Shown here piece by piece: positions 1 to 64,000 of a stretch of DNA of 64,000 bases. The position numbers were made by a program, and so were the translations under genes. Origin of the DNA: Corynebacterium lemuris. Its GTDB lineage: Bacteria > Actinomycetota > Actinomycetes > Mycobacteriales > Mycobacteriaceae. The notes under the pieces are model-generated. The model was not told where the DNA came from and ran no database searches. It was given only the letters and a program-made list of their open reading frames with translations. The DNA lies in contig NZ_JANWTC010000002.1 in the NCBI RefSeq assembly GCF_024919295.1, positions 124,001-188,000 on the forward strand, read 5' to 3'. Numbering within the stretch: position 1 is the first letter of the stretch; the number at the start of each line of letters is the position of its first letter.

Positions 1-343
1 CGACGGTTCCGCGGATGCTTCCGCCCCGGGGCTTCCAGAAGCCCAGGAGGTCGGCGACACCCATGGCCAGGCTTGCCAGCAGCAGATACCAGGTGGCACT
101 GAGGACGATGACCGTGCCGGTCGTCTCGCTCCCGGTCCAGAACAGGATCAGACCGAAGAGCATTCCTGCGCCGGCGATGAGATTCCGGGCGCCGACCACA
201 AACGCCCACATCCGCACATCTTCGATGGTGCCGGTTTCGACGCTCAGGAACTTCCGGGCGGCGGGACGGGTGTAGAAGATCATCTCCAGAGGCGACACAG
301 CGATGAAGGTGAGAGAGCTCAGCAGTGCCGCAATCTGGGCCAC
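1..343 (-). CDS. DUF1304-like small membrane protein (3' end beyond window)
   Basis: The reading frame runs off the left edge and codes for hydrophobic segments separated by short loops, including PLEMIFYTRPAARKFL, VRMWAFVVGARNLIAGAGM and a helix ending in ADLLGFWKP. This pattern resembles the four-helix DUF1304 family of about 120 residues; no biochemical role is established for it. The frame opens after a stop near 412. The first conventional start is GTG at 343, but an AAGGAG at 368-373 sits 6 nt before a CTG at 361, so the true start may be that CTG. Function is not assigned. Confidence 0.55.
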   Translation of the reverse strand, partial: MAQIAALLSSLTFIAVSPLEMIFYTRPAARKFLSVETGTIEDVRMWAFVVGARNLIAGAGMLFGLILFWTGSETTGTVIVLSATWYLLLASLAMGVADLLGFWKPRGGSIRGTV

Positions 344-521
344 GAGGTTGAGGGTGGTCAGGGCCGACTCCTTCAGTTGCCGGATGATGCATTGTAGTGC
401 TCATTTTACGAGGGAAATCCGGTAGATACCTGAGAGTGACAGAAGAGATCGGCAGTGACAGCGGGGTATTCACCTGCAGGTCAACCGGGACAGTGTCGGG
501 GGCCTTTCGTCTGCGTGCCCA

Positions 522-912
522 TCACCTGGCGGAACGTCTGGGGGGAGAGGAAGGACTGCCGGCATCGTCGTCGAGCTGGACGTCGACCTCGGAATAGATG
601 AGGCTCTCCTCCTTGTTGTTGTGACAGCCCAGCTGTTTCAGCAGCTCGCGACACCGATCGGGGCGGACTTCGGTCTCGAGCACATCCATGGCACACCAGA
701 TCTCGCAGCGCTCCCGGAGCATCCCCGAGTCCCGCAGGGACGGGAAGAGGAACTTCTCCTCCAGGTAGATATGCCAGCGTAGTGCGGGAAACGCCCGGTT
801 CACCTCCCCGGTGCGCGGCCGGCACCGCTCCAGGCTCCCCGCGGAGGCTTGCAATACCGGCGTCGATCTCCTGGTGCTCCTGTTCGAGGGCACTGGCCAA
901 GGTGTGGTCCAT
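522..912 (-). pseudogene. hemerythrin-like (HHE) domain protein, frameshifted
   Basis: The ATG at 912 opens a typical hemerythrin start (LASALEQEHQEIDAGIASL), but this frame degenerates after about 30 codons. The family signature continues one base over in the next frame: ALRWHIYLEEKFLFPSL, then IWCAMDVLE and LLKQLGCHNNKEESLIY, with His/Glu ligands of the HHE type. A +1 shift between roughly 815 and 860 joins them. The usual C-terminal tail (xPPGWxxxR) is also split between frames near 525-545, suggesting a second shift. It lies 9 nt downstream of the SDR stop, so the two form an operon. Intact homologues are non-haem di-iron, oxygen or nitric-oxide responsive proteins. Decay is likelier than sequencing error because two breaks are visible. 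Confidence 0.7.
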
Positions 913-921
913 GACATAGCC

Positions 922-1746
922 CTACCCGGGAAAGTGAACGCCACTCCACGCTTCGCTGAGCTGCCAGAGGCGTCGCTGCACCTGGGGGTCGTGGGCCTCG
1001 GAGAGTGCTTCGGTGCTCTCCTGCTTGGAGAAATACCTGCTGCTCACCCCGGCCAGAGCCGGGGAATCGATGAGGCTGCGTACGGCGGCAACCCCGGTGG
1101 CCAGCTCATCCACCGTGGAACCCCAGCCTTCGGCGACCATGGCGGTGGGCATGAGGGTGGCGGGGTGCAGACTGTTGACGCTCACCTCATCCGCCGGCAG
1201 CAGCCCGGCCAGGTGGAAACCGGTGGCGATCATCGCGAATTTACTCTGTGCATAGGCCCGGCTGCCGGAGTAACCGGTCTCCAGCTGCCGGTCAGCCAGA
1301 TCGAGCGGGTACTGCGCGGCGGAGGCGATGTTGACCACCCGGCTCGGTGCACCTGCCCGCAGCAGGGGAAGCAGATGCAGGGTCAGGGCGAAAGGAGCGA
1401 GGTGGTTGACCGCCAGGCGCAGCTCGATCCCGTCGGCGGAGAACTCGCGCACGTCCCCGCGTCCCTGTCCGATGCCGGCGTTGTTGACCAGTACCGACAA
1501 TGAATCAGTCACGGCGGCCACCTGGACCGCGAGCTGTCTGACCTGGGCCAGGTCGGCGAGGTCCGCCTGGACGGTGGAGATGCGGGCGACAGATCCGGGC
1601 AGTTCCTCGGCCACCTGCTGCAGTTTCGCGGGGTTGCGGCCGTGGAGGATGAGGTGGCCGGGCTCAGCGGCGTAGTGCCGGGCCAGTTCCCGGCCCAGCC
1701 CACTGGTCGAACCGGTGATCAGGACGGTGCGCGGTGGAGTGATCAT
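922..1746 (-). CDS. short-chain dehydrogenase/reductase
   Basis: A 274-residue classical SDR. It has the N-terminal Rossmann motif TGSTSGLG, the LVNNAGIG motif, a NIASAA serine region and a catalytic YAQSK. The second half carries the usual NSLHPATL loop, so an NAD(P)H-dependent oxidoreductase of unknown substrate is expected in the cytoplasm. The ATG at 1746 was chosen because the family begins just before the TVLITG strand; the frame extends 17 codons upstream without family character. It is followed after 9 nt by the broken hemerythrin gene and is divergent from the SRPBCC gene. The specific substrate cannot be inferred. Confidence 0.85.
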   Translation of the reverse strand: MITPPRTVLITGSTSGLGRELARHYAAEPGHLILHGRNPAKLQQVAEELPGSVARISTVQADLADLAQVRQLAVQVAAVTDSLSVLVNNAGIGQGRGDVREFSADGIELRLAVNHLAPFALTLHLLPLLRAGAPSRVVNIASAAQYPLDLADRQLETGYSGSRAYAQSKFAMIATGFHLAGLLPADEVSVNSLHPATLMPTAMVAEGWGSTVDELATGVAAVRSLIDSPALAGVSSRYFSKQESTEALSEAHDPQVQRRLWQLSEAWSGVHFPG

Positions 1747-1811
1747 GGCCCGAACCCTAGCGGGGAGATGGCACCGGTGGGAACAGTTCCGGCTCAATCT
1801 CCGCCGGTCCG

Positions 1812-1841
1812 TTGACGTTGTTGCCCGGGTGTACCTACATT
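1812..1841 (+). promoter_or_regulatory. sigma-A type promoter of the SRPBCC gene
   Basis: TTGACG at 1812-1817 and TACATT at 1836-1841 are separated by 18 bp, close to the housekeeping consensus. Transcription would begin near 1848, giving a leader of about 33 nt that contains a GGAAGGGC ribosome-binding site before the ATG at 1881. Confidence 0.6.
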
Positions 1842-1880
1842 GAAACTATGCCGCTACCCGGCTGCCGGAAGGGCCCGCCC

Positions 1881-2381
1881 ATGACCCAGACCCTCACCAC
1901 CGACGCTGTGGAACGTGTCATCCGCGCCTCACCCGAGGACATCTATGCCATCGTCTCTGACATCACCCGGACACCCGAGCTGTCCCCAGAGGTCATCCGG
2001 GTCCGGTGGATCCGGGGTGCCACCGGTCCTGAAGTCGGGGCCCGTTTCCTCGCGATCAACTCCCTCGGGAGGATCTGGACGTGGCCGAATTTCCCGGTCG
2101 TGATCACGGCGGAACCTGGCCGCGAGTTCGCGATCAGTCGGACGGAGCCGTTCTTCGGAACCCTGGAGTGGCGGTATCACCTTCTCCCTCAGGGGGAGGG
2201 GAACACGCTGGTCACAGAGTCCTACACCGTCACCCGACCGCTGACGCGCGTGGCGTGGTTCATCCTGGAGAAACTGATCGGCAGCACGGACCGGGCCGGG
2301 GAACTCCGTTCCGGAATGGCGATCACGCTGGAACGGCTTGCTGAACTCGTGGAACATCCGGTGCCCCCGTCGCAGAGTTGA
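1881..2381 (+). CDS. SRPBCC (START/polyketide-cyclase fold) family protein
   Basis: A 166-residue protein of the SRPBCC superfamily. It opens with VERVIRASPEDIYAIVSDITRTPELSPEVIRVRW, the typical strand-helix opening of the fold, and has a C-terminal long helix (GELRSGMAITLERLAELV) that would close the hydrophobic cavity. Such proteins bind or modify small hydrophobic ligands; no catalytic residue is evident, so the ligand is unknown. The ATG at 1881 follows GGAAGGGC; an in-frame start at 1812 would overlap the promoter and adds non-family residues. It is a single gene followed after 48 nt by the methyltransferase. Confidence 0.75.
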   Translation: MTQTLTTDAVERVIRASPEDIYAIVSDITRTPELSPEVIRVRWIRGATGPEVGARFLAINSLGRIWTWPNFPVVITAEPGREFAISRTEPFFGTLEWRYHLLPQGEGNTLVTESYTVTRPLTRVAWFILEKLIGSTDRAGELRSGMAITLERLAELVEHPVPPSQS

Positions 2382-2429
2382 GGTCCTGACCCAGCGCGGA
2401 GTAGCTGTTGACCGCCTATGGTGGGCAGC

Positions 2430-3038
2430 ATGACGCAGGATGACGTCGTTCAGGCCTACGATGCACACACATTCGATCCGGAGACCATGCTCGGCACCGT
2501 CGTTACCGATGGGGACCCGGACCGGCGGGTGATCGAGCCCTGGGCAGACACGGTCGACGGCGTGATCCTTGATGCCGGCTCCGGGACGGGGCGCTGGACC
2601 GGCAGACTCGCGGAGCTCGGCCACCGGGTCGAGGGGCTGGAGCCTGCCTGGCGGCTCATCGACCTGGCACGCGAGGCCCATCCCTCGGTGATGTTCCACC
2701 ACGGTTCCGTGGATGATCTGGCGGATATGGGACAGCGGTGGGCGGGTGTTCTCGCCTGGTACTCCCTCATACACCTGGGACCTGAACAAATGCCGGATGC
2801 CCTCGATACCCTCCGCGTGGTCACGGAGAACAACGGTTCGCTCCTCATCTCCTTCTTCGCCGGAAAAGAGCTTGAGCAGATGCAACACCCCGTGGCCCCC
2901 GCCTGGCGTTGGCCACTATCGGAGATGACCCTCGCCCTGGAGCGCGCGGGCTTCGAGGTCACCCAGAGCCGGCGGGAACCCGGTTCCATGTTCGCCTGGG
3001 TGGCGGCGCGGGCGACAGTGGAGCCGATCTCCCGCTAA
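2430..3038 (+). CDS. class I SAM-dependent methyltransferase
   Basis: A 202-residue Rossmann methyltransferase. The SAM-binding glycine motif is [19 protein letters not shown], followed by the acidic strand end VEGLEP and the motif IV region [11 protein letters not shown]. The remaining strands and a C-terminal sheet ([17 protein letters not shown]) complete the fold. It probably methylates a small molecule; the substrate is not apparent. The ATG at 2430 is preferred over the upstream ATG at 2418 because GGTGGG lies just before it. The stop at 3038 abuts the convergent multicopper oxidase end at 3040. Confidence 0.8.
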
Positions 3039-3039
3039 C

Positions 3040-4551
3040 TTATTCCGGCGCATTCCCGGAATCTCGCCCCATGAGGAAGGGCGTGCTCACCCCCTCGTAG
3101 GACAGGTGGGTCATCAGCCCTTCCACTGCGTGGGGGAGGTTGTGGCAGTGGTCCATCCACACTCCGGGGTTGTCGGCGAGGAAGACGATGTCGTAGGACT
3201 CGCCGGCATCGACATCCAGAGAATCAGTCCACCAGGGGCTGCCGGTGGCCGGGATTCCGTCGCGTGCGGTGACCAGCACGTGGTGGCCGTGCAGGTGCAT
3301 CGGATGGGCCTCCACCGAGCGGTTGCGGATGTGCATCGCCACCACATCCCCCTCCCGGACCACGTACATGGGTGCATGGCGGCCCATTTTTCCGTTGATG
3401 GTCCACCAGTAACCAGGGCGGCCGTCGAGGAAACCGATGCGCTGGCCGATGATGTAGTCGAAGTGGTGGTGGGGGACGGCGGCGTCGAGAAGCGTCGGGG
3501 CCGGTGAGCCGTAGGTGAGTAGATCCAGTTCCGCAGCAGGAATCCCCGCCTCGGGGGCGGTGGCGCCCGCGGGGCCGATGAGCAGCGAGACGCCCGTGGA
3601 CTGGACCCGTACGGCCCCTTCCTCCGGGACGGTGACCTCCAGATCCGCGCGGGCGCCGGCGGCCAGGCGGACCTTGAGATCCCGGAAAGGTCCCGGCTCA
3701 TGGCGGTCGACGCCGTCGATCGCCAGCAGGCGGGCCTGTGCCCCCGGTACCCAGAGGAAAGCCGTGAGATTGTCGGTGTTGATGGTGCGGACCCGCATCG
3801 TCTCACCAGGGAGGGCCGGCACGTGGGTCTGCCCTCCCACGGTGTTGATGGTGCGGGAACCACCCGGGTAGGTGTGCAGCAGCATGACGGTGTCGGGCAC
3901 CGGCTCAGTCTCAGCGGGTTCAATGATGATGGCGCCGAACAAACCAGCGAGGACCTGCCGGTGGGAGACCTGGTGGGAGTGGTACCAGTAGGTTCCCGCG
4001 TCCTCGGCGAGGAAGCGGTAGGTGAAGGATTCTCCCGGGGTGACGGCATCCTGGGTCACCCCGGCGACCCCGTCCATGGCGGCGGGGACGTTAATGCCGT
4101 GCCAGTGCAGGGTCGTGCCTTCGGCGATGTCGATGTTGTGCAGGACGACCTCCACCAGGTCACCCCGCCGGGCCCGGATCTCCGGCCCGGGCGAGGTGCC
4201 GTTGAGGGTGTAACCCCGGAAGCTTCTCCCGGAGGGATGGTGGAGCTCGGAGGTGCTGGCCTTCAGTTCCACGCGGACGTCGGCCGGGTGGGCCGGGTCA
4301 ACCTGAAAGGTGGTGATGTCGCGGGCGGTGTGACCGCCTGCGGTACCGGGGTGGTGGCCGTGGGCGGAGGTGGGGGAGCTCTCACCAGGGGCGGCAGACC
4401 ACAGGGCTGGGTAACGGCTGTCCCACCACATCCAGGCCGATGCACTGAGGATCAGGGCGAAGAGGACGGCGACCACCCGGCGGACGAGCACCGACCAGCT
4501 GGGGCCCGCGGGAGGGGTGTCAATGGTGGGGGACTCCCGGTCAGACACCAC
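3040..4551 (-). CDS. multicopper oxidase, membrane-anchored
   Basis: A 503-residue three-cupredoxin oxidase with one N-terminal membrane helix (about residues 22-43) and the catalytic body outside. All copper ligand blocks are present: HWHG (149-152), YHSHQ (190-194), HPMHLHGHH (416-424) and HCHNLPHAVEGLM (468-480), the last giving the type 1 copper its Cys, His and Met. A His-rich stretch (AHGHHPGTAGGH) follows the anchor and may bind metal. The family oxidises Cu(I), Mn(II) or phenols with O2. It overlaps the upstream membrane gene by 11 nt, so the pair is co-transcribed. No copper chaperone or exporter is adjacent, so a role in copper tolerance is only inferred. Confidence 0.9.
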   Translation of the reverse strand: MVSDRESPTIDTPPAGPSWSVLVRRVVAVLFALILSASAWMWWDSRYPALWSAAPGESSPTSAHGHHPGTAGGHTARDITTFQVDPAHPADVRVELKASTSELHHPSGRSFRGYTLNGTSPGPEIRARRGDLVEVVLHNIDIAEGTTLHWHGINVPAAMDGVAGVTQDAVTPGESFTYRFLAEDAGTYWYHSHQVSHRQVLAGLFGAIIIEPAETEPVPDTVMLLHTYPGGSRTINTVGGQTHVPALPGETMRVRTINTDNLTAFLWVPGAQARLLAIDGVDRHEPGPFRDLKVRLAAGARADLEVTVPEEGAVRVQSTGVSLLIGPAGATAPEAGIPAAELDLLTYGSPAPTLLDAAVPHHHFDYIIGQRIGFLDGRPGYWWTINGKMGRHAPMYVVREGDVVAMHIRNRSVEAHPMHLHGHHVLVTARDGIPATGSPWWTDSLDVDAGESYDIVFLADNPGVWMDHCHNLPHAVEGLMTHLSYEGVSTPFLMGRDSGNAPE

Positions 4552-5026
4552 TGCCTACGGTGCGGCGGGGCATCTCCTCCGCAGGACTGGTGCCCGTGAC
4601 GGTGCGGCGGGAACGGAAGGCCAGGAAGGCCAGCACAGTGACCCCGAGGATCAGCAGCGCGTTGACACCGTGGAGGAAGGCCAGTCCCGTCAGTGCCTTG
4701 GCACCGAGCCCCAGTGCGACCTGGATGGCCACGAGGACCACCACGGTCAGCGCCAGGGTCAGCGCCTTCCGGTCATGGGTGAGGTAGCCGATGATGAGCA
4801 GGATGACCGCCAGCGCCGGGATGACGTAGAGACCGGAGATCATGTGGATGATCACGCCCCATACCGCTGTGAACGGCAGGTTGTTGATGTCGATCTCGGC
4901 GGAGTCGATGGTGCCGCCCGCAATCAGATGTCTGGCCAGCCCAGAGGTGAACCAGGCGGTGCCGGCGGCCTGGATGACGACGAGAAGGATGATGACGGCG
5001 GCGATGACGCGGTAGGCAGTTCTCAT
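4541..5026 (-). CDS. four-helix membrane protein, partner of the multicopper oxidase
   Basis: A 161-residue protein with four predicted helices: an N-terminal one from about residue 6, then WGVIIHMISGLYVIPALAV, LTLALTVVVLVAIQVALG and HGVNALLILGVTVLAFLAF. Histidines in helices two and four (HMISG, HGVN) could hold a haem as in b561-like proteins, but this is inference. The ATG at 5026 has AGGAGCC upstream. Its last codons overlap the oxidase start by 11 nt, showing translational coupling. I cannot name the family with certainty; it may pass electrons or stabilise the oxidase at the membrane. Confidence 0.65.
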   Translation of the reverse strand: MRTAYRVIAAVIILLVVIQAAGTAWFTSGLARHLIAGGTIDSAEIDINNLPFTAVWGVIIHMISGLYVIPALAVILLIIGYLTHDRKALTLALTVVVLVAIQVALGLGAKALTGLAFLHGVNALLILGVTVLAFLAFRSRRTVTGTSPAEEMPRRTVGSGV

Positions 5027-5232
5027 GATGGCTCCTGGAGGGATACAGCCCGCCGTGGCGGGCATGATTGTTGAGTTCAAGGAGCGCATCAAATCAACGA
5101 ACGCATCAAGTTCTTTAACCCAGTAAACGCCGGTGCAATTTGCAGAGTCAAGGCTTCCACGGTCACATGTGCGTAACTAATGAGGCTGGAAAAATGCCTG
5201 TTGAGCAGCTGTGATGCAACGAAGAGGGGCTG

Positions 5233-5259
5233 TTGACCAGCTGAGTGGGCTGTTAGGAT
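5233..5259 (+). promoter_or_regulatory. promoter of the PQQ-type sugar dehydrogenase gene (leaderless)
   Basis: TTGACC (5233-5238) and TAGGAT (5254-5259) are spaced by a short 15 bp. The -10 ends 6 nt before the ATG at 5266, leaving no room for a ribosome-binding site and pointing to a leaderless message. Confidence 0.5.
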
Positions 5260-5265
5260 CAGGGC

Positions 5266-6381
5266 ATGCGCCGACTCCTCGTGATTGCCGCCGCCACCGT
5301 CCTCTCCCTGACCTCCAGTGCCTGCGCCGGGGCTGGCACACGGGTCCAGACAGAGGCGTCGGAGACCTTCACGGTCACCGAGCACGGCACCTTCGACGAG
5401 GGGTGGGCGATGAGCTTCCTGCCCGGCACGGAGCACCTGCTCATCTCCGAACGCGGGGGGTCGCTGCAGCTGCGGGACCAGGGGACAGGGGAGGTCACCG
5501 AGGTCAGCGGCACACCTGAGGTGCACCACGCGGGCCAGGCGGGCATGCACGACATCATCCCCGGTCCCGGTTTCAGGCAGGACGGCACCGTTTACCTCAG
5601 CTGGGTGCGTGACCACGAGGCGGGCGCCCAGGGAGTGGTGGGTCGGGCCACCCTCGACGTGGCTGCCGCTGCCCTGGAGGACCTCGAGGTGATCTGGGAA
5701 CAGACACCCACCTCAGGCAACGGACACTTCGCCCTGCGCATGCTCATCCGGGAGGACCATCTCTACCTCACCTCCGGTGACCGACAGAAATTCAGCCCCG
5801 CCCAGGAACGGGAGACGAACCTGGGGGCCGTGCTGCGCCTGACGCTGAATGGTGACCCTGCGCCGGACAACCCCTGGGCGGCGGAGGGGAATACCGCCGC
5901 GCAGTTGTGGACCATCGGCCACCGCAACCCGCTGGGCATCGCGGAGGACAGCACGGGCTTGATCTGGGTCTCCGAGATGGGCCCGCGCGGCGGCGATGAA
6001 CTCAATCTGCTCGCCGAAGGTGAGAATTACGGCTGGCCGGAGGCATCCATGGGCAGGCATTACGACGGCCGCCCCATCCGGGACCACACCGAGGACGACG
6101 GTTTCCGTGCACCGGCCGAGTACTGGGTGCCGTCGATCTCTCCGGGCAGCCTGCTGATCTACCAGGGTGATCTCTTTGATGGCTGGGAGGACAGCGCACT
6201 GCTCGGCGGTCTGTCCGGGGAAACACTGGTGCGGGTGCAGCTCGACGGCGAGGACACGGAGATTGTCGAGCAGTGGGACATGGGGGAGCGGATCCGTGCC
6301 CTCGCCGAAGCCCCCGACGGGGCGCTGTGGGTGCTGGAGGACGACCGGGGCGGGCGGCTGCTGGAGTTACGCCCGGCCTGA
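5266..6381 (+). CDS. PQQ-dependent sugar dehydrogenase-family lipoprotein
   Basis: A 371-residue protein of the glucose/sorbosone dehydrogenase beta-propeller family (YliI-like aldose sugar dehydrogenase). Residues 1-20 form a lipoprotein signal ending at LTSSAC, so Cys20 would be lipidated and the propeller would sit outside the membrane. Family marks include the early GTFDEGWAMSFLPGTEHLLISERGG repeat, the GLIWVSEMGPRGGDELN loop and the following GENYGWP. Soluble members oxidise aldoses when PQQ is supplied; no PQQ biosynthesis gene is in the window, so the cofactor would come from elsewhere or be lacking. The gene ends convergently, overlapping the BCCT gene by 15 nt. Confidence 0.85.
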   Translation: MRRLLVIAAATVLSLTSSACAGAGTRVQTEASETFTVTEHGTFDEGWAMSFLPGTEHLLISERGGSLQLRDQGTGEVTEVSGTPEVHHAGQAGMHDIIPGPGFRQDGTVYLSWVRDHEAGAQGVVGRATLDVAAAALEDLEVIWEQTPTSGNGHFALRMLIREDHLYLTSGDRQKFSPAQERETNLGAVLRLTLNGDPAPDNPWAAEGNTAAQLWTIGHRNPLGIAEDSTGLIWVSEMGPRGGDELNLLAEGENYGWPEASMGRHYDGRPIRDHTEDDGFRAPAEYWVPSISPGSLLIYQGDLFDGWEDSALLGGLSGETLVRVQLDGEDTEIVEQWDMGERIRALAEAPDGALWVLEDDRGGRLLELRPA

Positions 6382-8367
6382 TTCCCGCTTCTGCCCCTGC
6401 TCCGGATCATCACCAGTCCCGGGGCGCCATGGTTCCGCAGTCTCCCCGGCGGTGCCGCCGAGGCTTTCCTCGGCAGCGGAATCATCAGCCCACAGGCCAC
6501 TGGCGTGGTCGTAGGCGATCTCGTTGCCCTCATCGTCGGTACGGTGGTACCACTCGGTCACCCGTTGGGAGGTCGAGTCGAAGTGGGCGCCGGCGCCCCG
6601 GCCCTCCGGGGCGGGGGACACCGTCAGCTCGAAGTCATCGCCGTGTTCCTCGAGTCCGCGGACCACCGCGTTCTGGACGGCGGTGCTGGCGTAGGTGCGG
6701 CGGATGGCCGCAGGGTCCGTGGTCAGGTCCCGCAGGAAGGCCACCGTCATGAGGATGAGCACCACCGAGAAAGGTAGTGCGATGAGGATGGTGAGGTTCT
6801 GCAGCGCGGTCAGCGTGGTCTGGCCGCCGGCCAGCAGCATGACCGCGGCGATGCCCATCATGCACAGTCCCCAGAACACCACGATCAGTTTGTTCGGCGC
6901 GGGGTTGCCCTTCGAGGACATCGTCCCCATGACCACGGATGCGGAGTCTGCGGAGGTGACGAAGAAGATCGCCAGCACCACGATGAGGATGAACGGCGTG
7001 ATGGCGTTGAGCGGCAGCTGCTCGAAGAGGGCGAAGAGCACCTGTTCATTGCCGGCGGTGCCGTCGAAGGACTCCACTCCCTCACGGTTGAAGTTGATGG
7101 CCGCTCCACCGAAGATCGTGAAGGCCAGAATGAGGATGAAGGAGGGGATGGCGATGGTCACCAGCGCGAATTCGCGGATGGTGCGGCCACGGGAGATACG
7201 CGCGATGAACATGCCCACGAACGGTGTCCACGCGATCCACCATGCCCAGTAGAAGGACGTCCACCAGCCCTGGAACTCCACCGTCTCCGCACCCCAGGAC
7301 AGGGACTTGCCCATCATGGGCAGCATCTCGTCGAGGTAGGTGGCCACGCCGGAGGGGATGAGGTTGAGCAGGAAGAGCGTGGGCCCGAAGATGAAGACGA
7401 AGGCGACCAGCGCCAGGGTCAGGGTGATGTTGATGTTGGACAGGTAGCGGATGCCGCGGGCCACGCCCGAGACCGCGCTGATGATGAAGGCCACGCCGAG
7501 CAGGCCGATGATGACCAGGATGGCGTTGTTGGCCAGGGCCCCGGCCCCGGAGATGATCTCCACGCCCTTGCCGATCTGCAGGGCGGAGAGCCCGAGGGTG
7601 GCGGCAGTTCCGAAGAGGGTGGCGATGATCGCCAGGATGTCGATGACCCGGCCGGCCAGGCCCTCGGTGTTCTTCGCGCCCAGCAGGGAGAGGAAGACGG
7701 AGCTGATCAGCGAGGGGCGGCCACGTCGGTAGGTGGAGTAGGCCAGGGCGGCGCCGACGAGGGCGTAGAGGCCCCAGACGGCCAGACCCCAGTGGAAATG
7801 GGACTGGGCCATTGCCTGGTGGAGTGCCTCCCGGGTGCCCGCCTCCACGGTGTGCGGGGGCGGGGAGATGAAGTAGGACAGCGGCTCGGAGGGGCCGAAG
7901 AAGAAGATGCCCACGCCGATACCCGCGCCGAACATCATCGCGATCCAGGAGAAACGGGAGAACTCCGGCTCGTCGTTGTCCTTGCCCAGCGGGATGTGGC
8001 CGAAGCGGGAGAAGGCCAGGAAGAGCATGACGGCCAGGCCGAGGATCATGACGAAGTTGAGCAGCCACGATGCGTTACTCATGGCCCAGGAGAAAGCGGT
8101 GGAGGAGACCTCGGAGACCGAGGCGGGATTGCTCACGCCCCAGATGATGAAGGCGATGATGAGGGTGGCGGTGGTGAAGAAGACCACCTTGTCCAGGCCG
8201 AATTTCTTGCGCTGGTCCTCCACGCTGATACCGGGGACCAGACCGGGGTGCAGATCATGGGGGTAGATACCCACCGATCCGCTCTTGGCCGGGTTCAGGA
8301 ACCGCTGGGTGACCTGGCTGGATATGCTTTCGCGTTGTTCAGAGCGACTGTCGGAAGTGTGCGGCAT
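6367..8367 (-). CDS. BCCT-family osmolyte transporter (betaine/ectoine type)
   Basis: A 666-residue carrier with twelve membrane helices flanked by a cytoplasmic N-tail of about 70 residues and an acidic C-tail of about 110 residues. The glycine-rich segment GAGIGVGIFFFGPSEP and the tryptophan box FYWAWWIAWTPFVGMF followed by ARISRGRTIREF match BetP, EctP and LcoP of Corynebacterium. These import glycine betaine, ectoine or proline with sodium and respond to hyperosmotic stress. The long C-tail resembles EctP/LcoP more than BetP, but the substrate is not settled by sequence reading. The ATG at 8367 follows AGGAAAA. Confidence 0.9.
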   Translation of the reverse strand: MPHTSDSRSEQRESISSQVTQRFLNPAKSGSVGIYPHDLHPGLVPGISVEDQRKKFGLDKVVFFTTATLIIAFIIWGVSNPASVSEVSSTAFSWAMSNASWLLNFVMILGLAVMLFLAFSRFGHIPLGKDNDEPEFSRFSWIAMMFGAGIGVGIFFFGPSEPLSYFISPPPHTVEAGTREALHQAMAQSHFHWGLAVWGLYALVGAALAYSTYRRGRPSLISSVFLSLLGAKNTEGLAGRVIDILAIIATLFGTAATLGLSALQIGKGVEIISGAGALANNAILVIIGLLGVAFIISAVSGVARGIRYLSNINITLTLALVAFVFIFGPTLFLLNLIPSGVATYLDEMLPMMGKSLSWGAETVEFQGWWTSFYWAWWIAWTPFVGMFIARISRGRTIREFALVTIAIPSFILILAFTIFGGAAINFNREGVESFDGTAGNEQVLFALFEQLPLNAITPFILIVVLAIFFVTSADSASVVMGTMSSKGNPAPNKLIVVFWGLCMMGIAAVMLLAGGQTTLTALQNLTILIALPFSVVLILMTVAFLRDLTTDPAAIRRTYASTAVQNAVVRGLEEHGDDFELTVSPAPEGRGAGAHFDSTSQRVTEWYHRTDDEGNEIAYDHASGLWADDSAAEESLGGTAGETAEPWRPGTGDDPEQGQKRESGRA

Positions 8368-8782
8368 GGGTTTTCCTCACTGTGCTGAGTGAATGTGTCT
8401 GTACTCGTCGGATATGCCGCTGCTGCCTGGGACACCAGCTGGATCAGCGGGCTCAGGAGCAGGGCAGAGGCTGGTGGTGACAGGGAGCCGATGACAGTCA
8501 TCAGGCTCTACCGGTCAGGGGCCTCCTCGGATGCGGTGTGGTCGGCCGTCCCCGGGCGACCATCTTCGTGACAGGGGCGCGGACACACCGGTTCCCTGCT
8601 GAACCCCTGGAACGTTAGTCCGCTCCCGGCGGGGTTGGCCAACCCAGGGACCGCTGCCGGCGGTTTCTGTCCTGGTCAGCGTGGCGTCCTCCGCCGCCCT
8701 GACCAGCACCGTCCCGGAGCGCCAACGTTTGAGTTGCGCGTCCGAAATCGGGACATGACTGGGATCACATGAGGGATTATTC
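8368..8782. other. intergenic region between the BCCT and GNAT genes
   Basis: About 415 bp without a gene I can support. Its left part must hold the BCCT promoter (minus strand), for which I see no convincing -35/-10 pair. The only clear structure is the perfect palindrome at 8632-8645. Confidence 0.5.
8632..8645. repeat. perfect 14-bp palindrome
   Basis: GGGTTGGCCAACCC is perfectly self-complementary without a spacer. It lies in the divergent space between the BCCT and GNAT genes and could be a dimeric operator; no regulator is linked to it. Confidence 0.4.
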
Positions 8783-9712
8783 TTGGTTTTCATGGCCACC
8801 GTGCGCATCCACGAACAACTCGATCCCGGCACCGCCGCGGCGGTCGCGGAGCTGTGGGGGCGGCTGGACACGGCGTCGCTCGGGACGGCCGATTTCATCA
8901 CCACCGCCCAGGAACTGCTCGGTTACACCGGCACCACCAGCACCCGCCGGCAGCTGCTGCTCACCTGTGCTGACCCGGAGCTCACCGCCTTCGTCTGGGC
9001 GACCCTGCCGCTGAGTGACAACACCGCTCTTCTTGAGGCGGAGATGCGGATGATGGCGGGCGCCGATCCCGGTCCGTTGCTCCACGCCCTGCTGTCCCTG
9101 CGCCCCACTGTTGCCGTGTGGCTGCCGCCCGGTCATGACCTCTCCGGTCACGGCTTCCGCCGGGTGCAGGTGGAGATCGCCGCCGCGCTGCGGCTACCGG
9201 CGGCTGTTCCGGAGGCACCGCTGGCGGAGGGCTATGTCATCAACTCGTGGCGCGGTCCCGTGCCGGAGCACCACCTGTCGTGTGTGGCGGGCATGAAGGA
9301 GACGATGAGCACCGACATGCCCTGGGGCGGGCAGACACACGACCGGGAGGTGTGGGACGGGGCGCGGATCCGGGAGGCCGAGGAGGTGGACCGGCGGGCG
9401 GGCGTCGAGACGCTGTGGAGCCTCGCCCGCCACACCGGCAGTGGCACCTGCGTCGGTTTCACACAGCTGAGCTGCCCCGCAGGCCGCCCCTCCATCGCCT
9501 TCCAGGAGGACACGCTGGTGACTGGCGGGCACCGCGGGCACGGTCTGGGCATGGCCCTCAAGGTGGCCAATCTTGCCCGGCTGGCCCGCGAACTGCCGCG
9601 GGTGTGCACGATCTACACATGGAACGCGGAGGAGAACAACCCCATCCTGGAGATCAACCGACGCCTGGGTTTTGTCCCGGCGGCGCGTTTCGAATGCTGG
9701 CAGGCGGGCTGA
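8783..9712 (+). CDS. GNAT-family N-acetyltransferase (tandem GNAT fold)
   Basis: A 309-residue protein whose C-terminal half carries the acetyl-CoA motif A (ALVTGGHRGHGLG-type: GGHRGHGLGMALK) followed by TIYTWNAEENNPILEINRRLGF, the classic GNAT end. The N-terminal half appears to be a degenerate second GNAT domain, as in mycothiol-synthase-like proteins. The substrate is unknown. TTG at 8783 is preferred because GAGGGA lies 6 nt upstream; the ATG at 8792 would leave 15 nt. It stands alone and ends 33 nt before the convergent MMPL gene. Confidence 0.8.
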   Translation: MVFMATVRIHEQLDPGTAAAVAELWGRLDTASLGTADFITTAQELLGYTGTTSTRRQLLLTCADPELTAFVWATLPLSDNTALLEAEMRMMAGADPGPLLHALLSLRPTVAVWLPPGHDLSGHGFRRVQVEIAAALRLPAAVPEAPLAEGYVINSWRGPVPEHHLSCVAGMKETMSTDMPWGGQTHDREVWDGARIREAEEVDRRAGVETLWSLARHTGSGTCVGFTQLSCPAGRPSIAFQEDTLVTGGHRGHGLGMALKVANLARLARELPRVCTIYTWNAEENNPILEINRRLGFVPAARFECWQAG

Positions 9713-9726
9713 ACCTGCCGTCCCCC

Positions 9727-9739
9727 GCTTATCGACGCC
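9727..9739 (+). repeat. recurrent 13-mer GCTTATCGACGCC, copy 1
   Basis: An exact copy of a motif also found at 16179-16191 (minus) and 36457-36469 (plus), with its first ten bases also at 37553-37562 (minus). This copy lies in the gap between the convergent GNAT and MMPL genes. Confidence 0.6.
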
Positions 9740-9745
9740 CCGCCT

Positions 9746-11920
9746 CTACACGGAGACCATCTCCCCGGCCTTCTCCGGGGTCTCCTCCCGGGACAGCTTT
9801 GAGGGCCACCAGATCTTTCGCCCGATGTCGTAGGTCAGGGCCGGCACCAGCAGCGTTCGCACCAGGAAGGTGTCCAGCAGGACGCCGAAAGCGACGATGA
9901 AGGCGAGCTGCACGAGGAAGAGGATGGGGATGACCGACAGTGCGGCGAAGGTGGCCGCCAGGACGATGCCCGCGGAGGTGATCACCCCGCCGGTGACCGT
10001 CAACCCGCGGAGGATACCCGGATGGGTGCCGTGGGCGAGGGACTCCTCGCGCACCCGGGTCATCAGGAAGATGTTGTAGTCGATGCCCAGGGCCACCAGG
10101 AACACGAAACTGTAGAGCGGCACGGCCGGATCGGCGCCCGGGAAGCCCAGGATCCCGTTGAACACGAGCGCGGCCACGCCCATGGCGGTGCCGAAGGACA
10201 GGACGGTGGTGAGCACCAGCAGCACCGGGGCGAGGACCGAGCGCAGCAGCAGCATGAGGATAAACAGGATGACAGCCAGCACGATGGGGATGATGAGGTT
10301 GCGGTCATCGATTGCAGTGTCGTTGGTGTCAATGGAGGTGGCCGTCACGCCACCGACCAGGGCCTCACCCTCGACGTCCGCGAGCGCGACCCGCAGCTCG
10401 CGGACGGTCTGTCCGGCGGCGACAGAATCGGCCGCGGAGGACAGGGTGCCCTGGAGAAGCACGCGGCTCTCGACCACGGTCGGCTCCGGGACCGGACCCG
10501 GACCGAAGGGAGCCTGGATGTCGCCGTTCTCGTCGACCGGTGCGGTGCCGGTGGGGGAGTCCGCGGCAGTGACGGTCACGGAGCCGATCTCACCGTTGGC
10601 CCACATCACGCGAGCGACCTCGGCGGTCTGTCCCTGCTCAGTGAGGACGTAGACGGGGGAACCGGAGCCGCCGGGGAAGTGTTCGCCGAGCTTCTCCTGG
10701 CCGGTGCGGGCCTCGGATTCGCCGAGGATGAGCTCGGACTGGGGCACACCGCTGGCCTGCAGCTGGGTGGCGCCCACCGCACCGAAGGCGAGGATGACGG
10801 TCGTGGTGATCCAGATGGCGCGCGGGCTGTGCTTGACCTGGCGGGCCACCCAGGCCCACGGACCGGTGGTGGTGGCGGCACCCCCGGGGGTCTCCGGATC
10901 ATAGACGGGTCGGCGCGGCCAGAAGGCGGCGCGGCCAAGGGCGAAGAGGACCGCCGGCAGGAAGGTCAGGGCGGAGGCCATGGCGAAGATGATGCCGATA
11001 GCGGCCACCGGGCCCAGGGTGCTGTTCGACTTCAGGTCGCTGAGCAGCAGGCAGAGCAGGCCGGCGATGACTGTGCCGCCCGAGGCCAGGATCGGTTCGA
11101 TGGAACCACGGATGGCGCGGAAGGTGGCCTCCCACTTGTCCTGTATGTGTTTGAGTTCCTCGCGGTAGCGGGCGACGTAGAGGAGGGAGTAGTCGGTGGC
11201 CGCGCCAATGACGAGGATGAACAGGATGCCCTGGGTCTGGCCGCTGAGCAGGAGGACATCGGCCTTCGCCAGCCACCACACGCTCAACAGAGCCACGCAC
11301 AGCGCGAAGAGACTGGTGGCCAGCACCGCGATCGGGAGCAGGAAGGAGCGGTAGACGATGATCAGGATGATGAGCACGGCGGCGAGTGCCACCGCCAGGA
11401 GGAGGCCGTCGATGCCGGCGAAGGCGGCGCCGAGGTCGGCGGTGAAACCGGCAGGACCTGTGACATAGACCTCGAGCCCCTCGGCCTGACCCTCGCGCAG
11501 TGTGTCACCGAGCAGGGTCACGGCCTCACCGGTGTCGACGCTGGTGTCCAGCGGGACGAAGGCCTGAGCAGCCAAGCCATCCTCGGAGGGGATCGGCGGC
11601 GAGACGTCACCTGCGACCACCGGCAGTTCGCCGGCCTGATCCATGCTCGCCGCGATCGCCCCGAGCTGCTGTTCGCTCAGTTCTTCCTCACCGACAAAGA
11701 CGACGACGGCCGGGATGGCCTCGCTGTCGGTGAATTCGCTGAGTTTCTGCTGCACTACCGAGGCGTCGGCGGATTCGGGGAGGTAGAGGGTCTGGTCGTT
11801 GGTGGAGACCTCCTCGACCCGGCCGAAGTAGGGGCCGCCCACGGCGGCGCCCGCAAGCCAGATGAGGATGAGGGCTGCTGGTAGTAGGACGCGGAGCCAG
11901 CGGGGCACGCGAGAGGACAT
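9746..11920 (-). CDS. MMPL-family RND transporter
   Basis: A 724-residue exporter with the twelve-helix layout of the YdfJ/MmpL group: one N-terminal helix, an external loop of about 150 residues, five helices, a cytoplasmic stretch, a second helix and loop, and five more helices. The transmembrane motif GAATDYSLLYVARYREEL in the first half and ALGIDYNIFLMTRVREE in the second hold the Asp-Tyr pairs used for proton coupling. The family exports lipids or drugs in mycolic-acid bacteria. It is divergent from a MarR regulator with two inverted repeats between them, so induction by a lipophilic compound is likely. Substrate unknown. Confidence 0.9.
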   Translation of the reverse strand: MSSRVPRWLRVLLPAALILIWLAGAAVGGPYFGRVEEVSTNDQTLYLPESADASVVQQKLSEFTDSEAIPAVVVFVGEEELSEQQLGAIAASMDQAGELPVVAGDVSPPIPSEDGLAAQAFVPLDTSVDTGEAVTLLGDTLREGQAEGLEVYVTGPAGFTADLGAAFAGIDGLLLAVALAAVLIILIIVYRSFLLPIAVLATSLFALCVALLSVWWLAKADVLLLSGQTQGILFILVIGAATDYSLLYVARYREELKHIQDKWEATFRAIRGSIEPILASGGTVIAGLLCLLLSDLKSNSTLGPVAAIGIIFAMASALTFLPAVLFALGRAAFWPRRPVYDPETPGGAATTTGPWAWVARQVKHSPRAIWITTTVILAFGAVGATQLQASGVPQSELILGESEARTGQEKLGEHFPGGSGSPVYVLTEQGQTAEVARVMWANGEIGSVTVTAADSPTGTAPVDENGDIQAPFGPGPVPEPTVVESRVLLQGTLSSAADSVAAGQTVRELRVALADVEGEALVGGVTATSIDTNDTAIDDRNLIIPIVLAVILFILMLLLRSVLAPVLLVLTTVLSFGTAMGVAALVFNGILGFPGADPAVPLYSFVFLVALGIDYNIFLMTRVREESLAHGTHPGILRGLTVTGGVITSAGIVLAATFAALSVIPILFLVQLAFIVAFGVLLDTFLVRTLLVPALTYDIGRKIWWPSKLSREETPEKAGEMVSV

Positions 11921-11969
11921 GAGGAACCTTTCCGGGGCTGTCCGGGGAATGCGGATAAGGGAAGTGTAT

Positions 11970-12003
11970 TTCCTAGCCAGGAAAGATGCTAGACGAGCTT
12001 AGC
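11970..12003. promoter_or_regulatory. two probable MarR operators
   Basis: TTCCTAGCCAGGAA (11970-11983) is an inverted repeat with 5-bp arms. GCTA-N8-TAGC (11988-12003) is a second one. They lie between the MMPL start and the MarR start; the second ends 11 bp before the MarR -10 box TAGGAT (12015-12020). Autoregulation and control of the exporter follow from this layout. Confidence 0.55.
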
Positions 12004-12026
12004 TTCTGGGGTGTTAGGATCGTTCC

Positions 12027-12677
12027 ATGCATCCTGAACACCCCGCGCGCGAACAGCAGGCTGAGGCTGGGGCGTACCCCGCCACCCCCGCAGTGGACCC
12101 TGTTGTTCCCGGGGTGCCGCCGGGTGTCTACGGCATCGAGGCCAATGACCCGCACAGCCGGCTCATCGACCGCAGTGACGTCTCCGGCGGCGACGTTGCC
12201 CAGATCACCGAACTCATGCAGGCCATGGGGGCACTGCGCGAGGTCGAGGACCGGGTCTCGGAGGCCTCCCTGGAGTACATGAAACTGGGGAAGACCGACA
12301 TGCGCGCCCTGCACTTCCTCATCGTGGCAGAGAACACCGCGCAGACAGTGACCGCCTCCTCGCTGGCCGCGCACCTGGGCATCACCAGCGCATCCACCAC
12401 CAAACTCCTCGATCGGCTGGAGCGCGGCGGGCACCTGATGCGCCGGCCGCACCCCAGTGACCGCCGTTCCCAGAGCATCCATATCACCGATGAAACCCGC
12501 ACCGCCGCCATGGAGACCGTCGGGGTGCAGCATTCCCGACGTTTCCACGCCGCGGCCCGGCTCAGCCCCGCGGAGCGGGAGGTGGTCACCCGTTTCCTGC
12601 GGGACACCGCCGTCGAGCTGGAGGTCGGCCTGGACTGGGGTCGGGGAGAGACCTCCGAGGGGGAAGTGGAGTCCTGA
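12027..12677 (+). CDS. MarR-family transcriptional regulator
   Basis: A 216-residue regulator with an unusual proline-rich N-terminal extension of about 50 residues before the dimerisation helix. The winged helix reads SSLAAHLGITSASTTKLLDRLERGGHLMRRPHPSDRRS, with the DRR wing motif typical of MarR proteins. A -10 box TAGGAT ends 6 nt before the ATG, so the message is probably leaderless. It faces the MMPL exporter across two inverted repeats, so it most likely represses itself and that gene and is released by a ligand. The role of the N-terminal extension is unknown. Confidence 0.85.
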   Translation: MHPEHPAREQQAEAGAYPATPAVDPVVPGVPPGVYGIEANDPHSRLIDRSDVSGGDVAQITELMQAMGALREVEDRVSEASLEYMKLGKTDMRALHFLIVAENTAQTVTASSLAAHLGITSASTTKLLDRLERGGHLMRRPHPSDRRSQSIHITDETRTAAMETVGVQHSRRFHAAARLSPAEREVVTRFLRDTAVELEVGLDWGRGETSEGEVES

Positions 12678-12705
12678 ACCGCAGGCGCCGCACCAGCTGC
12701 CCCGG

Positions 12706-12711
12706 TAGGAT
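12706..12711 (+). promoter_or_regulatory. -10 box of the PIG-L gene (leaderless)
   Basis: TAGGAT ends 6 nt before the ATG at 12718, so transcription should start at or beside the start codon. No ribosome-binding site is visible. Confidence 0.45.
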
Positions 12712-12717
12712 GATGTC

Positions 12718-13437
12718 ATGACAACGTTCACTGAAGTCTCCGTCCTCCCCGACTACGACTGGTCGGAATTCAAACGAGTACTCATCGTCGTGGCACATCC
12801 CGATGACGCCGAATACGGCCTGTCCTGCGCGGTGGACACGTGGACCCGCGCCGGGGTGGAGGTGGGCTACCTGCTGCTCACGCACGGTGAGGCCGGCATC
12901 CGCACCATGGATCCGGCAGAGGTCGGTCCGCTGCGTGCGGAGGAGCAGCGCGAGGCCTGCGCCGCCGTCGGCGTGAGTGACCTGACCTTGCTTGAGCACC
13001 CGGACGGGCAGCTGGTGGAATCGATGGAACTGCGCCGGGACATCGCCCGCCACATCCGCCGGTTCCGCCCCGACACCGTCATCACCGCGAATTTCGAGCT
13101 CGAGGCCTACGGCACCTTCAACCAGGCTGACCATCGCGTCGCAGGTCTCATGACCGTCGACGCCGTGCGCGACGCCGACAACCCGTGGGTGCACCGCGAC
13201 CTGGACCTGCCCGCACACAAGACCAGCCGTCTGCTGGTGGCCAACCCCGGCCAGCCGACCCACCGCATCGTGGTCGACGAGCCGGCCGAGCAGGCGGGAA
13301 TTCGTTCGCTGACGGCCCACAAGGCATATTTCGAGGCACTGCCGGACCACCCGAAGCCGGAGGAGTTCATCCCGGCCATGCTCACCCAGCCGGATGGCGG
13401 GAAGGCGGTCGCTTTCCGGGTCTTCGAGCAGATCTAA
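12718..13437 (+). CDS. PIG-L family deacetylase
   Basis: A 239-residue LmbE/PIG-L fold enzyme. The zinc-binding AHPDDAEYG motif is near residue 27, and a second ligand region with FNQADHRVAG follows near residue 138. Family members remove acetyl groups from N-acetylglucosamine conjugates, including the mycothiol pathway enzymes MshB and Mca, but this protein is shorter than MshB and its substrate is unassigned. Transcription appears leaderless from TAGGAT at 12706. It ends in a 4-nt overlap with the convergent methyltransferase gene. Confidence 0.85.
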   Translation: MTTFTEVSVLPDYDWSEFKRVLIVVAHPDDAEYGLSCAVDTWTRAGVEVGYLLLTHGEAGIRTMDPAEVGPLRAEEQREACAAVGVSDLTLLEHPDGQLVESMELRRDIARHIRRFRPDTVITANFELEAYGTFNQADHRVAGLMTVDAVRDADNPWVHRDLDLPAHKTSRLLVANPGQPTHRIVVDEPAEQAGIRSLTAHKAYFEALPDHPKPEEFIPAMLTQPDGGKAVAFRVFEQI

Positions 13438-14000
13438 TCCCCGCGCGAACGCAGCAGTGGCACGAAGCGAAACAGTCCGTGCCGCGTCATGGCGGACTCG
13501 CCCTCGGAGATGCGCTCGATGTGCAGCATGGTCCCCTCGACCGGGATGACCATGCTGCCGCCGATCTTCAGCTGGTCGATGAGGTCCTGTGGGATGTGGT
13601 CGGCCTCTGCGGAGACGAGTATCCGGTCGAAGGGGGCCAGCTCCGGCAGGCCGAAGACACCGTCGGTGGCCTGGTGGATCTCCACCCCTTTGTAGCCGGC
13701 CGTCGCGAGATTCGCGCGGCCGAACTCCACAAGTTCCGGCACGAGCTCGACGCCGGTGACCTCGCAGCCGAGTTCGGCGAGCAGAGCGGTGGTCCAGCCG
13801 GAGCCGGAACCGACATCGAGGACGCGGTGACCCGCCTGCACGTCGAGGAGGTTGAGCATGAAGGCCACGGTGTAGGGCTGGGAGTTCGTCTGGCCGTGAC
13901 CGATGGCGACGGGGGCGTCGAATTCCGCGTGCTGGCGCGCCCCGGGCGGCAGAAAATCAGCCCGGTTGACGGTGGACATGGCCTGGGCGACGCGGTTCAT
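13434..14000 (-). CDS. protein-L-isoaspartate O-methyltransferase family protein
   Basis: A 188-residue methyltransferase of the PCMT family. It shows the early family block MNRVAQAMSTVNRADFLPPG, a GHGQTNSQPYTVAFML segment that lines the active site, and the SAM motif VLDVGSGSGWTTALLAELG. PCMT proteins repair damaged aspartyl residues; this short version could act on another carboxylate. The ATG at 14000 has a strong GGAGGTG 5 nt upstream; the earlier ATG at 14018 lacks one. It is probably a single gene, transcribed away from the MBL gene's 3' end side. Confidence 0.8.
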   Translation of the reverse strand: MNRVAQAMSTVNRADFLPPGARQHAEFDAPVAIGHGQTNSQPYTVAFMLNLLDVQAGHRVLDVGSGSGWTTALLAELGCEVTGVELVPELVEFGRANLATAGYKGVEIHQATDGVFGLPELAPFDRILVSAEADHIPQDLIDQLKIGGSMVIPVEGTMLHIERISEGESAMTRHGLFRFVPLLRSRGD

Positions 14001-14059
14001 GCGGGCACCTCCGTGCACTCGCGGGAGAAGCTGATTTCCCCTTATTTTAGCAGCTCAGG

Positions 14060-14686
14060 CTAGACCTCGACAGATTCTCCGGGGCGCAGCGGCAGGTACT
14101 CCAGGGAGTGTTCCTCGGCCAGGGCCCCCAGCAGGCGCCGGCGCAGGTTGAGGCCGAAGTCGTTGTCGATGCCGTCATGGACACCGATGAATCGGGTCGG
14201 CCGGTTGGTGCGGAGGTAGTCCTCCACGTCGAGCATCTTCAGCCACGGGGCGCTGACGGGCACGAGCGCCACCTCGACGCCGTCCAGTTCAGGGAAGGAG
14301 TCACCGGTGTGCAGGACGCGGCCGTTGATGAGGAAGCCGAGGTTCTCCGGCAGGGGAGTGGAGTGGGTGACGGTGCCGTGGGCGGACTCGTGGACGGCGA
14401 TGTGGAGAGCACCGACCTCGAAGGTGTCACCGTCGCGCACTGTGGTGTACGGGAAATCCACGCGCCCGGCCAGCTCAGCCGGGCCGTAGACCGCCAGCTG
14501 CGGGTTCTTCCCACGGGCGGCGGTCAGGGCCGCGGCGTCGACGTGGTCGGGATGGATGTGGGTGACGAGCACGGCATCGACCTCGGCCAGGTTCTCCGGC
14601 ACCTCGAAGGAACCGGGGTCGATGATGACGCTGGTCTGCCCTTCGGACAGCTCCACGCAGGAATGGTAGCGGCGGGTGATCTTCAT
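14060..14686 (-). CDS. MBL-fold metallo-hydrolase
   Basis: A 208-residue metallo-beta-lactamase-fold enzyme of the UlaG-like type: SCVELSEGQTSVIIDPG, then the metal motif VTHIHPDHVD, LHTGDSF with the bridging Asp, and a late VHDGIDNDF histidine. It would be a cytoplasmic hydrolase of phosphoester, thioester or lactone bonds; substrate unknown. The ATG at 14686 follows GAGG closely; the frame continues upstream to 14716 but without family character. A 17-codon open frame with its own ribosome-binding site precedes it. Confidence 0.8.
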   Translation of the reverse strand: MKITRRYHSCVELSEGQTSVIIDPGSFEVPENLAEVDAVLVTHIHPDHVDAAALTAARGKNPQLAVYGPAELAGRVDFPYTTVRDGDTFEVGALHIAVHESAHGTVTHSTPLPENLGFLINGRVLHTGDSFPELDGVEVALVPVSAPWLKMLDVEDYLRTNRPTRFIGVHDGIDNDFGLNLRRRLLGALAEEHSLEYLPLRPGESVEV

Positions 14687-14712
14687 GGCCTCAATTGTGC
14701 CTGCGTGGACTG

Positions 14713-14766
14713 TCACCAGCCACTGGTCAGTCCGCTGGCGGCGGTGATGATCCTGCGGGCAGCCAT
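14713..14766 (-). CDS. possible 17-residue leader peptide
   Basis: ATG at 14766 is preceded by AGGAG 8 nt upstream and opens MAARRIITAASGLTSGW, stopping 26 nt before the MBL hydrolase start. The strong ribosome-binding site is the only coding evidence. It could be an upstream peptide that couples translation to the hydrolase, or the remnant of a longer gene. Confidence 0.3.
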   Translation of the reverse strand: MAARRIITAASGLTSGW

Positions 14767-14871
14767 GGTGTTCTCTCCTGTGGGGGATGGAACTGGGCGG
14801 TACACTCCCACGTATCCGTCTGAAAATGAAATGAGGATGAGAGTTTCAGATATTGGGGGAGAGGAGCAGCA

Positions 14872-15471
14872 ATGGATTCCTCGTACGGGCAGCCTTCGCC
14901 CCAACGTATGTCAGGGGATGAGCCGATTCTGGATGCGACTGGAAGTCCCGCCGGCCGGTTGATCGACATCTGGCGGTGGGCTTATTCGGGGACGCTGGAC
15001 AACACTCAACGTGGGGTCATCGCGGAATACGTGGTGGGGCTGGCTGTCGATGGTATTCGCGGCGGGGTCAGAGTGGACTGGGATGCGTTTGACTTGCTGA
15101 CGCCGGATGGACTCAAGGTGGAGGTCAAGTCGGCCGCCTATCTGCAATCCTGGCGCCAGGACCGCCCCTCCAAGATCCAGTTCGGCATCGCCGAGACGGT
15201 CGGATGGACCGCCGCCACCAATACTTACGCCGAGGTGCTTTCCCGCCAGGCGGACGTCTACGTATTCTGCCTTTTCACCAGCACAGAACGGGAGGAAGCG
15301 GACCCGTTGGACACACGGCAGTGGCGATTCTGGGTCACATCGACGGCGCACCTCACCGAGGTGGTCGGCCGGCAGAAGACCATCTCTCTGAACGCTCTCC
15401 TGTCCCGGGTGGGGCCGGACGAGACGGATTTCGCGGGGCTGCGGGAGGCCGTGCGCCGCGCGACCCGCTGA
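14872..15471 (+). CDS. probable PD-(D/E)XK nuclease-fold protein
   Basis: A 199-residue protein of no family I can name. Residues 50-95 have the restriction-endonuclease core pattern: Glu52 in a helix (GVIAEYVVGLAV), Asp74 at the end of a strand (WDAFDLLTPDG), then Glu84-Val-Lys86 (LKVEVKSAAYLQSW), that is D-X9-EXK. The rest is mixed alpha/beta with tryptophans. A strong AGAGGAG lies 6 nt before the ATG. No methylase or helicase is beside it, so it is not a standard restriction locus. The next gene, a phosphoesterase, is convergent and starts its 3' end one base later. Confidence 0.6.
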   Translation: MDSSYGQPSPQRMSGDEPILDATGSPAGRLIDIWRWAYSGTLDNTQRGVIAEYVVGLAVDGIRGGVRVDWDAFDLLTPDGLKVEVKSAAYLQSWRQDRPSKIQFGIAETVGWTAATNTYAEVLSRQADVYVFCLFTSTEREEADPLDTRQWRFWVTSTAHLTEVVGRQKTISLNALLSRVGPDETDFAGLREAVRRATR

Positions 15472-16086
15472 TCAGGAGTTCGCATCGATCCACTTCTCGA
15501 CGAGCGAGGCACGGACGGGATAGAAGTCGTGTGCATCCACCCCGACGTGGAACTGCCGGCCGCGGATCATCTCGGGTTCGTGGGTGTGTCCGTGGACGAG
15601 GAGGCTGCGTCCATCATCGACCGGCATGAGCTCGAGCATCTCCTGCGAGGCGTGCGGGTCGACGAAGGAGAAGGGGTAGTGGGAGAGCAGGGCCTCGTTG
15701 CCCGCGCTGGTGCGCAGGCGGTCGCCGGTCTCGGGCAGGATCAGCTCGAAGGCCTCCTCATATAGCGGGCGCTGGCGCTCGGCGTAGTCCGGGTCCTGGA
15801 GCAGTGAGATGGAGTCGTGGTTGCCGGGCATGAGCAGGACGCGGCCGTTGAGCCGACCGGCGATGGGCAGGGTCTCCGCCCGGACGCCCATCGCAAAATC
15901 ACCCAGGTGGAGAACCGTGTCACCCGGTTTGACCAGGGAGTTCCATCGCTCGATCATCATGGCGTTCATTTCCTCGATCCGGCCCTCGTATTCCCGGCCG
16001 AAGACCCCGGCCATGCGCTCGTGACCGAAGTGCTGGTCGGAGGTGAGGAAGTCGACCGCGCGGTTGATGCTGGCGATGGTGAGCAT
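15472..16086 (-). CDS. metallophosphoesterase
   Basis: A 204-residue calcineurin-like phosphoesterase with all five metal blocks: SDQHFGH, GDFAMG, GNHDS, SHYPFSF and HGHTHEP, followed by HVGVDAHDFYPV. Such short enzymes act on phosphomonoesters, phosphodiesters or nucleotides. The ATG at 16086 is preceded by GAAGGAG. It lies 3' to the PD-(D/E)XK gene with no gap (stop codons adjacent), and 111 nt downstream of the CocE hydrolase, separated from it by a hairpin. Confidence 0.88.
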   Translation of the reverse strand: MLTIASINRAVDFLTSDQHFGHERMAGVFGREYEGRIEEMNAMMIERWNSLVKPGDTVLHLGDFAMGVRAETLPIAGRLNGRVLLMPGNHDSISLLQDPDYAERQRPLYEEAFELILPETGDRLRTSAGNEALLSHYPFSFVDPHASQEMLELMPVDDGRSLLVHGHTHEPEMIRGRQFHVGVDAHDFYPVRASLVEKWIDANS

Positions 16087-16148
16087 GAGGGCCTCTCCTT
16101 CAGGGGCAGTGTCTCCTTGAGCTCCAGGATAGGTGCGGAAACGCCGAA

Positions 16149-16180
16149 CCCGCCCCGGCCCTCGGGGAGGGCGGGGCGGG
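16149..16180 (-). terminator. GC-rich hairpin downstream of the CocE hydrolase
   Basis: CCCGCCCC (16149-16156) pairs with GGGGCGGG (16173-16180), and inside it GCCCTC pairs with GAGGGC. It sits 18 nt after the hydrolase stop. No strong U-run follows, so it may terminate weakly or stabilise the 3' end. Confidence 0.5.
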
Positions 16181-16191
16181 CGTCGATAAGC
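16179..16191 (-). repeat. recurrent 13-mer GCTTATCGACGCC, copy 2
   Basis: On the minus strand this exact copy starts 6 nt after the CocE hydrolase stop codon and touches the hairpin downstream of it. Confidence 0.6.
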
Positions 16192-16197
16192 GGCCGA

Positions 16198-17913
16198 CTA
16201 CTTCACGTAGGGCAGCAGCAGGCGCGACTCGTGCAGGGCGTCGCGGTAGACGGTCGTGGTGGTGGCACGGCCGATCGGCAGGTGGAAGGCATCCGGCGGG
16301 AGCAGGGAGTTGTGCTCATCGGACATCGGTTCGTTGTTGGACAGCTCGGCGACGAGCCTGTGGCCCGGCATGAACGTGGCTGCGAAGGGGTAGATGCGGA
16401 TGATGTACTCGTTGATCTCGCCCGGGGTGACCGGGGTCTTGGAGGTGTGCGGGTGCACCGGGTTGCCCTCGGTCGAGCGTTCCGTGTCCAGCTCGTTCTG
16501 GCTGGCCTTGAGGTAGCCGGTGGTCACCAACTGGCGCTTACCGTTCGGGGCCACGTCCCACAGGCGCAGGATGAAGTTGGTGTCGTCCTGGTCGATGGCG
16601 GCATGGATGTGGGCGGCACCGGTGCCCATCATCTCGGTCGGCTCGGTGAACGCCGCGGTGGACCAGGAGATCATGGCGGTGTCATTGGTCAACGTCATCG
16701 GCAGCTGGGTGAAGGACTCCGGTGCGGCGTACTCCGGACCCAGCGGTTCCGGTTTGCCCGCGAGGACGTGGCGGGGACGCAGGTAGAGCGGGCGGTGCTC
16801 GATCTCCTTCGGAGGGAATGCGGCGCCGGTCTCGGTGGTGTCGGAACCCTCGACGTGGACGCTGACGGCCGGACCGTCGGTGATGCCGTTGTTGATGCCC
16901 TTGATCCAGTAGTCGTACCAGGCGAACATCTCGTCGTGGGCGTCGACGAAGGGGCGGGAGTTCATCGGGGGGTAGGCCAGGATGTCCAGCTTCTTCGGCC
17001 CCTGCACGGTGTTGAACAGCTCGATGGTGCCGTCCATCGTCCAGCCGCGGCCCTGCGCGATCTGCAGGTAGGTGGGGATGGTGATGTTCTCGGCCAGGGT
17101 GATCGGGTTGCGCTCCTCGTACCACTGCCCGTCCAGGTCGTTGAGGACGATGTCGAACCAGGCCTCGTGGTTCTTCGGGTAGTTCAGCACGTGGAACATG
17201 TTGGGCCAGCCGGCGACATCCGGGTCCTGCAGCCGCTCGGTGACGCGCGCCTTGACCTCCTCGGGGCTGAATTCCTCGAGCATGCGGGACTTGACGCCGT
17301 CGGTGAAGGCCCAGCCGGAGTCGCCACCGCGGCCCTCACGGGCGGCGCGCGGCATGAGCCACATCACGCCGCCGTGGTAGGTGGTCTCGTAGAAGTCGTA
17401 GTGGCCGCCGTTGACGAAGATGGCCTTCAGTGCCGGGGGGTTCTCGGCGGCGGCGAGCACGGACATGGAGCCGAAGTAGGAGGTGCCGATCATTCCGACG
17501 TTGCCGTCGCACCAGGGCTGCTCGGCGACCCACTGGATGAAGTCATAGGCGTCTTCACCGAGTGAGACGCCACCGGCGTTGTAGTTGCCGATGTGCTCGC
17601 CCTCGGAGTGACCGCTGCCGCGGACATCCCCGATGACGTGGACATAGTCTTCCGCGACGACACGGGCGATGTCGCCGGCCTCGATGCAGCCGTCCCACAG
17701 GACGGAGGGGCGGTACTGGGCAGGCATGGTCAAAGACAGTGCCTGGAGTTCCTTGCCGTAGGGGGACAGTGCGATCAGTGCAGGTCGCGGGGTGTCGTCG
17801 GGCTTGTGATAGGCGTCGGCGGCCATGAGGGCGCCGTCGCGCATCGGGATGCGCAGATCCTTGCGCACGGCGATCTGCTCGGTGCCGGCGGTGATCCTGG
17901 TGTAATCGGCCAT
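16198..17913 (-). CDS. CocE/NonD family hydrolase
   Basis: A 571-residue alpha/beta serine hydrolase of the X-prolyl dipeptidyl-peptidase/cocaine-esterase family. The N-terminal catalytic domain shows DVRGSGHSEG and the nucleophile elbow GTSYFGS; the final 220 residues form the jelly-roll domain. Members cleave esters or acyl-proline peptides. The ATG at 17913 has AGGAG nearby; the frame continues 23 codons upstream without family match. There is no signal peptide, so it is cytoplasmic. It is divergent from an MBL hydrolase across a shared AT-rich promoter, suggesting joint use on one compound. Confidence 0.85.
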   Translation of the reverse strand: MADYTRITAGTEQIAVRKDLRIPMRDGALMAADAYHKPDDTPRPALIALSPYGKELQALSLTMPAQYRPSVLWDGCIEAGDIARVVAEDYVHVIGDVRGSGHSEGEHIGNYNAGGVSLGEDAYDFIQWVAEQPWCDGNVGMIGTSYFGSMSVLAAAENPPALKAIFVNGGHYDFYETTYHGGVMWLMPRAAREGRGGDSGWAFTDGVKSRMLEEFSPEEVKARVTERLQDPDVAGWPNMFHVLNYPKNHEAWFDIVLNDLDGQWYEERNPITLAENITIPTYLQIAQGRGWTMDGTIELFNTVQGPKKLDILAYPPMNSRPFVDAHDEMFAWYDYWIKGINNGITDGPAVSVHVEGSDTTETGAAFPPKEIEHRPLYLRPRHVLAGKPEPLGPEYAAPESFTQLPMTLTNDTAMISWSTAAFTEPTEMMGTGAAHIHAAIDQDDTNFILRLWDVAPNGKRQLVTTGYLKASQNELDTERSTEGNPVHPHTSKTPVTPGEINEYIIRIYPFAATFMPGHRLVAELSNNEPMSDEHNSLLPPDAFHLPIGRATTTTVYRDALHESRLLLPYVK

Positions 17914-17985
17914 GTGTGGGCTGCTCCTTCGCGTCCTGCATGGGCGCCTGCCGGGTTCTCCCTCAGGCGTGACATAGAACATATT

Positions 17986-17993
17986 ATTATACT
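17986..17993. promoter_or_regulatory. overlapping divergent -10 boxes
   Basis: The AT-rich run at 17979-17996 contains TATACT (17988-17993) for the rightward MBL gene and, on the other strand, TATAAT (17986-17991) for the leftward hydrolase. Two RNA polymerases could not occupy both at once. No clear -35 is seen for either. Confidence 0.5.
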
Positions 17994-18038
17994 AAAGTGG
18001 TGTTAGCAAGGTTTTCCCACCGAACCCCAGGAGACACC

Positions 18039-18959
18039 ATGACCACTCCCGTCCACCCGCTGATCTCCCCCTGGGGACGTTTCGGCCTCTACACCTTCCT
18101 CATCGACGCCCCGCGGCTGGCCATCGTGGACACCGGCATCGCCTCCTCCCCCGCAGAGGGCATGGCCCCTGAACTGGAGAAACTTGGCCGCAGCATCGAG
18201 GACGTCGAATGGATCCTGCTCACCCACGGCCACATCGACCACATGGGCGGGGCACACGCCCTCTGGGAGCTGACCGGACGCAAAGCGAAGGTCGTCCTCC
18301 ACGAGGCGGACGTGCCCTACCTGGCCTCCCGCCGGGCGCATGTGGACAACTACCTGGGGCTGCGCGCCCAGTACCTGGACAACCCGGACGCGGAGGCCCA
18401 GCAGACTGCCATGGCCCAGAAGGTCATCTCCGGGGAAATGCAGCCGAGCATGATCGTCCGCGGCGGGGAGATCCTCGACCTCGGCGGGGGAGTCACCGTC
18501 TCCGTCCACCACACCCCGGGGCACACCGCAGGCTCGGTCTCCTATGTCATCGACGGCCAGAACGACGTCTTCGTCGGTGACGCCGTGCAGATCCACGGCG
18601 CCGCCAACGGCTTCCCCGGTTACGAGGACCCCGACGCCTACCGTTCCTCCCTGGAGTACCTGCGGGACGTGGTCCGGCCGAACCGCATGTACCAGGGCCA
18701 CCCCTACGGCACTGCCGCCGGCGAGCCCTACGGTGTCGAACTCGACCGCGAGACCGCCCACCGGGCGCTGCAGGACAGCCTGGACATCGAGGCGCGTATC
18801 CGCGAGGCGGTCGCGCGTACCGACGCCGCCGACACCGACTCTCCGTACTCGCCCTACGAAGCTGTCGCCGCTGAGTTGGGCTACGGGAAGGACCCCATTC
18901 TCGAGCCCTCCCCGTTCTTCACCACGGTCCACGGATACCGCTCTCTCGTTCAGGGGTAG
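18039..18959 (+). CDS. MBL-fold metallo-hydrolase
   Basis: A 306-residue metallo-beta-lactamase-fold enzyme. Ligand motifs are LLTHGHIDHMGG (H-x-H-x-D-H), VSVHHTPGHTAGS and VFVGDAV, followed by a late YQGHPYG histidine. This order resembles glyoxalase-II and quorum lactonase relatives, but the substrate is not known. CAGGAGAC lies just before the ATG. It is divergent from the CocE-type hydrolase, sharing a promoter region of 125 bp. Confidence 0.85.
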   Translation: MTTPVHPLISPWGRFGLYTFLIDAPRLAIVDTGIASSPAEGMAPELEKLGRSIEDVEWILLTHGHIDHMGGAHALWELTGRKAKVVLHEADVPYLASRRAHVDNYLGLRAQYLDNPDAEAQQTAMAQKVISGEMQPSMIVRGGEILDLGGGVTVSVHHTPGHTAGSVSYVIDGQNDVFVGDAVQIHGAANGFPGYEDPDAYRSSLEYLRDVVRPNRMYQGHPYGTAAGEPYGVELDRETAHRALQDSLDIEARIREAVARTDAADTDSPYSPYEAVAAELGYGKDPILEPSPFFTTVHGYRSLVQG

Positions 18960-18974
18960 GGGTGGCCCACGGGG

Positions 18975-19003
18975 CTGACAAGGTATAAGTCCCTTCCTAT
19001 ACT
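18975..19003 (+). promoter_or_regulatory. promoter of the L,D-transpeptidase gene (leaderless)
   Basis: CTGACA (18975-18980) and TATACT (18998-19003) are 17 bp apart, near consensus. The -10 ends 6 nt before the ATG at 19010, so the transcript should begin at the start codon. Confidence 0.65.
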
Positions 19004-19009
19004 GGCCGC

Positions 19010-19594
19010 ATGACCACCCAGCGCCGCCCTGTCCCTCGTCGACGCCGAACCGGTTACCTCCTCGGTGGTGTCGCCGCTGTTGTTGCCGCTGGCGTGGCCG
19101 CCACCTCCCTGCTCTCCGCTGAGGAGTCGGCGGCACCCGCGGACCCCACCGAACCTGCCGAGGACGCCCACATCGTGGAGGCGAAGGGGGAGATCCCCGC
19201 TGAGGTGGTGGAGCCCGAACCGGAGCCGGAACCGCCCTTCGACTTCGGGGAATGCCCGCCGACCGCGCGTGCCTGCGTCGACCTGGAGGGCGAACGCGCC
19301 TGGCTGCAGCGGGACGGGGAGGTCACCTACGACGCCGTCCCCATCGGCCAGGGTGGACCGGGTTATGAGACGCCGCCGGGGACATTCCATGTCACCCGCA
19401 AGGTGGAGTACGACGTCTCCTACGCCTTCGACATGGCCCCGATGCCCTTCTCGGTGTACTTCACCAACGTCGGCCACGCCTTCCACGAGGGCGATCCGGA
19501 GGGCGACTCCCACGGCTGCGTCCGCCTCGGCCCCGGCCACGCCGAGCACTACTTCGGCGAGCTGCAGATCGGCGACGCGATCCACATCTACTGA
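19010..19594 (+). CDS. L,D-transpeptidase (YkuD domain)
   Basis: A 194-residue exported protein. An Arg-rich N-terminus and one hydrophobic helix (residues about 15-36) serve as signal or anchor, followed by an acidic Pro-Glu linker (EPEPEPEPPF). The YkuD catalytic motif is HAFHEGDPEGDSHGCVRLG with Cys170 as nucleophile. These enzymes make 3-3 cross-links in peptidoglycan or attach proteins to it. The substrate-recognition domain usual in Ldt proteins is missing, so this is a minimal version. A near-consensus promoter places transcription start on the ATG. Confidence 0.88.
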   Translation: MTTQRRPVPRRRRTGYLLGGVAAVVAAGVAATSLLSAEESAAPADPTEPAEDAHIVEAKGEIPAEVVEPEPEPEPPFDFGECPPTARACVDLEGERAWLQRDGEVTYDAVPIGQGGPGYETPPGTFHVTRKVEYDVSYAFDMAPMPFSVYFTNVGHAFHEGDPEGDSHGCVRLGPGHAEHYFGELQIGDAIHIY

Positions 19595-19615
19595 TTCTGC
19601 GGTCCCGGTGGGGCC

Positions 19616-20074
19616 TCAGAAACGCAGCACCAGAGTCCCGGGATCGTAGCCCTCCCCGGCCGGCAGGAAACCGTGGCGCTCATAGAGGTGGCGGGCGGGA
19701 TTACCCTTCTCCACACTCAGGCTGATGCCCGGCATGCCCTTCTCCCGGGCCAGCGCGACTATCCCCTCCAGCAGCTGGCCACCCAGGCCACGCCCACGGT
19801 GGCCCTCCGCCACCCAGATGCTCAGCTCGGGGATGGACTCCTCGACGAAGCCGTAGCCCGGATCATCAGCGGGGAAGAAACGCAGCCACACCACACCCAC
19901 CGGACCGCCATCCTCAGCCACCAGCCCCTCGTCAGCGGCGACATAATGGGCGAGCGTGGGTGTATTCATCACGTCGTCGAAGGCGTAGCGCGGACCCGCC
20001 CAGTTGATGTTGCCCAGGGTGGCCTGGGAGAGCAGGGCCTGTTCGTCAGCTCGTAGGGGGCGGATGGTGGTCAT
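19616..20074 (-). CDS. GNAT-family N-acetyltransferase
   Basis: A 152-residue acetyltransferase. The acetyl-CoA loop is EGHRGRGLGGQLLEGIVALARE, then SLSVEKGNPARHLYERHGFLP closes the fold. ATG at 20074 was chosen because TTIRPLRADE is the family's first strand; the frame runs 70 codons further upstream through low-complexity sequence that is not family-like and overlaps the region ahead of the PACE gene. Substrate unknown. It is convergent with the L,D-transpeptidase. Confidence 0.8.
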   Translation of the reverse strand: MTTIRPLRADEQALLSQATLGNINWAGPRYAFDDVMNTPTLAHYVAADEGLVAEDGGPVGVVWLRFFPADDPGYGFVEESIPELSIWVAEGHRGRGLGGQLLEGIVALAREKGMPGISLSVEKGNPARHLYERHGFLPAGEGYDPGTLVLRF

Positions 20075-20277
20075 GGTGTGGCCTGCCTCGGGTTGAACCT
20101 CGCCGGAATCTTTCGGGGGAAACCGTCCTCGCCCGTTATGGTACGGATTCGCGGGCGGCCCCGGACACCGGCAGGCATCCGGGCCACACAACCTGCTAGA
20201 GTCTCCGGCGTTGCACGCATCATGGATGTGAACCTGTCTTGAGGCTTCCCATGGATTCCGATTCTGAGGAGGCTTTT

Positions 20278-20712
20278 GTGTCACCGATTCTGCGGCGCGT
20301 CATCTACGTCGCGTCCTACGAGATCATCGCCATCGCATTCGTCACCGTCGCCCTGGTGGTCCTGGGCTTCGGGGGAGGCAGCTCCGGGCTCATCGCCGTG
20401 GTGTCCTCCGCCGTGGCCATCGTATGGAACTTCATCTGGAACACCCTTTTCGAGGCCTGGGAACGCCGCCAGGCCTCAACAAAGCGCACCATCGCGCGCC
20501 GGGTCGTCCACTCCCTGGGCTTCGAGGGCGGACTGATCATCTTCCTCGTGCCCATTCTCGCCTGGATTCTCCAGGTCTCACTGGTGGAGGCCTTCATCCT
20601 CGAGCTGGGTCTGCTGGTCTTCTTCCTTATCTACACCTTCGTCTTCGCCTGGGTCTTCGACCTGGTGCTTCCGCCGCGGGCGCGGGTCGTCGACAGCTCG
20701 AAACCCCACTGA
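20278..20712 (+). CDS. PACE-family multidrug efflux protein
   Basis: A 144-residue, four-helix protein made of two tandem bacterial transmembrane-pair repeats. The repeats open with LRRVIYVASYEIIAIAFV and VVHSLGFEGGLIIFLVP, each with the conserved Glu; the first pair ends in WNFIWNTLFEAWERR, the PACE signature. AceI-type members export chlorhexidine and other biocides. GTG at 20278 is chosen because GAGGAGG sits 6 nt upstream and the family starts just before this point; an ATG at 20251 adds nine acidic residues. A strong hairpin terminator follows. The family is best known in Proteobacteria. Confidence 0.8.
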   Translation: MSPILRRVIYVASYEIIAIAFVTVALVVLGFGGGSSGLIAVVSSAVAIVWNFIWNTLFEAWERRQASTKRTIARRVVHSLGFEGGLIIFLVPILAWILQVSLVEAFILELGLLVFFLIYTFVFAWVFDLVLPPRARVVDSSKPH

Positions 20713-20720
20713 CATGGGAA

Positions 20721-20756
20721 ACCGGCCCCGGGCATCCACGAATGTCCGGGGCCGGT
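20721..20756. terminator. bidirectional hairpin terminator
   Basis: ACCGGCCCCGGGCAT pairs almost perfectly with ATGTCCGGGGCCGGT around a 6-nt loop. It lies between the convergent PACE (stop 20712) and MFS (stop 20768) genes. Confidence 0.75.
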
Positions 20757-20767
20757 GGCGGGTTGAC

Positions 20768-22033
20768 CTAGTTGTCCACCACCACCGTGTGGCTGCCACC
20801 CACCTTGCTGGGGGCGGATTCGCGCAGGAAGAGCGCGAAGAAGGTGGCCACGAGTGCGCCGCCGGAGGAGATGAACAGGGCAGAGGCCAGGCCGTACTGG
20901 TCGGCCACGGCACCGGTGATCACCGGGTTGAGGAAGCCGCCGACGAATTCGCCGATGCCCACCGGCAGGCCCACGGCCAGACCGGCGACAGCCGGGCGGA
21001 CGGACTCGGCGGGGATGACGGACATGGCCAGACCACCCACGCCCATGCCGGCGGCGAAGACGAACACCGCGGCGCCCAGCAGACCGGGATTACCCACGTA
21101 GACGAAGGCCAGGGGAGCCAGCGTCGAGAGCAGGCCGAAGACGATGGCGGTGGGCCTGCGGCCGATGCGGTCGGAGACCAACGGGACGACGAAACCCCAG
21201 ATGGCGGTCCCCACGCCGAAGGCGGCGAGGATCAGGCTCATGGAGCTGGCGCTCCAGCCGCGGATGTTGGTGAGGTACAGCGGGCCGAAGACCTGCAGGG
21301 CGATCAGGTAGACCATGAATCCGGAGAACATGACGATCGACAGCCACACGTTGCGGTTGCGCAGGACCTCAGACAGACCACCCTTATGGTCGGGGTGTGC
21401 GTAGTCGACGGCCTCCGGGGTGACGGCCTGCGGTTCGCGCATCACCTTCCAGATGACGAAGGCCATGATCAGGCCCGGGATGATGGTGAAGAAGAAGGCG
21501 GTACGCCAGTCGAAGATGTTGGCCAGGGCGACGATGATGATGGGGGCGAGCACGCCGCCGAAGAGCCCGTTGGCGGTGTTCATGGTGAATCCGAGGTTGA
21601 AGCCGCGGCGGTGCGGGGAGGATTCCATCGCCAGCACCGACTGGGTGACGGGGATGGTGGGTCCCTCGAACATGCCCATGAGCAGGCGCAGGATGATCAG
21701 GTGCATGAAGGTGCCCACGAAGCCCTGCATGAAGGAGGCCAGGGAGAAGGCGACCATGAGGACGACGAGGTAGACGCGCTTGCTCTTCACCCGGTCGGAG
21801 AGGCGGCCACCCACGATGGAGGCGATCGACCAGGTCAGTGCCGCCGCACCCGCGAGCTGGCCCACCTGCGCGTTGCTCAGGCCCAGGTCCGCCTGGATGA
21901 AGGGCATGAGGAAGTTGATGATCAGTCGGTCGAAGAACACCAGGCCGACGGCGAAGAAGAACACCGTGACGAGTTTGTTCTCGTAGGTCCAGAATGACTT
22001 CTTTGCGGTCCCGGGGGACGTGGTGGTGGTCAT
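20768..22033 (-). CDS. MFS transporter (anion:cation symporter type)
   Basis: A 421-residue major facilitator with twelve helices. The loop motifs GGRLSDRVKSKR and, in the second half, VPLVSDRIGRRPT are the MFS signatures, and the opening FFFAVGLVFFDRLIINFLMPF followed by MGMFEGPTIPVTQ places it with the hexuronate/galactonate-type symporters that import organic acids. It is the last gene of the minus-strand catabolic cluster, 40 nt after the other MFS gene. The ATG at 22033 is preferred to one 9 nt upstream because of the nearby purine run; the choice is weak. Confidence 0.8.
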   Translation of the reverse strand: MTTTTSPGTAKKSFWTYENKLVTVFFFAVGLVFFDRLIINFLMPFIQADLGLSNAQVGQLAGAAALTWSIASIVGGRLSDRVKSKRVYLVVLMVAFSLASFMQGFVGTFMHLIILRLLMGMFEGPTIPVTQSVLAMESSPHRRGFNLGFTMNTANGLFGGVLAPIIIVALANIFDWRTAFFFTIIPGLIMAFVIWKVMREPQAVTPEAVDYAHPDHKGGLSEVLRNRNVWLSIVMFSGFMVYLIALQVFGPLYLTNIRGWSASSMSLILAAFGVGTAIWGFVVPLVSDRIGRRPTAIVFGLLSTLAPLAFVYVGNPGLLGAAVFVFAAGMGVGGLAMSVIPAESVRPAVAGLAVGLPVGIGEFVGGFLNPVITGAVADQYGLASALFISSGGALVATFFALFLRESAPSKVGGSHTVVVDN

Positions 22034-22073
22034 GATGGCCACTTTCGGTTGGGGGATATCAGCGGTGGAGGAG

Positions 22074-23444
22074 TCAGACGGTGGTGGGGGCGGGGGTGTT
22101 CACATCCGGGGTGGCGGGGGCGGACGGCGCCTGCCTCCTGCCGAGGGGGACGAGGAGGAAGGCTGCCGCGGCGATGAAGCCGGGGATGGCGAAGAAGAGG
22201 AAGTTCATCTGCGAGGACACACCCATGGACAGCAGCAGGCCACCGAAGGTGGGCCCGCCGATGGCGCCGAGTCGGCCGATGCCGGAGGCCATGCCGATGG
22301 CGGTGGAGCGGATGTGGGAGGGGTAGTACTGGGAGACGAAGGCGTAGGAGATGTTCTGGGCGCCCATGGTGCAGGCACCCGCGATGAACACCAGGGCGAT
22401 GAGCATGGCGAAGCTGTTGCCGTAGCCCAGGGCGATGATCGAGATGCCGGCGACGAGGAACATCGGGACAAGCACCTTCTTCACGCCCAGTTTGTCAGCC
22501 AGACGCCCCAGCGTCAGGGTGCCGATGATCGCGCCGATGTTCATCGTGGCCATGAAGGTCAGGCCGGCGGTCAGCGCGTAGCCGGCGTTGACCATCAGTC
22601 CCGGCAGCCAGGTGTTCAGACCGTTGACCATGAGCAGGCACATGAAGAAGGCGACCCAGACCATGAGGGTGGCCAGGGCACGGCCGTCGGTGAACAGGGC
22701 GGCCAGCGGGCTGCGCTTCACGGCAGCTGCGTCAACCGGCGCCTCGGAGACGGCGACCAGTTCGGTGACCGGGGAGACCTTGCCCGGGGCGATGCGTTCA
22801 AGGATGGCGTGCAGCCTGTTCCCCCGGCCGGTGGCGAGCAGCACGGCGGGGGAGTCCGCGAAGTAGGGGAGCATGAGCGGCAGCAGGAGCAGCGGGATGG
22901 CGGCGACGTAGTAGGTGGCCTGCCAACCGAAGCGGGGGATGACCACCATGGCGACCAGGGCGGCGAGGATGCCGCCGACGGAGAAGAAGCTCATGACGAT
23001 GGCCACGAAGGTGTTGGCCAGGCGCTTCGGGGCGTAGTCGGTGAGCATCGCGATGATGGTGGGCAGGATGCCGCCGATGCCCAGGCCGGCGATGAAGCGG
23101 AGGCCGCCGAAGACCGCCGGGCCGGGGGCTACCGCGCACAGGACGGTGGCGACGGAGAACATGACGATGCTGGCGATGAGGATGTTGCGGCGGCCGAAAC
23201 GGTCGGCGAGCAGGCCGAAGACCATGGCACCGACCATCATGCCGAACAGCCCGGAGCTTCCCACCAGTCCCGCCTGTGCGGGGGTGATGCCCCAATCGGT
23301 CATGAGGACGGGCAGAACCGAGCCGAAGATGACCAGGTCGTACATGTCGAAGGTGATGATCACGCACGCCCAGAACAGCATCCAGAAGTGGAACGGCGTG
23401 AATTTGCCTTCCGCGAGGAAGGAGGTGACGTTCAGTCGGCTCAT
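22074..23444 (-). CDS. MFS transporter, aromatic-acid:H+ symporter type
   Basis: A 456-residue, twelve-helix carrier. The first helix carries FDMYDLVIFGSVLPVLM, the acidic motif of the AAHS group (PcaK, BenK, MucK); loop 2-3 has GLLADRFGRR and loop 8-9 GRLADKLGVK. This group imports protonated aromatic acids, so an aromatic or related acid is the probable cluster substrate. GAGG stands 7 nt before the ATG at 23444. A hairpin terminator immediately upstream separates it from the hydrolase gene, so expression would need read-through or an unseen promoter. Confidence 0.82.
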   Translation of the reverse strand: MSRLNVTSFLAEGKFTPFHFWMLFWACVIITFDMYDLVIFGSVLPVLMTDWGITPAQAGLVGSSGLFGMMVGAMVFGLLADRFGRRNILIASIVMFSVATVLCAVAPGPAVFGGLRFIAGLGIGGILPTIIAMLTDYAPKRLANTFVAIVMSFFSVGGILAALVAMVVIPRFGWQATYYVAAIPLLLLPLMLPYFADSPAVLLATGRGNRLHAILERIAPGKVSPVTELVAVSEAPVDAAAVKRSPLAALFTDGRALATLMVWVAFFMCLLMVNGLNTWLPGLMVNAGYALTAGLTFMATMNIGAIIGTLTLGRLADKLGVKKVLVPMFLVAGISIIALGYGNSFAMLIALVFIAGACTMGAQNISYAFVSQYYPSHIRSTAIGMASGIGRLGAIGGPTFGGLLLSMGVSSQMNFLFFAIPGFIAAAAFLLVPLGRRQAPSAPATPDVNTPAPTTV

Positions 23445-23464
23445 GTCAGGCCTCATTCAGGTAG

Positions 23465-23503
23465 GAAAAACGGCGCGCACCGGCTTCAGATGATGCGCGC
23501 CGT
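23465..23503 (-). terminator. Rho-independent terminator
   Basis: On the minus strand ACGGCGCGCA and TGCGCGCCGT form a perfect 10-bp stem (23470-23479 with 23494-23503), and the stem runs straight into TTTTT. It lies between the alpha/beta hydrolase stop (23523) and the AAHS start (23444), splitting the catabolic cluster into enzyme and transporter parts. Confidence 0.75.
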
Positions 23504-23522
23504 CACGGGGGATTTTTCAGGG

Positions 23523-24413
23523 TCAGTTGAGGAATCTGGCGGTGTCGTGGAACACCTCGTAGAACTCGGGGATCCACGAGAAGTTGGCCACGAAGCCGTG
23601 GTTGGCGGCGTCATAACGCTTCAGCTGCGTATCCACGCCCGCCGCCTTCAGCTTCTCCGCGTATGCCTCGCCCTCATCGCGCAGCGGGTCGTAGCCTGCG
23701 GTGATGACCAGGGCCTTGGGCAGACCGGAGAAGTCGTCGCGCTTGATGGGGGAGACCAGCGGGTCCGCCGGATCCGCCCCGCCCTCAAGGTAGAAGGAGT
23801 TGAAGGGGGCCAGACCGTTGTATTCCAGGCCGTAGCCCTCGGCGTTCTCACTGAGCGAGGGCCAGCGGGAGGTGTCGAAGTCGAGGTCGACGGAGGGGTA
23901 GTAGAGGATCTGGTGGGTGATCCGGTCGAAGTTGTCGTCGTGGGCCATGGCGGTGACCGCGGCGACGAAGTTGCCGCCGGAGGAGTCGCCGGCGAGGGCG
24001 AGGGGGGTGGTGGCATCAAGCGATGCCGCCACCTCGCGGACCACGGCGTAGCACTCGTTGAGGGCCACCGGGTAGGCGACCTCGGGGGACAGCGAGTAGC
24101 CGACGGAGACAACCCGCCAGCCGGTCTCCTTCGCCAGGGCGCGCGCGACGTGGTCGTGGGTGTCCAGGCTGCCGGAGAAGAAGGCGCCGCCGTGGAGGTA
24201 GACGATTGAACCCCGGGGTGCGTCGGTGTCGGCGTAGATCCGCACCGGGACCTCCGCCAGCGTCGCATCCTCGACGGAGGCCACCGGGGTGCGCTTCTCG
24301 ACGGGTGCGACGTGGCCGGCCTCGAAGGCGCGGTGTTCAGCCGGGTTGGGCGGGGTGGTGGAGGCGGGCGGGATCTGGGCGACGATCTTCGCGATCTCGG
24401 GGTGCAGTGTCAT
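23523..24413 (-). CDS. alpha/beta hydrolase (HSL/acetyl-hydrolase family)
   Basis: A 296-residue esterase of the hormone-sensitive-lipase group. It has the oxyanion motif YLHGGAFFSG, the nucleophile elbow GDSSGG with Ser144, an Asp in TAGYDPLRDEG and the catalytic His in AANHGF, so it should be active. Typical substrates are short acyl esters and lactones. It is third after two phosphotriesterase-like genes and a flavin monooxygenase on the same strand and is followed by a terminator, so it probably works on a product of the monooxygenase. The ATG at 24413 starts a typical LHPEIAKIVAQIP opening. Confidence 0.85.
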   Translation of the reverse strand: MTLHPEIAKIVAQIPPASTTPPNPAEHRAFEAGHVAPVEKRTPVASVEDATLAEVPVRIYADTDAPRGSIVYLHGGAFFSGSLDTHDHVARALAKETGWRVVSVGYSLSPEVAYPVALNECYAVVREVAASLDATTPLALAGDSSGGNFVAAVTAMAHDDNFDRITHQILYYPSVDLDFDTSRWPSLSENAEGYGLEYNGLAPFNSFYLEGGADPADPLVSPIKRDDFSGLPKALVITAGYDPLRDEGEAYAEKLKAAGVDTQLKRYDAANHGFVANFSWIPEFYEVFHDTARFLN

Positions 24414-24445
24414 CTGTCTCTCGTCCTGTTCTTAGGTGGTGTGGC

Positions 24446-24498
24446 GATGGCGCCGCCGCACTGACCAGGCTCCGGGGGTCAGCGGCGACGACGCCATC
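24446..24498 (-). repeat. long imperfect hairpin between monooxygenase and hydrolase genes
   Basis: GATGGCG (24446-24452) pairs with CGCCATC (24492-24498); inside, GCCG and CTGACC pair with GGTCAG and CGGC. It fills half of the 108-nt spacer and could be an mRNA-processing or attenuation element that sets different expression of the two genes. Confidence 0.5.
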
Positions 24499-24521
24499 AC
24501 GTGTGTGGGGTGGGGGACCGA

Positions 24522-25649
24522 CTAGTAGTCGATCTTGTCCTTCTCGGGGAAAGCGGTCTCGCCTGCGGATTCCGCGTTCCAGGACTCGCGCGAGATGCGC
24601 TGCAGCTCCTGGACCGGGCCCTTGCGCTGGGCAGTGTAGGCGGCCAGTGCCTCGGGCACGCTGTCGGCCTCGGCGATGCAGTCGGCCAGCACACCGGCGT
24701 CGATGACGGCGGAGTTGGCACCCTGGCCCTGGTGGTGGAGCATGGCGTGGGCGGCGTCGCCGATCAGCACCACGGCGTCGGAGTTCCACTTGTCCTGCGG
24801 GTCCAGGTCAGCGGCGGAACGCTGGTTGACCTTCTCCCAGTCGAGCTTCTCGACGATGCGGATCAGCCGCTCATCGAAGTTCTTCAGCATCTCCAGCACC
24901 TCCTCCTTGGAAACCTCCGGGTTCCAGGTGGTGTCCTCATGGGGCACGGTGATGTCGAAGGAGATCTGGCCGTTCTCACCGCGGTGGCGCAGCGGCAGGA
25001 AGTAGATCATGCGGCCGGTCTCGGCCTCGAGGTAGAGACGCAGGTTGTCGTCGACGAGCAGGCCCTCACCGAGGGAACCGTCGATGACCGCACGGTAGGC
25101 GTGGGCGTGCTGCATGACCGGCTGGGAGTCGGACCACAGCGCGCGGACACGTGACTTGATGCCGTCGGCGCCGACGAGGATGTCGAAGGTCTCCTCCTCG
25201 CCGTTGCTGAACTTCACGGTGGCGGAGTCGCCGTTGTCGGTGATCTCCTCGGCGCGGTAGCCGTACTGGAGGACACCCTCCGGCAGGGAACCGGTGAGCA
25301 CGTCGATGAAGTCGCGGCGGTGGACCATGCGGGTGTGGTGCTTCTCCTCGCCCTCCTCCAGGTGCGGCCAGACCTCGCGGTTGATGACGTTGCCCTTTTC
25401 ATCGAGGATCTCGAAGTAGTCGGAGGGGGAGGTGGCCTTCTCCACGGCCTCGAAGATGCCCAGCTTCTTGAACAGCTTGACCGACGCCGGGCGCAGGCCG
25501 ATGCCGGCGCCGACCTCACCGGAGGCGGGGGCCTGCTCGTAGACCTTGACGTCGGCCCCGATCTGGGACAGCGCCAGGCCCGCGGTGGCACCGGCGTAGC
25601 CGCCGCCGATGACGCCGATCTTCAGGTTCTTGATGTCTTCAGCCTTCAT
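24522..25649 (-). CDS. class A FAD-dependent monooxygenase
   Basis: A 375-residue flavoprotein hydroxylase. Motifs in order: the dinucleotide fold IGVIGGGYAGATAGLALSQ, the DILVGADGIKSRVR (DG) motif and the VVLIGDAAHAML (GD) motif that binds the FAD ribityl chain. The family uses NAD(P)H and O2 to hydroxylate aromatic or heteroaromatic acids such as salicylate, 3-hydroxybenzoate and 6-hydroxynicotinate; which one is not decided by these motifs. The neighbouring AAHS carrier also points to an aromatic acid. It starts 27 nt after the active phosphotriesterase-family gene. Confidence 0.85.
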   Translation of the reverse strand: MKAEDIKNLKIGVIGGGYAGATAGLALSQIGADVKVYEQAPASGEVGAGIGLRPASVKLFKKLGIFEAVEKATSPSDYFEILDEKGNVINREVWPHLEEGEEKHHTRMVHRRDFIDVLTGSLPEGVLQYGYRAEEITDNGDSATVKFSNGEEETFDILVGADGIKSRVRALWSDSQPVMQHAHAYRAVIDGSLGEGLLVDDNLRLYLEAETGRMIYFLPLRHRGENGQISFDITVPHEDTTWNPEVSKEEVLEMLKNFDERLIRIVEKLDWEKVNQRSAADLDPQDKWNSDAVVLIGDAAHAMLHHQGQGANSAVIDAGVLADCIAEADSVPEALAAYTAQRKGPVQELQRISRESWNAESAGETAFPEKDKIDY

Positions 25650-25676
25650 TGTTCTTGAGTCCTTTTCTGGCGGGTG

Positions 25677-26642
25677 CTACTTGGCCGGCTTCGCGGTGAG
25701 GAAGTCGTGGGCGTGGTCGTGGAAGAGGCGGTGGATGACGTCATCGGCGACGCCGTTGCGCTTCAGGTCCGGGATGAGGACCTCGAAGATGTAGTTGATG
25801 GTGTGGCCCTTGACACCGGGCCAGCCCAGCGGGGAGCAGTTGGCGTCCGCGGAGGCCAGCAGCTTGGCCTCGTGGCCTGCCTCGAGCTCGCGCAGGAAAT
25901 GGTCCATGCGCTCCTTGCGGGGACGGGCCCAGAACGGCGGGTCGGGCAGTTCGGTCTCGTAGCCGAAGGTGTCGAAGCCCAGTCGGCCGCCCACCTCGAG
26001 GATGCGCCCGGTGGGGGTCTGCGCGTGGTTGACGCCGTCGTCGACGTGGCCGAAGAGCACCCGGTCGAGGTCGAGGCCCTCCTCCTGGAAGATGGCGATC
26101 GCCGGCTCGGCGTCGATGGCCAGGTGGGTCATGACCGGCACACCGGTCTGGACGGCGGCGCGGGCCGCGGCGCGGTAGATGCGCTTGTCCAGCTCAGTCA
26201 TGCGGCCGCCACGGGAGACGCCGACCTTGATGATGCCGGCCTTCGCGTTGGTGCCGGTGATGCCGACGGTGATCTCATGGAGGAAGACCTCGGTGAGGTA
26301 CTCGACGGAGGCGCGGGCGAAGTGGGCCAGGGCGGTGTCACCGCCGACGAAGCCGGTGCAGGCCACGATGTGGACGCCGGTCTTCTCGGAGAGGGACTGG
26401 TAGTAGGGGATGTCGCGGCCGTTGCAGATGCCGGTGGCGTCGACGAAGGTGGCGGCGCCACCCGCGTACTCACGGAATTTGCGCAGCTTGGGGACGGTCT
26501 CCTCGTAGCGGACCTCGGGGGACTTCCACCATTTGGTGTCGAGCTCGGAGCCGGGCATGCCGTAGCCGATGTGCTCGTGGATGGCGACGAATCCGAGTTC
26601 CTCCACCGGGATTGCGCCGAGGACGGTGTTGACGAAAGACAA
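25677..26642 (-). CDS. phosphotriesterase-family metallohydrolase (ligands intact)
   Basis: A 321-residue TIM-barrel hydrolase. All binuclear-centre ligands are present: His22 and His24 (IHEHIG), Lys139 for carboxylation (IIKVGVS), His173 (MTHLAI), His199 (FGHVDD) and Asp266 (ASADAN). The family hydrolyses lactones, esters or phosphotriesters; in a catabolic cluster lactonase activity is most natural. The start is TTG at 26642, 6 nt after AAGGAG; the frame upstream lies inside the previous gene. It is 10 nt after a paralogue that has lost these ligands, so the two were probably made together by duplication. Confidence 0.85.
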   Translation of the reverse strand: MSFVNTVLGAIPVEELGFVAIHEHIGYGMPGSELDTKWWKSPEVRYEETVPKLRKFREYAGGAATFVDATGICNGRDIPYYQSLSEKTGVHIVACTGFVGGDTALAHFARASVEYLTEVFLHEITVGITGTNAKAGIIKVGVSRGGRMTELDKRIYRAAARAAVQTGVPVMTHLAIDAEPAIAIFQEEGLDLDRVLFGHVDDGVNHAQTPTGRILEVGGRLGFDTFGYETELPDPPFWARPRKERMDHFLRELEAGHEAKLLASADANCSPLGWPGVKGHTINYIFEVLIPDLKRNGVADDVIHRLFHDHAHDFLTAKPAK

Positions 26643-26652
26643 CGTGGGCTCC

Positions 26653-27603
26653 TTAGTTGTTCTCGCGGACGGTGATGAACTCGCGCGGGTTGTCCCGGAG
26701 GATGCGCTGCGCATCCTCCTCGGACAGGCCGAGTCCCGGGATGAAGTCGGCGGCGACGGTGCTGTAGGCGACCTCGCGGGGCGCAAGCCCCTTCGCTACG
26801 CCGATGGCGTTGGACGAGCAGATGATGTGCCCGCCGAGACCCTCAGCGATGAGGGTGCGGATGAGCTCGCCGCGGGCGGCGTCGTCAAGCAGCCCCTCGG
26901 ACTCGGTGCCGACGTTGTCGATGCCGACGTAGGCGCCCTTGCGGGCGATCTCGAGCGCCGGGGCGCCGACGCGGTCGCAGCCGCCGACGAGCACGCGGGC
27001 GGGGTCGAGGCCCTCGGACAACACGATCTCGAGGTCGCCGAGGGCGTTGTCACCGTACTGGAAGGACATCGGCGCACCGGTCTCCTTGGCGGCACGGGCG
27101 GCACCGCGCAGAAGGGACTCGTCGGTGGCGGTGCGGCCCGCGCGGGTGACGGCGGTGACGATGAGGCCGGCGCCAGCGCGGCGCTCCACGCGCGGCATGA
27201 CCATGCCCTCGGTCACCTCTTTACCGAAGAGGTCAGCGAATTTCTCGGCCGGCCACGGGGTCGGCGGGTTGGTCTGCGGGGTGAGGAAGTAGCCGCCGAG
27301 CAGCTCTTCCGGGCCCTGGCCGGTGGAGGCGATGATGTGGACGCCGGTGGCCTCGGACAGGACCTCCAGCAGGGGGAGGTCCCGGCCGTGGAACATGCCG
27401 GTGGCATCCACGATGGCGTCGCCGCCGTGGGACTTGAAGTCCTCGAGCTTGGCCTTGAGGGTGGCGAAGATCTCGGGGCGGTCGAAGGTGATGTCGGGGG
27501 CGTACTGGGCGCCGGGGAGCACGGAGAGCAGGGCCTCGTGGACCGCGACGGTACCCAGGTCTGCGGAGGGGACGGGGCCGAGGACGGTGTTGACTGTCGT
27601 CAT
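26653..27603 (-). CDS. phosphotriesterase-like protein lacking metal ligands
   Basis: A 316-residue paralogue of the next gene: both begin with NTVLG, keep DATG near residue 68, GRD, the SE-TGVHI strand and AARAA, so the barrel is conserved. The metal site is not. HEH has become HEA, the carboxylated Lys is Thr (LIVTAVT), the third His is Phe (MSFQYG), the fourth is Gly (VGGCDR), and the final Asp is replaced (CSSNAI). Only the first His remains. It should not bind two metals; a non-catalytic subunit, a regulator or a metal-free activity is possible. It is the first gene of the cluster. Confidence 0.8.
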   Translation of the reverse strand: MTTVNTVLGPVPSADLGTVAVHEALLSVLPGAQYAPDITFDRPEIFATLKAKLEDFKSHGGDAIVDATGMFHGRDLPLLEVLSEATGVHIIASTGQGPEELLGGYFLTPQTNPPTPWPAEKFADLFGKEVTEGMVMPRVERRAGAGLIVTAVTRAGRTATDESLLRGAARAAKETGAPMSFQYGDNALGDLEIVLSEGLDPARVLVGGCDRVGAPALEIARKGAYVGIDNVGTESEGLLDDAARGELIRTLIAEGLGGHIICSSNAIGVAKGLAPREVAYSTVAADFIPGLGLSEEDAQRILRDNPREFITVRENN

Positions 27604-27803
27604 GGGCGCGACCTTTCAGCGTTCAGGGGAGCATGGGGACACGAAAAGGGGGCCGAAGGGTCGGGCGGGGGCCCGTGGAGCCTTGGTTTTTCGTGGGGTG
27701 ATGCGGAGGGTGTGGGGGAGTGGGCCGGAGAGTTCGCCGTCCGCCTGGCGAGCCGTAGCACAGTGCCCCGGTAATGTGACCTTCCTAACGTCGTGGCCTA
27801 AGA

Positions 27804-27829
27804 TTGGCATAATGTCATGCCAAAGTCAA
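27804..27829 (-). promoter_or_regulatory. catabolic cluster promoter with GntR-type operator
   Basis: TTGGCAT-N6-ATGCCAA (27804-27823) is a perfect 7-bp inverted repeat. On the minus strand TTGACT (27824-27829) is a good -35 directly beside it, so the operator fills the -35/-10 spacer; the -10 would be CAATCT or AATCTT. A bound repressor would block polymerase. The transcript would start about 190 nt before the 27603 ATG. The remaining 27604-27803 shows no gene. Confidence 0.65.
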
Positions 27830-27899
27830 GTGCTTCACATCCTCCGGGCCACATGCTCTGAATCGCTCTTCTGCCAGCCTCAACATCCCCGAAAAGGTG

Positions 27900-28637
27900 C
27901 TACGTGACGAAATGGTATTTGAATTCCTCCGCCTGATGGATGGCCAGACGCCATCCCGCAGGTACCCCGCCGGTGGAGAAGAAAATCGTCTCGATGGCCA
28001 GCAGCGGGCTACCTTCCGCCACCCCGAGTGCCTTAGCCTGCCTGGTGGTGGCCGCCGTCGCCCACGCCTCATGCTCCGCCCGGTCGAGGGTGATGCCGTA
28101 TTCGCGTTCCAGCAGTTCCATCGCCGAACCCCGCTCCTCCAGGAACTCCACGCTCGGCAGGAAACCCTCGGGGGAGCGGATGTAGACATCGGCGTCGACG
28201 AGCGGCTCACCGTCAATCGACATCAGCCGGGTGAAGTGCAGCAGCCGCTCATCCTCCGGCAGTCCCAGGCGCGCCCGGATACGCGCGGGGGGAACCACCC
28301 GTTCCGGCTCCGAGACCGTCGAGGTCGGCTTGAGCCCCTTGTCGGCGAGGAACTGGAACAACCCGCCCGGACGGATATCCGCCGGCCGGTCCACCCGCGC
28401 CCCCACCACGGGGAAGGTGCCCTTGCCCTGCTTGCGGTAGACGAAGCCCTCCGTGGTCAGATCGCTGAGCGCCTGCCGGATCGGGGCGCGGCTGACGCCG
28501 AAACGTTCCAGCAGCTGCGCCTCCGTCATGGGCACGCCCGGGTCGGCGGTACCGCTGGTGATCTCCCTGCGGAGGATCTCCTTGATCTGCTTGTACATGG
28601 GGACCCCGGAGACGGGGTCGAGCTCACCGGTCGACAT
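27900..28637 (-). CDS. GntR/HutC-family transcriptional regulator
   Basis: A 245-residue regulator. The N-terminal winged helix reads MYKQIKEILRREI, then TEAQLLERFGVSRAPIRQALSDLTTEGFVYRKQGKGTF, the GntR signature. The rest is a UTRA ligand domain (residues about 85-240) typical of HutC members that sense small acids or sugars. It ends 76 bp from the inverted repeat in the catabolic cluster promoter and most likely represses that cluster until a substrate appears. The ATG at 28637 overlaps the upstream gene's end by 14 nt and has no ribosome-binding site, which implies translational coupling. Confidence 0.85.
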   Translation of the reverse strand: MSTGELDPVSGVPMYKQIKEILRREITSGTADPGVPMTEAQLLERFGVSRAPIRQALSDLTTEGFVYRKQGKGTFPVVGARVDRPADIRPGGLFQFLADKGLKPTSTVSEPERVVPPARIRARLGLPEDERLLHFTRLMSIDGEPLVDADVYIRSPEGFLPSVEFLEERGSAMELLEREYGITLDRAEHEAWATAATTRQAKALGVAEGSPLLAIETIFFSTGGVPAGWRLAIHQAEEFKYHFVT

Positions 28638-29427
28638 GGTTCGAGTCAACCACAGGCGAGGGGACGATCCTGGAACCGGTGGGCAGCGGGTCGACCAGCT
28701 CCACCCCGTCCACCGTCACCGACCACGGCCCGCTCAGATCCGGCGCCGGTTCCGGGGGTGGCGGCGGAACCGGCTCTGCCAGCGGGTGAATCGACTCCGG
28801 CTCGCCGTGATCGACGTCGAGGAACGCCGCCCCGCCGACCACGAACACCCGCACCCCGAGAGACCCGGGGCCGGCCAGATGCTCCTGCATCCGGTGGGCG
28901 ATGAGCGGATCCAGGGTCGCGATGACCGCACCGTCCACCGTCACCTCAACTCCGTCCAGCAGCCCCAGCAGCTGGCGGTCGGGGCCGTCCACGTCGGGCA
29001 GCTCCACCGGGAAGCGGCGCCCCTGCGGCAGCACCGACGTCCCCTCGGGCAGCGAGTTCCACGGGACGGCGAGCTCAGGGGCGGGAAGTTCCACCGAGAC
29101 GTCGAGAAGCCCGCGGTCGCGGTTGATGCACACCCGGGCGCGGACCGCCGGCTCCTGCCGGATGGCGTGCACGCGGTCGATGTCCCGGAAAACCTGGCGG
29201 ATGCCCGCCGGCAGCGAACCGATTGTGCCGTAGCCCCAGCGCACCCGCCAGCCACCCCGCACCAGGTCCGGGACCAGCCGCACTGGGATGAGCGTGCCCG
29301 ACGGCTCGATGAGCTCTGCCGTGCGCAGATGGGAGAAGAGGATCGCCTGGCTGACCTTCTCCACCGGCAGGGAATGCACATCAGTGCCCGCCGGCGGACG
29401 GGCGAGGGGGTAGCTGGGGACGACCAT
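28624..29427 (-). CDS. conserved protein of unknown function
   Basis: A 267-residue protein I do not recognise. The N-terminal 130 residues contain VEKVSQAILFSHLRTAELIEPSGTLIPVRLVPDLVRGGWRV and look globular; there are several VxVELP-type strands. Near residue 223 a PPPPPEP linker leads to a short C-terminal strand segment (GPWSVTVDGVELVDPLP). No signal peptide or membrane helix is present. The ATG at 29427 is 7 nt after TAAGCT, a possible -10 for a leaderless transcript. It overlaps the GntR gene by 14 nt and may share its regulation. Confidence 0.55.
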   Translation of the reverse strand: MVVPSYPLARPPAGTDVHSLPVEKVSQAILFSHLRTAELIEPSGTLIPVRLVPDLVRGGWRVRWGYGTIGSLPAGIRQVFRDIDRVHAIRQEPAVRARVCINRDRGLLDVSVELPAPELAVPWNSLPEGTSVLPQGRRFPVELPDVDGPDRQLLGLLDGVEVTVDGAVIATLDPLIAHRMQEHLAGPGSLGVRVFVVGGAAFLDVDHGEPESIHPLAEPVPPPPPEPAPDLSGPWSVTVDGVELVDPLPTGSRIVPSPVVDSNHVDR

Positions 29428-29525
29428 GGAACACAGCTTAGTCGGGCGTCGTCCGCCGCCCCTTGTGTGACAGCGGTAACATGGCTGGCACCGCATACCA
29501 GCGTAAGGAAGGACCAGACAGACCC

Positions 29526-29816
29526 ATGCAGTTGAAGAAGAGAATCACCGCCGTCGCAGCCGCCGCCACCCTGGCCACCACCGCCCTGGCCGCCCCCGCT
29601 CACGCGCAGGACCCGGCCCAGCAGCTGCGCCAGTCCGCGGAGCCCGTCGCGCAGGGCTCCTTCGACCTCTACCAGTCCCTGTTCGACAACCCCGTCACCG
29701 CTCCGAGCGCTATCGGCGTTTTCCTGTCCTCCATGAGCTGGCACTACCTGATCTGGTGCCCGGTGGCGATGCAGCTGGGCTCCGAGGGCACCGACATGGG
29801 CCGCTGCAGCTTCTGA
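29526..29816 (+). CDS. small secreted protein
   Basis: A 96-residue protein. Residues 1-27 are a Sec signal peptide ending AAPAHAQD, with cleavage after AHA. The mature 69 residues contain two cysteines (IWCPV and MGRCSF) able to form one disulphide, and the segment SFDLYQSLFDNPVTAPSAIGVFLSS. I do not recognise a functional family; the size and layout resemble small exported proteins of corynebacteria. AAGGAAGGA lies 12 nt before the ATG. The methyltransferase-like gene begins 5 nt downstream, so they probably form an operon. Confidence 0.65.
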   Translation: MQLKKRITAVAAAATLATTALAAPAHAQDPAQQLRQSAEPVAQGSFDLYQSLFDNPVTAPSAIGVFLSSMSWHYLIWCPVAMQLGSEGTDMGRCSF

Positions 29817-29821
29817 TCCCC

Positions 29822-30262
29822 TTGAGGATTTCCCCACCTGTCCTGTTCGCCGGGGCGGCCGCCGTGCAGCGCCTGCTCGCAGGCCGCTTGCCGACGCCCC
29901 CGCTGGTCCTGCCCGCCCTGCCCCTGGTCGCTGGCGCGGGCGCACTCGCGATCAGCGCGGTAGCTCAGTTCCACCATTCCCGGACCACCACCAACCCCGT
30001 CCACCCGGAACGGGTCTCCAGCCTGGTCACCGACGGGGTGTTCAACTACACCCGCCACCCGATGTACCTGGCCCTTGCCGGGACTCTGGTGGCTCATGCG
30101 GTCTTCCGCCGGTCTCTGCCCGCTCTGCTGCCGGTGGCAGGCTTCGTGTGGGCCATCGACAGGTGGCAGATCCCCGCGGAGGAGACGGCGTTGTCGGCGC
30201 GTTTCGGTGGTGAATACCGGGATTACATCCGGCGGGTGCCCCGCTGGCTTCCGCGTGTCTAG
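29822..30262 (+). CDS. isoprenylcysteine-methyltransferase-like (ICMT/PEMT) membrane protein
   Basis: A protein of about 146 residues with three to four helices. The C-terminal half has the family signature TDGVFNYTRHPMYLALAGTL and, 60 residues on, EETALSARFGGEYRDYIRRVPRWL, the SAM-binding end of the ICMT/NnrU-like group. The substrate is unknown; bacterial members methylate lipids or small molecules. No ATG fits. TTG at 29822, 5 nt after the previous stop, is the best start if translation is coupled; an ATG at 29756 would overlap the secreted-protein gene. Confidence 0.65.
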   Translation: MRISPPVLFAGAAAVQRLLAGRLPTPPLVLPALPLVAGAGALAISAVAQFHHSRTTTNPVHPERVSSLVTDGVFNYTRHPMYLALAGTLVAHAVFRRSLPALLPVAGFVWAIDRWQIPAEETALSARFGGEYRDYIRRVPRWLPRV

Positions 30263-30271
30263 GGTGGGGTC

Positions 30272-30802
30272 ATGGAACCGATGAAGTTGAGTATTCAGCC
30301 CGGGGACATCACCACCCTGACCGTCGACGCCGTGGTCAACGCCGCCAACTCGCAGCTGCGTGTCGGCGGGGGAGTGGACCTGGCCATCAACCGGGCCGGG
30401 GGGCCGGGTATCCAGGCCGAGGCCCGCCGCATCCGCGTCGACCAGTACCCCGACGGACTGCCCGCGGGGCAGGCGGTGGCCACCACCGCAGGCGACCTCC
30501 CGGCCCGCTGGGTGATCCATACCGTCGGCCCCGTCCATTCGGCGACGGAGGACCGCAGCGACACTCTCGCATCCTGTTACCGGGAATCCCTCCGCCTGGC
30601 AGCCTCCCTCGGTGTGGCCTCGATCGCCTTCCCGGCGATCTCCGCGGGTGTGTACGGCTGGCCCATCGGCGATGCCGCCCGCATCGCCGTGCAGACCTCC
30701 CGGGAGATGTCGGATGAGGTCGCAGCCACCGTGCGGGAGGTCATCTTCGTGCCCTTCGGTGAGGAGGCTGTCCGGGCCTACGATGCGGCCCTGGCCGGGT
30801 AG
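30272..30802 (+). CDS. macrodomain protein (O-acetyl-ADP-ribose deacetylase type)
   Basis: A 176-residue single macrodomain of the YmdB/MacroD type. The ADP-ribose loop and catalytic Asn/Asp block is VVNAANSQLRVGGGVDLAI; the second loop is FPAISAGVYGWP. These enzymes remove ADP-ribose from proteins or hydrolyse O-acetyl-ADP-ribose. No sirtuin or ADP-ribosyltransferase is adjacent. The ATG at 30272 follows GGTGGGG and lies 9 nt after the preceding stop, so it may share a transcript with the methyltransferase-like gene. The P450 gene is convergent, 36 nt away. Confidence 0.88.
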   Translation: MEPMKLSIQPGDITTLTVDAVVNAANSQLRVGGGVDLAINRAGGPGIQAEARRIRVDQYPDGLPAGQAVATTAGDLPARWVIHTVGPVHSATEDRSDTLASCYRESLRLAASLGVASIAFPAISAGVYGWPIGDAARIAVQTSREMSDEVAATVREVIFVPFGEEAVRAYDAALAG

Positions 30803-30837
30803 GGCCTGTCGGTACCCAGCCACCGCGCTGCCCGGCA

Positions 30838-32139
30838 CTAGCCGGTTGCGCTGATCCGCACGCCGGTCGCCGGGCGGGTGAGCATCCGGGTCCAGGGGAA
30901 GGTCGTGTCCTTCACGTCAGAGGAGATCGTGACGCCCGGGCGGCACATGACTACGACTGCCGCGGCCAGGGCGGAGACGGTGATCTTCTCGCCGGGGCAG
31001 CGGTGCCCGGTGCGCACGTCACCGCCGCCCTGGGGGATGAAGGCGGTGATGGACTCCGCCGCCTCCACACCGTCATAGGGCAGGAAGCGTTCCGGGTCGA
31101 AGGAGCCGGCGTCCCGCCATTCGGCGGGGGAGGTGAGGGTGCCCACGAAGTCCAGCAGCACGCGCTGGCCCTTCTGCACCGGACAACCGCTGATCTCGGT
31201 GTCCTTCTTCGCCAGGGCAGGCAGCATCGGCACGAAGGGGTGGGTGCGGCGCACCTCCTGGGCGAAGGCGACCGCCTCCGGAATATCAGTGACGGAGCCG
31301 CCTGCCTGCTGCGAGGCCGCCCGGATCCGTTCCACCCATTCCGGGTGCTTCACCAGCGCCGCCGCGGCGAAAGCCGCGAACCGGCCCACCGCCACGGTGG
31401 GTCGGGTGAGGTTCTGCAGCTCGACTGCCGCGACCTTGTCCTCCACCAGCTCGCCGTGTTCGTCACGCAGGTCCGCCATATGGGCGAGGACGGAATCCGG
31501 GGCCGCCGCGACTTTCCCTGAGCGGACGTCCTGGATCAGTTGCGTGGCCCAGCGGTCCAGCCGCACCCGTTCCACCATGGCGACCGGGTTCTGGCTGAGC
31601 TGGCCGAAGGTGTCCAACAGGCGGTTCATCTGCCTGACCCGCCGGTTCATTTCTTCGTCGGGCAGCTCCACCCCCGCCCAGCGGAGTGCGGCGCGGCCGA
31701 AGGCGAGGGCGGCGTCATCATGGACGTTGCCCGTCCCCGCCTTCCATCGCCCGTGGGCGGCCTCGAGTTCGCCGGCCACCAGGTGCTGGAAGTCGGCGAC
31801 CCGGCCGTCGTCGTAGGCCAGGTCGGTCATGGCGTTCTTGCGCACGCGGTGGGCCTCGCCGTCGAGGGTGTGCACCGCCTTGTCCCCGAAGAGCGGGAGC
31901 TGAACGAGCTTGGGCATGGCGCCGTGGCGCTCCATGAGGTCCTTGTCGTAGAAGAAACGGATCCCCTCCTCACCCCGGACGAGCACGGAGGTCTTCCCCA
32001 GCAGAGGCAGGGACAAGGGGGTGTGGGAGGTGGCCGGCAGACCGGCCTTCTCCCGGAGTCGGGAGGCGAAGAGATAGCCCCAGCGGAGGAAGCCGGGGGC
32101 CTGTTCGGTGCGGATACGGGCGGGCCTGGTCTGGGTCAT
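30838..32139 (-). CDS. CYP152-type P450 fatty-acid peroxygenase/decarboxylase
   Basis: A 433-residue P450 of the H2O2-driven CYP152 family. Evidence is the haem loop IPQGGGDVRTGHRCPGEKI with Cys381, and the distal helix TRPTVAVGRFAAF whose Arg253 binds the fatty-acid carboxylate in place of the usual acid-alcohol pair. Before the B' region it has AVHTLDGEAHRVRK; His90 aligns with His85 of the olefin-forming OleT, where P450-BS-beta has Gln. It may therefore decarboxylate fatty acids to terminal alkenes as well as hydroxylate. The ATG at 32139 was chosen over one 30 nt upstream by family length. No redox partner gene is adjacent, as expected for a peroxygenase. Confidence 0.85.
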   Translation of the reverse strand: MTQTRPARIRTEQAPGFLRWGYLFASRLREKAGLPATSHTPLSLPLLGKTSVLVRGEEGIRFFYDKDLMERHGAMPKLVQLPLFGDKAVHTLDGEAHRVRKNAMTDLAYDDGRVADFQHLVAGELEAAHGRWKAGTGNVHDDAALAFGRAALRWAGVELPDEEMNRRVRQMNRLLDTFGQLSQNPVAMVERVRLDRWATQLIQDVRSGKVAAAPDSVLAHMADLRDEHGELVEDKVAAVELQNLTRPTVAVGRFAAFAAAALVKHPEWVERIRAASQQAGGSVTDIPEAVAFAQEVRRTHPFVPMLPALAKKDTEISGCPVQKGQRVLLDFVGTLTSPAEWRDAGSFDPERFLPYDGVEAAESITAFIPQGGGDVRTGHRCPGEKITVSALAAAVVVMCRPGVTISSDVKDTTFPWTRMLTRPATGVRISATG

Positions 32140-32197
32140 GCGCCCCAACCTACGTGAGGTGCCGGTCACATGCAGGGGAGTTTATGCCGCCTTCCCG

Positions 32198-32223
32198 GCA
32201 CCCCCGGGGACAACCGGGGGTGC
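32198..32223. repeat. perfect GC-rich hairpin in the P450/SDR divergent region
   Basis: GCACCCCCGG (32198-32207) pairs perfectly with CCGGGGGTGC (32214-32223) around GGACAA. It would lie in the P450 5' leader if the promoter is further right, so it could act in RNA, or it could be a protein site. No U-run follows on either strand. Confidence 0.5.
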
Positions 32224-32356
32224 GGTCGCGTGTCCGGAAAAGTGCGCAGGTGGAAAAACTCCCTGATGAATAACAGGTTTGCTCCCCCCTGACCACCGAT
32301 GCTATCCGCCGTAGAATCCGGGCGAGGAAGTTTTCCGGACCCAGGAGCAGACAGAC

Positions 32357-33130
32357 ATGGACAACAGGGATTTCACGGGGCAGACCATCATCGTCACGGG
32401 TGCGGGTTCCGGCATCGGGCGGGCGACCGCTCTCCTGCTGGCCCGCCGCGGCGCGCACGTGTTCATCGCCGACATCTCGGAGAACGCCGATCAGGTGGTT
32501 GAGGAGATAACCACCGCTGGTGGACAGGCCACCGCCGTCATCGGCGACATCTCCGACCCGGCGGTGGTGGACGGGCTGGTGGAGCAGGCCGCAGGCACCG
32601 GAGGTCGTCTCGGACTGGTCAACAACGCGGGCATCATGGACCGTTTCGCGGGGGCCGCCGACACCGATGATGCGACCTGGGAGCGGTGCCTGCGCATCAA
32701 CCTCACCGCCCCCTTCCTGCTCACCCGGGCCGTCCTGCCGCACATGCGGCAGGGCGGGGGAGGGGCGATCGTCAACGTCGGTTCCGCCGCATCCTTACGC
32801 GGTGCCGCCGCCGGTGCCGCCTACACCGCCTCCAAGCACGGGGTGGCCGGGCTGACGAAGAACACCGCCTACACCTACGGGCGCGAGAACATCCGCTGCA
32901 ATCTCATCGCCCCGGGCGGGGTGGAGACCAACATCATGGCCACCTCGGCGACGGAGACCCAGATCGACCCTGCGCATGGTCTGGCCGCCCTCACCCCGAT
33001 CCACCAGTCGGCGCTGCGCCAGGCCAGCGCTGAGGAACTCGCGGGCCCGATCGTCTTCCTGCTCTCTGATGCCGCCGCCGACGTCAACGGCGTCATACTC
33101 CCGGTCGACGGTGGCTGGGCGGCCGGGTAA
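32357..33130 (+). CDS. short-chain dehydrogenase/reductase
   Basis: A 257-residue classical SDR of the 3-oxoacyl-reductase-like group. Motifs are VTGAGSGIGRATALLLARRG, LVNNAGIMD, the catalytic AAYTASKHG and a PVDGGWAAG C-terminus. An acidic residue after the second strand (FIADIS) suggests NAD(H). AGGAG lies 10 nt before the ATG. It is divergent from the CYP152 gene, so oxidation of a hydroxy fatty acid is a reasonable but unproved idea. It ends 2 nt before the UvrA-like gene's stop (convergent). Confidence 0.85.
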   Translation: MDNRDFTGQTIIVTGAGSGIGRATALLLARRGAHVFIADISENADQVVEEITTAGGQATAVIGDISDPAVVDGLVEQAAGTGGRLGLVNNAGIMDRFAGAADTDDATWERCLRINLTAPFLLTRAVLPHMRQGGGGAIVNVGSAASLRGAAAGAAYTASKHGVAGLTKNTAYTYGRENIRCNLIAPGGVETNIMATSATETQIDPAHGLAALTPIHQSALRQASAEELAGPIVFLLSDAAADVNGVILPVDGGWAAG

Positions 33131-33132
33131 CT

Positions 33133-35493
33133 TCATTCCGCCGAGACCACGTACTCCGCCAGGTACTGCCCGGTCAGGGTGGTGGCGTCGGCGATGAGTT
33201 CGGCCGGGGTACCGGTGAAGGTGACCCGGCCGCCCTCGGAACCGGCGCCGGGGCCGATGTCGATGACGTGGTCGGCGTGCGCCACCACGGCCAGGTGGTG
33301 CTCGATGCACACCACGGTCTTCCCGGCGTCGACCAACCGGTCAAGCAGCCCCAGCAGCATCTCGATGTCCGCCAGATGCAGGCCCGTGGTCGGCTCATCG
33401 AGGATGAACACGTCAGTCTTCTCCGCCAGGTGCGCGGCCAGTTTGAGCCGCTGGCGTTCACCACCCGACAAGGTGGTCAGGGGCTGGCCGAGAGTGATGT
33501 AGCCCAGGCCGACGTCAACAAGCCGGGTGCAGATCTTCGCGGCTGCGGGGACCGTGGACGCGGGTGTCGAGAAGAATTCGGCGGCCTCGGCCGCCGGCAT
33601 GGCCAGCACCTGGGCGATATCGCGGCCACCGAAGTGGTAGTCGAGGACGGCCTCGTCGAAACGCTTCCCCTCGCAGACCTCGCAGGGCACGTCCACGCCC
33701 GACATGATCCCGAGGTCGACGTAGACCACACCCGCCCCCTTACAGTTGGGGCAGGCACCCTCGGAGTTGGGGGAGAACAACGCCGGCTTGACGTCATGGG
33801 CCTTGGCGAAGGCCTTGCGGATCGGCTCCAGCGCGCCGGTGTAGGTGGCCGGGTTGGACCGCCTTGAGCCGCGGATGGGGGCCTGGTCCACGATGACGGT
33901 GTTCTCCCGGCGTGGCAGGGAGGCGATGAGCGAGGACTTGCCGGAACCTGCCACACCCGTGATGGCGCTGAGCACCCCGGTGGGGATGTCCACGTCGACG
34001 TCGCGGAGGTTGTTGCGGTCCGCACCGCGGATCTCGATGGCCCCGGTTGCGGTGCGGGTGGTGTCCTTCAGCCGGGTCCGGTCGTGGAAATGGTGGCCGG
34101 TGACGGTGTCGGAGACCGCGAGCTCCGCCACGCTGCCCTCGAACTGGATGAGCCCGCCCTCGTGGCCGGCGCCGGGGCCCAGGTCGATGACGTGGTCGGC
34201 GATGGCGATGGTCTCGGGTTTGTGCTCGACGACCAGCACGGTGTTGCCCTTGTCGCGTAGTTCCAGCAGCAGGGTGTTCATGCGGCGGATGTCGTGCGGG
34301 TGCAGTCCGGCGGTCGGCTCATCGAAGACGTAGGTGATGTCGGTCAGCGCGGAGCCGAGGTGGCGGATCATCTTCGTGCGCTGGGCCTCACCTCCGGAGA
34401 GCGTGCCCGCGGGACGGTCGAGGGTGAGATAGCCCAGGCCGATGGCGACGAAATTGTCCAGGGTCTCCCGGACAGCCTGGACCAGGGGAGCCACGGACGG
34501 GGCCTCGACGCCACGCATCCACTCCGCCAGCTCCCGGATCTCCATGGCGCACAGCTCGGCGATGTTCCTCCCGTTGATCCGCGACTCCAGGGCGTGGCGG
34601 GCCAGGCGGGTCCCGCCGCAGTCGGGGCAGGGGATGAAGGTGACGGCCCGGTCGACGAATTCGCCGATGTGCTTCTGCATGGCGTCGCGGTCCTTGCTCA
34701 GCATGGACTTGGTGATCTTCGGTACCAGGCCCTCATAGGTGATGTTGATGCCGCTGAACTTGATCTTCGTCGGCTCCTGGTGATACAGGGCGTGGCGCTG
34801 TTCCGCGGTGAAGTCCACCACCGGGACGTCCGCGGGGTAGAGACCGGATTCGGCGTAGCCGCGCATGCTCCAGGAACCGACCTTGTAACCGGGGATGAGC
34901 AGGGCGCCGTCGTTGAGGGAGCGGGATTCGTCAACCAGCTGGGTGAGATCGATGTCGGAGACCCGGCCCAGTCCCTCACACCGCGGGCACATGCCGCCGG
35001 TGCGGCTGAACTCCACCTTCTGCCGTTTTCCGCCCGCGACGCTGAGACCGCCCGAGGCGGAGACCGAGGGCACGTTGAAGGAGTACGCGCCGGGTCCGCC
35101 CGCGCGGGGTTCGCCGATGCGCGAGTAGAGGATGCGCAACATGGCGGTGGCATCGGTGGCGGTGCCCACCGTGGAGCGGGCGTTGGCGCCCATCGGCTCC
35201 TGGTCGACGAGGATGGCGGTGGTGATGCCCTCCAGCCGGTCGACGTCGGGGCGGGCCAGGGAAGGCATGAAGCCCTGGACGAAGGTGGAGTAGGTCTCGT
35301 TGATCAACCGCTGGGATTCGGCGGCGACGGTGCCGAAGACCAGGGAGGACTTGCCGGAGCCGGAGACCCCGGTGAAGACGGTGAGCCGGCGTTTGGGTAT
35401 CTCCACGCTGACCCCGCGCAGGTTGTTCACATGGGCGCCGGTGACGCGGATGAGATCGTGGGAATCAGCTGGCGGCAGGCTCTCTGGGCTCAC
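33133..35493 (-). CDS. short UvrA-like (UvrA2 class) ABC ATPase
   Basis: A 786-residue double ABC ATPase; canonical UvrA has about 940-950 residues. Both Walker A loops (GVSGSGKSSL, GVAGSGKSSL), both signatures (LSGGEAQR, LSGGERQR) and the zinc modules (CPRCEGLG, CPDCGGTRL, CPNCKGAGV with CEVCEGKRF) are present. The UvrB-binding region appears shortened. Stand-alone short UvrA proteins give resistance to DNA-binding drugs in some actinobacteria. GTG at 35493 is chosen because CGGAGGA precedes it closely; a GTG at 35550 has none. It is not next to uvrB or uvrC. Confidence 0.85.
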   Translation of the reverse strand: MSPESLPPADSHDLIRVTGAHVNNLRGVSVEIPKRRLTVFTGVSGSGKSSLVFGTVAAESQRLINETYSTFVQGFMPSLARPDVDRLEGITTAILVDQEPMGANARSTVGTATDATAMLRILYSRIGEPRAGGPGAYSFNVPSVSASGGLSVAGGKRQKVEFSRTGGMCPRCEGLGRVSDIDLTQLVDESRSLNDGALLIPGYKVGSWSMRGYAESGLYPADVPVVDFTAEQRHALYHQEPTKIKFSGINITYEGLVPKITKSMLSKDRDAMQKHIGEFVDRAVTFIPCPDCGGTRLARHALESRINGRNIAELCAMEIRELAEWMRGVEAPSVAPLVQAVRETLDNFVAIGLGYLTLDRPAGTLSGGEAQRTKMIRHLGSALTDITYVFDEPTAGLHPHDIRRMNTLLLELRDKGNTVLVVEHKPETIAIADHVIDLGPGAGHEGGLIQFEGSVAELAVSDTVTGHHFHDRTRLKDTTRTATGAIEIRGADRNNLRDVDVDIPTGVLSAITGVAGSGKSSLIASLPRRENTVIVDQAPIRGSRRSNPATYTGALEPIRKAFAKAHDVKPALFSPNSEGACPNCKGAGVVYVDLGIMSGVDVPCEVCEGKRFDEAVLDYHFGGRDIAQVLAMPAAEAAEFFSTPASTVPAAAKICTRLVDVGLGYITLGQPLTTLSGGERQRLKLAAHLAEKTDVFILDEPTTGLHLADIEMLLGLLDRLVDAGKTVVCIEHHLAVVAHADHVIDIGPGAGSEGGRVTFTGTPAELIADATTLTGQYLAEYVVSAE

Positions 35494-35565
35494 GGGATCC
35501 TCCGGGAAGACGTCGGGGAAAGGGGAGAACCGAGTGTAGTCCCGCACCACCCCGGTGGTAGCAGG

Positions 35566-36624
35566 CTACGGCACGTGGTGGGTCCATTCCGCGGTGTCGA
35601 ATTTCTCCTCAACCAGCTTCTCCGCGGCGCTCAGATCCTCGGGCTGCAGCTCGGCCAGCTGTGCGCCGTAGCGGTTGCTGAACTCCGTGATCATCGTGTC
35701 GATGATCTCCTCGCGCGGGGCACCGGTCTGCCGGCGCAGCGGATCGACGCGTTTCTTCGCCGAGCGCAGTCCCTTGCTGGCGAGTTTCACCTTGCCCACC
35801 CGCAGCACGTCGGTCATCTTGTCGGCGTCGATGTCGTAACTCATCGTCGCATGGTGCAGCACCACACCCTTGCGGCGTTTCTGCGCGGCTCCGCCGATCT
35901 TGCCGCCGTCGGAGGTGATGTCGTTGATCGGCTCGTACCAGGCGTTCACACCGTGGCGGCCCAGGGCGGCGAGCACCCACTGGTCGAGGTACTCGTAGGA
36001 GGCCTCGTAGCTCAGGCCGGCGACCATGGAACCGGGGACATAGAGGGAGTAGGTGATGCAGTTGCCACCCTCCATGAACATCGCCCCACCGCCGGAGATG
36101 CGCCGCACCACCTGGATGCCGTGCCTCTCCACGCCATCAGGTTCGATCTCATTGACGTAGGACTGGTAGGAGCCGATGACGGCGGCGCGGTCCTCCCACT
36201 CCCAGAAGCGCAGCGTCGGGCCGCGCGTGCCGTCCGCGACCTGGTCGAGCAGGACCTCGTCCAGCGCCACGTTCACCCTGGTGGGCAGAGGGCCGGGGTG
36301 GAGAATCTCCCAGGTATGGTCTGTGAAGTCGGTGCCGCCGGCCACCGCGCGGCGCACGGCCAGCGCCACATCCGCGGTGCTGAAGCCGTGCAGGGCGACC
36401 CCTTCGATGCGGGCGAGTGCGGTGTCGATACGCTCCTGCAGCTGCCCCGCGCCCTCGCTTATCGACGCCCCCGTCAGCGCCGGCCCCAATGCCTCAAACG
36501 CTTCCTCGGGTTCGAGGAAGAAGTCGCCGGAGATCTGCGCTGCGGTGATGTGGCCGTCCTCGACGGTGACATCCGCGACGACGAGCTTGCCGTGGGGGAC
36601 CTTGATCTCAAAGTGCTGCTGCAT
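35566..36624 (-). CDS. lipoate-protein ligase A family protein
   Basis: A 352-residue protein. The catalytic LplA/LipB domain starts near residue 105 and has the family motif VVRRISGGGAMF, the GAVIGSYQ-like strand (AAVIGSYQSYVNE) and the lysine region DGGKIGGAAQ. In front of it lies a domain of about 85 residues (FEIKVPHGKLVVADVTVEDG) that matches the accessory domain normally at the C-terminus of LplA, so the domain order is permuted. It would load lipoate or a related acyl group onto 2-oxoacid dehydrogenases or GcvH. It is a single gene, 72 nt beyond the UvrA-like start. Confidence 0.82.
   Translation of the reverse strand: MQQHFEIKVPHGKLVVADVTVEDGHITAAQISGDFFLEPEEAFEALGPALTGASISEGAGQLQERIDTALARIEGVALHGFSTADVALAVRRAVAGGTDFTDHTWEILHPGPLPTRVNVALDEVLLDQVADGTRGPTLRFWEWEDRAAVIGSYQSYVNEIEPDGVERHGIQVVRRISGGGAMFMEGGNCITYSLYVPGSMVAGLSYEASYEYLDQWVLAALGRHGVNAWYEPINDITSDGGKIGGAAQKRRKGVVLHHATMSYDIDADKMTDVLRVGKVKLASKGLRSAKKRVDPLRRQTGAPREEIIDTMITEFSNRYGAQLAELQPEDLSAAEKLVEEKFDTAEWTHHVP
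36457..36469 (+). repeat. recurrent 13-mer GCTTATCGACGCC, copy 3
   Basis: This exact copy lies antisense inside the lipoate-ligase gene, where it is read as GCG TCG ATA AGC (Ala-Ser-Ile-Ser) and forces an ATA isoleucine codon, rare in this GC-rich sequence. Confidence 0.6.
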
Positions 36625-36699
36625 ACCCGCCCAGCGTACGTGGGGCGGTCTGTGATCTCATGGAGGAGATCGTGTTGCCGCCGAGAGAAGGGGACGCTG

Positions 36700-37065
36700 T
36701 TGGGAGACGAGACAGCAGGACTGGTGTCCCTCCTGTTCGGGGTGGTGCTCGTCTCTGTGGTGTGCACCTGGGTGGCCCGTGCCGGAGCCAGGGGAGACCT
36801 GGGGCGTAATGATGCTGTCGGACTCCGCACCCGAGACACCCGGGCCTCCGATACAGCCTGGCAGGCCGGCCACGCCGCCGCGCTGCCCCTGTTGAACAGA
36901 ACTATCTGGATCGCCGTCGCTACCGTCGTGCTCGCCGTCGTGATCCAGGCTGCGTGGGGTGGACAGTGGGGGATTCTCGTGGGGCTGGGCGGCATGACTG
37001 CCGAGGTCGGCGTGCTGGTGCTGGCCACCAGGGCAGCCAACCGCGCAGCGAAAGAGGTTGCCTGA
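36700..37065 (+). CDS. SdpI-family membrane protein
   Basis: A 121-residue protein with three helices. The first helix (LVSLLFGVVLVSVVCTWVA) is followed by the SdpI family loop GRNDAVGLRTRDTRASDTAWQAGHAAALP. In Bacillus SdpI gives immunity to a secreted toxin, but most relatives, including those in corynebacteria, have no known role. TTG at 36700 is chosen because AAGGGG is 6 nt upstream; the next option is GTG at 36724. There is no toxin gene beside it. Confidence 0.7.
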   Translation: MGDETAGLVSLLFGVVLVSVVCTWVARAGARGDLGRNDAVGLRTRDTRASDTAWQAGHAAALPLLNRTIWIAVATVVLAVVIQAAWGGQWGILVGLGGMTAEVGVLVLATRAANRAAKEVA

Positions 37066-37132
37066 GGGCTGCCGGGCTGCTGCATTCCGATTCAGGGTAT
37101 GTGAAGGAGAAAGTGATGGTAGGACTGAGGAT

Positions 37133-37273
37133 ATGGACTTCAGCTTCGACAAACTGGTCACCCTGACGCCGCAGGAAGGCGCAGATCAGACCCTGGTCTG
37201 CGGCCCAGACGGCTGCGCCCCGGCCCAGGCTCCCGCGTCGGAGCCGGAACCTGAACCTGGGGACCATGCTTAA
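37133..37273 (+). CDS. small acidic protein coupled to the CNNM gene
   Basis: A 46-residue open frame starting MDFSFDKLVTLTPQEG and containing CGPDGCAP, then an APASEPEPEPGD tail. Its last 8 nt (CATGCTTAA) overlap the CNNM start codon, so reinitiation at CNNM is likely. GAGG lies close to the ATG. The CxxxxC pair could bind metal or form a disulphide. No family is recognised; coding status rests on the overlap and on the orderly composition. Confidence 0.5.
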   Translation: MDFSFDKLVTLTPQEGADQTLVCGPDGCAPAQAPASEPEPEPGDHA

Positions 37274-38639
37274 CATCCTTCTGGTCCTCCTCTTCATCCT
37301 CATCGGCGGCGTCTTCGCCGCCACCGAGATGGCGCTGGTGAGCCTGCGGGAATCGCAGATCCGCCAGATGGAACGGGGATCTGCCTCTGCCCGAAGCGTG
37401 GCCGCGCTGGCCCGCAACTCGGGGCTCTTCCTCTCGGCGGTCCAGATCGGCGTGACCTTCGCCGGTTTCTTCTCTTCCGCCTTCGGTGCCTCCACCATCG
37501 CCCCGCAGATCGCCCCGTACCTGGCGAACTGGGGGATGAACGACAGGGCGGTGTCGATAAGCGCGCTGGTGCTGATGACGATCTTCATCTCCTACCTCTC
37601 GCTCGTGCTCGGCGAGCTGGTGCCCAAAAGAATCGCCATGCAGAAGGCGAAGCGGGTCAGCCTCCTCGCCGCGCCGCCGCTGAAGATCTTCGCCAGGTTG
37701 ATGACCCCGGTCATCTGGATCGTGGACAATTCTTCCGGGCTGCTGCTGCGCCTGATGGGCTTTGATCCGGCGGCACGAACCTCGCAGATGACCATGGAGG
37801 AGGTCCGCGACATCCTCAGCTCCCACCACGAGATTGACCCGCGCCAGCGGGAACTCTTCGATGACGTCTTCGAAGCAGGCGAACGCATCGTCAGCGAGGT
37901 CATGCGTCACCGCTCCGACACGGTCGCCTACCAGGCGGACCTGACCGTTTCCGCGGCCTCCCGGGACATCATGGACCGACCATATTCCCGTTATCCGGTC
38001 TACGAGGAGTCGATCGACGACATCATCGGCTTCGTCCACGTGCGAGACCTGTTGGAACAGGGCGCATCCGGCAACGTCGAAGTGCAGGTCCGGGACATCA
38101 TCCGGCCCATCGCGCAGTTCCCCGGTTCCATTTCCCTGCCGGAGGCGATGTCCCAGATGCGGTCCTCCGGCCAGCACATCGCCATGGTCGTCGATGAATA
38201 CGGCGGCACCGACGGCATGGTCACCCTCGAGGACCTGCTCGAGGAGCTCGTCGGCGAGATCTGGGATGAGTACGACACCGACCAGCGCCGGGCCTTCATG
38301 CGCCTGCACGAGTCCCGCTTCCTGGCCGGGACGATGAACCTCGAGGATTTCGCGGAGGCCACCGGCATCACCCTGCCCGACGGACCCTACGAGACTGTCG
38401 CCGGCTGGCTGCTCACCCGTCTGGGCCGGCTGGGGCGGGAAGGGGACGTGGTGGCCATCCCACCGGAGTTCACCGCCGATCCCGCGGACGACGGGATGGA
38501 CGGGGAAGCCGAGGCCCGCTACGAACTGGAGGTCGCCGCGGTCTCGGGCAACCGCATCGTCACCGTCGAACTGAGGAAATCCCGCCCCACCGGCCCAGCG
38601 GACCCCGCGGAGGACACCGGGGAGAATCCTGCCCCGTAA
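37266..38639 (+). CDS. CNNM/CorC-type membrane protein (DUF21-CBS-CorC)
   Basis: A 457-residue protein. Residues 1-190 form the four-helix DUF21/CNNM domain (GGVFAATEMALVSLRESQIRQM, LVLGELVPKRIA), followed by a CBS pair near 195-330 (RHRSDTVAY, RYPVYEESIDDIIGFVHVRDL, MVVDEYGGTDGMVTLEDLLEELVGEI) and a C-terminal CorC domain. Family members move Mg2+ or Co2+ or regulate such transport. It begins inside the end of the 46-codon small gene and is followed after 11 nt by zupT, so the three form a divalent-metal operon. The tail after 440 is acidic. Confidence 0.9.
   Translation: MLNILLVLLFILIGGVFAATEMALVSLRESQIRQMERGSASARSVAALARNSGLFLSAVQIGVTFAGFFSSAFGASTIAPQIAPYLANWGMNDRAVSISALVLMTIFISYLSLVLGELVPKRIAMQKAKRVSLLAAPPLKIFARLMTPVIWIVDNSSGLLLRLMGFDPAARTSQMTMEEVRDILSSHHEIDPRQRELFDDVFEAGERIVSEVMRHRSDTVAYQADLTVSAASRDIMDRPYSRYPVYEESIDDIIGFVHVRDLLEQGASGNVEVQVRDIIRPIAQFPGSISLPEAMSQMRSSGQHIAMVVDEYGGTDGMVTLEDLLEELVGEIWDEYDTDQRRAFMRLHESRFLAGTMNLEDFAEATGITLPDGPYETVAGWLLTRLGRLGREGDVVAIPPEFTADPADDGMDGEAEARYELEVAAVSGNRIVTVELRKSRPTGPADPAEDTGENPAP
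37553..37562 (-). repeat. core GCTTATCGAC of the recurrent motif, copy 4
   Basis: The ten-base core recurs inside the CNNM gene, read in frame as GTG TCG ATA AGC (Val-Ser-Ile-Ser), again with the rare ATA codon. Confidence 0.5.
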
Positions 38640-38650
38640 TGTAAACGGAC

Positions 38651-39457
38651 ATGTACGATCTCCCCACCATTCTCACGGCCTTCGGTCTGACGCTGTTCGC
38701 GGGTCTGGCCACGGGCATCGGCGGGCTCATCGCCGTGGCCAAGAGCAACCCCGGCCAGCGTTTCATGGCCGGGGCACTGGGGTTGTCCACCGGCGTCATG
38801 CTCTACGTCTCCTTCATGGAGATCCTCCCGAAGGCCTTCGCTGAGCTCACCAGTGTGTGGGGTGAGCGGGGGGGAAGTTGGGCGACGGTCGCGGCCTTCT
38901 TCGCCGGCATCGCGGTCATCGCGGTCATCGACCGGCTGGTGCCCGAGCCGATCAACCCGCATGAACGCGGCATCGGTGACGACCCGAAGAAGTCCGCCCA
39001 ACGTCGCCGCATGATGAAGATGGGTATGTTCACCGCCGGGGCCATCGCCATCCACAACTTCCCCGAGGGTTTCGCCACCTTCATCGCCGGGCTGGAGGAC
39101 CTGACCGTCGCGATCCCGGTGGCGGTGGCCATCGCCATCCACAACATCCCCGAGGGGGTGGCCGTCGCCGTGCCCATCCGGCAGGCGACCGGTTCCCGGG
39201 GTCGGGCCCTGGCCTGGTCGACCGTCTCCGGGCTGGCCGAGCCGGCAGGTGCCCTCATCGGCTTCCTGCTGCTCATGCCCTTCCTCGGGCCGGTCACCCT
39301 CGGCCTGTCCTTCGCGGTGGTGGCGGGCATCATGGTCTTCATCTGCCTCGATGAACTCCTGCCCACCGCGGTGTCCACCGGCCGCCACCACACCGCGATC
39401 TACGGGCTCATCCTCGGCATGGCGATCATGGCGGCCTCGCTGCTGCTCATGCTCTGA
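38651..39457 (+). CDS. zupT: ZIP-family zinc transporter ZupT
   Basis: A 268-residue, eight-helix metal importer. Helix IV carries AIAIHNFPEGFATF and helix V AIAIHNIPEGVAVA, the paired HN-PEG motifs that form the binuclear zinc site of ZupT. A cytoplasmic loop rich in His/Arg (NPHERGIGDDPKKSAQRRR) separates helices III and IV. Family members take up Zn2+ and also Fe2+, Mn2+ and Co2+. It lies 11 nt after the CNNM gene in the same operon and overlaps the convergent ClC gene by 11 nt. Confidence 0.93.
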   Translation: MYDLPTILTAFGLTLFAGLATGIGGLIAVAKSNPGQRFMAGALGLSTGVMLYVSFMEILPKAFAELTSVWGERGGSWATVAAFFAGIAVIAVIDRLVPEPINPHERGIGDDPKKSAQRRRMMKMGMFTAGAIAIHNFPEGFATFIAGLEDLTVAIPVAVAIAIHNIPEGVAVAVPIRQATGSRGRALAWSTVSGLAEPAGALIGFLLLMPFLGPVTLGLSFAVVAGIMVFICLDELLPTAVSTGRHHTAIYGLILGMAIMAASLLLML

Positions 39458-40634
39458 GAGCCTGCCGCTTCTCGACGCCCCGGCCCAGCAGGTGCGCAGC
39501 CCCCGCGCCGGCCAGCAGCAGCGGCAGCACCCACCACGGTGCCCACGTCAGCTCCCAGGCGATGACAGCGGCGAACAGCGGTGCCCGCTGCATCACCGCC
39601 AGCACCATCGCCGCCCCCAGCAGGGAGGCCACGGCGACCGTGTCCGGCCCCAACCCGGCCAGCAGCGCGGTGGCCGCACCAGAGGCGGCCCCCACCGCCA
39701 GTGCCGGGGTGAGTGTGCCTCCCACCGCCCCGGAAGCCAGGGACGCCGATGTCAGCACCGGTTTGGCCACCGCCAACACCATCAGCAGGAGCAGCGGGGA
39801 AGCAGGGGAGAGCACGGTGTGGAGGATCTGTTCACCGTTGCCCGTAACCCCCGGCACCAGCTGTGAGACCGCGACGACCCCGGCGGTGGCCGCCCCCACG
39901 CTCAGCGGCAGCCAGCGGGGATCGGGTCTCCGCCACCGGGCGGTCGAGCGCATCAGGGCCAGGAAGAGCCGGCCCACGCCCACCGCGACCAGCAGGATCA
40001 GGGGGAAGAGGTACAGCATCGCGGCGTGGAAACCGACGGCGGGGAAATCGTAGACCGGGCGCCTGCCGACCATCGGCCAGGCCGTCACCGTGGCAGTCAC
40101 GGACATGGCGGTGGCGATGAGCAGTGCCCGCCGGTCGCGGCGCACCGGCATGGCCTCGAGGGTGAACAGCACACCCGCCACCGGCACGTTGTACACCGCC
40201 GCCAGCCCCGCCCCGGCGGCCGCGGCCACAACGATCCGCCGTTGTTCCTCCCCGAGTCGGCCAACGCGGCTGAACCGGTCCAGCACCGCCGCCGCAGCCT
40301 GCCTGGGGGCCTGCTCCCGGCCGAGCGAGATCCCCGAACCCACCGCCAGCAACTGCAGCAGGGAATCGGCGAAGGTGCGCCCCAGGGGCAGCGGGGCCCG
40401 GCTGCGGACTGATTCCTCAATGCTGCGTACCGGTCCTGCCCGCCGCAGCCACCACCAGCCCAGCCCTGCCAGCACACCCCCGATTCCTGCGGCCGGCACC
40501 GGGTGGAGCACACCCGCACCAGCGGCCAGGACCTGGATACCCCGGATGAACCATGCCATCGCCCCGCCGATCAGACCTGCGGCGACACCACCGGCGAACA
40601 CCACCGTGAGGAGGACGAAGAGGCTGCGGGACAC
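39447..40634 (-). CDS. ClC-family chloride channel/antiporter
   Basis: A 395-residue ClC protein. The anion-site motif GSGISLGREQAPRQ retains the gating glutamate (the usual form is GREGP), and NVPVAGVLFTLE corresponds to the GxFxP-adjacent helix. The C-terminal block SGAVGGTLTPALAVGAASG matches the second conserved ClC region. There is no CBS domain. It probably exchanges chloride for protons. It follows the DUF808 gene by 28 nt on the same strand, so the two may be co-transcribed. Confidence 0.85.
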   Translation of the reverse strand: MSRSLFVLLTVVFAGGVAAGLIGGAMAWFIRGIQVLAAGAGVLHPVPAAGIGGVLAGLGWWWLRRAGPVRSIEESVRSRAPLPLGRTFADSLLQLLAVGSGISLGREQAPRQAAAAVLDRFSRVGRLGEEQRRIVVAAAAGAGLAAVYNVPVAGVLFTLEAMPVRRDRRALLIATAMSVTATVTAWPMVGRRPVYDFPAVGFHAAMLYLFPLILLVAVGVGRLFLALMRSTARWRRPDPRWLPLSVGAATAGVVAVSQLVPGVTGNGEQILHTVLSPASPLLLLMVLAVAKPVLTSASLASGAVGGTLTPALAVGAASGAATALLAGLGPDTVAVASLLGAAMVLAVMQRAPLFAAVIAWELTWAPWWVLPLLLAGAGAAHLLGRGVEKRQALRA

Positions 40635-40662
40635 GCACTCAGCGTAGCCCGCGTGCCGGGGC

Positions 40663-41601
40663 TCAGTGCGCCGCCACCTGCTTGTGCGCCCCGCGCCGGG
40701 TCAGGCGGGCGACACCTTCCACGAGGAAGGCGACCACCCCGCCCCAGAGCAGTCCGAAGACCAGCGAGAAGAACGTGTTGACCAGCCAGCCGACAAAGCC
40801 GCCGCCGGCGGCGGTCTCCAGGTGGTGGATGGTGTCGTAGATCCAGGTCAGACCGAACTCGTCGAGCCCGACGATGATGATGTGCCCGCCCACCCAGAGC
40901 ATGGCGAAGGTGCCGACCACCGCGATGGTGGTGAGCACCTTCGGCATCGCCGCGACCAGGCCCCGGCCGAAACCGGCCCCGGCCCCGCCGCGGGAGACCA
41001 TGTGCAGGCCGATGTCGTCCATCTTCACCAGCAGGGCCACCGCGCCATAGACCAGCGCGGTGATGCCGATACCGACCACCACCAGGACCGCGGCACGGAA
41101 GGCCATGGGCTGGTCGGCCACCTCGTTGAGCGAGATGACCATGATCTCCGCGGACAGGATGAGGTCGGTCATGATCGCACCCTTGACCAGCTGGTCCTCC
41201 GCCCCGGCGGACTTCTCTTTCGCCGGGGTGTCGTGGCCGCCGTGGCCGAGCACCTTCGCCAGGACCTTCTCCGCCCCCTCATAACAGAGGTAGGTGCCGC
41301 CGATCATGAGGAGCGGGGTCAGTGCCCACGGGGCGATCCACGACAGGAGCAGGGCCACCGGCAGGATGATGACGAGCTTGTTGAACAGCGAGCCCTTGGT
41401 GATCCGCCAGATCATCGGCAGTTCCCGGGCGGGGGAGACTCCCGCGACGAAACGCGGGGTGACCGCGGCGTCATCGACGACGACGCCGGCGGCCTTCATG
41501 GAGGTCTTGCCTGCGGCGGCGGCGACATCGTCGACGCTGGCGGCGGCTGCGCGGGCGATGAGGGCGACGTCGTCAAGCAGGGCGAGCAGGCCACCAGCCA
41601 T
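40663..41601 (-). CDS. DUF808 (YedI-like) membrane protein
   Basis: A 312-residue protein of the DUF808 family. It opens with MAGGLLALLDDVALIARAAAASVDDVAAA and continues with VVVDDAAVTPRFVAG, then about eight helices including PLLMIGGTYLCYEGAEKVL and VGGHIIIVGLDEFG. Its function is not known in any organism. The ATG at 41601 has AGGTGG upstream; a GTG 9 nt earlier is possible. It is divergent from panE across a 24-bp palindrome and precedes the ClC gene. Confidence 0.85.
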   Translation of the reverse strand: MAGGLLALLDDVALIARAAAASVDDVAAAAGKTSMKAAGVVVDDAAVTPRFVAGVSPARELPMIWRITKGSLFNKLVIILPVALLLSWIAPWALTPLLMIGGTYLCYEGAEKVLAKVLGHGGHDTPAKEKSAGAEDQLVKGAIMTDLILSAEIMVISLNEVADQPMAFRAAVLVVVGIGITALVYGAVALLVKMDDIGLHMVSRGGAGAGFGRGLVAAMPKVLTTIAVVGTFAMLWVGGHIIIVGLDEFGLTWIYDTIHHLETAAGGGFVGWLVNTFFSLVFGLLWGGVVAFLVEGVARLTRRGAHKQVAAH

Positions 41602-41655
41602 GGTCTCCACCTTTCATTCGGGGTGCGTGCGGGACACGTACGGTTCTGACCAACG

Positions 41656-41679
41656 AGTCTAGGCGCCCGGGCCTAGACT
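41656..41679. promoter_or_regulatory. 24-bp palindrome with a -10 box on each strand
   Basis: AGTCTAGG-N8-CCTAGACT is a perfect inverted repeat between the DUF808 and panE genes. Each arm contains TAGACT: on the plus strand (41674-41679) it ends 7 nt before the panE ATG, giving a leaderless promoter; on the minus strand the same box faces the DUF808 gene with a leader of about 50 nt. Confidence 0.6.
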
Positions 41680-41686
41680 TGGGCGC

Positions 41687-42583
41687 ATGAAAATTGCGGT
41701 CATCGGAGCAGGGGCGGTCGGCGGCTGGTTCGGGGGAGAACTGGTACGCGCAGGCCACGATGTGGTCTTCATCACCCGCGGCAGGAGCCTGGAGATCCTG
41801 CAGAAGGAGGGCCTGCGGCTCAATGACGACCCGCCGATCCCGGTCCGCGCAGTGCCGGAACTTGCCGGGGCCGGCACCCCCGACGTGGTCCTCCTGGCGG
41901 TGAAGGCGACCACCGCCACGGACTTCGCGGCACTGCTTGAGGGCCTGGGGCCGCAATCCCTCGTCGCCGTCACCCAGAACTCCGTCGAGGTGCCCACCCG
42001 CGTCGCCGAGATTGCCGGCACCGCACGCACCCTCCCCGGGGTCGTGCGCGGTTACTTCCACCACACCGGCCCCGGCCGGATCGAGTTCCACGGTGGGCCC
42101 ATCTCATACGATTTCGGCACCTGGGACGGGCACACCAGCGAGGTCGTCGACGGGTTCGCCGCGGCGCTGCGCGAGGCGGGTGTCGACGCCCGCGTGCACC
42201 CGGACATCTTCATCGACGTCTGGGAGAAGGCCATGTACGTCACCAGCACCGGGGCCCTCGGCGCCCTGGCCGGCCGCCCACTCGGCGAACTACGCACCCG
42301 CCTGCGCCCCAGCCTGACGGCGCTCATGTCGGAGATCCACGCCACCGCCCTGGCGAACGGGGTGCCGCTGAGCGACGACGCTGTGGAACGCACCCTCGCC
42401 TTCGCCGACCGCATGCCCGCCGACGCCACCAGCTCCATGCACCGTGACCTGGCAGCCGGCCTACCGGGCAGCAGCCATGAACTCGATGCCCAGGTCGGTG
42501 CCATCTGTCGCCTCGCGGCCCGGCGCGGGGTAGATGTCCGGCTGCATGACCTTCTGCTGAATGTGCTGGACCAGCGTTTCTAG
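41687..42583 (+). CDS. panE: 2-dehydropantoate 2-reductase (ketopantoate reductase family)
   Basis: A 298-residue reductase. The NADPH fold is MKIAVIGAGAVGGWFGGEL; TQNSVEVP follows, and the C-terminal helical domain has KAMYVTSTGALGALAG with the catalytic lysine (WEKAM) and MHRDLAAGLPGSSHELDAQVG. It would reduce ketopantoate to pantoate for coenzyme A synthesis, although paralogues act on other 2-oxoacids. The message looks leaderless from TAGACT at 41674. It converges on the IclR gene 10 nt away. Confidence 0.82.
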   Translation: MKIAVIGAGAVGGWFGGELVRAGHDVVFITRGRSLEILQKEGLRLNDDPPIPVRAVPELAGAGTPDVVLLAVKATTATDFAALLEGLGPQSLVAVTQNSVEVPTRVAEIAGTARTLPGVVRGYFHHTGPGRIEFHGGPISYDFGTWDGHTSEVVDGFAAALREAGVDARVHPDIFIDVWEKAMYVTSTGALGALAGRPLGELRTRLRPSLTALMSEIHATALANGVPLSDDAVERTLAFADRMPADATSSMHRDLAAGLPGSSHELDAQVGAICRLAARRGVDVRLHDLLLNVLDQRF

Positions 42584-42593
42584 CTAATGCGTT

Positions 42594-43376
42594 TCAGAGA
42601 CCGCCGAAGACCCGGGACACCCGACGTGCGGTCGACCGTAGTGCTGCGAGAATCTCCCGCTCCCGGGACTCCGGGAGCCGGGAATGGATGGCGGAGACAC
42701 TGAGGGAGACGAGCGGGGAACCGGGCGCACCGGGCACCAGGATCGCTGCGCCGGACAGACCCGGAATGACGTAATCGCTGCCATAGAGGTAACCGTCGCG
42801 ACGGAACTGGGTGAGCGCCCGCCGCAGCACCTGTTCGTGCTCCTCGGTGCCGATCTCCGTCCACTGGTGGTGTTCGTTCTGGTGCAGACGGGACAGCAGC
42901 TCCTCCTGCTGGTCCTCCGGGAGCTGAGAGAGAATAGCGATGCCGCTGTAGGTCATGGTCAGTGGCAGCACGTCACCCACCGAGACGGTTTCCGCCCGGA
43001 TCGGGAAACGGCCGACAGCGCGGGCGAGATAGTAGACACCGTCGAAATAGCGCGTGGCCATGTACACCGTGTCGCCGAGCTGGTCCGCCAGGTCCTGGGC
43101 GAGTTCCTGGAGCTCAGAGATGTGGTCGATGGGGGAGGGGGCCGCCAAGGCGAGCACGCCGAGCCGGCGGTCGAGGAGGTAGCGGCGGTTCTCCAGCTGG
43201 CGGACATAACCGATCTCCTTGAGCGTGCCCAGGATGCGGTGCACGGTGGGGCGTGCGAGCTGGGTTGATTCCGCCAGGTCCAGGAGCCGGGCGCCGGCAG
43301 CACCAGCAGAGGCGATGGCCTCGAGGATTATCGCGGCGCGTGCGAGTACATGAGGTTGTTGGGTGTCCCGTTCCAC
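42594..43376 (-). CDS. IclR-family transcriptional regulator
   Basis: A 260-residue regulator. The N-terminal winged helix contains LLDLAESTQLARPTVHRILGTLKEIGYVRQL, and the remaining 180 residues form the IclR ligand domain, ending SLSVSAIHSRLPESREREILAALRSTARRVSRVF. GTG at 43376 is chosen because AGGAG lies just upstream and the family begins there; no ATG fits. Two 19-bp inverted repeats lie 75-130 bp before its start and two more upstream of the 51094 operon, so it probably controls itself and both arms of the Baeyer-Villiger module in response to a pathway compound. Confidence 0.88.
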   Translation of the reverse strand: MERDTQQPHVLARAAIILEAIASAGAAGARLLDLAESTQLARPTVHRILGTLKEIGYVRQLENRRYLLDRRLGVLALAAPSPIDHISELQELAQDLADQLGDTVYMATRYFDGVYYLARAVGRFPIRAETVSVGDVLPLTMTYSGIAILSQLPEDQQEELLSRLHQNEHHQWTEIGTEEHEQVLRRALTQFRRDGYLYGSDYVIPGLSGAAILVPGAPGSPLVSLSVSAIHSRLPESREREILAALRSTARRVSRVFGGL

Positions 43377-43449
43377 TCTGGTTCTCCTGTTCCTCGGCGA
43401 TCGCCGGGCTCGTCGTGTCTGAGGCAGTGTCCATTCAATCACCCGCACA

Positions 43450-43468
43450 AGGTCCGCTGTGCGGACTT
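43450..43468. promoter_or_regulatory. probable IclR operator, site L1
   Basis: AGGTCCG-N5-CGGACTT: 6 of 7 arm positions are complementary. It has the same 7-5-7 layout as sites at 43487, 51198 and 51239. Confidence 0.6.
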
Positions 43469-43486
43469 GTGAGGTTAACTAGGGCT

Positions 43487-43505
43487 GAGTCCATCCAGTG
43501 GACTC
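43487..43505. promoter_or_regulatory. probable IclR operator, site L2
   Basis: GAGTCCA-N5-TGGACTC: a perfect inverted repeat, centred 37 bp from site L1. Confidence 0.65.
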
Positions 43506-43811
43506 TGCACTAGCCCCGATGGCTACCCCCGACCGCTTGGCCGGTTATGCCGGTTAATGCAGCTAGCTCAACAAAAATTGATCGATTTCATGGATTTAGA
43601 GGACGTTTTGTCGCCCTGAGGGAGTGTTGATCTTGCGTGGGGCTGGGCTGTTACTTATTGTCACCTATCACGAAGAAGTGGTCTGGATCACTTGCTTCGG
43701 AGGAAATAAAAGTCCGTTCAGCGAACTCGCGTTGACGTCGAAGAAAAGAAGAACCCATCCCCGGGTGCAGCCTCCCCGGATCCTGTCCCTCCCCTACAAA
43801 GGAGTTTCCCT
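43506..43811 (+). other. 306-bp leader ahead of the MHS transporter operon
   Basis: No gene is supported here. It contains a tandem CCGGTTATG/CCGGTTAATG (43541-43559); TTATGCCG within it (43545-43552) also occurs at 51163-51170 in the promoter region of the facing operon. I cannot place the start of transcription. Confidence 0.4.
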
Positions 43812-45149
43812 TTGAGCACGACAGCACTCACCACGGCCCCTCCAGTCCTGAAGCAGGAACCGGATCAGGCACGTCGTCGTCAATCGATGATCGCCACGGG
43901 CGTTGGCAACGTCCTCGAATGGTTTGACTGGGCCGTCTACGGCGTTTTCTCCACCTACATTGCCCAGGCACTGTTCAGTCAGGAGAATCCTGTCTCGGCA
44001 CTCCTCGGCACCCTGGCGGTCTTCGCCGTTGGCTTCGTCATGCGCCCCCTGGGTGGGCTGGTGTTCGGACGTATCGCCGACAAGCGCGGCCGCAAGTGGG
44101 TCCTACTGGTCACCATGCTGCTGATGGCCGGAGGATCCCTGCTGATCGCGATCATCCCCAGCTACGAGACCATCGGTGGCGCGGCCTCCTTCCTGCTGCT
44201 GGCAGCCCGCCTGCTCCAGGGTTTCGCCCACGGAGGTGAGTCCACCGCCTCCAACGTCTATCTCCCCGAGATCGCCCCTAAGCACCAGCGCGCCCTCTAC
44301 GGATCAACCATCGGTTTCTCCATGGGCCTGGGCACCATGCTGGCAGTCCTCTTTGGATCCCTCCTCGCCAACGCCTTCGACTCGGAGTTCATGAGCACCT
44401 GGGGTTGGCGCATCCCCTTCCTCTTCGGAGCCCTGCTCGCGGTGGTGGTGCTCTGGCTGCGCCGCAACATGATGGAATCGGACGTCCATGAGGACCATGT
44501 TCAGGCAGTGGAGAACGCCGAAACCGGGGCACCGGTCGAGGTCGTCGAATGGCAGCGGCGTCGGATCTTCACCAAGGCCGTCGAGGTCTTCTTCTACATG
44601 GCAGGCACCACACTGCCCTACTACATCTGGTCATCTTTCGCAGCGACGTACGCAATCAGCCAGAAGGGGATGGACCCGGCCGGGGCCTTCACCGCCTCAC
44701 TGGGGGCGATGGCAGTAAACCTGGCGCTCGTCCCGGTGATGGGGCTGCTGGCCGATAGAATCGGACGACGCATCCCGGTGATTGTGTACGCACTCGCCAC
44801 CGCCGCACTGACCGTCCCGGTCTTCGCCATGATCGACGACAACCCCTGGACGCTGTTCATCGCCCAGGCTCTGATGATGGGCCTCAGCGCCGCCATCGGT
44901 GGTACCCAGCCCGCCATGCTCGCCGAGCAGGTGCCCACCCGCTACCGCACCCTGATCATGGGCACCGCCATGCCGCTGGCCGTCGCACTGTTCGGCGGAA
45001 CCGCCCCCTACCTGAATACCTGGCTGGCCTCCATCGACATGTTCTGGCTCTTCGACGCCTACATCATCGCCATGGCGCTGGGTACCGCAGTCGTGGCCGC
45101 ATTCCGGTGGAAGGAGACCCGAGGCATCGAGCTCGCTGACGTCCGCTGA
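43812..45149 (+). CDS. MHS-family MFS transporter
   Basis: A 445-residue metabolite:H+ symporter with twelve helices. The opening GVGNVLEWFDWAVYGVFSTYIA and the loop PLGGLVFGRIADKRGRKWVL are the MHS signatures (ProP, KgtP, ShiA relatives), and the second-half loop is GLLADRIGRRIPV. Such carriers import dicarboxylates, betaines or aromatic acids. The start is TTG at 43812, with AAAGGAG 6 nt upstream. It is the first gene of the plus-strand arm of the IclR module, 50 nt before the alpha/beta hydrolase, and probably brings in the pathway substrate. Confidence 0.85.
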   Translation: MSTTALTTAPPVLKQEPDQARRRQSMIATGVGNVLEWFDWAVYGVFSTYIAQALFSQENPVSALLGTLAVFAVGFVMRPLGGLVFGRIADKRGRKWVLLVTMLLMAGGSLLIAIIPSYETIGGAASFLLLAARLLQGFAHGGESTASNVYLPEIAPKHQRALYGSTIGFSMGLGTMLAVLFGSLLANAFDSEFMSTWGWRIPFLFGALLAVVVLWLRRNMMESDVHEDHVQAVENAETGAPVEVVEWQRRRIFTKAVEVFFYMAGTTLPYYIWSSFAATYAISQKGMDPAGAFTASLGAMAVNLALVPVMGLLADRIGRRIPVIVYALATAALTVPVFAMIDDNPWTLFIAQALMMGLSAAIGGTQPAMLAEQVPTRYRTLIMGTAMPLAVALFGGTAPYLNTWLASIDMFWLFDAYIIAMALGTAVVAAFRWKETRGIELADVR

Positions 45150-45199
45150 TCCCTGAACCTCCGCTCCATCCGCGACACACACCTAGCTGAAAGAAGATA

Positions 45200-46057
45200 A
45201 TGCTCACCCAGGATGTAATGATCCCCCGCACGATCGGCGTCAACGGCACCGAGATCACCTACTACGACTCCATGGACACCCGGAACCACCCGGATGACGT
45301 GATGGTGCTCGTCCACGGCACCGCCGGCTCCACCGCCTCCCACTTCAGTTTCCTGTACCCGGTTCTCGCAGCCCGTCAGCGCGTCATCGCCATTGACTGG
45401 GCCCCGGTTCCGGAGTCTGACCAGCCCCTGGAACTCGATGACCTGGTCAATCAGGTCAGCACGACCCTGGAAGCACTCATTCCGGGCCGCCGGGTGGTAC
45501 TGGTCGGCTATTCCCTGGGGGCAGTGGTGAGCGCAGCCCTCGCAGCCCGGCGCCCTGATCTGGTGGACCGGCTCATCCTGGTCGCCGGCTGGATCACCAC
45601 CGACCTGCAGCAGCTCCTACGCAATGACGTCTGGCACGCCTTACGCGCTGCCGGCGACGAGGACGCCCTGCGCCGGTACTCCACCTTCTGCGCCTTCGGC
45701 GGACCTTTCCTCAGCCAGCGGACCCTGACGGATATGCGTCCGGGGATGGACGCAATGGTCTTCGATACCTTCGGCGACCAGCAGATGGACCTCAACCGCC
45801 GTATCGACATCTCCGCAGAGGTGGAGCAGATCAGTGCCTCGACCCTGATCGTCTCCTGCACCCACGACCAGATGGTCCCCACTCGTCACCAGCTCGCCCT
45901 GTTCGGCGCGATCGAGGACTCCCGGTTCGTGGAGATCCACACCGGCCATGCCGTTGTCTTTGAACGACCCAGCGAACTCAGCCACCACATCCAGCAGTTC
46001 ATGGATCAGCCGGAGCGCTACGACGCTGGCACGGTCATCCCCACCCCTGAACCCTGA
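45200..46057 (+). CDS. alpha/beta hydrolase (probable ester or lactone hydrolase)
   Basis: A 285-residue alpha/beta-hydrolase of the MhpC/haloperoxidase type. It has the oxyanion region VLVHGTAGSTASHF, the nucleophile elbow VGYSLGAVV with Ser105, an acid in CTHDQMVP and the catalytic His in IHTGHAV. It sits between the MHS carrier and the Baeyer-Villiger monooxygenase, so the natural proposal is hydrolysis of the ester or lactone made by the latter. A purine-rich AAAGAAG precedes the ATG. Confidence 0.82.
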   Translation: MLTQDVMIPRTIGVNGTEITYYDSMDTRNHPDDVMVLVHGTAGSTASHFSFLYPVLAARQRVIAIDWAPVPESDQPLELDDLVNQVSTTLEALIPGRRVVLVGYSLGAVVSAALAARRPDLVDRLILVAGWITTDLQQLLRNDVWHALRAAGDEDALRRYSTFCAFGGPFLSQRTLTDMRPGMDAMVFDTFGDQQMDLNRRIDISAEVEQISASTLIVSCTHDQMVPTRHQLALFGAIEDSRFVEIHTGHAVVFERPSELSHHIQQFMDQPERYDAGTVIPTPEP

Positions 46058-46101
46058 TCCAGACACTCTTCCCACCCCTGTTTTCCTGAACGGAGCACGA
46101 C

Positions 46102-47604
46102 ATGATCACCCCTCTCACCCAGATTGAGACCCGTACCCTGATTATCGGCAGCGGTTTCGCCGGGCTCGGCATGGGAGTCCAGCTCAAACGTCGCGGTGAC
46201 GATGACTTCCTCATCCTCGAACGCGCCGGTGACGTCGGCGGCACCTGGCGCGACAACACTTATCCAGGCGCGGCCTGTGACGTTCCCTCACACCTCTACT
46301 CCTTCTCCTTCCGGCCGAATCCGGACTGGTCACGGGTATTCTCCCCGGGCCCCGAGATCCAGTCTTATCTGCAGGACACTGCGCACGAAGAGGGCCTGAG
46401 AGAACATCTGCGCCTCAACCAGAATATGGAGCATGCCCGCTGGGACGAGACTGAGGGGCGCTGGCATGTGCTCACCCCGGATCACGAGTACATCGCGAAG
46501 TTCCTCATCACCGGCACCGGGCATCTGGCGGACGAGGCGTACCCCAATATCCCGGGTCTGGACAGTTTCACGGGTGAGAAATTCCACTCCGCCCGCTGGG
46601 ATCACTCGGTGCCCATGGAAGGCAAGCGCATCGGTGTGATCGGCACCGGAGCCTCTGCCATCCAGATCGTCCCGGAGATGGCGGAGATCGCCTCCGAACT
46701 GGTGGTATTCCAGCGCACCCCGAGTTACATCATTCCCCGGGGGGAACGCGCCTACACCGAGGGTGAGCGCCGCCTGTTCCGCCGGAACCCGGAGTCGATC
46801 ACTGCCTTGCGCTCTGAGCTGTTCTGGGGTGGGGAGAACACCTTCGCCCAGCGCCGGGCCATCCCGCAGTTCCTGGAGGCCGGCAAGAAACTCGCTCTCG
46901 ACCACCTGTCCAGCCAGGTCCCTGACCCGGAGCTGCGGGCGAAGCTGACCCCGGACTATGAGCCCGGCTGCAAGCGCGTGCTGATCTCCAACACCTTCTA
47001 CCCGGCCCTCCAGTCCCCGGTGACCACCCTGGAGAGTTCCGCGTTGGCCAGTGTCGACGGTTCGACCGTGACCGCCGCCTCAGGGGCGGAATATGAACTG
47101 GATGTACTGGTATTCGCCACCGGTTTCGAGGCCACAGAGCCGCCCTATGCGAAGCTCGTCCACGGCCGCGGCGGACTCAACCTCTCCACCCACTGGGAAC
47201 AGGGCATGCAGGCCTATGACTCCGTCACGGTGGCGGGATTCCCGAACCTCTTCTCCATCAACGGACCCAACACCTCTCTGGGACATAATTCGATCGTCTA
47301 CATCATCGAGTCCCAGATCGACTACATCCTCGGGGCCATGGATTACATGACCGCCACCGGTGCGGAGATCATCGAGCCCACCCCGGAGGCAGAGGAGGCC
47401 TACGTCCGCAGCATCCAGGACAATGCCGTGGGCACCGTGTGGCTCGATGGCGGCTGTAGCTCCTGGTACGTGGACCAGCGCTCGGGTCGTCTCACGCTCA
47501 TCTGGCCGGACTTCGGCTACGCTTTCCGGGACGCCAACGGGACGTTCCACTCGGAGGGTTATGAACTCCGCGACATCTCCGCGATCGAGCCCGTCACTGT
47601 CTGA
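46102..47604 (+). CDS. Baeyer-Villiger monooxygenase (type I, FAD/NADPH)
   Basis: A 500-residue flavoprotein. The FAD fold is LIIGSGFAGLGMGVQL (residues 13-28), the BVMO fingerprint F-x-G-x3-H-x3-W-D is FTGEKFHSARWD (156-167) and the NADPH fold is VIGTGASAIQIV (179-190). The conserved TYPGAACDVPS loop is also present. It would insert one oxygen beside a ketone to give an ester or lactone. Between a hydrolase and a decayed alcohol dehydrogenase, and facing two SDRs, it fits a pathway for a secondary alcohol or cyclic ketone. ATG at 46102 follows ACGGAG. Confidence 0.9.
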   Translation: MITPLTQIETRTLIIGSGFAGLGMGVQLKRRGDDDFLILERAGDVGGTWRDNTYPGAACDVPSHLYSFSFRPNPDWSRVFSPGPEIQSYLQDTAHEEGLREHLRLNQNMEHARWDETEGRWHVLTPDHEYIAKFLITGTGHLADEAYPNIPGLDSFTGEKFHSARWDHSVPMEGKRIGVIGTGASAIQIVPEMAEIASELVVFQRTPSYIIPRGERAYTEGERRLFRRNPESITALRSELFWGGENTFAQRRAIPQFLEAGKKLALDHLSSQVPDPELRAKLTPDYEPGCKRVLISNTFYPALQSPVTTLESSALASVDGSTVTAASGAEYELDVLVFATGFEATEPPYAKLVHGRGGLNLSTHWEQGMQAYDSVTVAGFPNLFSINGPNTSLGHNSIVYIIESQIDYILGAMDYMTATGAEIIEPTPEAEEAYVRSIQDNAVGTVWLDGGCSSWYVDQRSGRLTLIWPDFGYAFRDANGTFHSEGYELRDISAIEPVTV

Positions 47605-47617
47605 GGGAAGCGGGCAC

Positions 47618-48439
47618 ATGAAGAATGACGTGTGTGTCGGGAGGGGGGCCAACCAGCCCTCCCACGGCGAGATACTGGTCCGGGTGGTGGCCACAGGTGT
47701 GTGCCCCACAGACCTGAGCACACAGTCGGGGGACATGCCGCTGCCCTACCGGGCGTGCTCGGCCACGAGGAATCCGGCATCGTCAAGGTGGCCGGGGAGG
47801 GGGCGGGTGACGTGCGGGCCGGTTCTCGGGTAATCCTCGGCTGACCCTGGTGTGGGCAGTACCGCAACTGCATACACGGTGAACGCCGCTGCTGCGGAAA
47901 TATGGGCGCAGGACTGTGCGCGGTGTGCGCCTGCACGGTTCGCCGGCAGGCACCTCCGCATACACCTGCGCTGGCGGCTCCCAGTTTTCCGGCCACTTCT
48001 TCGGACAGTCATCCTTCGCCACCCACACTCCGGCCCGGGTGAATGCCCTGGTGGGGGTCGACGGCACGGTGGACCTGAATCTCCTGGACCCGCTGGCCTG
48101 CAGCATCACCACTGGTGTGGGGGCGGTTTCCCCATTGACCGCCCGGAGCCGGGGGAGTCAATGGTGGTCTTCGGGACCGTGGGGCTGGGCGCCATCCACA
48201 TGATCAACTCCGGGGAAGAGGACCCGGTCGAGGCTGTCACCCGGATCCTGGTCGGAGGTCTCCCCCGGCCTCATGCGGACGCTTTCCTGCCGGACGGTGA
48301 CGGGGACGGTGGGAGGGTCATCGACCAGCAGCTTCCTCGCCCAGGTCTGCTGGAACTGCCCAGGCAGGGCAGAATCCCCTTGGACCGTCTGATCACCCCA
48401 TCAAGGCGGCCCTGCTTGTCCCCCTCGGTCGCTGACTGA
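47618..48439 (+). pseudogene. decayed zinc-dependent aryl-alcohol dehydrogenase
   Basis: Pieces of one MDR alcohol dehydrogenase follow each other in different frames. EILVRVVATGVCPTDLSTQSGDMPLPYR is read from the ATG at 47618; GVLGHEESGIVKVAGEGAGDV and a zinc-like CGQYRNC are one frame over, interrupted by a stop at 47842; FFGQSSFATH, NALVGVDGTVDLNLLDPLACSITTGVGAV and RPEPGESMVVFGTVGLGAIHM come next, the last in a third frame; RQGRIPLDRLIT ends it, after a deletion of much of the nucleotide-binding domain. At least three shifts make it non-functional. It starts 13 nt after the monooxygenase, so it was the operon's fourth gene. Confidence 0.8.
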
Positions 48440-48457
48440 CCCCGGTGCCTGAACACC

Positions 48458-48497
48458 AGAGCCGGTGCCCGCGGTGAAGGTCGCGGGCACCGGCTCT
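48458..48497. terminator. strong bidirectional terminator hairpin
   Basis: AGAGCCGGTGCCCGCG and CGCGGGCACCGGCTCT form a perfect 16-bp stem around an 8-nt loop. It separates the end of the decayed dehydrogenase from the convergent cyclase-family gene (stop at 48513). Confidence 0.8.
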
Positions 48498-48512
48498 GTG
48501 TCGGATGGGGGA

Positions 48513-49475
48513 CTACTTGATCACCACGGGGTTGACCGGGGCACCGGTGCCGCCGTGGATCTTCAGGGGTGCCGCCGTGTACAGGAAGGACCACTGGCCG
48601 TCCGCGCGACAGTCCTCCGCTAGGGCATCGAGGTTGAGGATCTCGGAGAACAACACACCGAGGTTGCGCATGAGGGCCTGGTGCAGCGGCAGGCTGGTGT
48701 GGCTGACCGGGTCGACCGTCACCTCGTTGGTGATGGTGTCAGTGCCCAGGACCGGGATCTCCCGTTCAACGAACCAGTCGACGAGTTCCGGGGAGTAGGT
48801 CAGACCCGGTTCGAGGAAGGGGCGGGCGTGGAACTTCTCGACATCTCCGCCGAGGTAGGAGCCGATCCAGCCGGTACGGATCAACAGAATGTCCCGTTTG
48901 CGGATCTCGACGCCCTGCGCGGCAGCAGCCGCGAGCAGATCCTCATGGGTGAAGGTCTCACCGGCGTCCAGGACAGCCTTCCCCCGGTGGGTGGCCATGT
49001 CGATGAGCACCCCCCGTCCGACGACACCGTGCTCGGCGATCGGCAGGATCGAGGCCTTCTCCATGGCACCGATAGTGGATGATGCCGGGTAACCGTTGTA
49101 GATCTGTCCGTCATACCAGGCATGGCCGAGGGCATCGAACTGCGTGGTGCCCTGCAGATACATGACGACGACGTCATCGGAGTATTCCGCACCACCCGGG
49201 ATGTCTGGTCCCTTGCCGGCGGCGAAGTGCGAATGGTCGAGGACGTTGAAACGTTGTGTCGGCCGACGTCCCGGCCACACGGGATCACCGACTGGATCGG
49301 CGATGGGGATGCCGAGGGTGAAGCTGCGCCCGGAACGGATGCTCGCTGCCCCCGTGAGCGCTTCCGCGGGGCCCAGGAAGTTCAGGGCCCCAATCTCATC
49401 GTCTGTACCCCACCTTCCCCAGTTCTTCGGCGAATCCGCCAGGAGCTCCGTGAAAGGGGGGATGTTGTCTGTCAT
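48513..49475 (-). CDS. cyclase-family metal-dependent hydrolase
   Basis: A 320-residue protein of the PF04199 family (kynurenine formamidase/isatin hydrolase relatives), longer than the usual 210-260. The family metal motif H-x-G-T-H-x-D-x-P-x-H appears in a variant form, QGTTQFDALGHAWYDG, in which two histidines are Gln; ITNEVTVDPVSHTSLPLHQ is nearer the C-terminus. The activity would be opening of a cyclic amide, lactone or formamide. It is third in the minus-strand operon behind two SDRs. AGGAG precedes the ATG at 49475. Confidence 0.75.
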   Translation of the reverse strand: MTDNIPPFTELLADSPKNWGRWGTDDEIGALNFLGPAEALTGAASIRSGRSFTLGIPIADPVGDPVWPGRRPTQRFNVLDHSHFAAGKGPDIPGGAEYSDDVVVMYLQGTTQFDALGHAWYDGQIYNGYPASSTIGAMEKASILPIAEHGVVGRGVLIDMATHRGKAVLDAGETFTHEDLLAAAAAQGVEIRKRDILLIRTGWIGSYLGGDVEKFHARPFLEPGLTYSPELVDWFVEREIPVLGTDTITNEVTVDPVSHTSLPLHQALMRNLGVLFSEILNLDALAEDCRADGQWSFLYTAAPLKIHGGTGAPVNPVVIK

Positions 49476-49511
49476 GAGGTGGTCTCCTTGATGGTCATGC
49501 AGGAAGAGGGA

Positions 49512-50273
49512 TCAGTAGGTGGCCCGACCACCGGAGAGATCGAACACCGCTCCGGTGGAGAAGGATAAGGCGGGGGAGGCGAGGAAAGCGATCATCTCTG
49601 CCACCTCATCCGGCTCCCCGACCCGGCCCATGGGGATGCGGCCCAACAGTTTCCGCTTCATTTCCTCGCTGAACCAGGGCTGGTCGAGCATCCCCGATCC
49701 GATGAGGGCCGGGGCAATCGCATTGGCGATGACCCCCTCGGTGGCCAGCTCCTTGCCGAGGGTCTTGGTCATGGCGATGACCCCGGCCTTTGCTGCGGCG
49801 TAGGGTCCGGAGAGCGCGTGGCCCTCCATTCCCGCCGCTGAGGCGGTGTTGACGATACGACCGTAACTCTGTCTGATCATCGTGGGGACCGCCGCCTTGA
49901 TCATCAGGAACTGGCTGGTCAGGTTGACGTCGATGTCGCGGCGCCAGGTCTCAAGGTCGATCTCCCAGAGACGGACCATGTCAGAACCCATGCCCGCGTT
50001 GTTCACCAGAATGTGCAGACCGCCGAAGTTTTCCAGGGCGGTTGAGACGGCCCGTTCCGACAGACCGGGGTCGGTGACATCCCCGGCCACGGTGACGGCC
50101 TCCCCGCCGGCGGCGACGACATCGGCGACCAGTCCGGCCAATGCATCCGCGTTGAGGTCGACGCACACGATCCTCACGCCGAGGGAGGAGAGCTTGGCTA
50201 CTGTGGCTCGGCCGATGCCGCCCGCCGCGCCGGTGACGATGGCGACATGGCCGTTCATCTGGGAAGTGTTCAT
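49512..50273 (-). CDS. short-chain dehydrogenase/reductase
   Basis: A 253-residue classical SDR: VAIVTGAAGGIGRATVAKLSSLG, the NAD-favouring VCVDLNAD acid, ILVNNAGMG, catalytic GPYAAAKAGV and the GAVFDLSGGRATY end. It probably oxidises an alcohol or reduces a ketone of the Baeyer-Villiger pathway, and may have replaced the decayed dehydrogenase. The ATG at 50273 has AAGGAAC upstream. The gene lies 26 nt after the first SDR and 36 nt before the cyclase-family gene. Confidence 0.85.
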   Translation of the reverse strand: MNTSQMNGHVAIVTGAAGGIGRATVAKLSSLGVRIVCVDLNADALAGLVADVVAAGGEAVTVAGDVTDPGLSERAVSTALENFGGLHILVNNAGMGSDMVRLWEIDLETWRRDIDVNLTSQFLMIKAAVPTMIRQSYGRIVNTASAAGMEGHALSGPYAAAKAGVIAMTKTLGKELATEGVIANAIAPALIGSGMLDQPWFSEEMKRKLLGRIPMGRVGEPDEVAEMIAFLASPALSFSTGAVFDLSGGRATY

Positions 50274-50299
50274 GTGGGAGGTTCCTTCGGTCTGGGTGC

Positions 50300-51094
50300 T
50301 TAGGTTGCCTTGGTCACGTTCAGCCCGCCGGCGATCCAGAGTGGCTGTCCGGTCATGTAGGGCAGGTCCCCGGAGGCCAGCGTTCCGACAGCGGTGCCGA
50401 TGTCCTCGGGGGTGCCCCACCGGGACAGGGGGACACGTCCCTCGGCGATGGCTGTGTCGATCTCCGGGGAGCCGGCGGAGGCGGTCATGGCGGTGCGCAT
50501 GAATCCGGGGCGGATCTCATGCACCGCGATGTTCTCCGGCCCCAGCCGGTAGGCGAGCACCTTCGTCAGCATCGACAGCCCTGCCTTGGTGATGTTGTAC
50601 TGGGAGCGGTCGGGGGAGACCAACTCAGCGGCGATGGACGAGACGTTGATGATGCACCGGTAGATTCCGTCGTGGTGACGGTCTTCGTCGGCGACCATCC
50701 GGCGGGCGACTTCCTGCGTGAGGAAGAATGTCCCACGCAGGTTGACCGCCACCGACCTGTCGAAGGCCTCCGGAGTCAGGTCGAGAATGTCGGTCAGCGG
50801 GCGTGCCGCGATGCCGGCGTTGTTGTGCAGGCAGTCCAGCCGGCCGAAGTCCGACAGGATCTGGTCGACCACTTCTGCATGACGGTCGGTGTCGGAGATG
50901 TCCAGCTGGTAGTACCGGCCGAGAGTGTCGGCGGAATCCAGTTCCGCCAGGAGACGGTCGCTCGCACCGTCAGCCGGGGGCAGGTCCACCACCGCCACAC
51001 GGAAACCACGGGCAGCCAGTCCTCTGACCGCCGCCAGGCCGAGACCCCGCAGGCCGCCGGTCACCACGGCGACCGGCTGTTTTTGTGCTGTCAT
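50300..51094 (-). CDS. short-chain dehydrogenase/reductase
   Basis: A 264-residue SDR with VAVVTGGLRGLGLAAVRGLAARG, VAVVDLPPAD (NAD-type acid), LHNNAGIA, a longer loop before IINVSSIAAE and the catalytic SQYNITKAG. The EIRPGFMRTAM segment is typical of sugar or hydroxy-acid dehydrogenases. GAGGAG lies 6 nt before the ATG at 51094; an in-frame ATG at 51130 is less likely. It heads the minus-strand operon and is preceded by two 19-bp IclR-type sites around a promoter. Exact substrate unknown. Confidence 0.85.
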   Translation of the reverse strand: MTAQKQPVAVVTGGLRGLGLAAVRGLAARGFRVAVVDLPPADGASDRLLAELDSADTLGRYYQLDISDTDRHAEVVDQILSDFGRLDCLHNNAGIAARPLTDILDLTPEAFDRSVAVNLRGTFFLTQEVARRMVADEDRHHDGIYRCIINVSSIAAELVSPDRSQYNITKAGLSMLTKVLAYRLGPENIAVHEIRPGFMRTAMTASAGSPEIDTAIAEGRVPLSRWGTPEDIGTAVGTLASGDLPYMTGQPLWIAGGLNVTKAT

Positions 51095-51138
51095 GAACTG
51101 CTCCTCTAAGTCCGCTGAACGAAATTTCATGCCTAACG

Positions 51139-51170
51139 CGGCATAAAGGGATGTGGCGCTGTTTATGCCG
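51139..51170. repeat. inverted repeat in the SDR operon leader
   Basis: CGGCATAAA and TTTATGCCG are perfect 9-bp arms around a 14-nt spacer, 45-76 bp upstream of the SDR start and downstream of its promoter. TTATGCCG is shared with the facing operon's leader. Confidence 0.5.
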
Positions 51171-51197
51171 TAAATTCGGCCGTCTACTTTTGTGTGT

Positions 51198-51216
51198 GAG
51201 TTGAAACACTAGACTT
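51198..51216. promoter_or_regulatory. probable IclR operator, site R1
   Basis: GAGTTGA-N5-TAGACTT has the 7-5-7 layout with purine/pyrimidine symmetry but only four exact complementary positions. It covers the -10 box of the SDR operon promoter. Confidence 0.5.
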
Positions 51217-51235
51217 TATCCGGAGGGTGCGTCAA
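51206..51235 (-). promoter_or_regulatory. promoter of the SDR-SDR-cyclase operon
   Basis: On the minus strand TTGACG (51230-51235) and TAGTGT (51206-51211) are 18 bp apart. One operator overlaps the -10 and the other lies 3 bp upstream of the -35. Confidence 0.55.
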
Positions 51236-51238
51236 TGA

Positions 51239-51257
51239 AAGTTCGTTTAGTGGACTT
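51239..51257. promoter_or_regulatory. probable IclR operator, site R2
   Basis: AAGTTCG-N5-TGGACTT: 5 of 7 arm positions are complementary. The right arm matches site L2 in six of seven bases. It stands just upstream of the -35 box, where IclR activators usually bind. Confidence 0.6.
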
Positions 51258-51363
51258 AATTGGTGTGCTGTTGTGGGAAGGCCTGTCACCCCCGGATCTC
51301 GGTCGGATCGGGGATCTCCGCTGGTATGACCTGTGATTTGGGGGTCTGGGTTAGGGTGTGGGC

Positions 51364-51747
51364 ATGACAGCTTCATCCACAGCCCGGGTCAGGTGCGACC
51401 GCCCGGGCCGGTACGCACGCTCGCTGGCCAATCGTTTCGCGCAGACCGCGCACACGGAGTGGGACAGTGAGCAGGAGACCGGACACATGCTGTTCACCTG
51501 GGGACTCGAGGGCGAGGTGGACATGATCGCGGGTGACGGTGTCCTGCTGCTGCACCTGGTGGGCCCGGTCGAGGAGATCGAGCAGTTCGAGGCCATGATC
51601 GGCGGCAGCCTCGTGGACATCGCGCGGGGCACCGGCCTGGAGGTCGTGTGGAAGCGCGCTGGTGGGCAGGAGGGGACACGCTGGGCTGCTGAAGCCGGGG
51701 CTGCGGACAGCGGGGAGAAGGAGGCGTCTTCGGGCGCGGTAGACTGA
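51364..51747 (+). CDS. DUF2218 family protein
   Basis: A 127-residue protein of the DUF2218 group. It begins TASSTARVRCDRPGRYARSLANRFAQT, with strands and helix typical of the family, and contains EVDMIAGDGVLLLHLVGPVEEIEQFEAMIGGSLVDIARG. These small proteins are found in many actinobacteria and proteobacteria, sometimes beside siderophore genes; their role is unknown. A -10-like TAGGGT lies 7 nt before the ATG, so a leaderless start is possible. The C-terminal 30 residues are low in complexity. Confidence 0.7.
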   Translation: MTASSTARVRCDRPGRYARSLANRFAQTAHTEWDSEQETGHMLFTWGLEGEVDMIAGDGVLLLHLVGPVEEIEQFEAMIGGSLVDIARGTGLEVVWKRAGGQEGTRWAAEAGAADSGEKEASSGAVD

Positions 51748-51762
51748 GCGCACCAGAAGACC

Positions 51763-51868
51763 AATCGCGGGTACCCGGTGGAAGTCCGGGCTGAGACGCA
51801 CAAGGCACCGGCTGTTCCGGTGCCGGCGAACCGCTGAACCTGATCCGGTTAGTACCGGCGCTAGGGAG
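51763..51868 (+). ncRNA. TPP riboswitch (thi box)
   Basis: The thi-box core is plain: GGGTACCCGGTGGAA, then CCGGGCTGAGACGC, a GGCACCGG/CCGGTGCC P3 stem and the closing GCTGAACCTGATCCGGTTAG with TACCGGCGCTAGGGAG. The last conserved bases AGGGAG are also the ribosome-binding site of ykoE 6 nt downstream, so ligand binding should hide it and stop translation. A TAGACT at 51740-51745 is a plausible -10. Confidence 0.92.
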
Positions 51869-51872
51869 ATTC

Positions 51873-52463
51873 ATGAACACTCCGCGTGCGCGCTCCTCGT
51901 GGCGCGTCATCGACATCATCATCGCCTCCGTCCTGGGCGTGGCCTGCGGCCTCCTGTTCTGGGCGTGGAACTCCATCGGCTACGCCTGGTTCACCGCCAT
52001 GGACGCCCTGACCCCGGGTTTCGGTGGGCTGGCCGTCGGCGTCTGGCTGATGGGCGGCGTCATCGGTGGGCTGGTGATCCGTAAGCCGGGCGCCGCCCTG
52101 TTCGTGGAGCTGCTCGCGGCTGTCGTCTCCGCGCTGCTGGGCAACCAGTGGGGTATCGAAACCCTCTACGCCGGCATCGCCCAGGGTCTGGGCGCGGAGC
52201 TGGTCTTCGCGGCCTTCGCCTATCGACGTTTCACCCTGCCCGTGGCCATGCTGGCCGGCGCGGGTGCCGCGGTCGGCGCCTTCGTCCTTGAGCTGTTCAC
52301 CAGTGCCAACCTGGCCAAGTCCCTGGCCTTCAACTCGATCTACCTGACCTGCCTGCTCATCTCAGGTGCGGTGTTGGCCGGAGTACTCGGCCACTGGCTG
52401 GTCCGGGCGCTGGCGGGAACCGGGGCGCTGGACCGGTTCGCGGCCGGCCGGAAGCCGGTCTGA
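51873..52463 (+). CDS. ykoE: ECF transporter S component YkoE (thiamine precursor uptake)
   Basis: A 196-residue membrane protein with about six helices, of the YkoE family that binds hydroxymethylpyrimidine or thiamine. Recognisable parts are IIIASVLGVACGLLFWAWN near the start and GVWLMGGVIGGLVIRKPGAALFVELLAAVVSALLGNQWG in the middle. It directly follows a TPP riboswitch whose last stem contains its ribosome-binding site. Its stop overlaps the ykoD start by one base, beginning a tightly coupled transporter operon. Confidence 0.92.
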   Translation: MNTPRARSSWRVIDIIIASVLGVACGLLFWAWNSIGYAWFTAMDALTPGFGGLAVGVWLMGGVIGGLVIRKPGAALFVELLAAVVSALLGNQWGIETLYAGIAQGLGAELVFAAFAYRRFTLPVAMLAGAGAAVGAFVLELFTSANLAKSLAFNSIYLTCLLISGAVLAGVLGHWLVRALAGTGALDRFAAGRKPV

Positions 52464-53779
52464 TGACGGTTCTCGTCGAGGCTCACAACCTCGGCTGGCG
52501 GCACGCCTCCCGTATCAGCCCTGCGATCGAGAACGTCTCCCTGCGCCTGGAACGCGGCGAGAAGGTGCTGCTCACCGGCGATTCCGGGGCCGGGAAGTCC
52601 ACCCTGCTGGCTGCCCTGGCGGGTCTGCTCAGCGATGAGGAGGACGGCGAGCAGGCCGGCACCCTCGAGGTCAACGGCACCGTGGGCATGGTCCTGCAGG
52701 ATCCCGATTCCCAGGTCATCGCCTCCCGCGTCGGCGACGACGTCGCCTTCGGCTGCGAGAACCTGCGGGTGCCGCGGGAGGAGATCTGGCCCCGGGTGCG
52801 CCGCGCCCTGGACCTCGTCGGTCTGGACCTCCCGCTGGACCATCCCACCCGGCACCTGTCCGGCGGCCAGAAGCAGCGTCTCGCGCTCGCCGGGGTCATC
52901 GCCATGGGTGCGGAGCTGATCCTGCTGGATGAGCCGACGGCCAACCTGGATCCGGAAGGACGCAATGAAGTTGTTGAGGCGGTGGCCACGGTCGTCGCGG
53001 AGACCGACGCCACCCTCGTGGTGGTGGAACACCGCCCCCGCCTGTGGGCGCCGATGATGGACCGTTTCCTCCACCTGGGTGCGGGCGGCCTGCAGGAGAT
53101 CACCGCCGCGCAGCTCCCCGCCCCACCGGTGCTGCCCACCGCCCGCGGCGTCGCGCCGGGGGCCCAGGCCATGGTCAGCGCCCGGGAACTGCGGACCATC
53201 TGGGGCCCGCCCCGCACCCTCGACCTGCCGGAGGGGGCGTCGACGGTGATCACCGGCCCCAACGGCTCCGGCAAATCCACCCTCGCGCTTACCCTGGCGG
53301 GCCTGCTGGAACCGCTCGGTGGCCGGCTCGACTACTCGGAGATCCTGCGGCAGGGGCTGCGGAAGGCCCCGCACACCTGGACCTCGCAGCAGCTGGCCCG
53401 GCGCATCGGCTACGTCTTCCAGGACCCCGAGCACCAGTTCGTCGCCCGCACCGTCGCCGCGGAGATGGCCGTTTCCGGCGGAAGCAGGGAGCGCATCAAC
53501 GACCTGCTGACCCGACTGCGGCTGACCCACCTCACAGACGCCAACCCCTTCACCCTCTCCGGCGGGGAGAAACGGCGGCTGTCCGTGGCCACCGCCCTGG
53601 TCAACACCCCGGCCTTCCTGCTTCTCGACGAACCGACCTTCGGCCAGGACCCCACCACCTTTGCCGAGCTCATCGGACTGGTCCGCGAACTCACCGACGA
53701 GGGCGTCACCGTCGCCTCCATCACCCACGACGAGCTCTACATCCACGCGCTCGGCGATCACACGGTGGAGGTGCGGTGA
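52463..53779 (+). CDS. ykoD: ECF transporter duplicated ATPase YkoD
   Basis: A 438-residue fused energising ATPase. The first ABC half has Walker A GDSGAGKST, signature LSGGQKQRLALAG and Walker B LILLDEPTANLDPEG; the second half has GPNGSGKST, LSGGEKRRLSVATAL and LLLDEPTFGQDP. The two halves replace the separate EcfA1/EcfA2 subunits of other ECF systems. It drives uptake of the thiamine precursor with YkoE and YkoC. Its ATG at 52463 shares a base with the ykoE stop, and its stop overlaps ykoC by 4 nt. Confidence 0.92.
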   Translation: MTVLVEAHNLGWRHASRISPAIENVSLRLERGEKVLLTGDSGAGKSTLLAALAGLLSDEEDGEQAGTLEVNGTVGMVLQDPDSQVIASRVGDDVAFGCENLRVPREEIWPRVRRALDLVGLDLPLDHPTRHLSGGQKQRLALAGVIAMGAELILLDEPTANLDPEGRNEVVEAVATVVAETDATLVVVEHRPRLWAPMMDRFLHLGAGGLQEITAAQLPAPPVLPTARGVAPGAQAMVSARELRTIWGPPRTLDLPEGASTVITGPNGSGKSTLALTLAGLLEPLGGRLDYSEILRQGLRKAPHTWTSQQLARRIGYVFQDPEHQFVARTVAAEMAVSGGSRERINDLLTRLRLTHLTDANPFTLSGGEKRRLSVATALVNTPAFLLLDEPTFGQDPTTFAELIGLVRELTDEGVTVASITHDELYIHALGDHTVEVR

Positions 53780-54540
53780 ACCTCCTCAACGGCATCAACC
53801 CCGTCACCCGCATCATCGGGCTCATCCTGCTGACCACCCCGCTGCTGCTGTCGGTGGACGTCGTCTCCGCGGGCGTGGCGCTGGTCTTCACCCTCATCGC
53901 CGCACCTTTCTGCGGCGTCGGCTGGCGGCGCCTGCTCCGCCGCGGTTGGCCGGTTCTGCTGGCCGCCCCGCTGGCGGCGGTGCCCATGGCACTCTACGGC
54001 CGCCCCGAGGGTGACACCTACCTCCAGTTCCTCCTGATACACGTCACCGACAACTCCCTCCAGCTGGCGGCCGCCATCTTCGTGCGCGTGCTCGCCGTCG
54101 GTCTGCCCGTGATCGTCCTGTCCGCCGACGTGGACCCCACCGACCTCGGCGACGGCCTGGCCCAGGTGCTGAAACTGCCCGAACGCTTCGTCCTCGGCGC
54201 GGTGGCCGCCGCCCGGCTGGTGTCCCTGTTCCGCGACGACCTCGACTCGATGCGCCGGGCGCGCCGGGCGCGAGGTATCGCCGACCAGGGCCGTATCCGT
54301 TATTTCCTCACCCTCGCCTTCGGCCTGCTGGTGCTCTCGCTGCGGCGGGGCGCGAAACTGGCCACCGCGATGGAGGCCCGCGGTTTCAACCGCGTGTCCG
54401 AACACGGCCGGACCTGGGCCCGCGAATCCACGCTGTCCCGGCGCGACTGGGTGGTCATGGCGGTGTGTCTGCTTGTCTCGGCGCTGGCCATCGGCATTGC
54501 GGTGGCGGTCGGTTCCTTCCGCTTCCTGGGGGTGGCATGA
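53776..54540 (+). CDS. ykoC: ECF transporter T component YkoC
   Basis: A 254-residue EcfT-type protein with about five helices. The cytoplasmic coupling region contains the paired Ala-Arg-Gly-type motifs: SMRRARRARGIADQGR and TAMEARGFNRVSEH. It couples YkoD ATP hydrolysis to YkoE. GTG at 53776 is the start: GGAGGTGCG is just upstream and the codon overlaps the ykoD stop by 4 nt. Its stop in turn overlaps the kinase gene by 4 nt. Confidence 0.9.
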   Translation: MNLLNGINPVTRIIGLILLTTPLLLSVDVVSAGVALVFTLIAAPFCGVGWRRLLRRGWPVLLAAPLAAVPMALYGRPEGDTYLQFLLIHVTDNSLQLAAAIFVRVLAVGLPVIVLSADVDPTDLGDGLAQVLKLPERFVLGAVAAARLVSLFRDDLDSMRRARRARGIADQGRIRYFLTLAFGLLVLSLRRGAKLATAMEARGFNRVSEHGRTWARESTLSRRDWVVMAVCLLVSALAIGIAVAVGSFRFLGVA

Positions 54541-55016
54541 GCCGGTTGACGGTGCTTGTCGACGGCCCCTCCGGTGCCGGGAAGACGACCTTCGCGGAGG
54601 CGGTCTCCCGGCGTACCGGGCTGCGGGTGGTGCACCTGGACGACTTCTACCCGGGCTGGTCAGGGCTGGCGGCCGCTTCCCGGATGGTGGTGGATGATGT
54701 GCTCCACCCGACCGCACCCGGTTACCGGCGCTGGAACTGGGAGACGGACACACCGGCGGACTGGGTGGCACTGGATCCGGCGGAGTCGCTCATCGTGGAG
54801 GGGGTCGGAGCGCTGACGGCGGCTTCGGTGGCTGCGGCACGGGGTCTCGGTGAGGTGTTGACGGTGCGCATCAACGCCCCCACGGAGGTCCGCCGCACCC
54901 GTGCGCTGCACCGCGACACCGGCTATGCGCCCTTCTGGGAGATGTGGGCGCAGCAGGAGGCCGTGCATTTCCGCGCGCACGGCCACCTCCCGGTCGACTT
55001 CGACCTGCAGTGGTGA
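54537..55016 (+). CDS. P-loop nucleoside/uridine-kinase-like protein coupled to ykoEDC
   Basis: A 159-residue P-loop kinase. Walker A is VDGPSGAGKTTFAEAV (residues 7-22), followed by the HLDDFYPGWSGLA acid motif found in uridine-kinase and phosphoribulokinase relatives and by LIVEGVGAL. Its length is short for a uridine kinase. It overlaps ykoC by ATGA and so is under the same TPP riboswitch, which suggests it phosphorylates an imported pyrimidine or thiazole alcohol; this is inference. A role as an unrelated small kinase remains possible. Confidence 0.75.
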   Translation: MSRLTVLVDGPSGAGKTTFAEAVSRRTGLRVVHLDDFYPGWSGLAAASRMVVDDVLHPTAPGYRRWNWETDTPADWVALDPAESLIVEGVGALTAASVAAARGLGEVLTVRINAPTEVRRTRALHRDTGYAPFWEMWAQQEAVHFRAHGHLPVDFDLQW

Positions 55017-55028
55017 GGCTCCGGGGAG

Positions 55029-56540
55029 TCAGAGCTGCTTCAGGTCCCTGACCGCCGGCCCCTCCAGGAGGGTGCCGTCGGCGGCGAAACGGGAGCCGTG
55101 CAGCGGGCAGTCCCAGGAGGTTTCCGCGTCGTTCCAGGCCAGGGTGCCGCCCATGTGCGGGCAGACCAGGGAGACCCGGCAGGACCGGCCGTCGATGAAG
55201 GATTCGCCGACGAGGTGGGTGCCCTCCCGGAATACCACGGCACCGTGGTCCTCAGTGGTGGAACCGTCGGGGGCGTTGCCGCGCGTGTCGCCGCTCCCGG
55301 TGACGGCCCGGGCCAGGTTGCCGATCTCGGTGGCGGGCGCCGCGGCCTGGGTGGTCGCGGTGGTCTTCACCGTGCCCAGCACCGAGGGGCGGCCGAAGCT
55401 GAGCCGCGGTTCCCGGCCCAGCAGCAGGTCGATCATCTGCATCGCCGCGGCGGGGGTGGCGGTGAGTCCCCATTTGCTGTAGCCGCCGGCGAAGAAGACC
55501 CGGCCTCCGCCCCAGCTGAGGGCGTCCACGTGCGGGACCATGCCGACGGGGTGGTAGTCCTGCGCTGACCAGGCGTGGGTGAGCGTCACCCCGGGGAAGT
55601 GTTCCCTCGCCCACCGGGTCAGCGCCGCGACGTGTTCGGCGGTGGAGCCGGTTTCCCCGGTGCGGTGGCCCTGTCCACCCACGAGCAGCCTGGTCACCCC
55701 GTCGTGTTCATAGGTCCGCAGGGAGTAGGTGGGGGATTCCGCGGAGATGAACATGCCCGCCGGGATCTCCGTGTCGGGGGCGGGTTCAAAGGCGCAGAGA
55801 TAGGAGCGCTGGGGCACCAGCTCCATCGTCGTGGCCCGCTTGTCCAGGATCGGGGTGGCCGTGGCCAGCACCACCTGCCGCGCGGTGAGTGTGCCAGCGG
55901 TGGTGGTCAGTTCCACCTGCTCATCATCCGTCTGGACCTCCGTGACCCGCGCGTGTTCGGTGACGGTGCCACCCGCCGCCGCCACCTCGCGGACCAGGGC
56001 AGCCAGCAGGTGGGCCGGGTTGAGCTGGAGCTGGCCGGGCAGCTCCACTGCGGCGTGGGCAGGGAAGGGGACCGGGAGGGTGTCGTGCAGGACGGTGGGC
56101 AGCCCCAGGTCCTGGGCTGCCTGGTGCTCCTGCTCCACCTGCGTGATGCCCTCCTCCGTGGCGGCGAAGGTGACGGCCGGGACCTCCTGCGCGTCCACTC
56201 CGTGGGCGCGGCAGAATTCCCGCAGCCAGTCGAGTCCGGTCCGGTTGGCCGCCAGATAGTCCGCCGCGAGGTCCCGGTCGTGGGTCTGCGTCAGGGAGGA
56301 CAACCGGGTGCCCTGCAGCAGCGTGGCCTTGGCGGTGGTGGCCCCGCTGGCGCCCGCGCCGACCTCGCGGGCTTCGAGGACGGCGACGCTGAGACCCTCC
56401 CGGGCGGCCAGCAGGGCGGTGACCAGCCCGGTGAGTCCGGCCCCGACCACCGCGACGTCCACCTGCCCGGCGGGAAGGGGAGAGGTGGGGTAGTCGGGGG
56501 CGTCCTCATGCCATATGGGGTGGGTGTTCTGCCTGTTCAT
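55029..56540 (-). CDS. FAD-dependent oxidoreductase with C-terminal Rieske domain
   Basis: A 503-residue fusion. Residues 25-380 are a DadA/glycine-oxidase-type flavoprotein (VDVAVVGAGLTGLVTALLAAREG, then EAREVGAGASGATTAK and the closing GRVFFAGGYSKWGLTATPAAA). Residues about 440-500 are a Rieske domain with both ligand pairs, VCPHMGG and CPLHGSRF, so a 2Fe-2S cluster is expected. The substrate is unknown. GGAAGGAC is 7 nt before the ATG at 56540. It is the last of four same-strand genes, 31 nt after the alcohol dehydrogenase. Confidence 0.88.
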   Translation of the reverse strand: MNRQNTHPIWHEDAPDYPTSPLPAGQVDVAVVGAGLTGLVTALLAAREGLSVAVLEAREVGAGASGATTAKATLLQGTRLSSLTQTHDRDLAADYLAANRTGLDWLREFCRAHGVDAQEVPAVTFAATEEGITQVEQEHQAAQDLGLPTVLHDTLPVPFPAHAAVELPGQLQLNPAHLLAALVREVAAAGGTVTEHARVTEVQTDDEQVELTTTAGTLTARQVVLATATPILDKRATTMELVPQRSYLCAFEPAPDTEIPAGMFISAESPTYSLRTYEHDGVTRLLVGGQGHRTGETGSTAEHVAALTRWAREHFPGVTLTHAWSAQDYHPVGMVPHVDALSWGGGRVFFAGGYSKWGLTATPAAAMQMIDLLLGREPRLSFGRPSVLGTVKTTATTQAAAPATEIGNLARAVTGSGDTRGNAPDGSTTEDHGAVVFREGTHLVGESFIDGRSCRVSLVCPHMGGTLAWNDAETSWDCPLHGSRFAADGTLLEGPAVRDLKQL

Positions 56541-56571
56541 GGTCGGTGTCCTTCCGTTGTCTCCGGCGGCC

Positions 56572-57750
56572 TCAGGCGTGGGGGTCCAGGACCACCTTGA
56601 TGCAGCCGTCAGTCTTCTTCTGGAACATCTCGTAGGCCTCCGGGGCCTGGTCGATGGGGAGGCGGTGGGTGACCAGATCCTCTGTACCCAACGGATCGGC
56701 GGGGTCCTCCACCAGGGGCAGCACGTCATCCATCCAGGCCTTGACGTTGGCCTGGCCCATGCGCAGCTGGATCTGCTTGTCGAAGAGGGTGAGCATCGGC
56801 AGCGGACTGGCCTGCCCGCCGTAGACACCGCTCAGTGAGATGGTGCCACCGCGGCGCACCAGATCGATGGAGGAGTAGAGCGCAGCCAGACGGTCGACAC
56901 CGGCATGCTCCATCAGGGCACGCCCCGCGATATCGGGGAGCATCCCGACGGCGGTGTGCGCGGCCTTGGCGATGGGCGAACCGTGGGCCTCCATGCCCAC
57001 CGCGTCGACGACCCCGTCCGGACCGCGGCCCTGGGTGAGCTCCCGGATGTGGTCGTTGGTGTCGTCGGTGGTGTCGAAGACCTCGACACCGTGGCGGGCG
57101 GCCATCGCGCGGCGTTCCGGCACCGGGTCGATGCCGAAGACCCGGGCACCCAGGTGTACACCGATACGGGCGGCCATCTGACCGATGGGGCCCAGACCGA
57201 TGACCGCCAGGGTGTCACCGCGGCCGACCCCGGCGTACTGCACGGCCTGCCAGGCCGTGGGGATGACGTCGCTGAGGAAGAGATAACGGTGGTCGGGGAG
57301 TTCCTCACCGATCCTGACCGGACCGAAGTCGGCATGGGGTACCCGAAGGTACTGGGCCTGCGCGCCGGGGACGGAGCCGTAGAGACGGGAGTAGCCGAAC
57401 AGCCGGGCACCGGAATCCTGCTCCCTCACCTGGGTGGTCTCGCACTGGGAGTACAGCGAACGGTCGCACATCCAGCAGGAGCCGCAGGCGATGGCGAAGG
57501 GCACGACCACGCGGTCACCGACGCTGAGGTTGGAGGCCGGGCCGGCCTCGACAACCCGGCCCAGGGGTTCGTGGCCGATGATGTCTCCCTCATCCATGAA
57601 TGGGCCGAGAACCTCGTAGAGGTGGAGGTCCGAGCCGCAGATGGCGGTGGAGGTGACCTCGATGATCGCGTCATTGTCCTCCTGCAGGACCGGGTCGGGG
57701 ACGTTGTCCACGCTGACTTTCCGCTTGCCTTGCCAGGTGACTGCCTTCAT
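56572..57750 (-). CDS. zinc-dependent alcohol/formaldehyde dehydrogenase
   Basis: A 392-residue MDR enzyme of the glutathione-independent formaldehyde dehydrogenase type. The catalytic zinc site uses ICGSDLHLYE and GHEPLGRV; the structural zinc uses the cysteines of CGSCWMCDRSLYSQC. The NAD fold is LAVIGLGPIGQMAARIG. The long insertion ending DPHA and the AQAQYLRVPHAD segment match this subgroup. It would oxidise an aldehyde or alcohol. It lies 48 nt after the CinA gene and 31 nt before the FAD-Rieske gene. Confidence 0.88.
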   Translation of the reverse strand: MKAVTWQGKRKVSVDNVPDPVLQEDNDAIIEVTSTAICGSDLHLYEVLGPFMDEGDIIGHEPLGRVVEAGPASNLSVGDRVVVPFAIACGSCWMCDRSLYSQCETTQVREQDSGARLFGYSRLYGSVPGAQAQYLRVPHADFGPVRIGEELPDHRYLFLSDVIPTAWQAVQYAGVGRGDTLAVIGLGPIGQMAARIGVHLGARVFGIDPVPERRAMAARHGVEVFDTTDDTNDHIRELTQGRGPDGVVDAVGMEAHGSPIAKAAHTAVGMLPDIAGRALMEHAGVDRLAALYSSIDLVRRGGTISLSGVYGGQASPLPMLTLFDKQIQLRMGQANVKAWMDDVLPLVEDPADPLGTEDLVTHRLPIDQAPEAYEMFQKKTDGCIKVVLDPHA

Positions 57751-57798
57751 TGGTTGCTCCTTGATGCGCGTCGGAATGTGGTGGTCAGGGGTGGAGTG

Positions 57799-58323
57799 TC
57801 AGGTTGACTGGTCGGTGACGGTCGCCTGCATGAGTGCCTGGAGCAGCTCCAGGGCACGCTGGCGTGACTGGGCGAGGACCTCCTCCGGTTCGCCGGTGTA
57901 GTGGTGCAGCTCCGCGCGGGTGGTCCCGCGCACGTGGGCGGCGATCCAGGTGGTGCCGGGTTCCTGGCCCTCCTGCTTTCCGGGGCCGCCGCAGCCGGAG
58001 AGCGCGACGGTGGCGTCGGCGCCCATGAGTTCTGCGACACCTACCGCCATCGCGGTCACCGCCTCCTCGGTGATCACGGGCTGGCCCTCGGGCACGCCGA
58101 GGACCTCGTATTTGATGCGGGTCTGGTAGCTGACCACGCTGCCGGCGAACCATTCGGAGGAGTCCTCCGCCGCGGCGAGGGTGGTGGCCACCTGTCCTCC
58201 GGTGAGGGATTCTGCGGTGGCCACGGTGAATCCGTGCTCCAGTGCCAGGGCCGCTATGGCCTCGGCCATCTTCTCCGCTGCGGCGTTGGCGGCAGCGGCA
58301 GCCTGCCGGGATGGGTCGTTCAC
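57799..58323 (-). CDS. CinA C-terminal-type nicotinamide-nucleotide amidohydrolase
   Basis: A 174-residue stand-alone CinA domain. The motif VATAESLTGGQVATTL, then FAGSVVSYQTRIKYEVLGV and ALSGCGGPG, is the deamidase signature of PncC. This enzyme turns nicotinamide mononucleotide into nicotinate mononucleotide for NAD recycling. The N-terminal MoaB-like part of CinA is absent, as in PncC. It starts 11 nt after the epimerase gene's stop, so the two are one unit. Confidence 0.85.
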   Translation of the reverse strand: MNDPSRQAAAAANAAAEKMAEAIAALALEHGFTVATAESLTGGQVATTLAAAEDSSEWFAGSVVSYQTRIKYEVLGVPEGQPVITEEAVTAMAVGVAELMGADATVALSGCGGPGKQEGQEPGTTWIAAHVRGTTRAELHHYTGEPEEVLAQSRQRALELLQALMQATVTDQST

Positions 58324-58334
58324 TGCTTCACCAC

Positions 58335-59990
58335 CTAATCCCAGAAGGTCTCACGGTCATCGCGCAGGGCGCGGCTGCGGGCGTAGGCGTGGACCTTCTC
58401 CAGGGTCTCCAGCATGCGGTGGGTGTCCTCGATGAGACGGCTGAAGACCTCGCGGTCCAGGCCAAGCTCACCGGCGTGCTCGTGCAGGGTCTCCCAGAGA
58501 CCGACCTGACCCTGGACACCGGAGCGCATCAGCTCGGTCTCCAGCAGCATCGTCATGGGCGAGCGTTCAATGACCCGGCCGTTGAGCTTGAGTCGGCCGA
58601 CCCGCTCCGCGGCCCAGGCCGCGGCCTGCCGGTAGGGACGGCGCGCGAAACCCAGGTCGTCGATGAGGTTGCGCAGGAATTCGCGGTTGGCACGGATCCC
58701 CTCGGCCAGGCCGGCCAGATCGGCGTATACGGGGGTGTCCACGAAATCCGCGGCCATCCGCTCGATCCGGTTGGTGCCGGCGGTGGCACCGGTGAGGTGG
58801 TCGGACAGGTACAGACTTATGAGGTCCTTGGTCAGGTCCTCCGGCAGCTCTTCGCTGCCGCCCTCCGGGGCGGCACCTCCTCCCGCGTGGGCACCCACAC
58901 CCGCCGGCTCGTGGATGGCGGAGACGATGCGGTCGTCCTTCTTCCTGGGCACCATGGGTGGGGACGGGTGTCCGTGACCCTCGATCATGGCGTCGAGAAG
59001 TTCACGTAGCGCGTCGGCGGCGGTGACCTGCGGCTGCCAGCCCAGTTCCTCCTTGGCGCGGGTGTTGTCCATGAGTGGGACCTGCATGCCCATGTCCAGC
59101 CAGCCGGCGTCGGCCGGCACGAGGCCGGCCTTGTGGGCTGCAGCCAGTGCCGGGCGGATGACGCCGGCAGGGACGAGCATCACCCGGCCGTGGTCGACGA
59201 TGTCGGCGAGTTCCTGGGGGCCGAGGATGTCATCCGCGCAGACATTGAAGGCGCCGGGCAGTCGCTTGAGCACGGCCGCGGCATAGGCCCGGCCCACGTC
59301 GTCGGCGTGGACGGCCTGCAGGAGCAGCCCCTTCGGAACCGTCAACGCAGGTAACCGGCCGGCCTTGAGCAGCTGGACGGGCATGGCGTCGCCGAGGAAG
59401 TAGCGCTGGATCTCGGAGGCCGCGTCCGCCTGGAAGGTAAGCCCCGGACGCAGGCGGGTGACCACGATCTCCGGGTGGGCGGCGACGAAATCGTCCAGGA
59501 CCTTCTCCTGGGCGGCCTTGTCCACGCTGTAGTGGGAGGAGTCGATGCCCTCGGCGGGGAAACTCTCGTCGCGCAGCGGCGGATCCTCATCGGTGGCCCG
59601 GGCCTCGTCGGGGGAGTAGGAGCCGACCGAGCAGGCGACCACCAGGTGGGGGACCCCTGCCCCGGCCACGGCCTCGGTGACCCGACGGGTGCCCTCGACA
59701 TTGACGCGGCGCAGGAGCTCCCGCTGGTCATTGGGCTGGATGAGCCAGGCCAGGTGGATGACGGCATCGGCCTCCCGGAAGATCTCCGTCAGCTCTGCAA
59801 CGGCATCCTCCGCGGTGCTGGCGGCGGCAATGTCCACCGAGTGCCATTCGCAGTCCCGGTAGGGCTCCACATCCTGCTCCGGCAGGCGCCGGGCGATGCC
59901 GACGATCTCGGTGACCTCGGGGGTCTGGTGCAGGGCGCGCAGGGTGGCGGTGCCCGCGTTTCCGGTGGCGCCGACGACGACTACTTTCAT
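58335..59990 (-). CDS. NAD-dependent epimerase/dehydratase fused to a C-terminal helical domain
   Basis: A 551-residue fusion. Residues 1-335 are an atypical SDR (VVVVGATGNAGTATLRAL, SSHYSVDKAA with Tyr-x3-Lys, and LQAVHADDVGRAYAAAV). A Gly-rich linker (GVGAHAGGGAAPEGG) leads to about 170 residues that look like a separate helical domain (DLISLYLSDHLTGATAGTNRIERMAADF, then LLETELMRSGVQGQVGLWETL), similar to free-standing proteins of unknown function. It heads a four-gene operon. CTGGAG lies 9 nt before the ATG. The upstream 59991-60161 has no gene. Confidence 0.78.
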   Translation of the reverse strand: MKVVVVGATGNAGTATLRALHQTPEVTEIVGIARRLPEQDVEPYRDCEWHSVDIAAASTAEDAVAELTEIFREADAVIHLAWLIQPNDQRELLRRVNVEGTRRVTEAVAGAGVPHLVVACSVGSYSPDEARATDEDPPLRDESFPAEGIDSSHYSVDKAAQEKVLDDFVAAHPEIVVTRLRPGLTFQADAASEIQRYFLGDAMPVQLLKAGRLPALTVPKGLLLQAVHADDVGRAYAAAVLKRLPGAFNVCADDILGPQELADIVDHGRVMLVPAGVIRPALAAAHKAGLVPADAGWLDMGMQVPLMDNTRAKEELGWQPQVTAADALRELLDAMIEGHGHPSPPMVPRKKDDRIVSAIHEPAGVGAHAGGGAAPEGGSEELPEDLTKDLISLYLSDHLTGATAGTNRIERMAADFVDTPVYADLAGLAEGIRANREFLRNLIDDLGFARRPYRQAAAWAAERVGRLKLNGRVIERSPMTMLLETELMRSGVQGQVGLWETLHEHAGELGLDREVFSRLIEDTHRMLETLEKVHAYARSRALRDDRETFWD

Positions 59991-60161
59991 GGTTTACGCT
60001 CCAGGATTCGGGGACGGCTGTTAACCCCGAGGAAACTGGAAAACCCGCCTGTTTTCAAGGGGATTGCCTGTTGTGGCTGCTCAACGCAGTAGTGGATTTT
60101 TATGGTTGGCGTGATCTGCCTCACCCATGGTCGTCAGATGCTTCCCGGGTGCCGGGCAGGC

Positions 60162-60503
60162 TCAGAGAATCTCCTCGATCGCCTCGGTCGGGCGGGCGAT
60201 GCGCACACCCTTGTCCGTGACCACGAAGGGCCGCTCAATCAGGCGTGGATGGGCGACCATCGCGGCGAGCAGTTCCTCATCCGGCGTCTCCGGGGAAAGG
60301 CCGAGTTCCGTGTACTCGGCCTCCTTCGTGCGGATCGCGTCGTGGACGGTGATGCCGGCGGCGTCGACAAGCTCGCGGAGCTTCTCGACGCTCGGCGGGG
60401 TGTCCAGATACCGGATGATCTCCGGCTCGACCCCCTTCTCCCGCAGCTTTTCGAGGGCCTGGCGGGACTTGGAGCAACGGGGGTTGTGGTAGATGGTCGT
60501 CAT
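60162..60503 (-). CDS. arsC: ArsC/Spx-family arsenate reductase-like protein
   Basis: A 113-residue glutaredoxin-like ArsC. It opens TIYHNPRCSKSRQAL with the reactive Cys9 region, has the middle Arg in RYLDTPPS and the late HPRLIERPFVV motif with the phosphate-binding Arg residues. This is the glutaredoxin-dependent type, rather than the mycothiol-dependent Corynebacterium ArsC1/2 fold. No arsenite exporter or ArsR regulator is beside it, so a general thiol oxidoreductase role is possible. It is a single gene. Confidence 0.85.
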   Translation of the reverse strand: MTTIYHNPRCSKSRQALEKLREKGVEPEIIRYLDTPPSVEKLRELVDAAGITVHDAIRTKEAEYTELGLSPETPDEELLAAMVAHPRLIERPFVVTDKGVRIARPTEAIEEIL

Positions 60504-60523
60504 GTCACAACCCTAGCGCCGGC

Positions 60524-60700
60524 TCAGTAGTTCGCGGGCGGATCACTGGCGGGGAAGGATTCCTGGCCCCACTCCTCGGCCAGCTGATCCTTCTGTTCCG
60601 GATCTTCCTTGCCCGGGTTCTCCGGGTGGTTGTGCTGAAAAGGCTTATCCTCCGGGAACTCCCAGGTGTAGTCCTTCTTGTCCTCATCCTTGCTATCCAT
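60524..60700 (-). CDS. small acidic hydrophilic protein
   Basis: A 58-residue protein, almost all charged or polar: DSKDEDKKDYTWEFPEDKPF near the start and GQESFPASDPPANY at the end. The ESFPASDPPA end recurs in small actinobacterial proteins and is probably the functional part; no activity is known. GAAAGGAC stands 6 nt before the ATG at 60700. It lies 20 nt before arsC on the same strand and may share its transcript. Confidence 0.65.
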   Translation of the reverse strand: MDSKDEDKKDYTWEFPEDKPFQHNHPENPGKEDPEQKDQLAEEWGQESFPASDPPANY

Positions 60701-60853
60701 GGTGCGTCCTTTCAATCGGTCTCAAACAGTGAATGAGTGCTGTGAGCGACGGACGGCCCCGGGTGGAGACTGCGGTACTGCCTGCTGATGTCTGTCGGGA
60801 CCGTACGCGGTGCTCCCCTCCGAGCCTACCTCGCTTTGTGTCCCGTGACACAC

Positions 60854-61390
60854 CTATTCGGCGGGGATCATCTCCACGCTGTCGGCCCAGGTCAGTTGGA
60901 TGCCGAGGGTGCGCAGCCACTCCATGGCGTCATCGTGGTGGCGGGTGATGCCCTCCACAGCGGTGAGGGTGGTGTCAATGGCCCGCTCTGCGTCGGCGGC
61001 GGTGATCAGGCCGGCGGAGGTGGCGGCGGCGAGTTCATCAATGTCCTGGACGTCGATGGGCTCGCCGGTGACGGAGACGAGGTCGACGTAGAGGTCGCGG
61101 GTGGACCACACATCATCCGCGACGCGGATGTCGGCGACATCGAAGTAGAAGTCCTGGCGCTCATCGACACCCTCCCGGAAATGGAAGATGTTGGCGCGCA
61201 GCCCCAGCTCCGGCAGCAGCCACGACTCGAGGTAGCCGAAACGCGGGTGGTTCGCACCGCGGGCCATGTAGAGGCCGAAGTCAGTGACCCGGAAGGTGTC
61301 CACTTGTCGGGGATGACCCTTCGGGTCGATGTTGATCCGGTCGGTGGTGTTGAAGGTTTCCTGTTTGACCGGATGCAGATCAGCAGCCAT
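60854..61390 (-). CDS. DUF402 family protein
   Basis: A 178-residue protein with the DUF402 fold: a beta-barrel segment FHFREGVDERQDFYFDVADI followed by DLYVDLVSVTGEPIDVQDIDELAAATSAGLI. Some family members hydrolyse nucleoside triphosphates or are fused to RNase domains; here the domain is alone with a long C-terminal helix (HHDDAMEWLRTLGI). It lies 5 nt after the secreted-protein stop on the same strand, so the two are co-transcribed. Confidence 0.78.
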   Translation of the reverse strand: MAADLHPVKQETFNTTDRINIDPKGHPRQVDTFRVTDFGLYMARGANHPRFGYLESWLLPELGLRANIFHFREGVDERQDFYFDVADIRVADDVWSTRDLYVDLVSVTGEPIDVQDIDELAAATSAGLITAADAERAIDTTLTAVEGITRHHDDAMEWLRTLGIQLTWADSVEMIPAE

Positions 61391-61395
61391 TCCTG

Positions 61396-62115
61396 TTACC
61401 TCGCATCAATGATTGCAGCGGTGGGGATGAAGTTGCAGGTGGCGTCCTCGGTGCGGACGTCACCGGAGACGATTGCCACGACGGTGCCCTGGCCGGTGTC
61501 TGCGGTGCCGGAGAGGGTGGCCGGGCCATCCGGGTTGATGCCGTAGTTGCCCAGCGGGGTCACGCCCTGCCGCAGAGTGTTGAGGTTGAACCAGGTGACG
61601 TTCATCCCGCCCTGCTCTGCGGTGGCGGGAGCGGTGCCCAGCGCGGTGAAGACGAAGGCGGTCTGGCCTGCGGCGGCACCCGGCGCGGGGATCTCCGCCG
61701 GACCGGGGACGGCGATGGCGCTGCCCACGGCGTCTAGTTCGCCGCCGATGCAGGATCCGGAGACCGTCGGCCAGTAGAACTGGGTGAAGGTCGGGGCATT
61801 CTCGGGCAGCTCCGGGCCGCCGTCGCCGTTCGCGCCGCTGGTGAAGGCCAATGCGGAGAGGATGGCGTTGCGCAGGTCTGCGGGCATCCACGGCTGGTTG
61901 GCCAGGGCCCGGACCTGTGCCTGGGTCTGTGGGGTGGGTCTGCCCAGCTCGTCGAGCGGGCCCTGGATGGAGGTGCCCGGGATGGTCACCGCCTGGGCGG
62001 CGGGGATCGCCGGGCCGAGACCGAGGGCGGTGACGGTTGTCAGGGCGACGGCGGCGGCGGCCGTCCGGACGGTGGTCCTACGCGCTCTGGGTCCCACTGG
62101 CAGGCCTTCTTTCAT
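61396..62115 (-). CDS. secreted protein of unknown function
   Basis: A 239-residue exported protein. A twin-Arg-containing but Sec-like signal (RARRTTVRTAAAAVALTTVTALGLGPAIPAAQA) is followed by a mature region with helix RALANQPWMPADLRNAILSAL and a beta-rich C-terminal half holding two cysteines (SGSCIGG, DATCNF) that could pair. The pattern resembles secreted proteins of mycolic-acid bacteria, with no assigned role. ATG at 62115 has no ribosome-binding site; TTG at 62124 is the alternative. Downstream is DUF402, and upstream a long intergenic with an inverted repeat. Confidence 0.7.
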   Translation of the reverse strand: MKEGLPVGPRARRTTVRTAAAAVALTTVTALGLGPAIPAAQAVTIPGTSIQGPLDELGRPTPQTQAQVRALANQPWMPADLRNAILSALAFTSGANGDGGPELPENAPTFTQFYWPTVSGSCIGGELDAVGSAIAVPGPAEIPAPGAAAGQTAFVFTALGTAPATAEQGGMNVTWFNLNTLRQGVTPLGNYGINPDGPATLSGTADTGQGTVVAIVSGDVRTEDATCNFIPTAAIIDAR

Positions 62116-62181
62116 TGCACTCAAAGCAGTGTGACGGTGCAGCTGTCGACCTTCCGGTACGGAGTCACATGTGTCACATTG

Positions 62182-62200
62182 GTAACAGTAGTTTCGTTAC
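62182..62200. promoter_or_regulatory. inverted repeat upstream of the secreted-protein gene
   Basis: GTAAC-N9-GTTAC lies 67-85 bp before the secreted-protein start. CGTTACAC occurs at 62195-62202 and again near 62306. It is a candidate regulator site; the protein is unknown. Confidence 0.35.
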
Positions 62201-62577
62201 ACAACAGTATTCACTTGCGTGAGGCAGTCAACCGGAATGGCATTATCCGCAGAATAAGCGCCACCCATGCCTGCTACTTGATGTTTCGCTGAACGACATC
62301 TTTTCGTTACACGAAGTCACAGCGGTCCGCTGACCTGTGCGAACGATGCGTCCGGGAGGGGCGGCCGAGCGATAACGGGTCCGGCGAGGGTGCGGGCTGC
62401 GGGGGTGACGGGGCGTCGGCAGGCGGGCGCTGGGCAGGGGAGAGGGCTCCGGCCCGGTGTGACCTCGAAAGCTCGATGGTGCGATACCCGTTCAATACGA
62501 GTATCGTCAACTGCTGTTCACCATCGCGTGCCCGGTGACCGCCGCCCGCGATCCCCTGTTATAGGAGCAGCCCACTC
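62201..62577. other. intergenic region ahead of typA
   Basis: About 375 bp without a gene I can support. The part up to about 62330 is relatively AT-rich and probably carries divergent promoters. Close to typA, TTATAGG at 62560-62566 overlaps or adjoins the AGGAG ribosome-binding site. I see no further structure. Confidence 0.45.
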
Positions 62578-64000
62578 GTGTCCCATCCTGAGTTCCGCAA
62601 CGTCGCCATCGTCGCTCACGTCGACCACGGCAAAACCACCCTCGTCAACTCCATGCTTGAGCAGTCCGGCGTGTTCGACGACCACGGTGGTGTCACCGAC
62701 CGCGTGATGGACTCCGGTGATCTCGAACGCGAGAAGGGCATCACCATCCTGGCCAAGAACACCGCCGTGCGCCGCAAGGGTGCCGGCAAGGATGGCCGCG
62801 ACCTGATCATCAACGTCATCGACACCCCCGGCCACGCTGACTTCGGTGGTGAGGTTGAGCGTGCCCTGTCCATGGTCGACGGCGTCGTCCTGCTTGTGGA
62901 TGCCTCCGAAGGTCCCCTCCCGCAGACCCGCTTTGTGCTGGGCAAGGCCCTGGCCGCGAAGATGCCCGTGATCATCCTGGTCAATAAGACCGACCGTGCG
63001 GACGCCCGCATCGACGAGGTCGTCTCCGATGCACAGGACCTCCTGCTTGAGCTGGCCGCCTCCATCGAGGACCCGGAGGCCGCCGAGGCCGCCGAGTCCC
63101 TGCTGGACCTGCCGGTTCTCTACGCCTCCGGCCGTGAGGGCAAGGCCTCCACCGAGAACCCGGGCAACGGCCACGCGCCGGATGCCGAGGATCTCCAGGC
63201 ACTGTTCGACGTCATCTACGATGTCCTCCCGGAGCCCTCCGCCGAGCTCGACGCCCCGCTGCAGGCCCATGTCACCAACCTGGACTCCTCCTCCTTCCTG
63301 GGCCGTATCGGCCTGGTCCGCATTCACGCAGGCTCCCTGAAGAAGGGCCAGCAGGTCGCCTGGATCCATTACGACGACGAGGGCAACCAGCACACCAAGA
63401 CCGTCAAGATCGCTGAGCTGCTGCGCACCGTCGGCGTGACTCGCCAGCCCACCGACGAGGTCATCGCCGGTGACATCGCCGCGATCTCCGGCATCGACGA
63501 GATCATGATCGGCGACACTCTGGCAGACCCGGAGAACCCGGTGGCCCTGCCCCGGATCTCCGTCGACGAGCCGGCGATCTCCATGACCATCGGCGTGAAC
63601 ACCTCCCCGATGGCCGGGCGCGGCGGCGGCGACAAGCTCACCGCCCGCATGGTCAAGGCCCGCCTGGACCAGGAGCTCATCGGCAACGTGTCCCTGCGCG
63701 TCCTCCCGACCGAGCGTCCCGACACCTGGGAGGTGCAGGGTCGAGGCGAGATGGCGCTGTCGATCCTGGTGGAGACGATGCGTCGCGAAGGCTTCGAACT
63801 GACCGTCGGTAAGCCGCAGGTCGTCGTCCAGACCATCGACGGCAAGATCCACGAGCCCTTCGAGCACATGATCATCGACGTGCCCGCCGAGCACCAGGGT
63901 GCCGTCACCCAGCTCATGGCCGCCCGCAAGGGGCAGATGACCAGCATGGACACCGGTTCCGGCGAATGGGTGCGCATGGAGTTCGACGTGCCCGCCCGTG
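62578..64000 (+). CDS. typA: GTP-binding protein TypA/BipA (3' end beyond window)
   Basis: The first 474 residues of a translational GTPase; the full family length is about 610-640. GTPase motifs: G1 AHVDHGKTT, GITI in switch I, G3 DTPGHADFGGEVER, G4 NKTDR. EF-G-like domains follow (LGRIGLVRIHAGSLKKGQQ; VNTSPMAGRGGGDKLTARMV; then QGRGEMALSILVETMRREGFE). TypA acts in ribosome assembly and stress adaptation. GTG at 62578 gives the family N-terminus SHPEFRNVAIVAHVD and has AGGAG 10 nt upstream. The window ends inside domain V. Confidence 0.96.
   Translation, partial: MSHPEFRNVAIVAHVDHGKTTLVNSMLEQSGVFDDHGGVTDRVMDSGDLEREKGITILAKNTAVRRKGAGKDGRDLIINVIDTPGHADFGGEVERALSMVDGVVLLVDASEGPLPQTRFVLGKALAAKMPVIILVNKTDRADARIDEVVSDAQDLLLELAASIEDPEAAEAAESLLDLPVLYASGREGKASTENPGNGHAPDAEDLQALFDVIYDVLPEPSAELDAPLQAHVTNLDSSSFLGRIGLVRIHAGSLKKGQQVAWIHYDDEGNQHTKTVKIAELLRTVGVTRQPTDEVIAGDIAAISGIDEIMIGDTLADPENPVALPRISVDEPAISMTIGVNTSPMAGRGGGDKLTARMVKARLDQELIGNVSLRVLPTERPDTWEVQGRGEMALSILVETMRREGFELTVGKPQVVVQTIDGKIHEPFEHMIIDVPAEHQGAVTQLMAARKGQMTSMDTGSGEWVRMEFDVPAR

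Follow-up and report, generated by a model that had tools for sequence, protein, structure and literature searches.

The phosphotriesterase (PTE) is a much-used model for enzyme evolution. PTE-like lactonases of the same family (PF02126) are homodimers, as described in the accessible parts of the published reports (PMC3468530, PMC4323659). In the SsoPox dimer, W263, located where loop 8 begins, touches F104 in the partner monomer, according to the available text (PMC3781021). Excerpts on SisLac give position 34 as a pivot of the dimer and state that second-shell residues of the active site take part in dimer formation (PMC3468530), and in PTE a clash at the dimer interface is reported, in the text available, to be relieved by the substitution F104A (PMC11230934). 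By residue numbering, the F104 of SsoPox lies between β3 and α3, that is, in loop 3, and position 34 lies in loop 1.

Dihydroorotase is an enzyme of the amidohydrolase superfamily. An inactive chain homologous to it is needed by the aspartate transcarbamoylase of Pseudomonas, as the accessible text states (PMC7053772). In trypanosomatids, dead paralogues called prozymes activate their enzymes as heteromers; excerpts of the reports describe this for the prozyme of AdoMetDC (PMC5201418) and for deoxyhypusine synthase (PMC3663545).

Here we describe two tandem PF02126 barrels, PTE-A and PTE-B, from a Corynebacterium-like genome. The window, which is the whole stretch of DNA analyzed, is 64,000 nucleotides long. 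PTE-A has lost the metal site of the family, PTE-B has kept it, and the two form a real and conserved pseudoenzyme–enzyme pair. In the open-licence PMC literature, we found no earlier description of this pair, of such a pair elsewhere in the phosphotriesterase family, of its module, or of pseudoenzymes of the family.

Results and Discussion

The two genes lie in tandem on the minus strand (Table 1), as the initial annotation had placed them, and their own genome gives no other PF02126 match. Their Pfam scores, 113.6 bits for PTE-A and 169.8 bits for PTE-B, are well over the cut-off of 22.4; PTE-A has the PTE-type barrel fold. The two proteins are 32% identical. The nearest locus is that of C. 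hylobatis, with a PTE-A that is 94% identical. The PTE-A frame runs without interruption from an ATG at 27603 to a TAA at 26655–26653. The most likely start of PTE-B is a TTG at 26642–26640, ten bases past the PTE-A stop, and the overlap of its AAGGAG motif with that stop codon points to possible translational coupling of the two genes. A scan for sigma-70-type promoters gave no match, and the operon is therefore deduced from gene order and spacing. PTE-A is its likely first gene, in agreement with the earlier description of an intact frame at the head of an operon. Sources that give such proteins a name label them phosphotriesterase or similar.

Table 1. Features of the window discussed in the text, with their positions and the basis of each assignment.
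Feature	Position	Strand	Basis or remark
PTE-A, ligand-free phosphotriesterase-family barrel, likely first gene of the operon	26653..27603	-	316 aa
PTE-A loop 3, residues 97–118, contains GGYFLTPQTNPPTPWP	27250..27315	-	entropy 0.21, near-invariant 19/22
PTE-A β3–β4 hairpin, residues 132–146, longer than in PTE-B	27166..27210	-	entropy 0.33, near-invariant 10/15
PTE-B, phosphotriesterase-family, six metal ligands intact, probable TTG start	25677..26642	-	PF02126 169.8 bits; HHKHHD; AF2 model pLDDT 82.8
Shine–Dalgarno-like AAGGAG of PTE-B, overlapping the PTE-A stop codon	26649..26654	-	sequence
PTE-B loop 1, conserved	26520..26558	-	entropy 0.33, near-invariant 9/13; pLDDT <50 at 27–40
PTE-B loop 8, strongly conserved	25794..25853	-	entropy 0.13, near-invariant 16/20; pLDDT <50 at 270–280
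GntR/UTRA regulator, upstream of PTE-A	27900..28649	-	homologues upstream in part of the loci
FAD-dependent aromatic monooxygenase (FMO, PF01494), module gene	24522..25649	-	in 79/81 loci
α/β hydrolase (ABH), hormone-sensitive-lipase kind, module gene	23523..24413	-	in 80/81 loci
MFS transporter	22074..23456	-	best NCBIfam match TIGR00895, 324 bits, below cut-off 418.55
Second MFS transporter	20768..22042	-	profile matches
MBL-fold hydrolase, outlying module gene	18042..18959	+	PF00753; homologue near PTE-A in 78/81 loci
CocE/NonD-type hydrolase, outlying module gene	16198..17910	-	PF02129 and PF08530; homologue near PTE-A in 78/81 loci

Six ligands of the binuclear metal site were scored: four histidines, the carboxylated lysine, and the aspartate. 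In the alignments PTE-B retains all six (HHKHHD), and the PTE-A of the window retains one, the first His of the HxH motif. The Lys of PTE-A is replaced by Val, the first lone His by Gln, the second lone His by Gly, and the Asp by Asn. The initial annotation had counted five of six ligands lost in PTE-A beside an intact PTE-B, and the count is right. Its Gly at the second lone His and its replaced Asp also hold, but its Thr for the Lys and its Phe for the first lone His do not. Both misreadings are one residue off, the Thr directly following the Val and the Phe directly preceding the Gln.

Every PTE-A row examined lacks four to six of the ligands. The best 120 of 2009 matches to the PTE-A of the window all retain the first His only. 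Among the best 120 of 1886 matches to the Caballeronia PTE-A, 119 retain none (one of these rows has gaps at the first two positions) and one retains a single ligand. The 90 PTE-A locus rows keep zero to two: the first His is present in 88 and the Asp in one, and the second His, the Lys, and both lone His are found in none. After 10 start variants are taken off a total of 321, the two lists and the locus rows together contain at least 311 different sequences. HHKHHD is complete in 84 of 89 PTE-B rows; the other five are without some of the columns, which we attribute to contig ends or disrupted frames. A set of 37 other actinobacterial PTE rows reads HHKHHD in 33 cases, HHGHHD in two, and --GHHD in two, and none of them is stripped as PTE-A is.

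The first lone-His position holds an Arg in 82 of the 90 locus rows and in 110 of the 120 best Caballeronia-type matches listed; the PTE-A clade of the window has Gln there. At the remaining positions that once held ligands, the residues are mixed (A/T/V/S/C, G/D/S/N, and N/G/S). The first His of the actinobacterial rows and this Arg are candidates for inward-facing residues, and they could serve ligand binding or catalysis by PTE-A itself.

The PTE-A subfamily is present in Actinomycetota and Pseudomonadota; among the matches listed in the protein search, homologues were also found in Paraburkholderia, Cupriavidus, Marinobacter, and others. From a scan for PTE-A relatives, 80 of 91 actinobacterial loci were kept, selected for having PTE-A (57–94% identical). 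In each of these 80, PTE-B follows directly downstream in the same orientation, mostly within 60 bases; its frame is cut or broken in L003, L007, L028, L047, L064, and L075. Outside the Actinomycetota the surroundings were read in one record, from Caballeronia, where the two genes overlap by 4 bases.

Genome samples gave the same picture as these loci. In a Corynebacterium sample of 201 genomes, PTE-A occurs in 11 and PTE-B adjoins it in all 11; one genome of this sample (G184) has scars of the module only. In a class-wide sample of 394 genomes the same five carry both genes, and neither occurs alone in any; this sample is also the one covered by the PTE-B-model search for PTE-B without PTE-A. 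The scores in it are well separated, falling from 354 to 127 bits for the PTE-A model (genes other than PTE-B) and from 580 to 142 bits for the PTE-B model. The three family samples comprise 297, 200, and 299 genomes; PTE-A occurs in 6, 9, and 10 of them, respectively, and is accompanied by PTE-B in five, nine, and ten. With the five samples pooled and overlaps removed, PTE-B stands beside PTE-A in 37 of 38 PTE-A genomes. In the Corynebacterium and family samples, PTE-B was told apart by its position and by scoring lower with the PTE-A model; the PTE-B model confirmed the class sample and 13 of 13 further genomes (L083–L086, L088–L096), and tblastn confirmed PTE-B in G903, G1233, and G1272. 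An apparent PTE-A without PTE-B in G1233 and G1272, seen at a limit of 1e-34, was rejected, since the DNA shows PTE-B next door.

The sole exception, G826, is a remnant with an in-frame TAG, in which PTE-A is followed directly by the tail of CocE and PTE-B is absent from the stretch read. Other copies are damaged as well: PTE-A is frameshifted in G1272 and split by contig ends in G837. In G903 PTE-A is cut to its C-terminal half beside a PTE-B and remaining genes that look intact, and PTE-A may thus be dispensable there. The conserved co-occurrence of both forms, for which a search had been proposed, is borne out by the sampled genomes and the loci alike. The opposite pattern, named beforehand as the one that would speak against a functional pair, was a ligand-free gene standing alone in many genomes with random decay, and this was not found; the one exception is the broken remnant. 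Two separate enzymes of a single pathway could share an operon in the same way, and this counts against a heterodimer.

In the window the pair is part of a run on the minus strand in the order GntR/UTRA regulator, PTE-A, PTE-B, FMO, ABH, and two MFS transporters, with the MBL and CocE genes set apart at 16–19 kb. On plasmid p2 of Caballeronia insecticola the genes form one compact run that starts with TetR, P450, ferredoxin, reductase, PTE-A, PTE-B, FMO, and ABH and continues after ABH with the MBL hydrolase, the CocE/NonD hydrolase, a transporter, and MFS. Across 81 loci (the 80 plus the window), PTE-A and PTE-B are present in 81, the four other enzymes at the counts given in Table 1, TetR in 58, P450 in 46, ferredoxin in 42, and reductase in 41; these counts use identity thresholds and include loci cut by contig ends or flanks, so that the lower ones are minima. 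MBL, P450, and regulator genes are moved or inverted in part of the loci. FMO and ABH hold their place almost as strictly as PTE-B, and adjacency by itself therefore does not single out PTE-B as the partner of PTE-A.

The best PDB sequence match of the FMO is 6-hydroxynicotinate 3-monooxygenase (138 bits), and it is also similar to salicylate hydroxylases. The best PDB match of the Caballeronia P450 is CYP199 (251 bits), which oxidizes para-substituted benzoates. These two matches suggest that the module serves the catabolism of an aromatic or heteroaromatic acid. TIGR00895, the best match of the first transporter, is an aromatic acid/H+ symport family. As leads to the substrate, the similarity of the FMO, the CYP199-like P450 in the Caballeronia operon, and the transporter family can be named, none of them specifying a compound.

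Such surroundings invite the reading that PTE-A is a ligand-binding protein for sensing or storage of the pathway carboxylate, tuning the pathway without a stable complex with PTE-B. The conserved Arg inside an otherwise emptied barrel would suit this role, as would the adjoining aromatic-acid-like transporter and regulators. However, many loci already have GntR/UTRA or TetR regulators, and the fixed position of PTE-A before PTE-B is left unexplained; we regard this role as quite improbable.

A tree of 73 sequences (19 PTE-A and 18 PTE-B, both subsampled from the available rows, and 36 other actinobacterial PTEs) places PTE-A and PTE-B each in one clade (support 100/100). The two are sister clades with a support of 99/95, a relation to be taken with caution in view of the midpoint rooting and of a warning from the program about long branches meeting. 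The topology fits a putative old duplication in tandem, with the metal site lost afterwards. The median pairwise dN/dS is 0.30 for PTE-A, 0.24 for PTE-B, 0.33 for FMO, and 0.24 for ABH; these are simple NG86 estimates on GC-rich genes, from pairs within an identity and dS window, and the pair sets differ by gene. Judged by these ratios, PTE-A is under purifying selection.

Chance retention of PTE-A as a duplicate in decay is scarcely credible. In favor of decay, its ligands are lost, it diverges faster than PTE-B (57–66% against 70–79% identity outside Corynebacterium), and damaged copies occur in G826, G903, and G1272. Yet its dN/dS lies within the range of its neighbors, a loop peculiar to PTE-A is strongly conserved, and the gene is retained in two phyla. 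Chance decay was rejected on these grounds of dN/dS, loop conservation, and spread.

The mean column entropy is 0.89 for PTE-A and 0.67 for PTE-B. The most conserved segment of PTE-A is loop 3, which is longer than its counterpart in PTE-B. Its 16-mer GGYFLTPQTNPPTPWP is found exactly in 81 of 90 PTE-A locus rows, in 119 of the 120 actinobacterial and 62 of the 120 Caballeronia-type best matches listed, and in none of 126 PTE-B and other PTE rows. The segment GGYFLTPQT of PTE-A matches, by eye, the DLPFYFLNR that contains F104 of SsoPox. Loop 2 of PTE-A is also tight (entropy 0.24), and the structure model puts the strands of the hairpin at residues 134–136 and 140–142. Most of the metal side of PTE-A has drifted: β4 (1.21), loop 4 (1.21), β5 (1.02), β7 (1.20), loop 7 (1.53), and loop 8 (1.21). 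In PTE-B, loop 2 (0.08) and loop 7 (0.39) are conserved together with loops 1 and 8.

The split in conservation between the two proteins is not clean. Loop 1 (0.85), β6 (0.83), loop 6 (0.91), and β8 (0.83) of PTE-A are near average, and the metal strands β4 (0.20) and β6 (0.13) of PTE-B are tight too. When the block of PTE-A residues 95–146 was shifted circularly, 16 of 316 placements, itself included, reached its share of near-invariant positions; the block is thus enriched, but not uniquely so. Loop 8 of PTE-B may be conserved for substrate binding alone. In the monomer model of PTE-B, built on a 39-row alignment, the stretches under pLDDT 50 fall within the conserved loops 1 and 8, and the low values may reflect that alignment. 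The lowest block of the PTE-A model, residues 101–110 with a mean of 61, lies inside loop 3. A mirror-tree analysis over 71 loci gave partial correlations of 0.41 for PTE-A with PTE-B, 0.53 for PTE-A with ABH, −0.02 for PTE-A with FMO, and 0.13 for PTE-B with ABH, hence no signal specific to the pair. As material for covariation between PTE-A and PTE-B, the loops in question show little variation, and the PTE-B alignment has an effective depth of about 23 rows.

From the alignments, models, and gene order, we infer a complex of PTE-A with PTE-B, its contact surfaces, its effect on PTE-B, and the reaction. Our preferred reading, to which we give somewhat better than even chances, is that PTE-A is the non-catalytic subunit of an obligate heterodimer with PTE-B, with its loop 3 on loops 1 and 8 of PTE-B, ordering or capping the active site. 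This contact is proposed because PTE-A has kept the loop 3 side of the SsoPox contact and its own loop 8 has drifted, and loop 8 of PTE-B is conserved. The low-confidence stretches of the two monomer models, which fall in these same loops, are counted in its favor as well. The same contact in a homodimer of PTE-A would not readily explain the conserved loop 3, given that drift. As predicted, loop 3 would pack against loops 1 and 8 and would thereby order or cap the predicted binuclear-metal active site of PTE-B. The likely reaction would be a hydrolysis: an ester, lactone, or amide bond would be cleaved as an aromatic or heteroaromatic acid is degraded, alongside the FAD monooxygenase and three other hydrolases.

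The initial annotation had offered a heteromeric enzyme, a substrate-sensing subunit, and a new metal-free reaction side by side. Co-occurrence, the tree, and the split conservation pattern favor the heteromer, and the other two are less favored.

The amidohydrolase superfamily has metal-independent members, for example, the pyrone hydrolase LigI, and PTE-A could in principle be a metal-free enzyme in its own right, carrying out an isomerization, a decarboxylation, or a hydrolysis with the replacement Arg and residues of loops 2 and 3. The frequency of this Arg, the conserved loops 2 and 3 with their place at the barrel mouth, and the residues H72, R74, D210, R211, and D229, which are invariant in the 60 rows of PTE-A alignment A1, are consistent with such activity. 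Against it, the other former ligand positions vary; β4, β5, β7, and loops 7–8 have drifted; in the clade of the window the Arg itself is exchanged for Gln; nearly all Caballeronia-type rows have lost the first His; and H72 reads Gln in the copy from Caballeronia and Ala in that of G352. An independent enzyme would also not require the strict pairing with PTE-B, and we hold this reading to be unlikely.

The same pairing and conservation data would be expected if PTE-A were a dimerization or folding aid for PTE-B, a scaffold or chaperone with no part in the active site. The inactive dihydroorotase-like chain required for the assembly of another enzyme is a precedent, as far as the accessible text goes (PMC7053772). 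However, the conserved loops are at the barrel mouth, and second-shell residues take part in the SisLac dimer according to the excerpts (PMC3468530), which makes an effect on catalysis likelier; a pure folding aid seems very improbable.

A more specific form of the obligate heteromer would be a composite active site, in which the GGYFLTPQTNPPTPWP loop enters the PTE-B site and the replacement Arg holds the carboxylate of the substrate. We consider this arrangement doubtful. If true, it would mean a division of labor between two barrels that is not described for the family in the literature searched.

Conclusion

A whole subfamily, found in two phyla, no longer has the metal site by which its family is defined, and wherever its surroundings were read it is nearly always next to a metal-bearing sister. 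The pair offers a bacterial system for studying how an inactive paralogue can come to work for its active counterpart. The phosphotriesterase annotation credits PTE-A with an activity that is unlikely to be present. The module looks like a catabolic pathway for which we found no description in the open-licence PMC literature.

Compared with the phosphotriesterase and phosphotriesterase-like lactonase family (PF02126; PTE, SsoPox, SisLac, DrOPH), PTE-A stands out by the absence of four to six ligands from all rows, by its longer loop 3, and by a β hairpin. PTE-A may also be likened to LigI, a barrel of the amidohydrolase superfamily that works without metal. The lactonases of the family are homodimeric in the accessible accounts (PMC3468530, PMC4323659), whereas PTE-A and PTE-B would form a heterodimer. 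The pseudo-dihydroorotase, as described in the available text (PMC7053772), resembles PTE-A in its proposed role as an inactive chain serving the activity of its partner, but that partner is a transcarbamoylase and not an active copy of itself. There is a further likeness to the trypanosomatid prozymes, in which, by the excerpts cited above, a dead paralogue is kept beside an active one as PTE-A is kept beside PTE-B. PTE-A has likewise lost its catalytic residues and is kept with an active paralogue (37 of 38 genomes). The prozymes belong to other enzymes, are eukaryotic, and form proven complexes, whereas PTE-A and PTE-B are bacterial, are encoded in one gene run, and are predicted to form a heteromer.

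In the genome G903, PTE-A (the barrel that has lost most of its six metal ligands) is cut down to its C-terminal half, and its intact sister PTE-B and the downstream module apparently remain intact beside it. This locus (L157) is a natural test of the dispensability of PTE-A. In another Corynebacterium genome, G184, all that is left of the module is a set of scars packed into about 350 bases: the first 37 residues of GntR, residues 119–160 of PTE-A, and a terminal piece from the second MFS gene.

The compact module on the Caballeronia plasmid may be the best place for finding the substrate of the pathway. It includes a CYP199-like P450 system, and the locus also encodes a PF13557 protein (putative MetA pathway of phenol degradation).

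Features of the window and of the compared loci
Feature	Location	Coordinates	Strand
Entire module, compact version	L152, Caballeronia insecticola plasmid p2	12434–25101	
PTE-A, C-terminal half	L157 (G903)	about 7120–7602	minus
Module remnants	L158 (G184:C1:858000–870000)	about 5625–5973	minus
CocE-type and MBL-fold hydrolases	window	16198–18959	
ORF between operon and hydrolase pair	window	19010–19594	
ORF between operon and hydrolase pair	window	19616–20284	
443-aa ORF	window	30838–32169	minus

In most other loci, the CocE-type and MBL-fold hydrolases are on the PTE-A strand, 3′ of the alpha/beta hydrolase. The two genes in the window are mutually divergent and lie approximately 2–5 kb past the second MFS gene. 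The 443-aa ORF presumably has some likeness to P450 fatty-acid peroxygenases.
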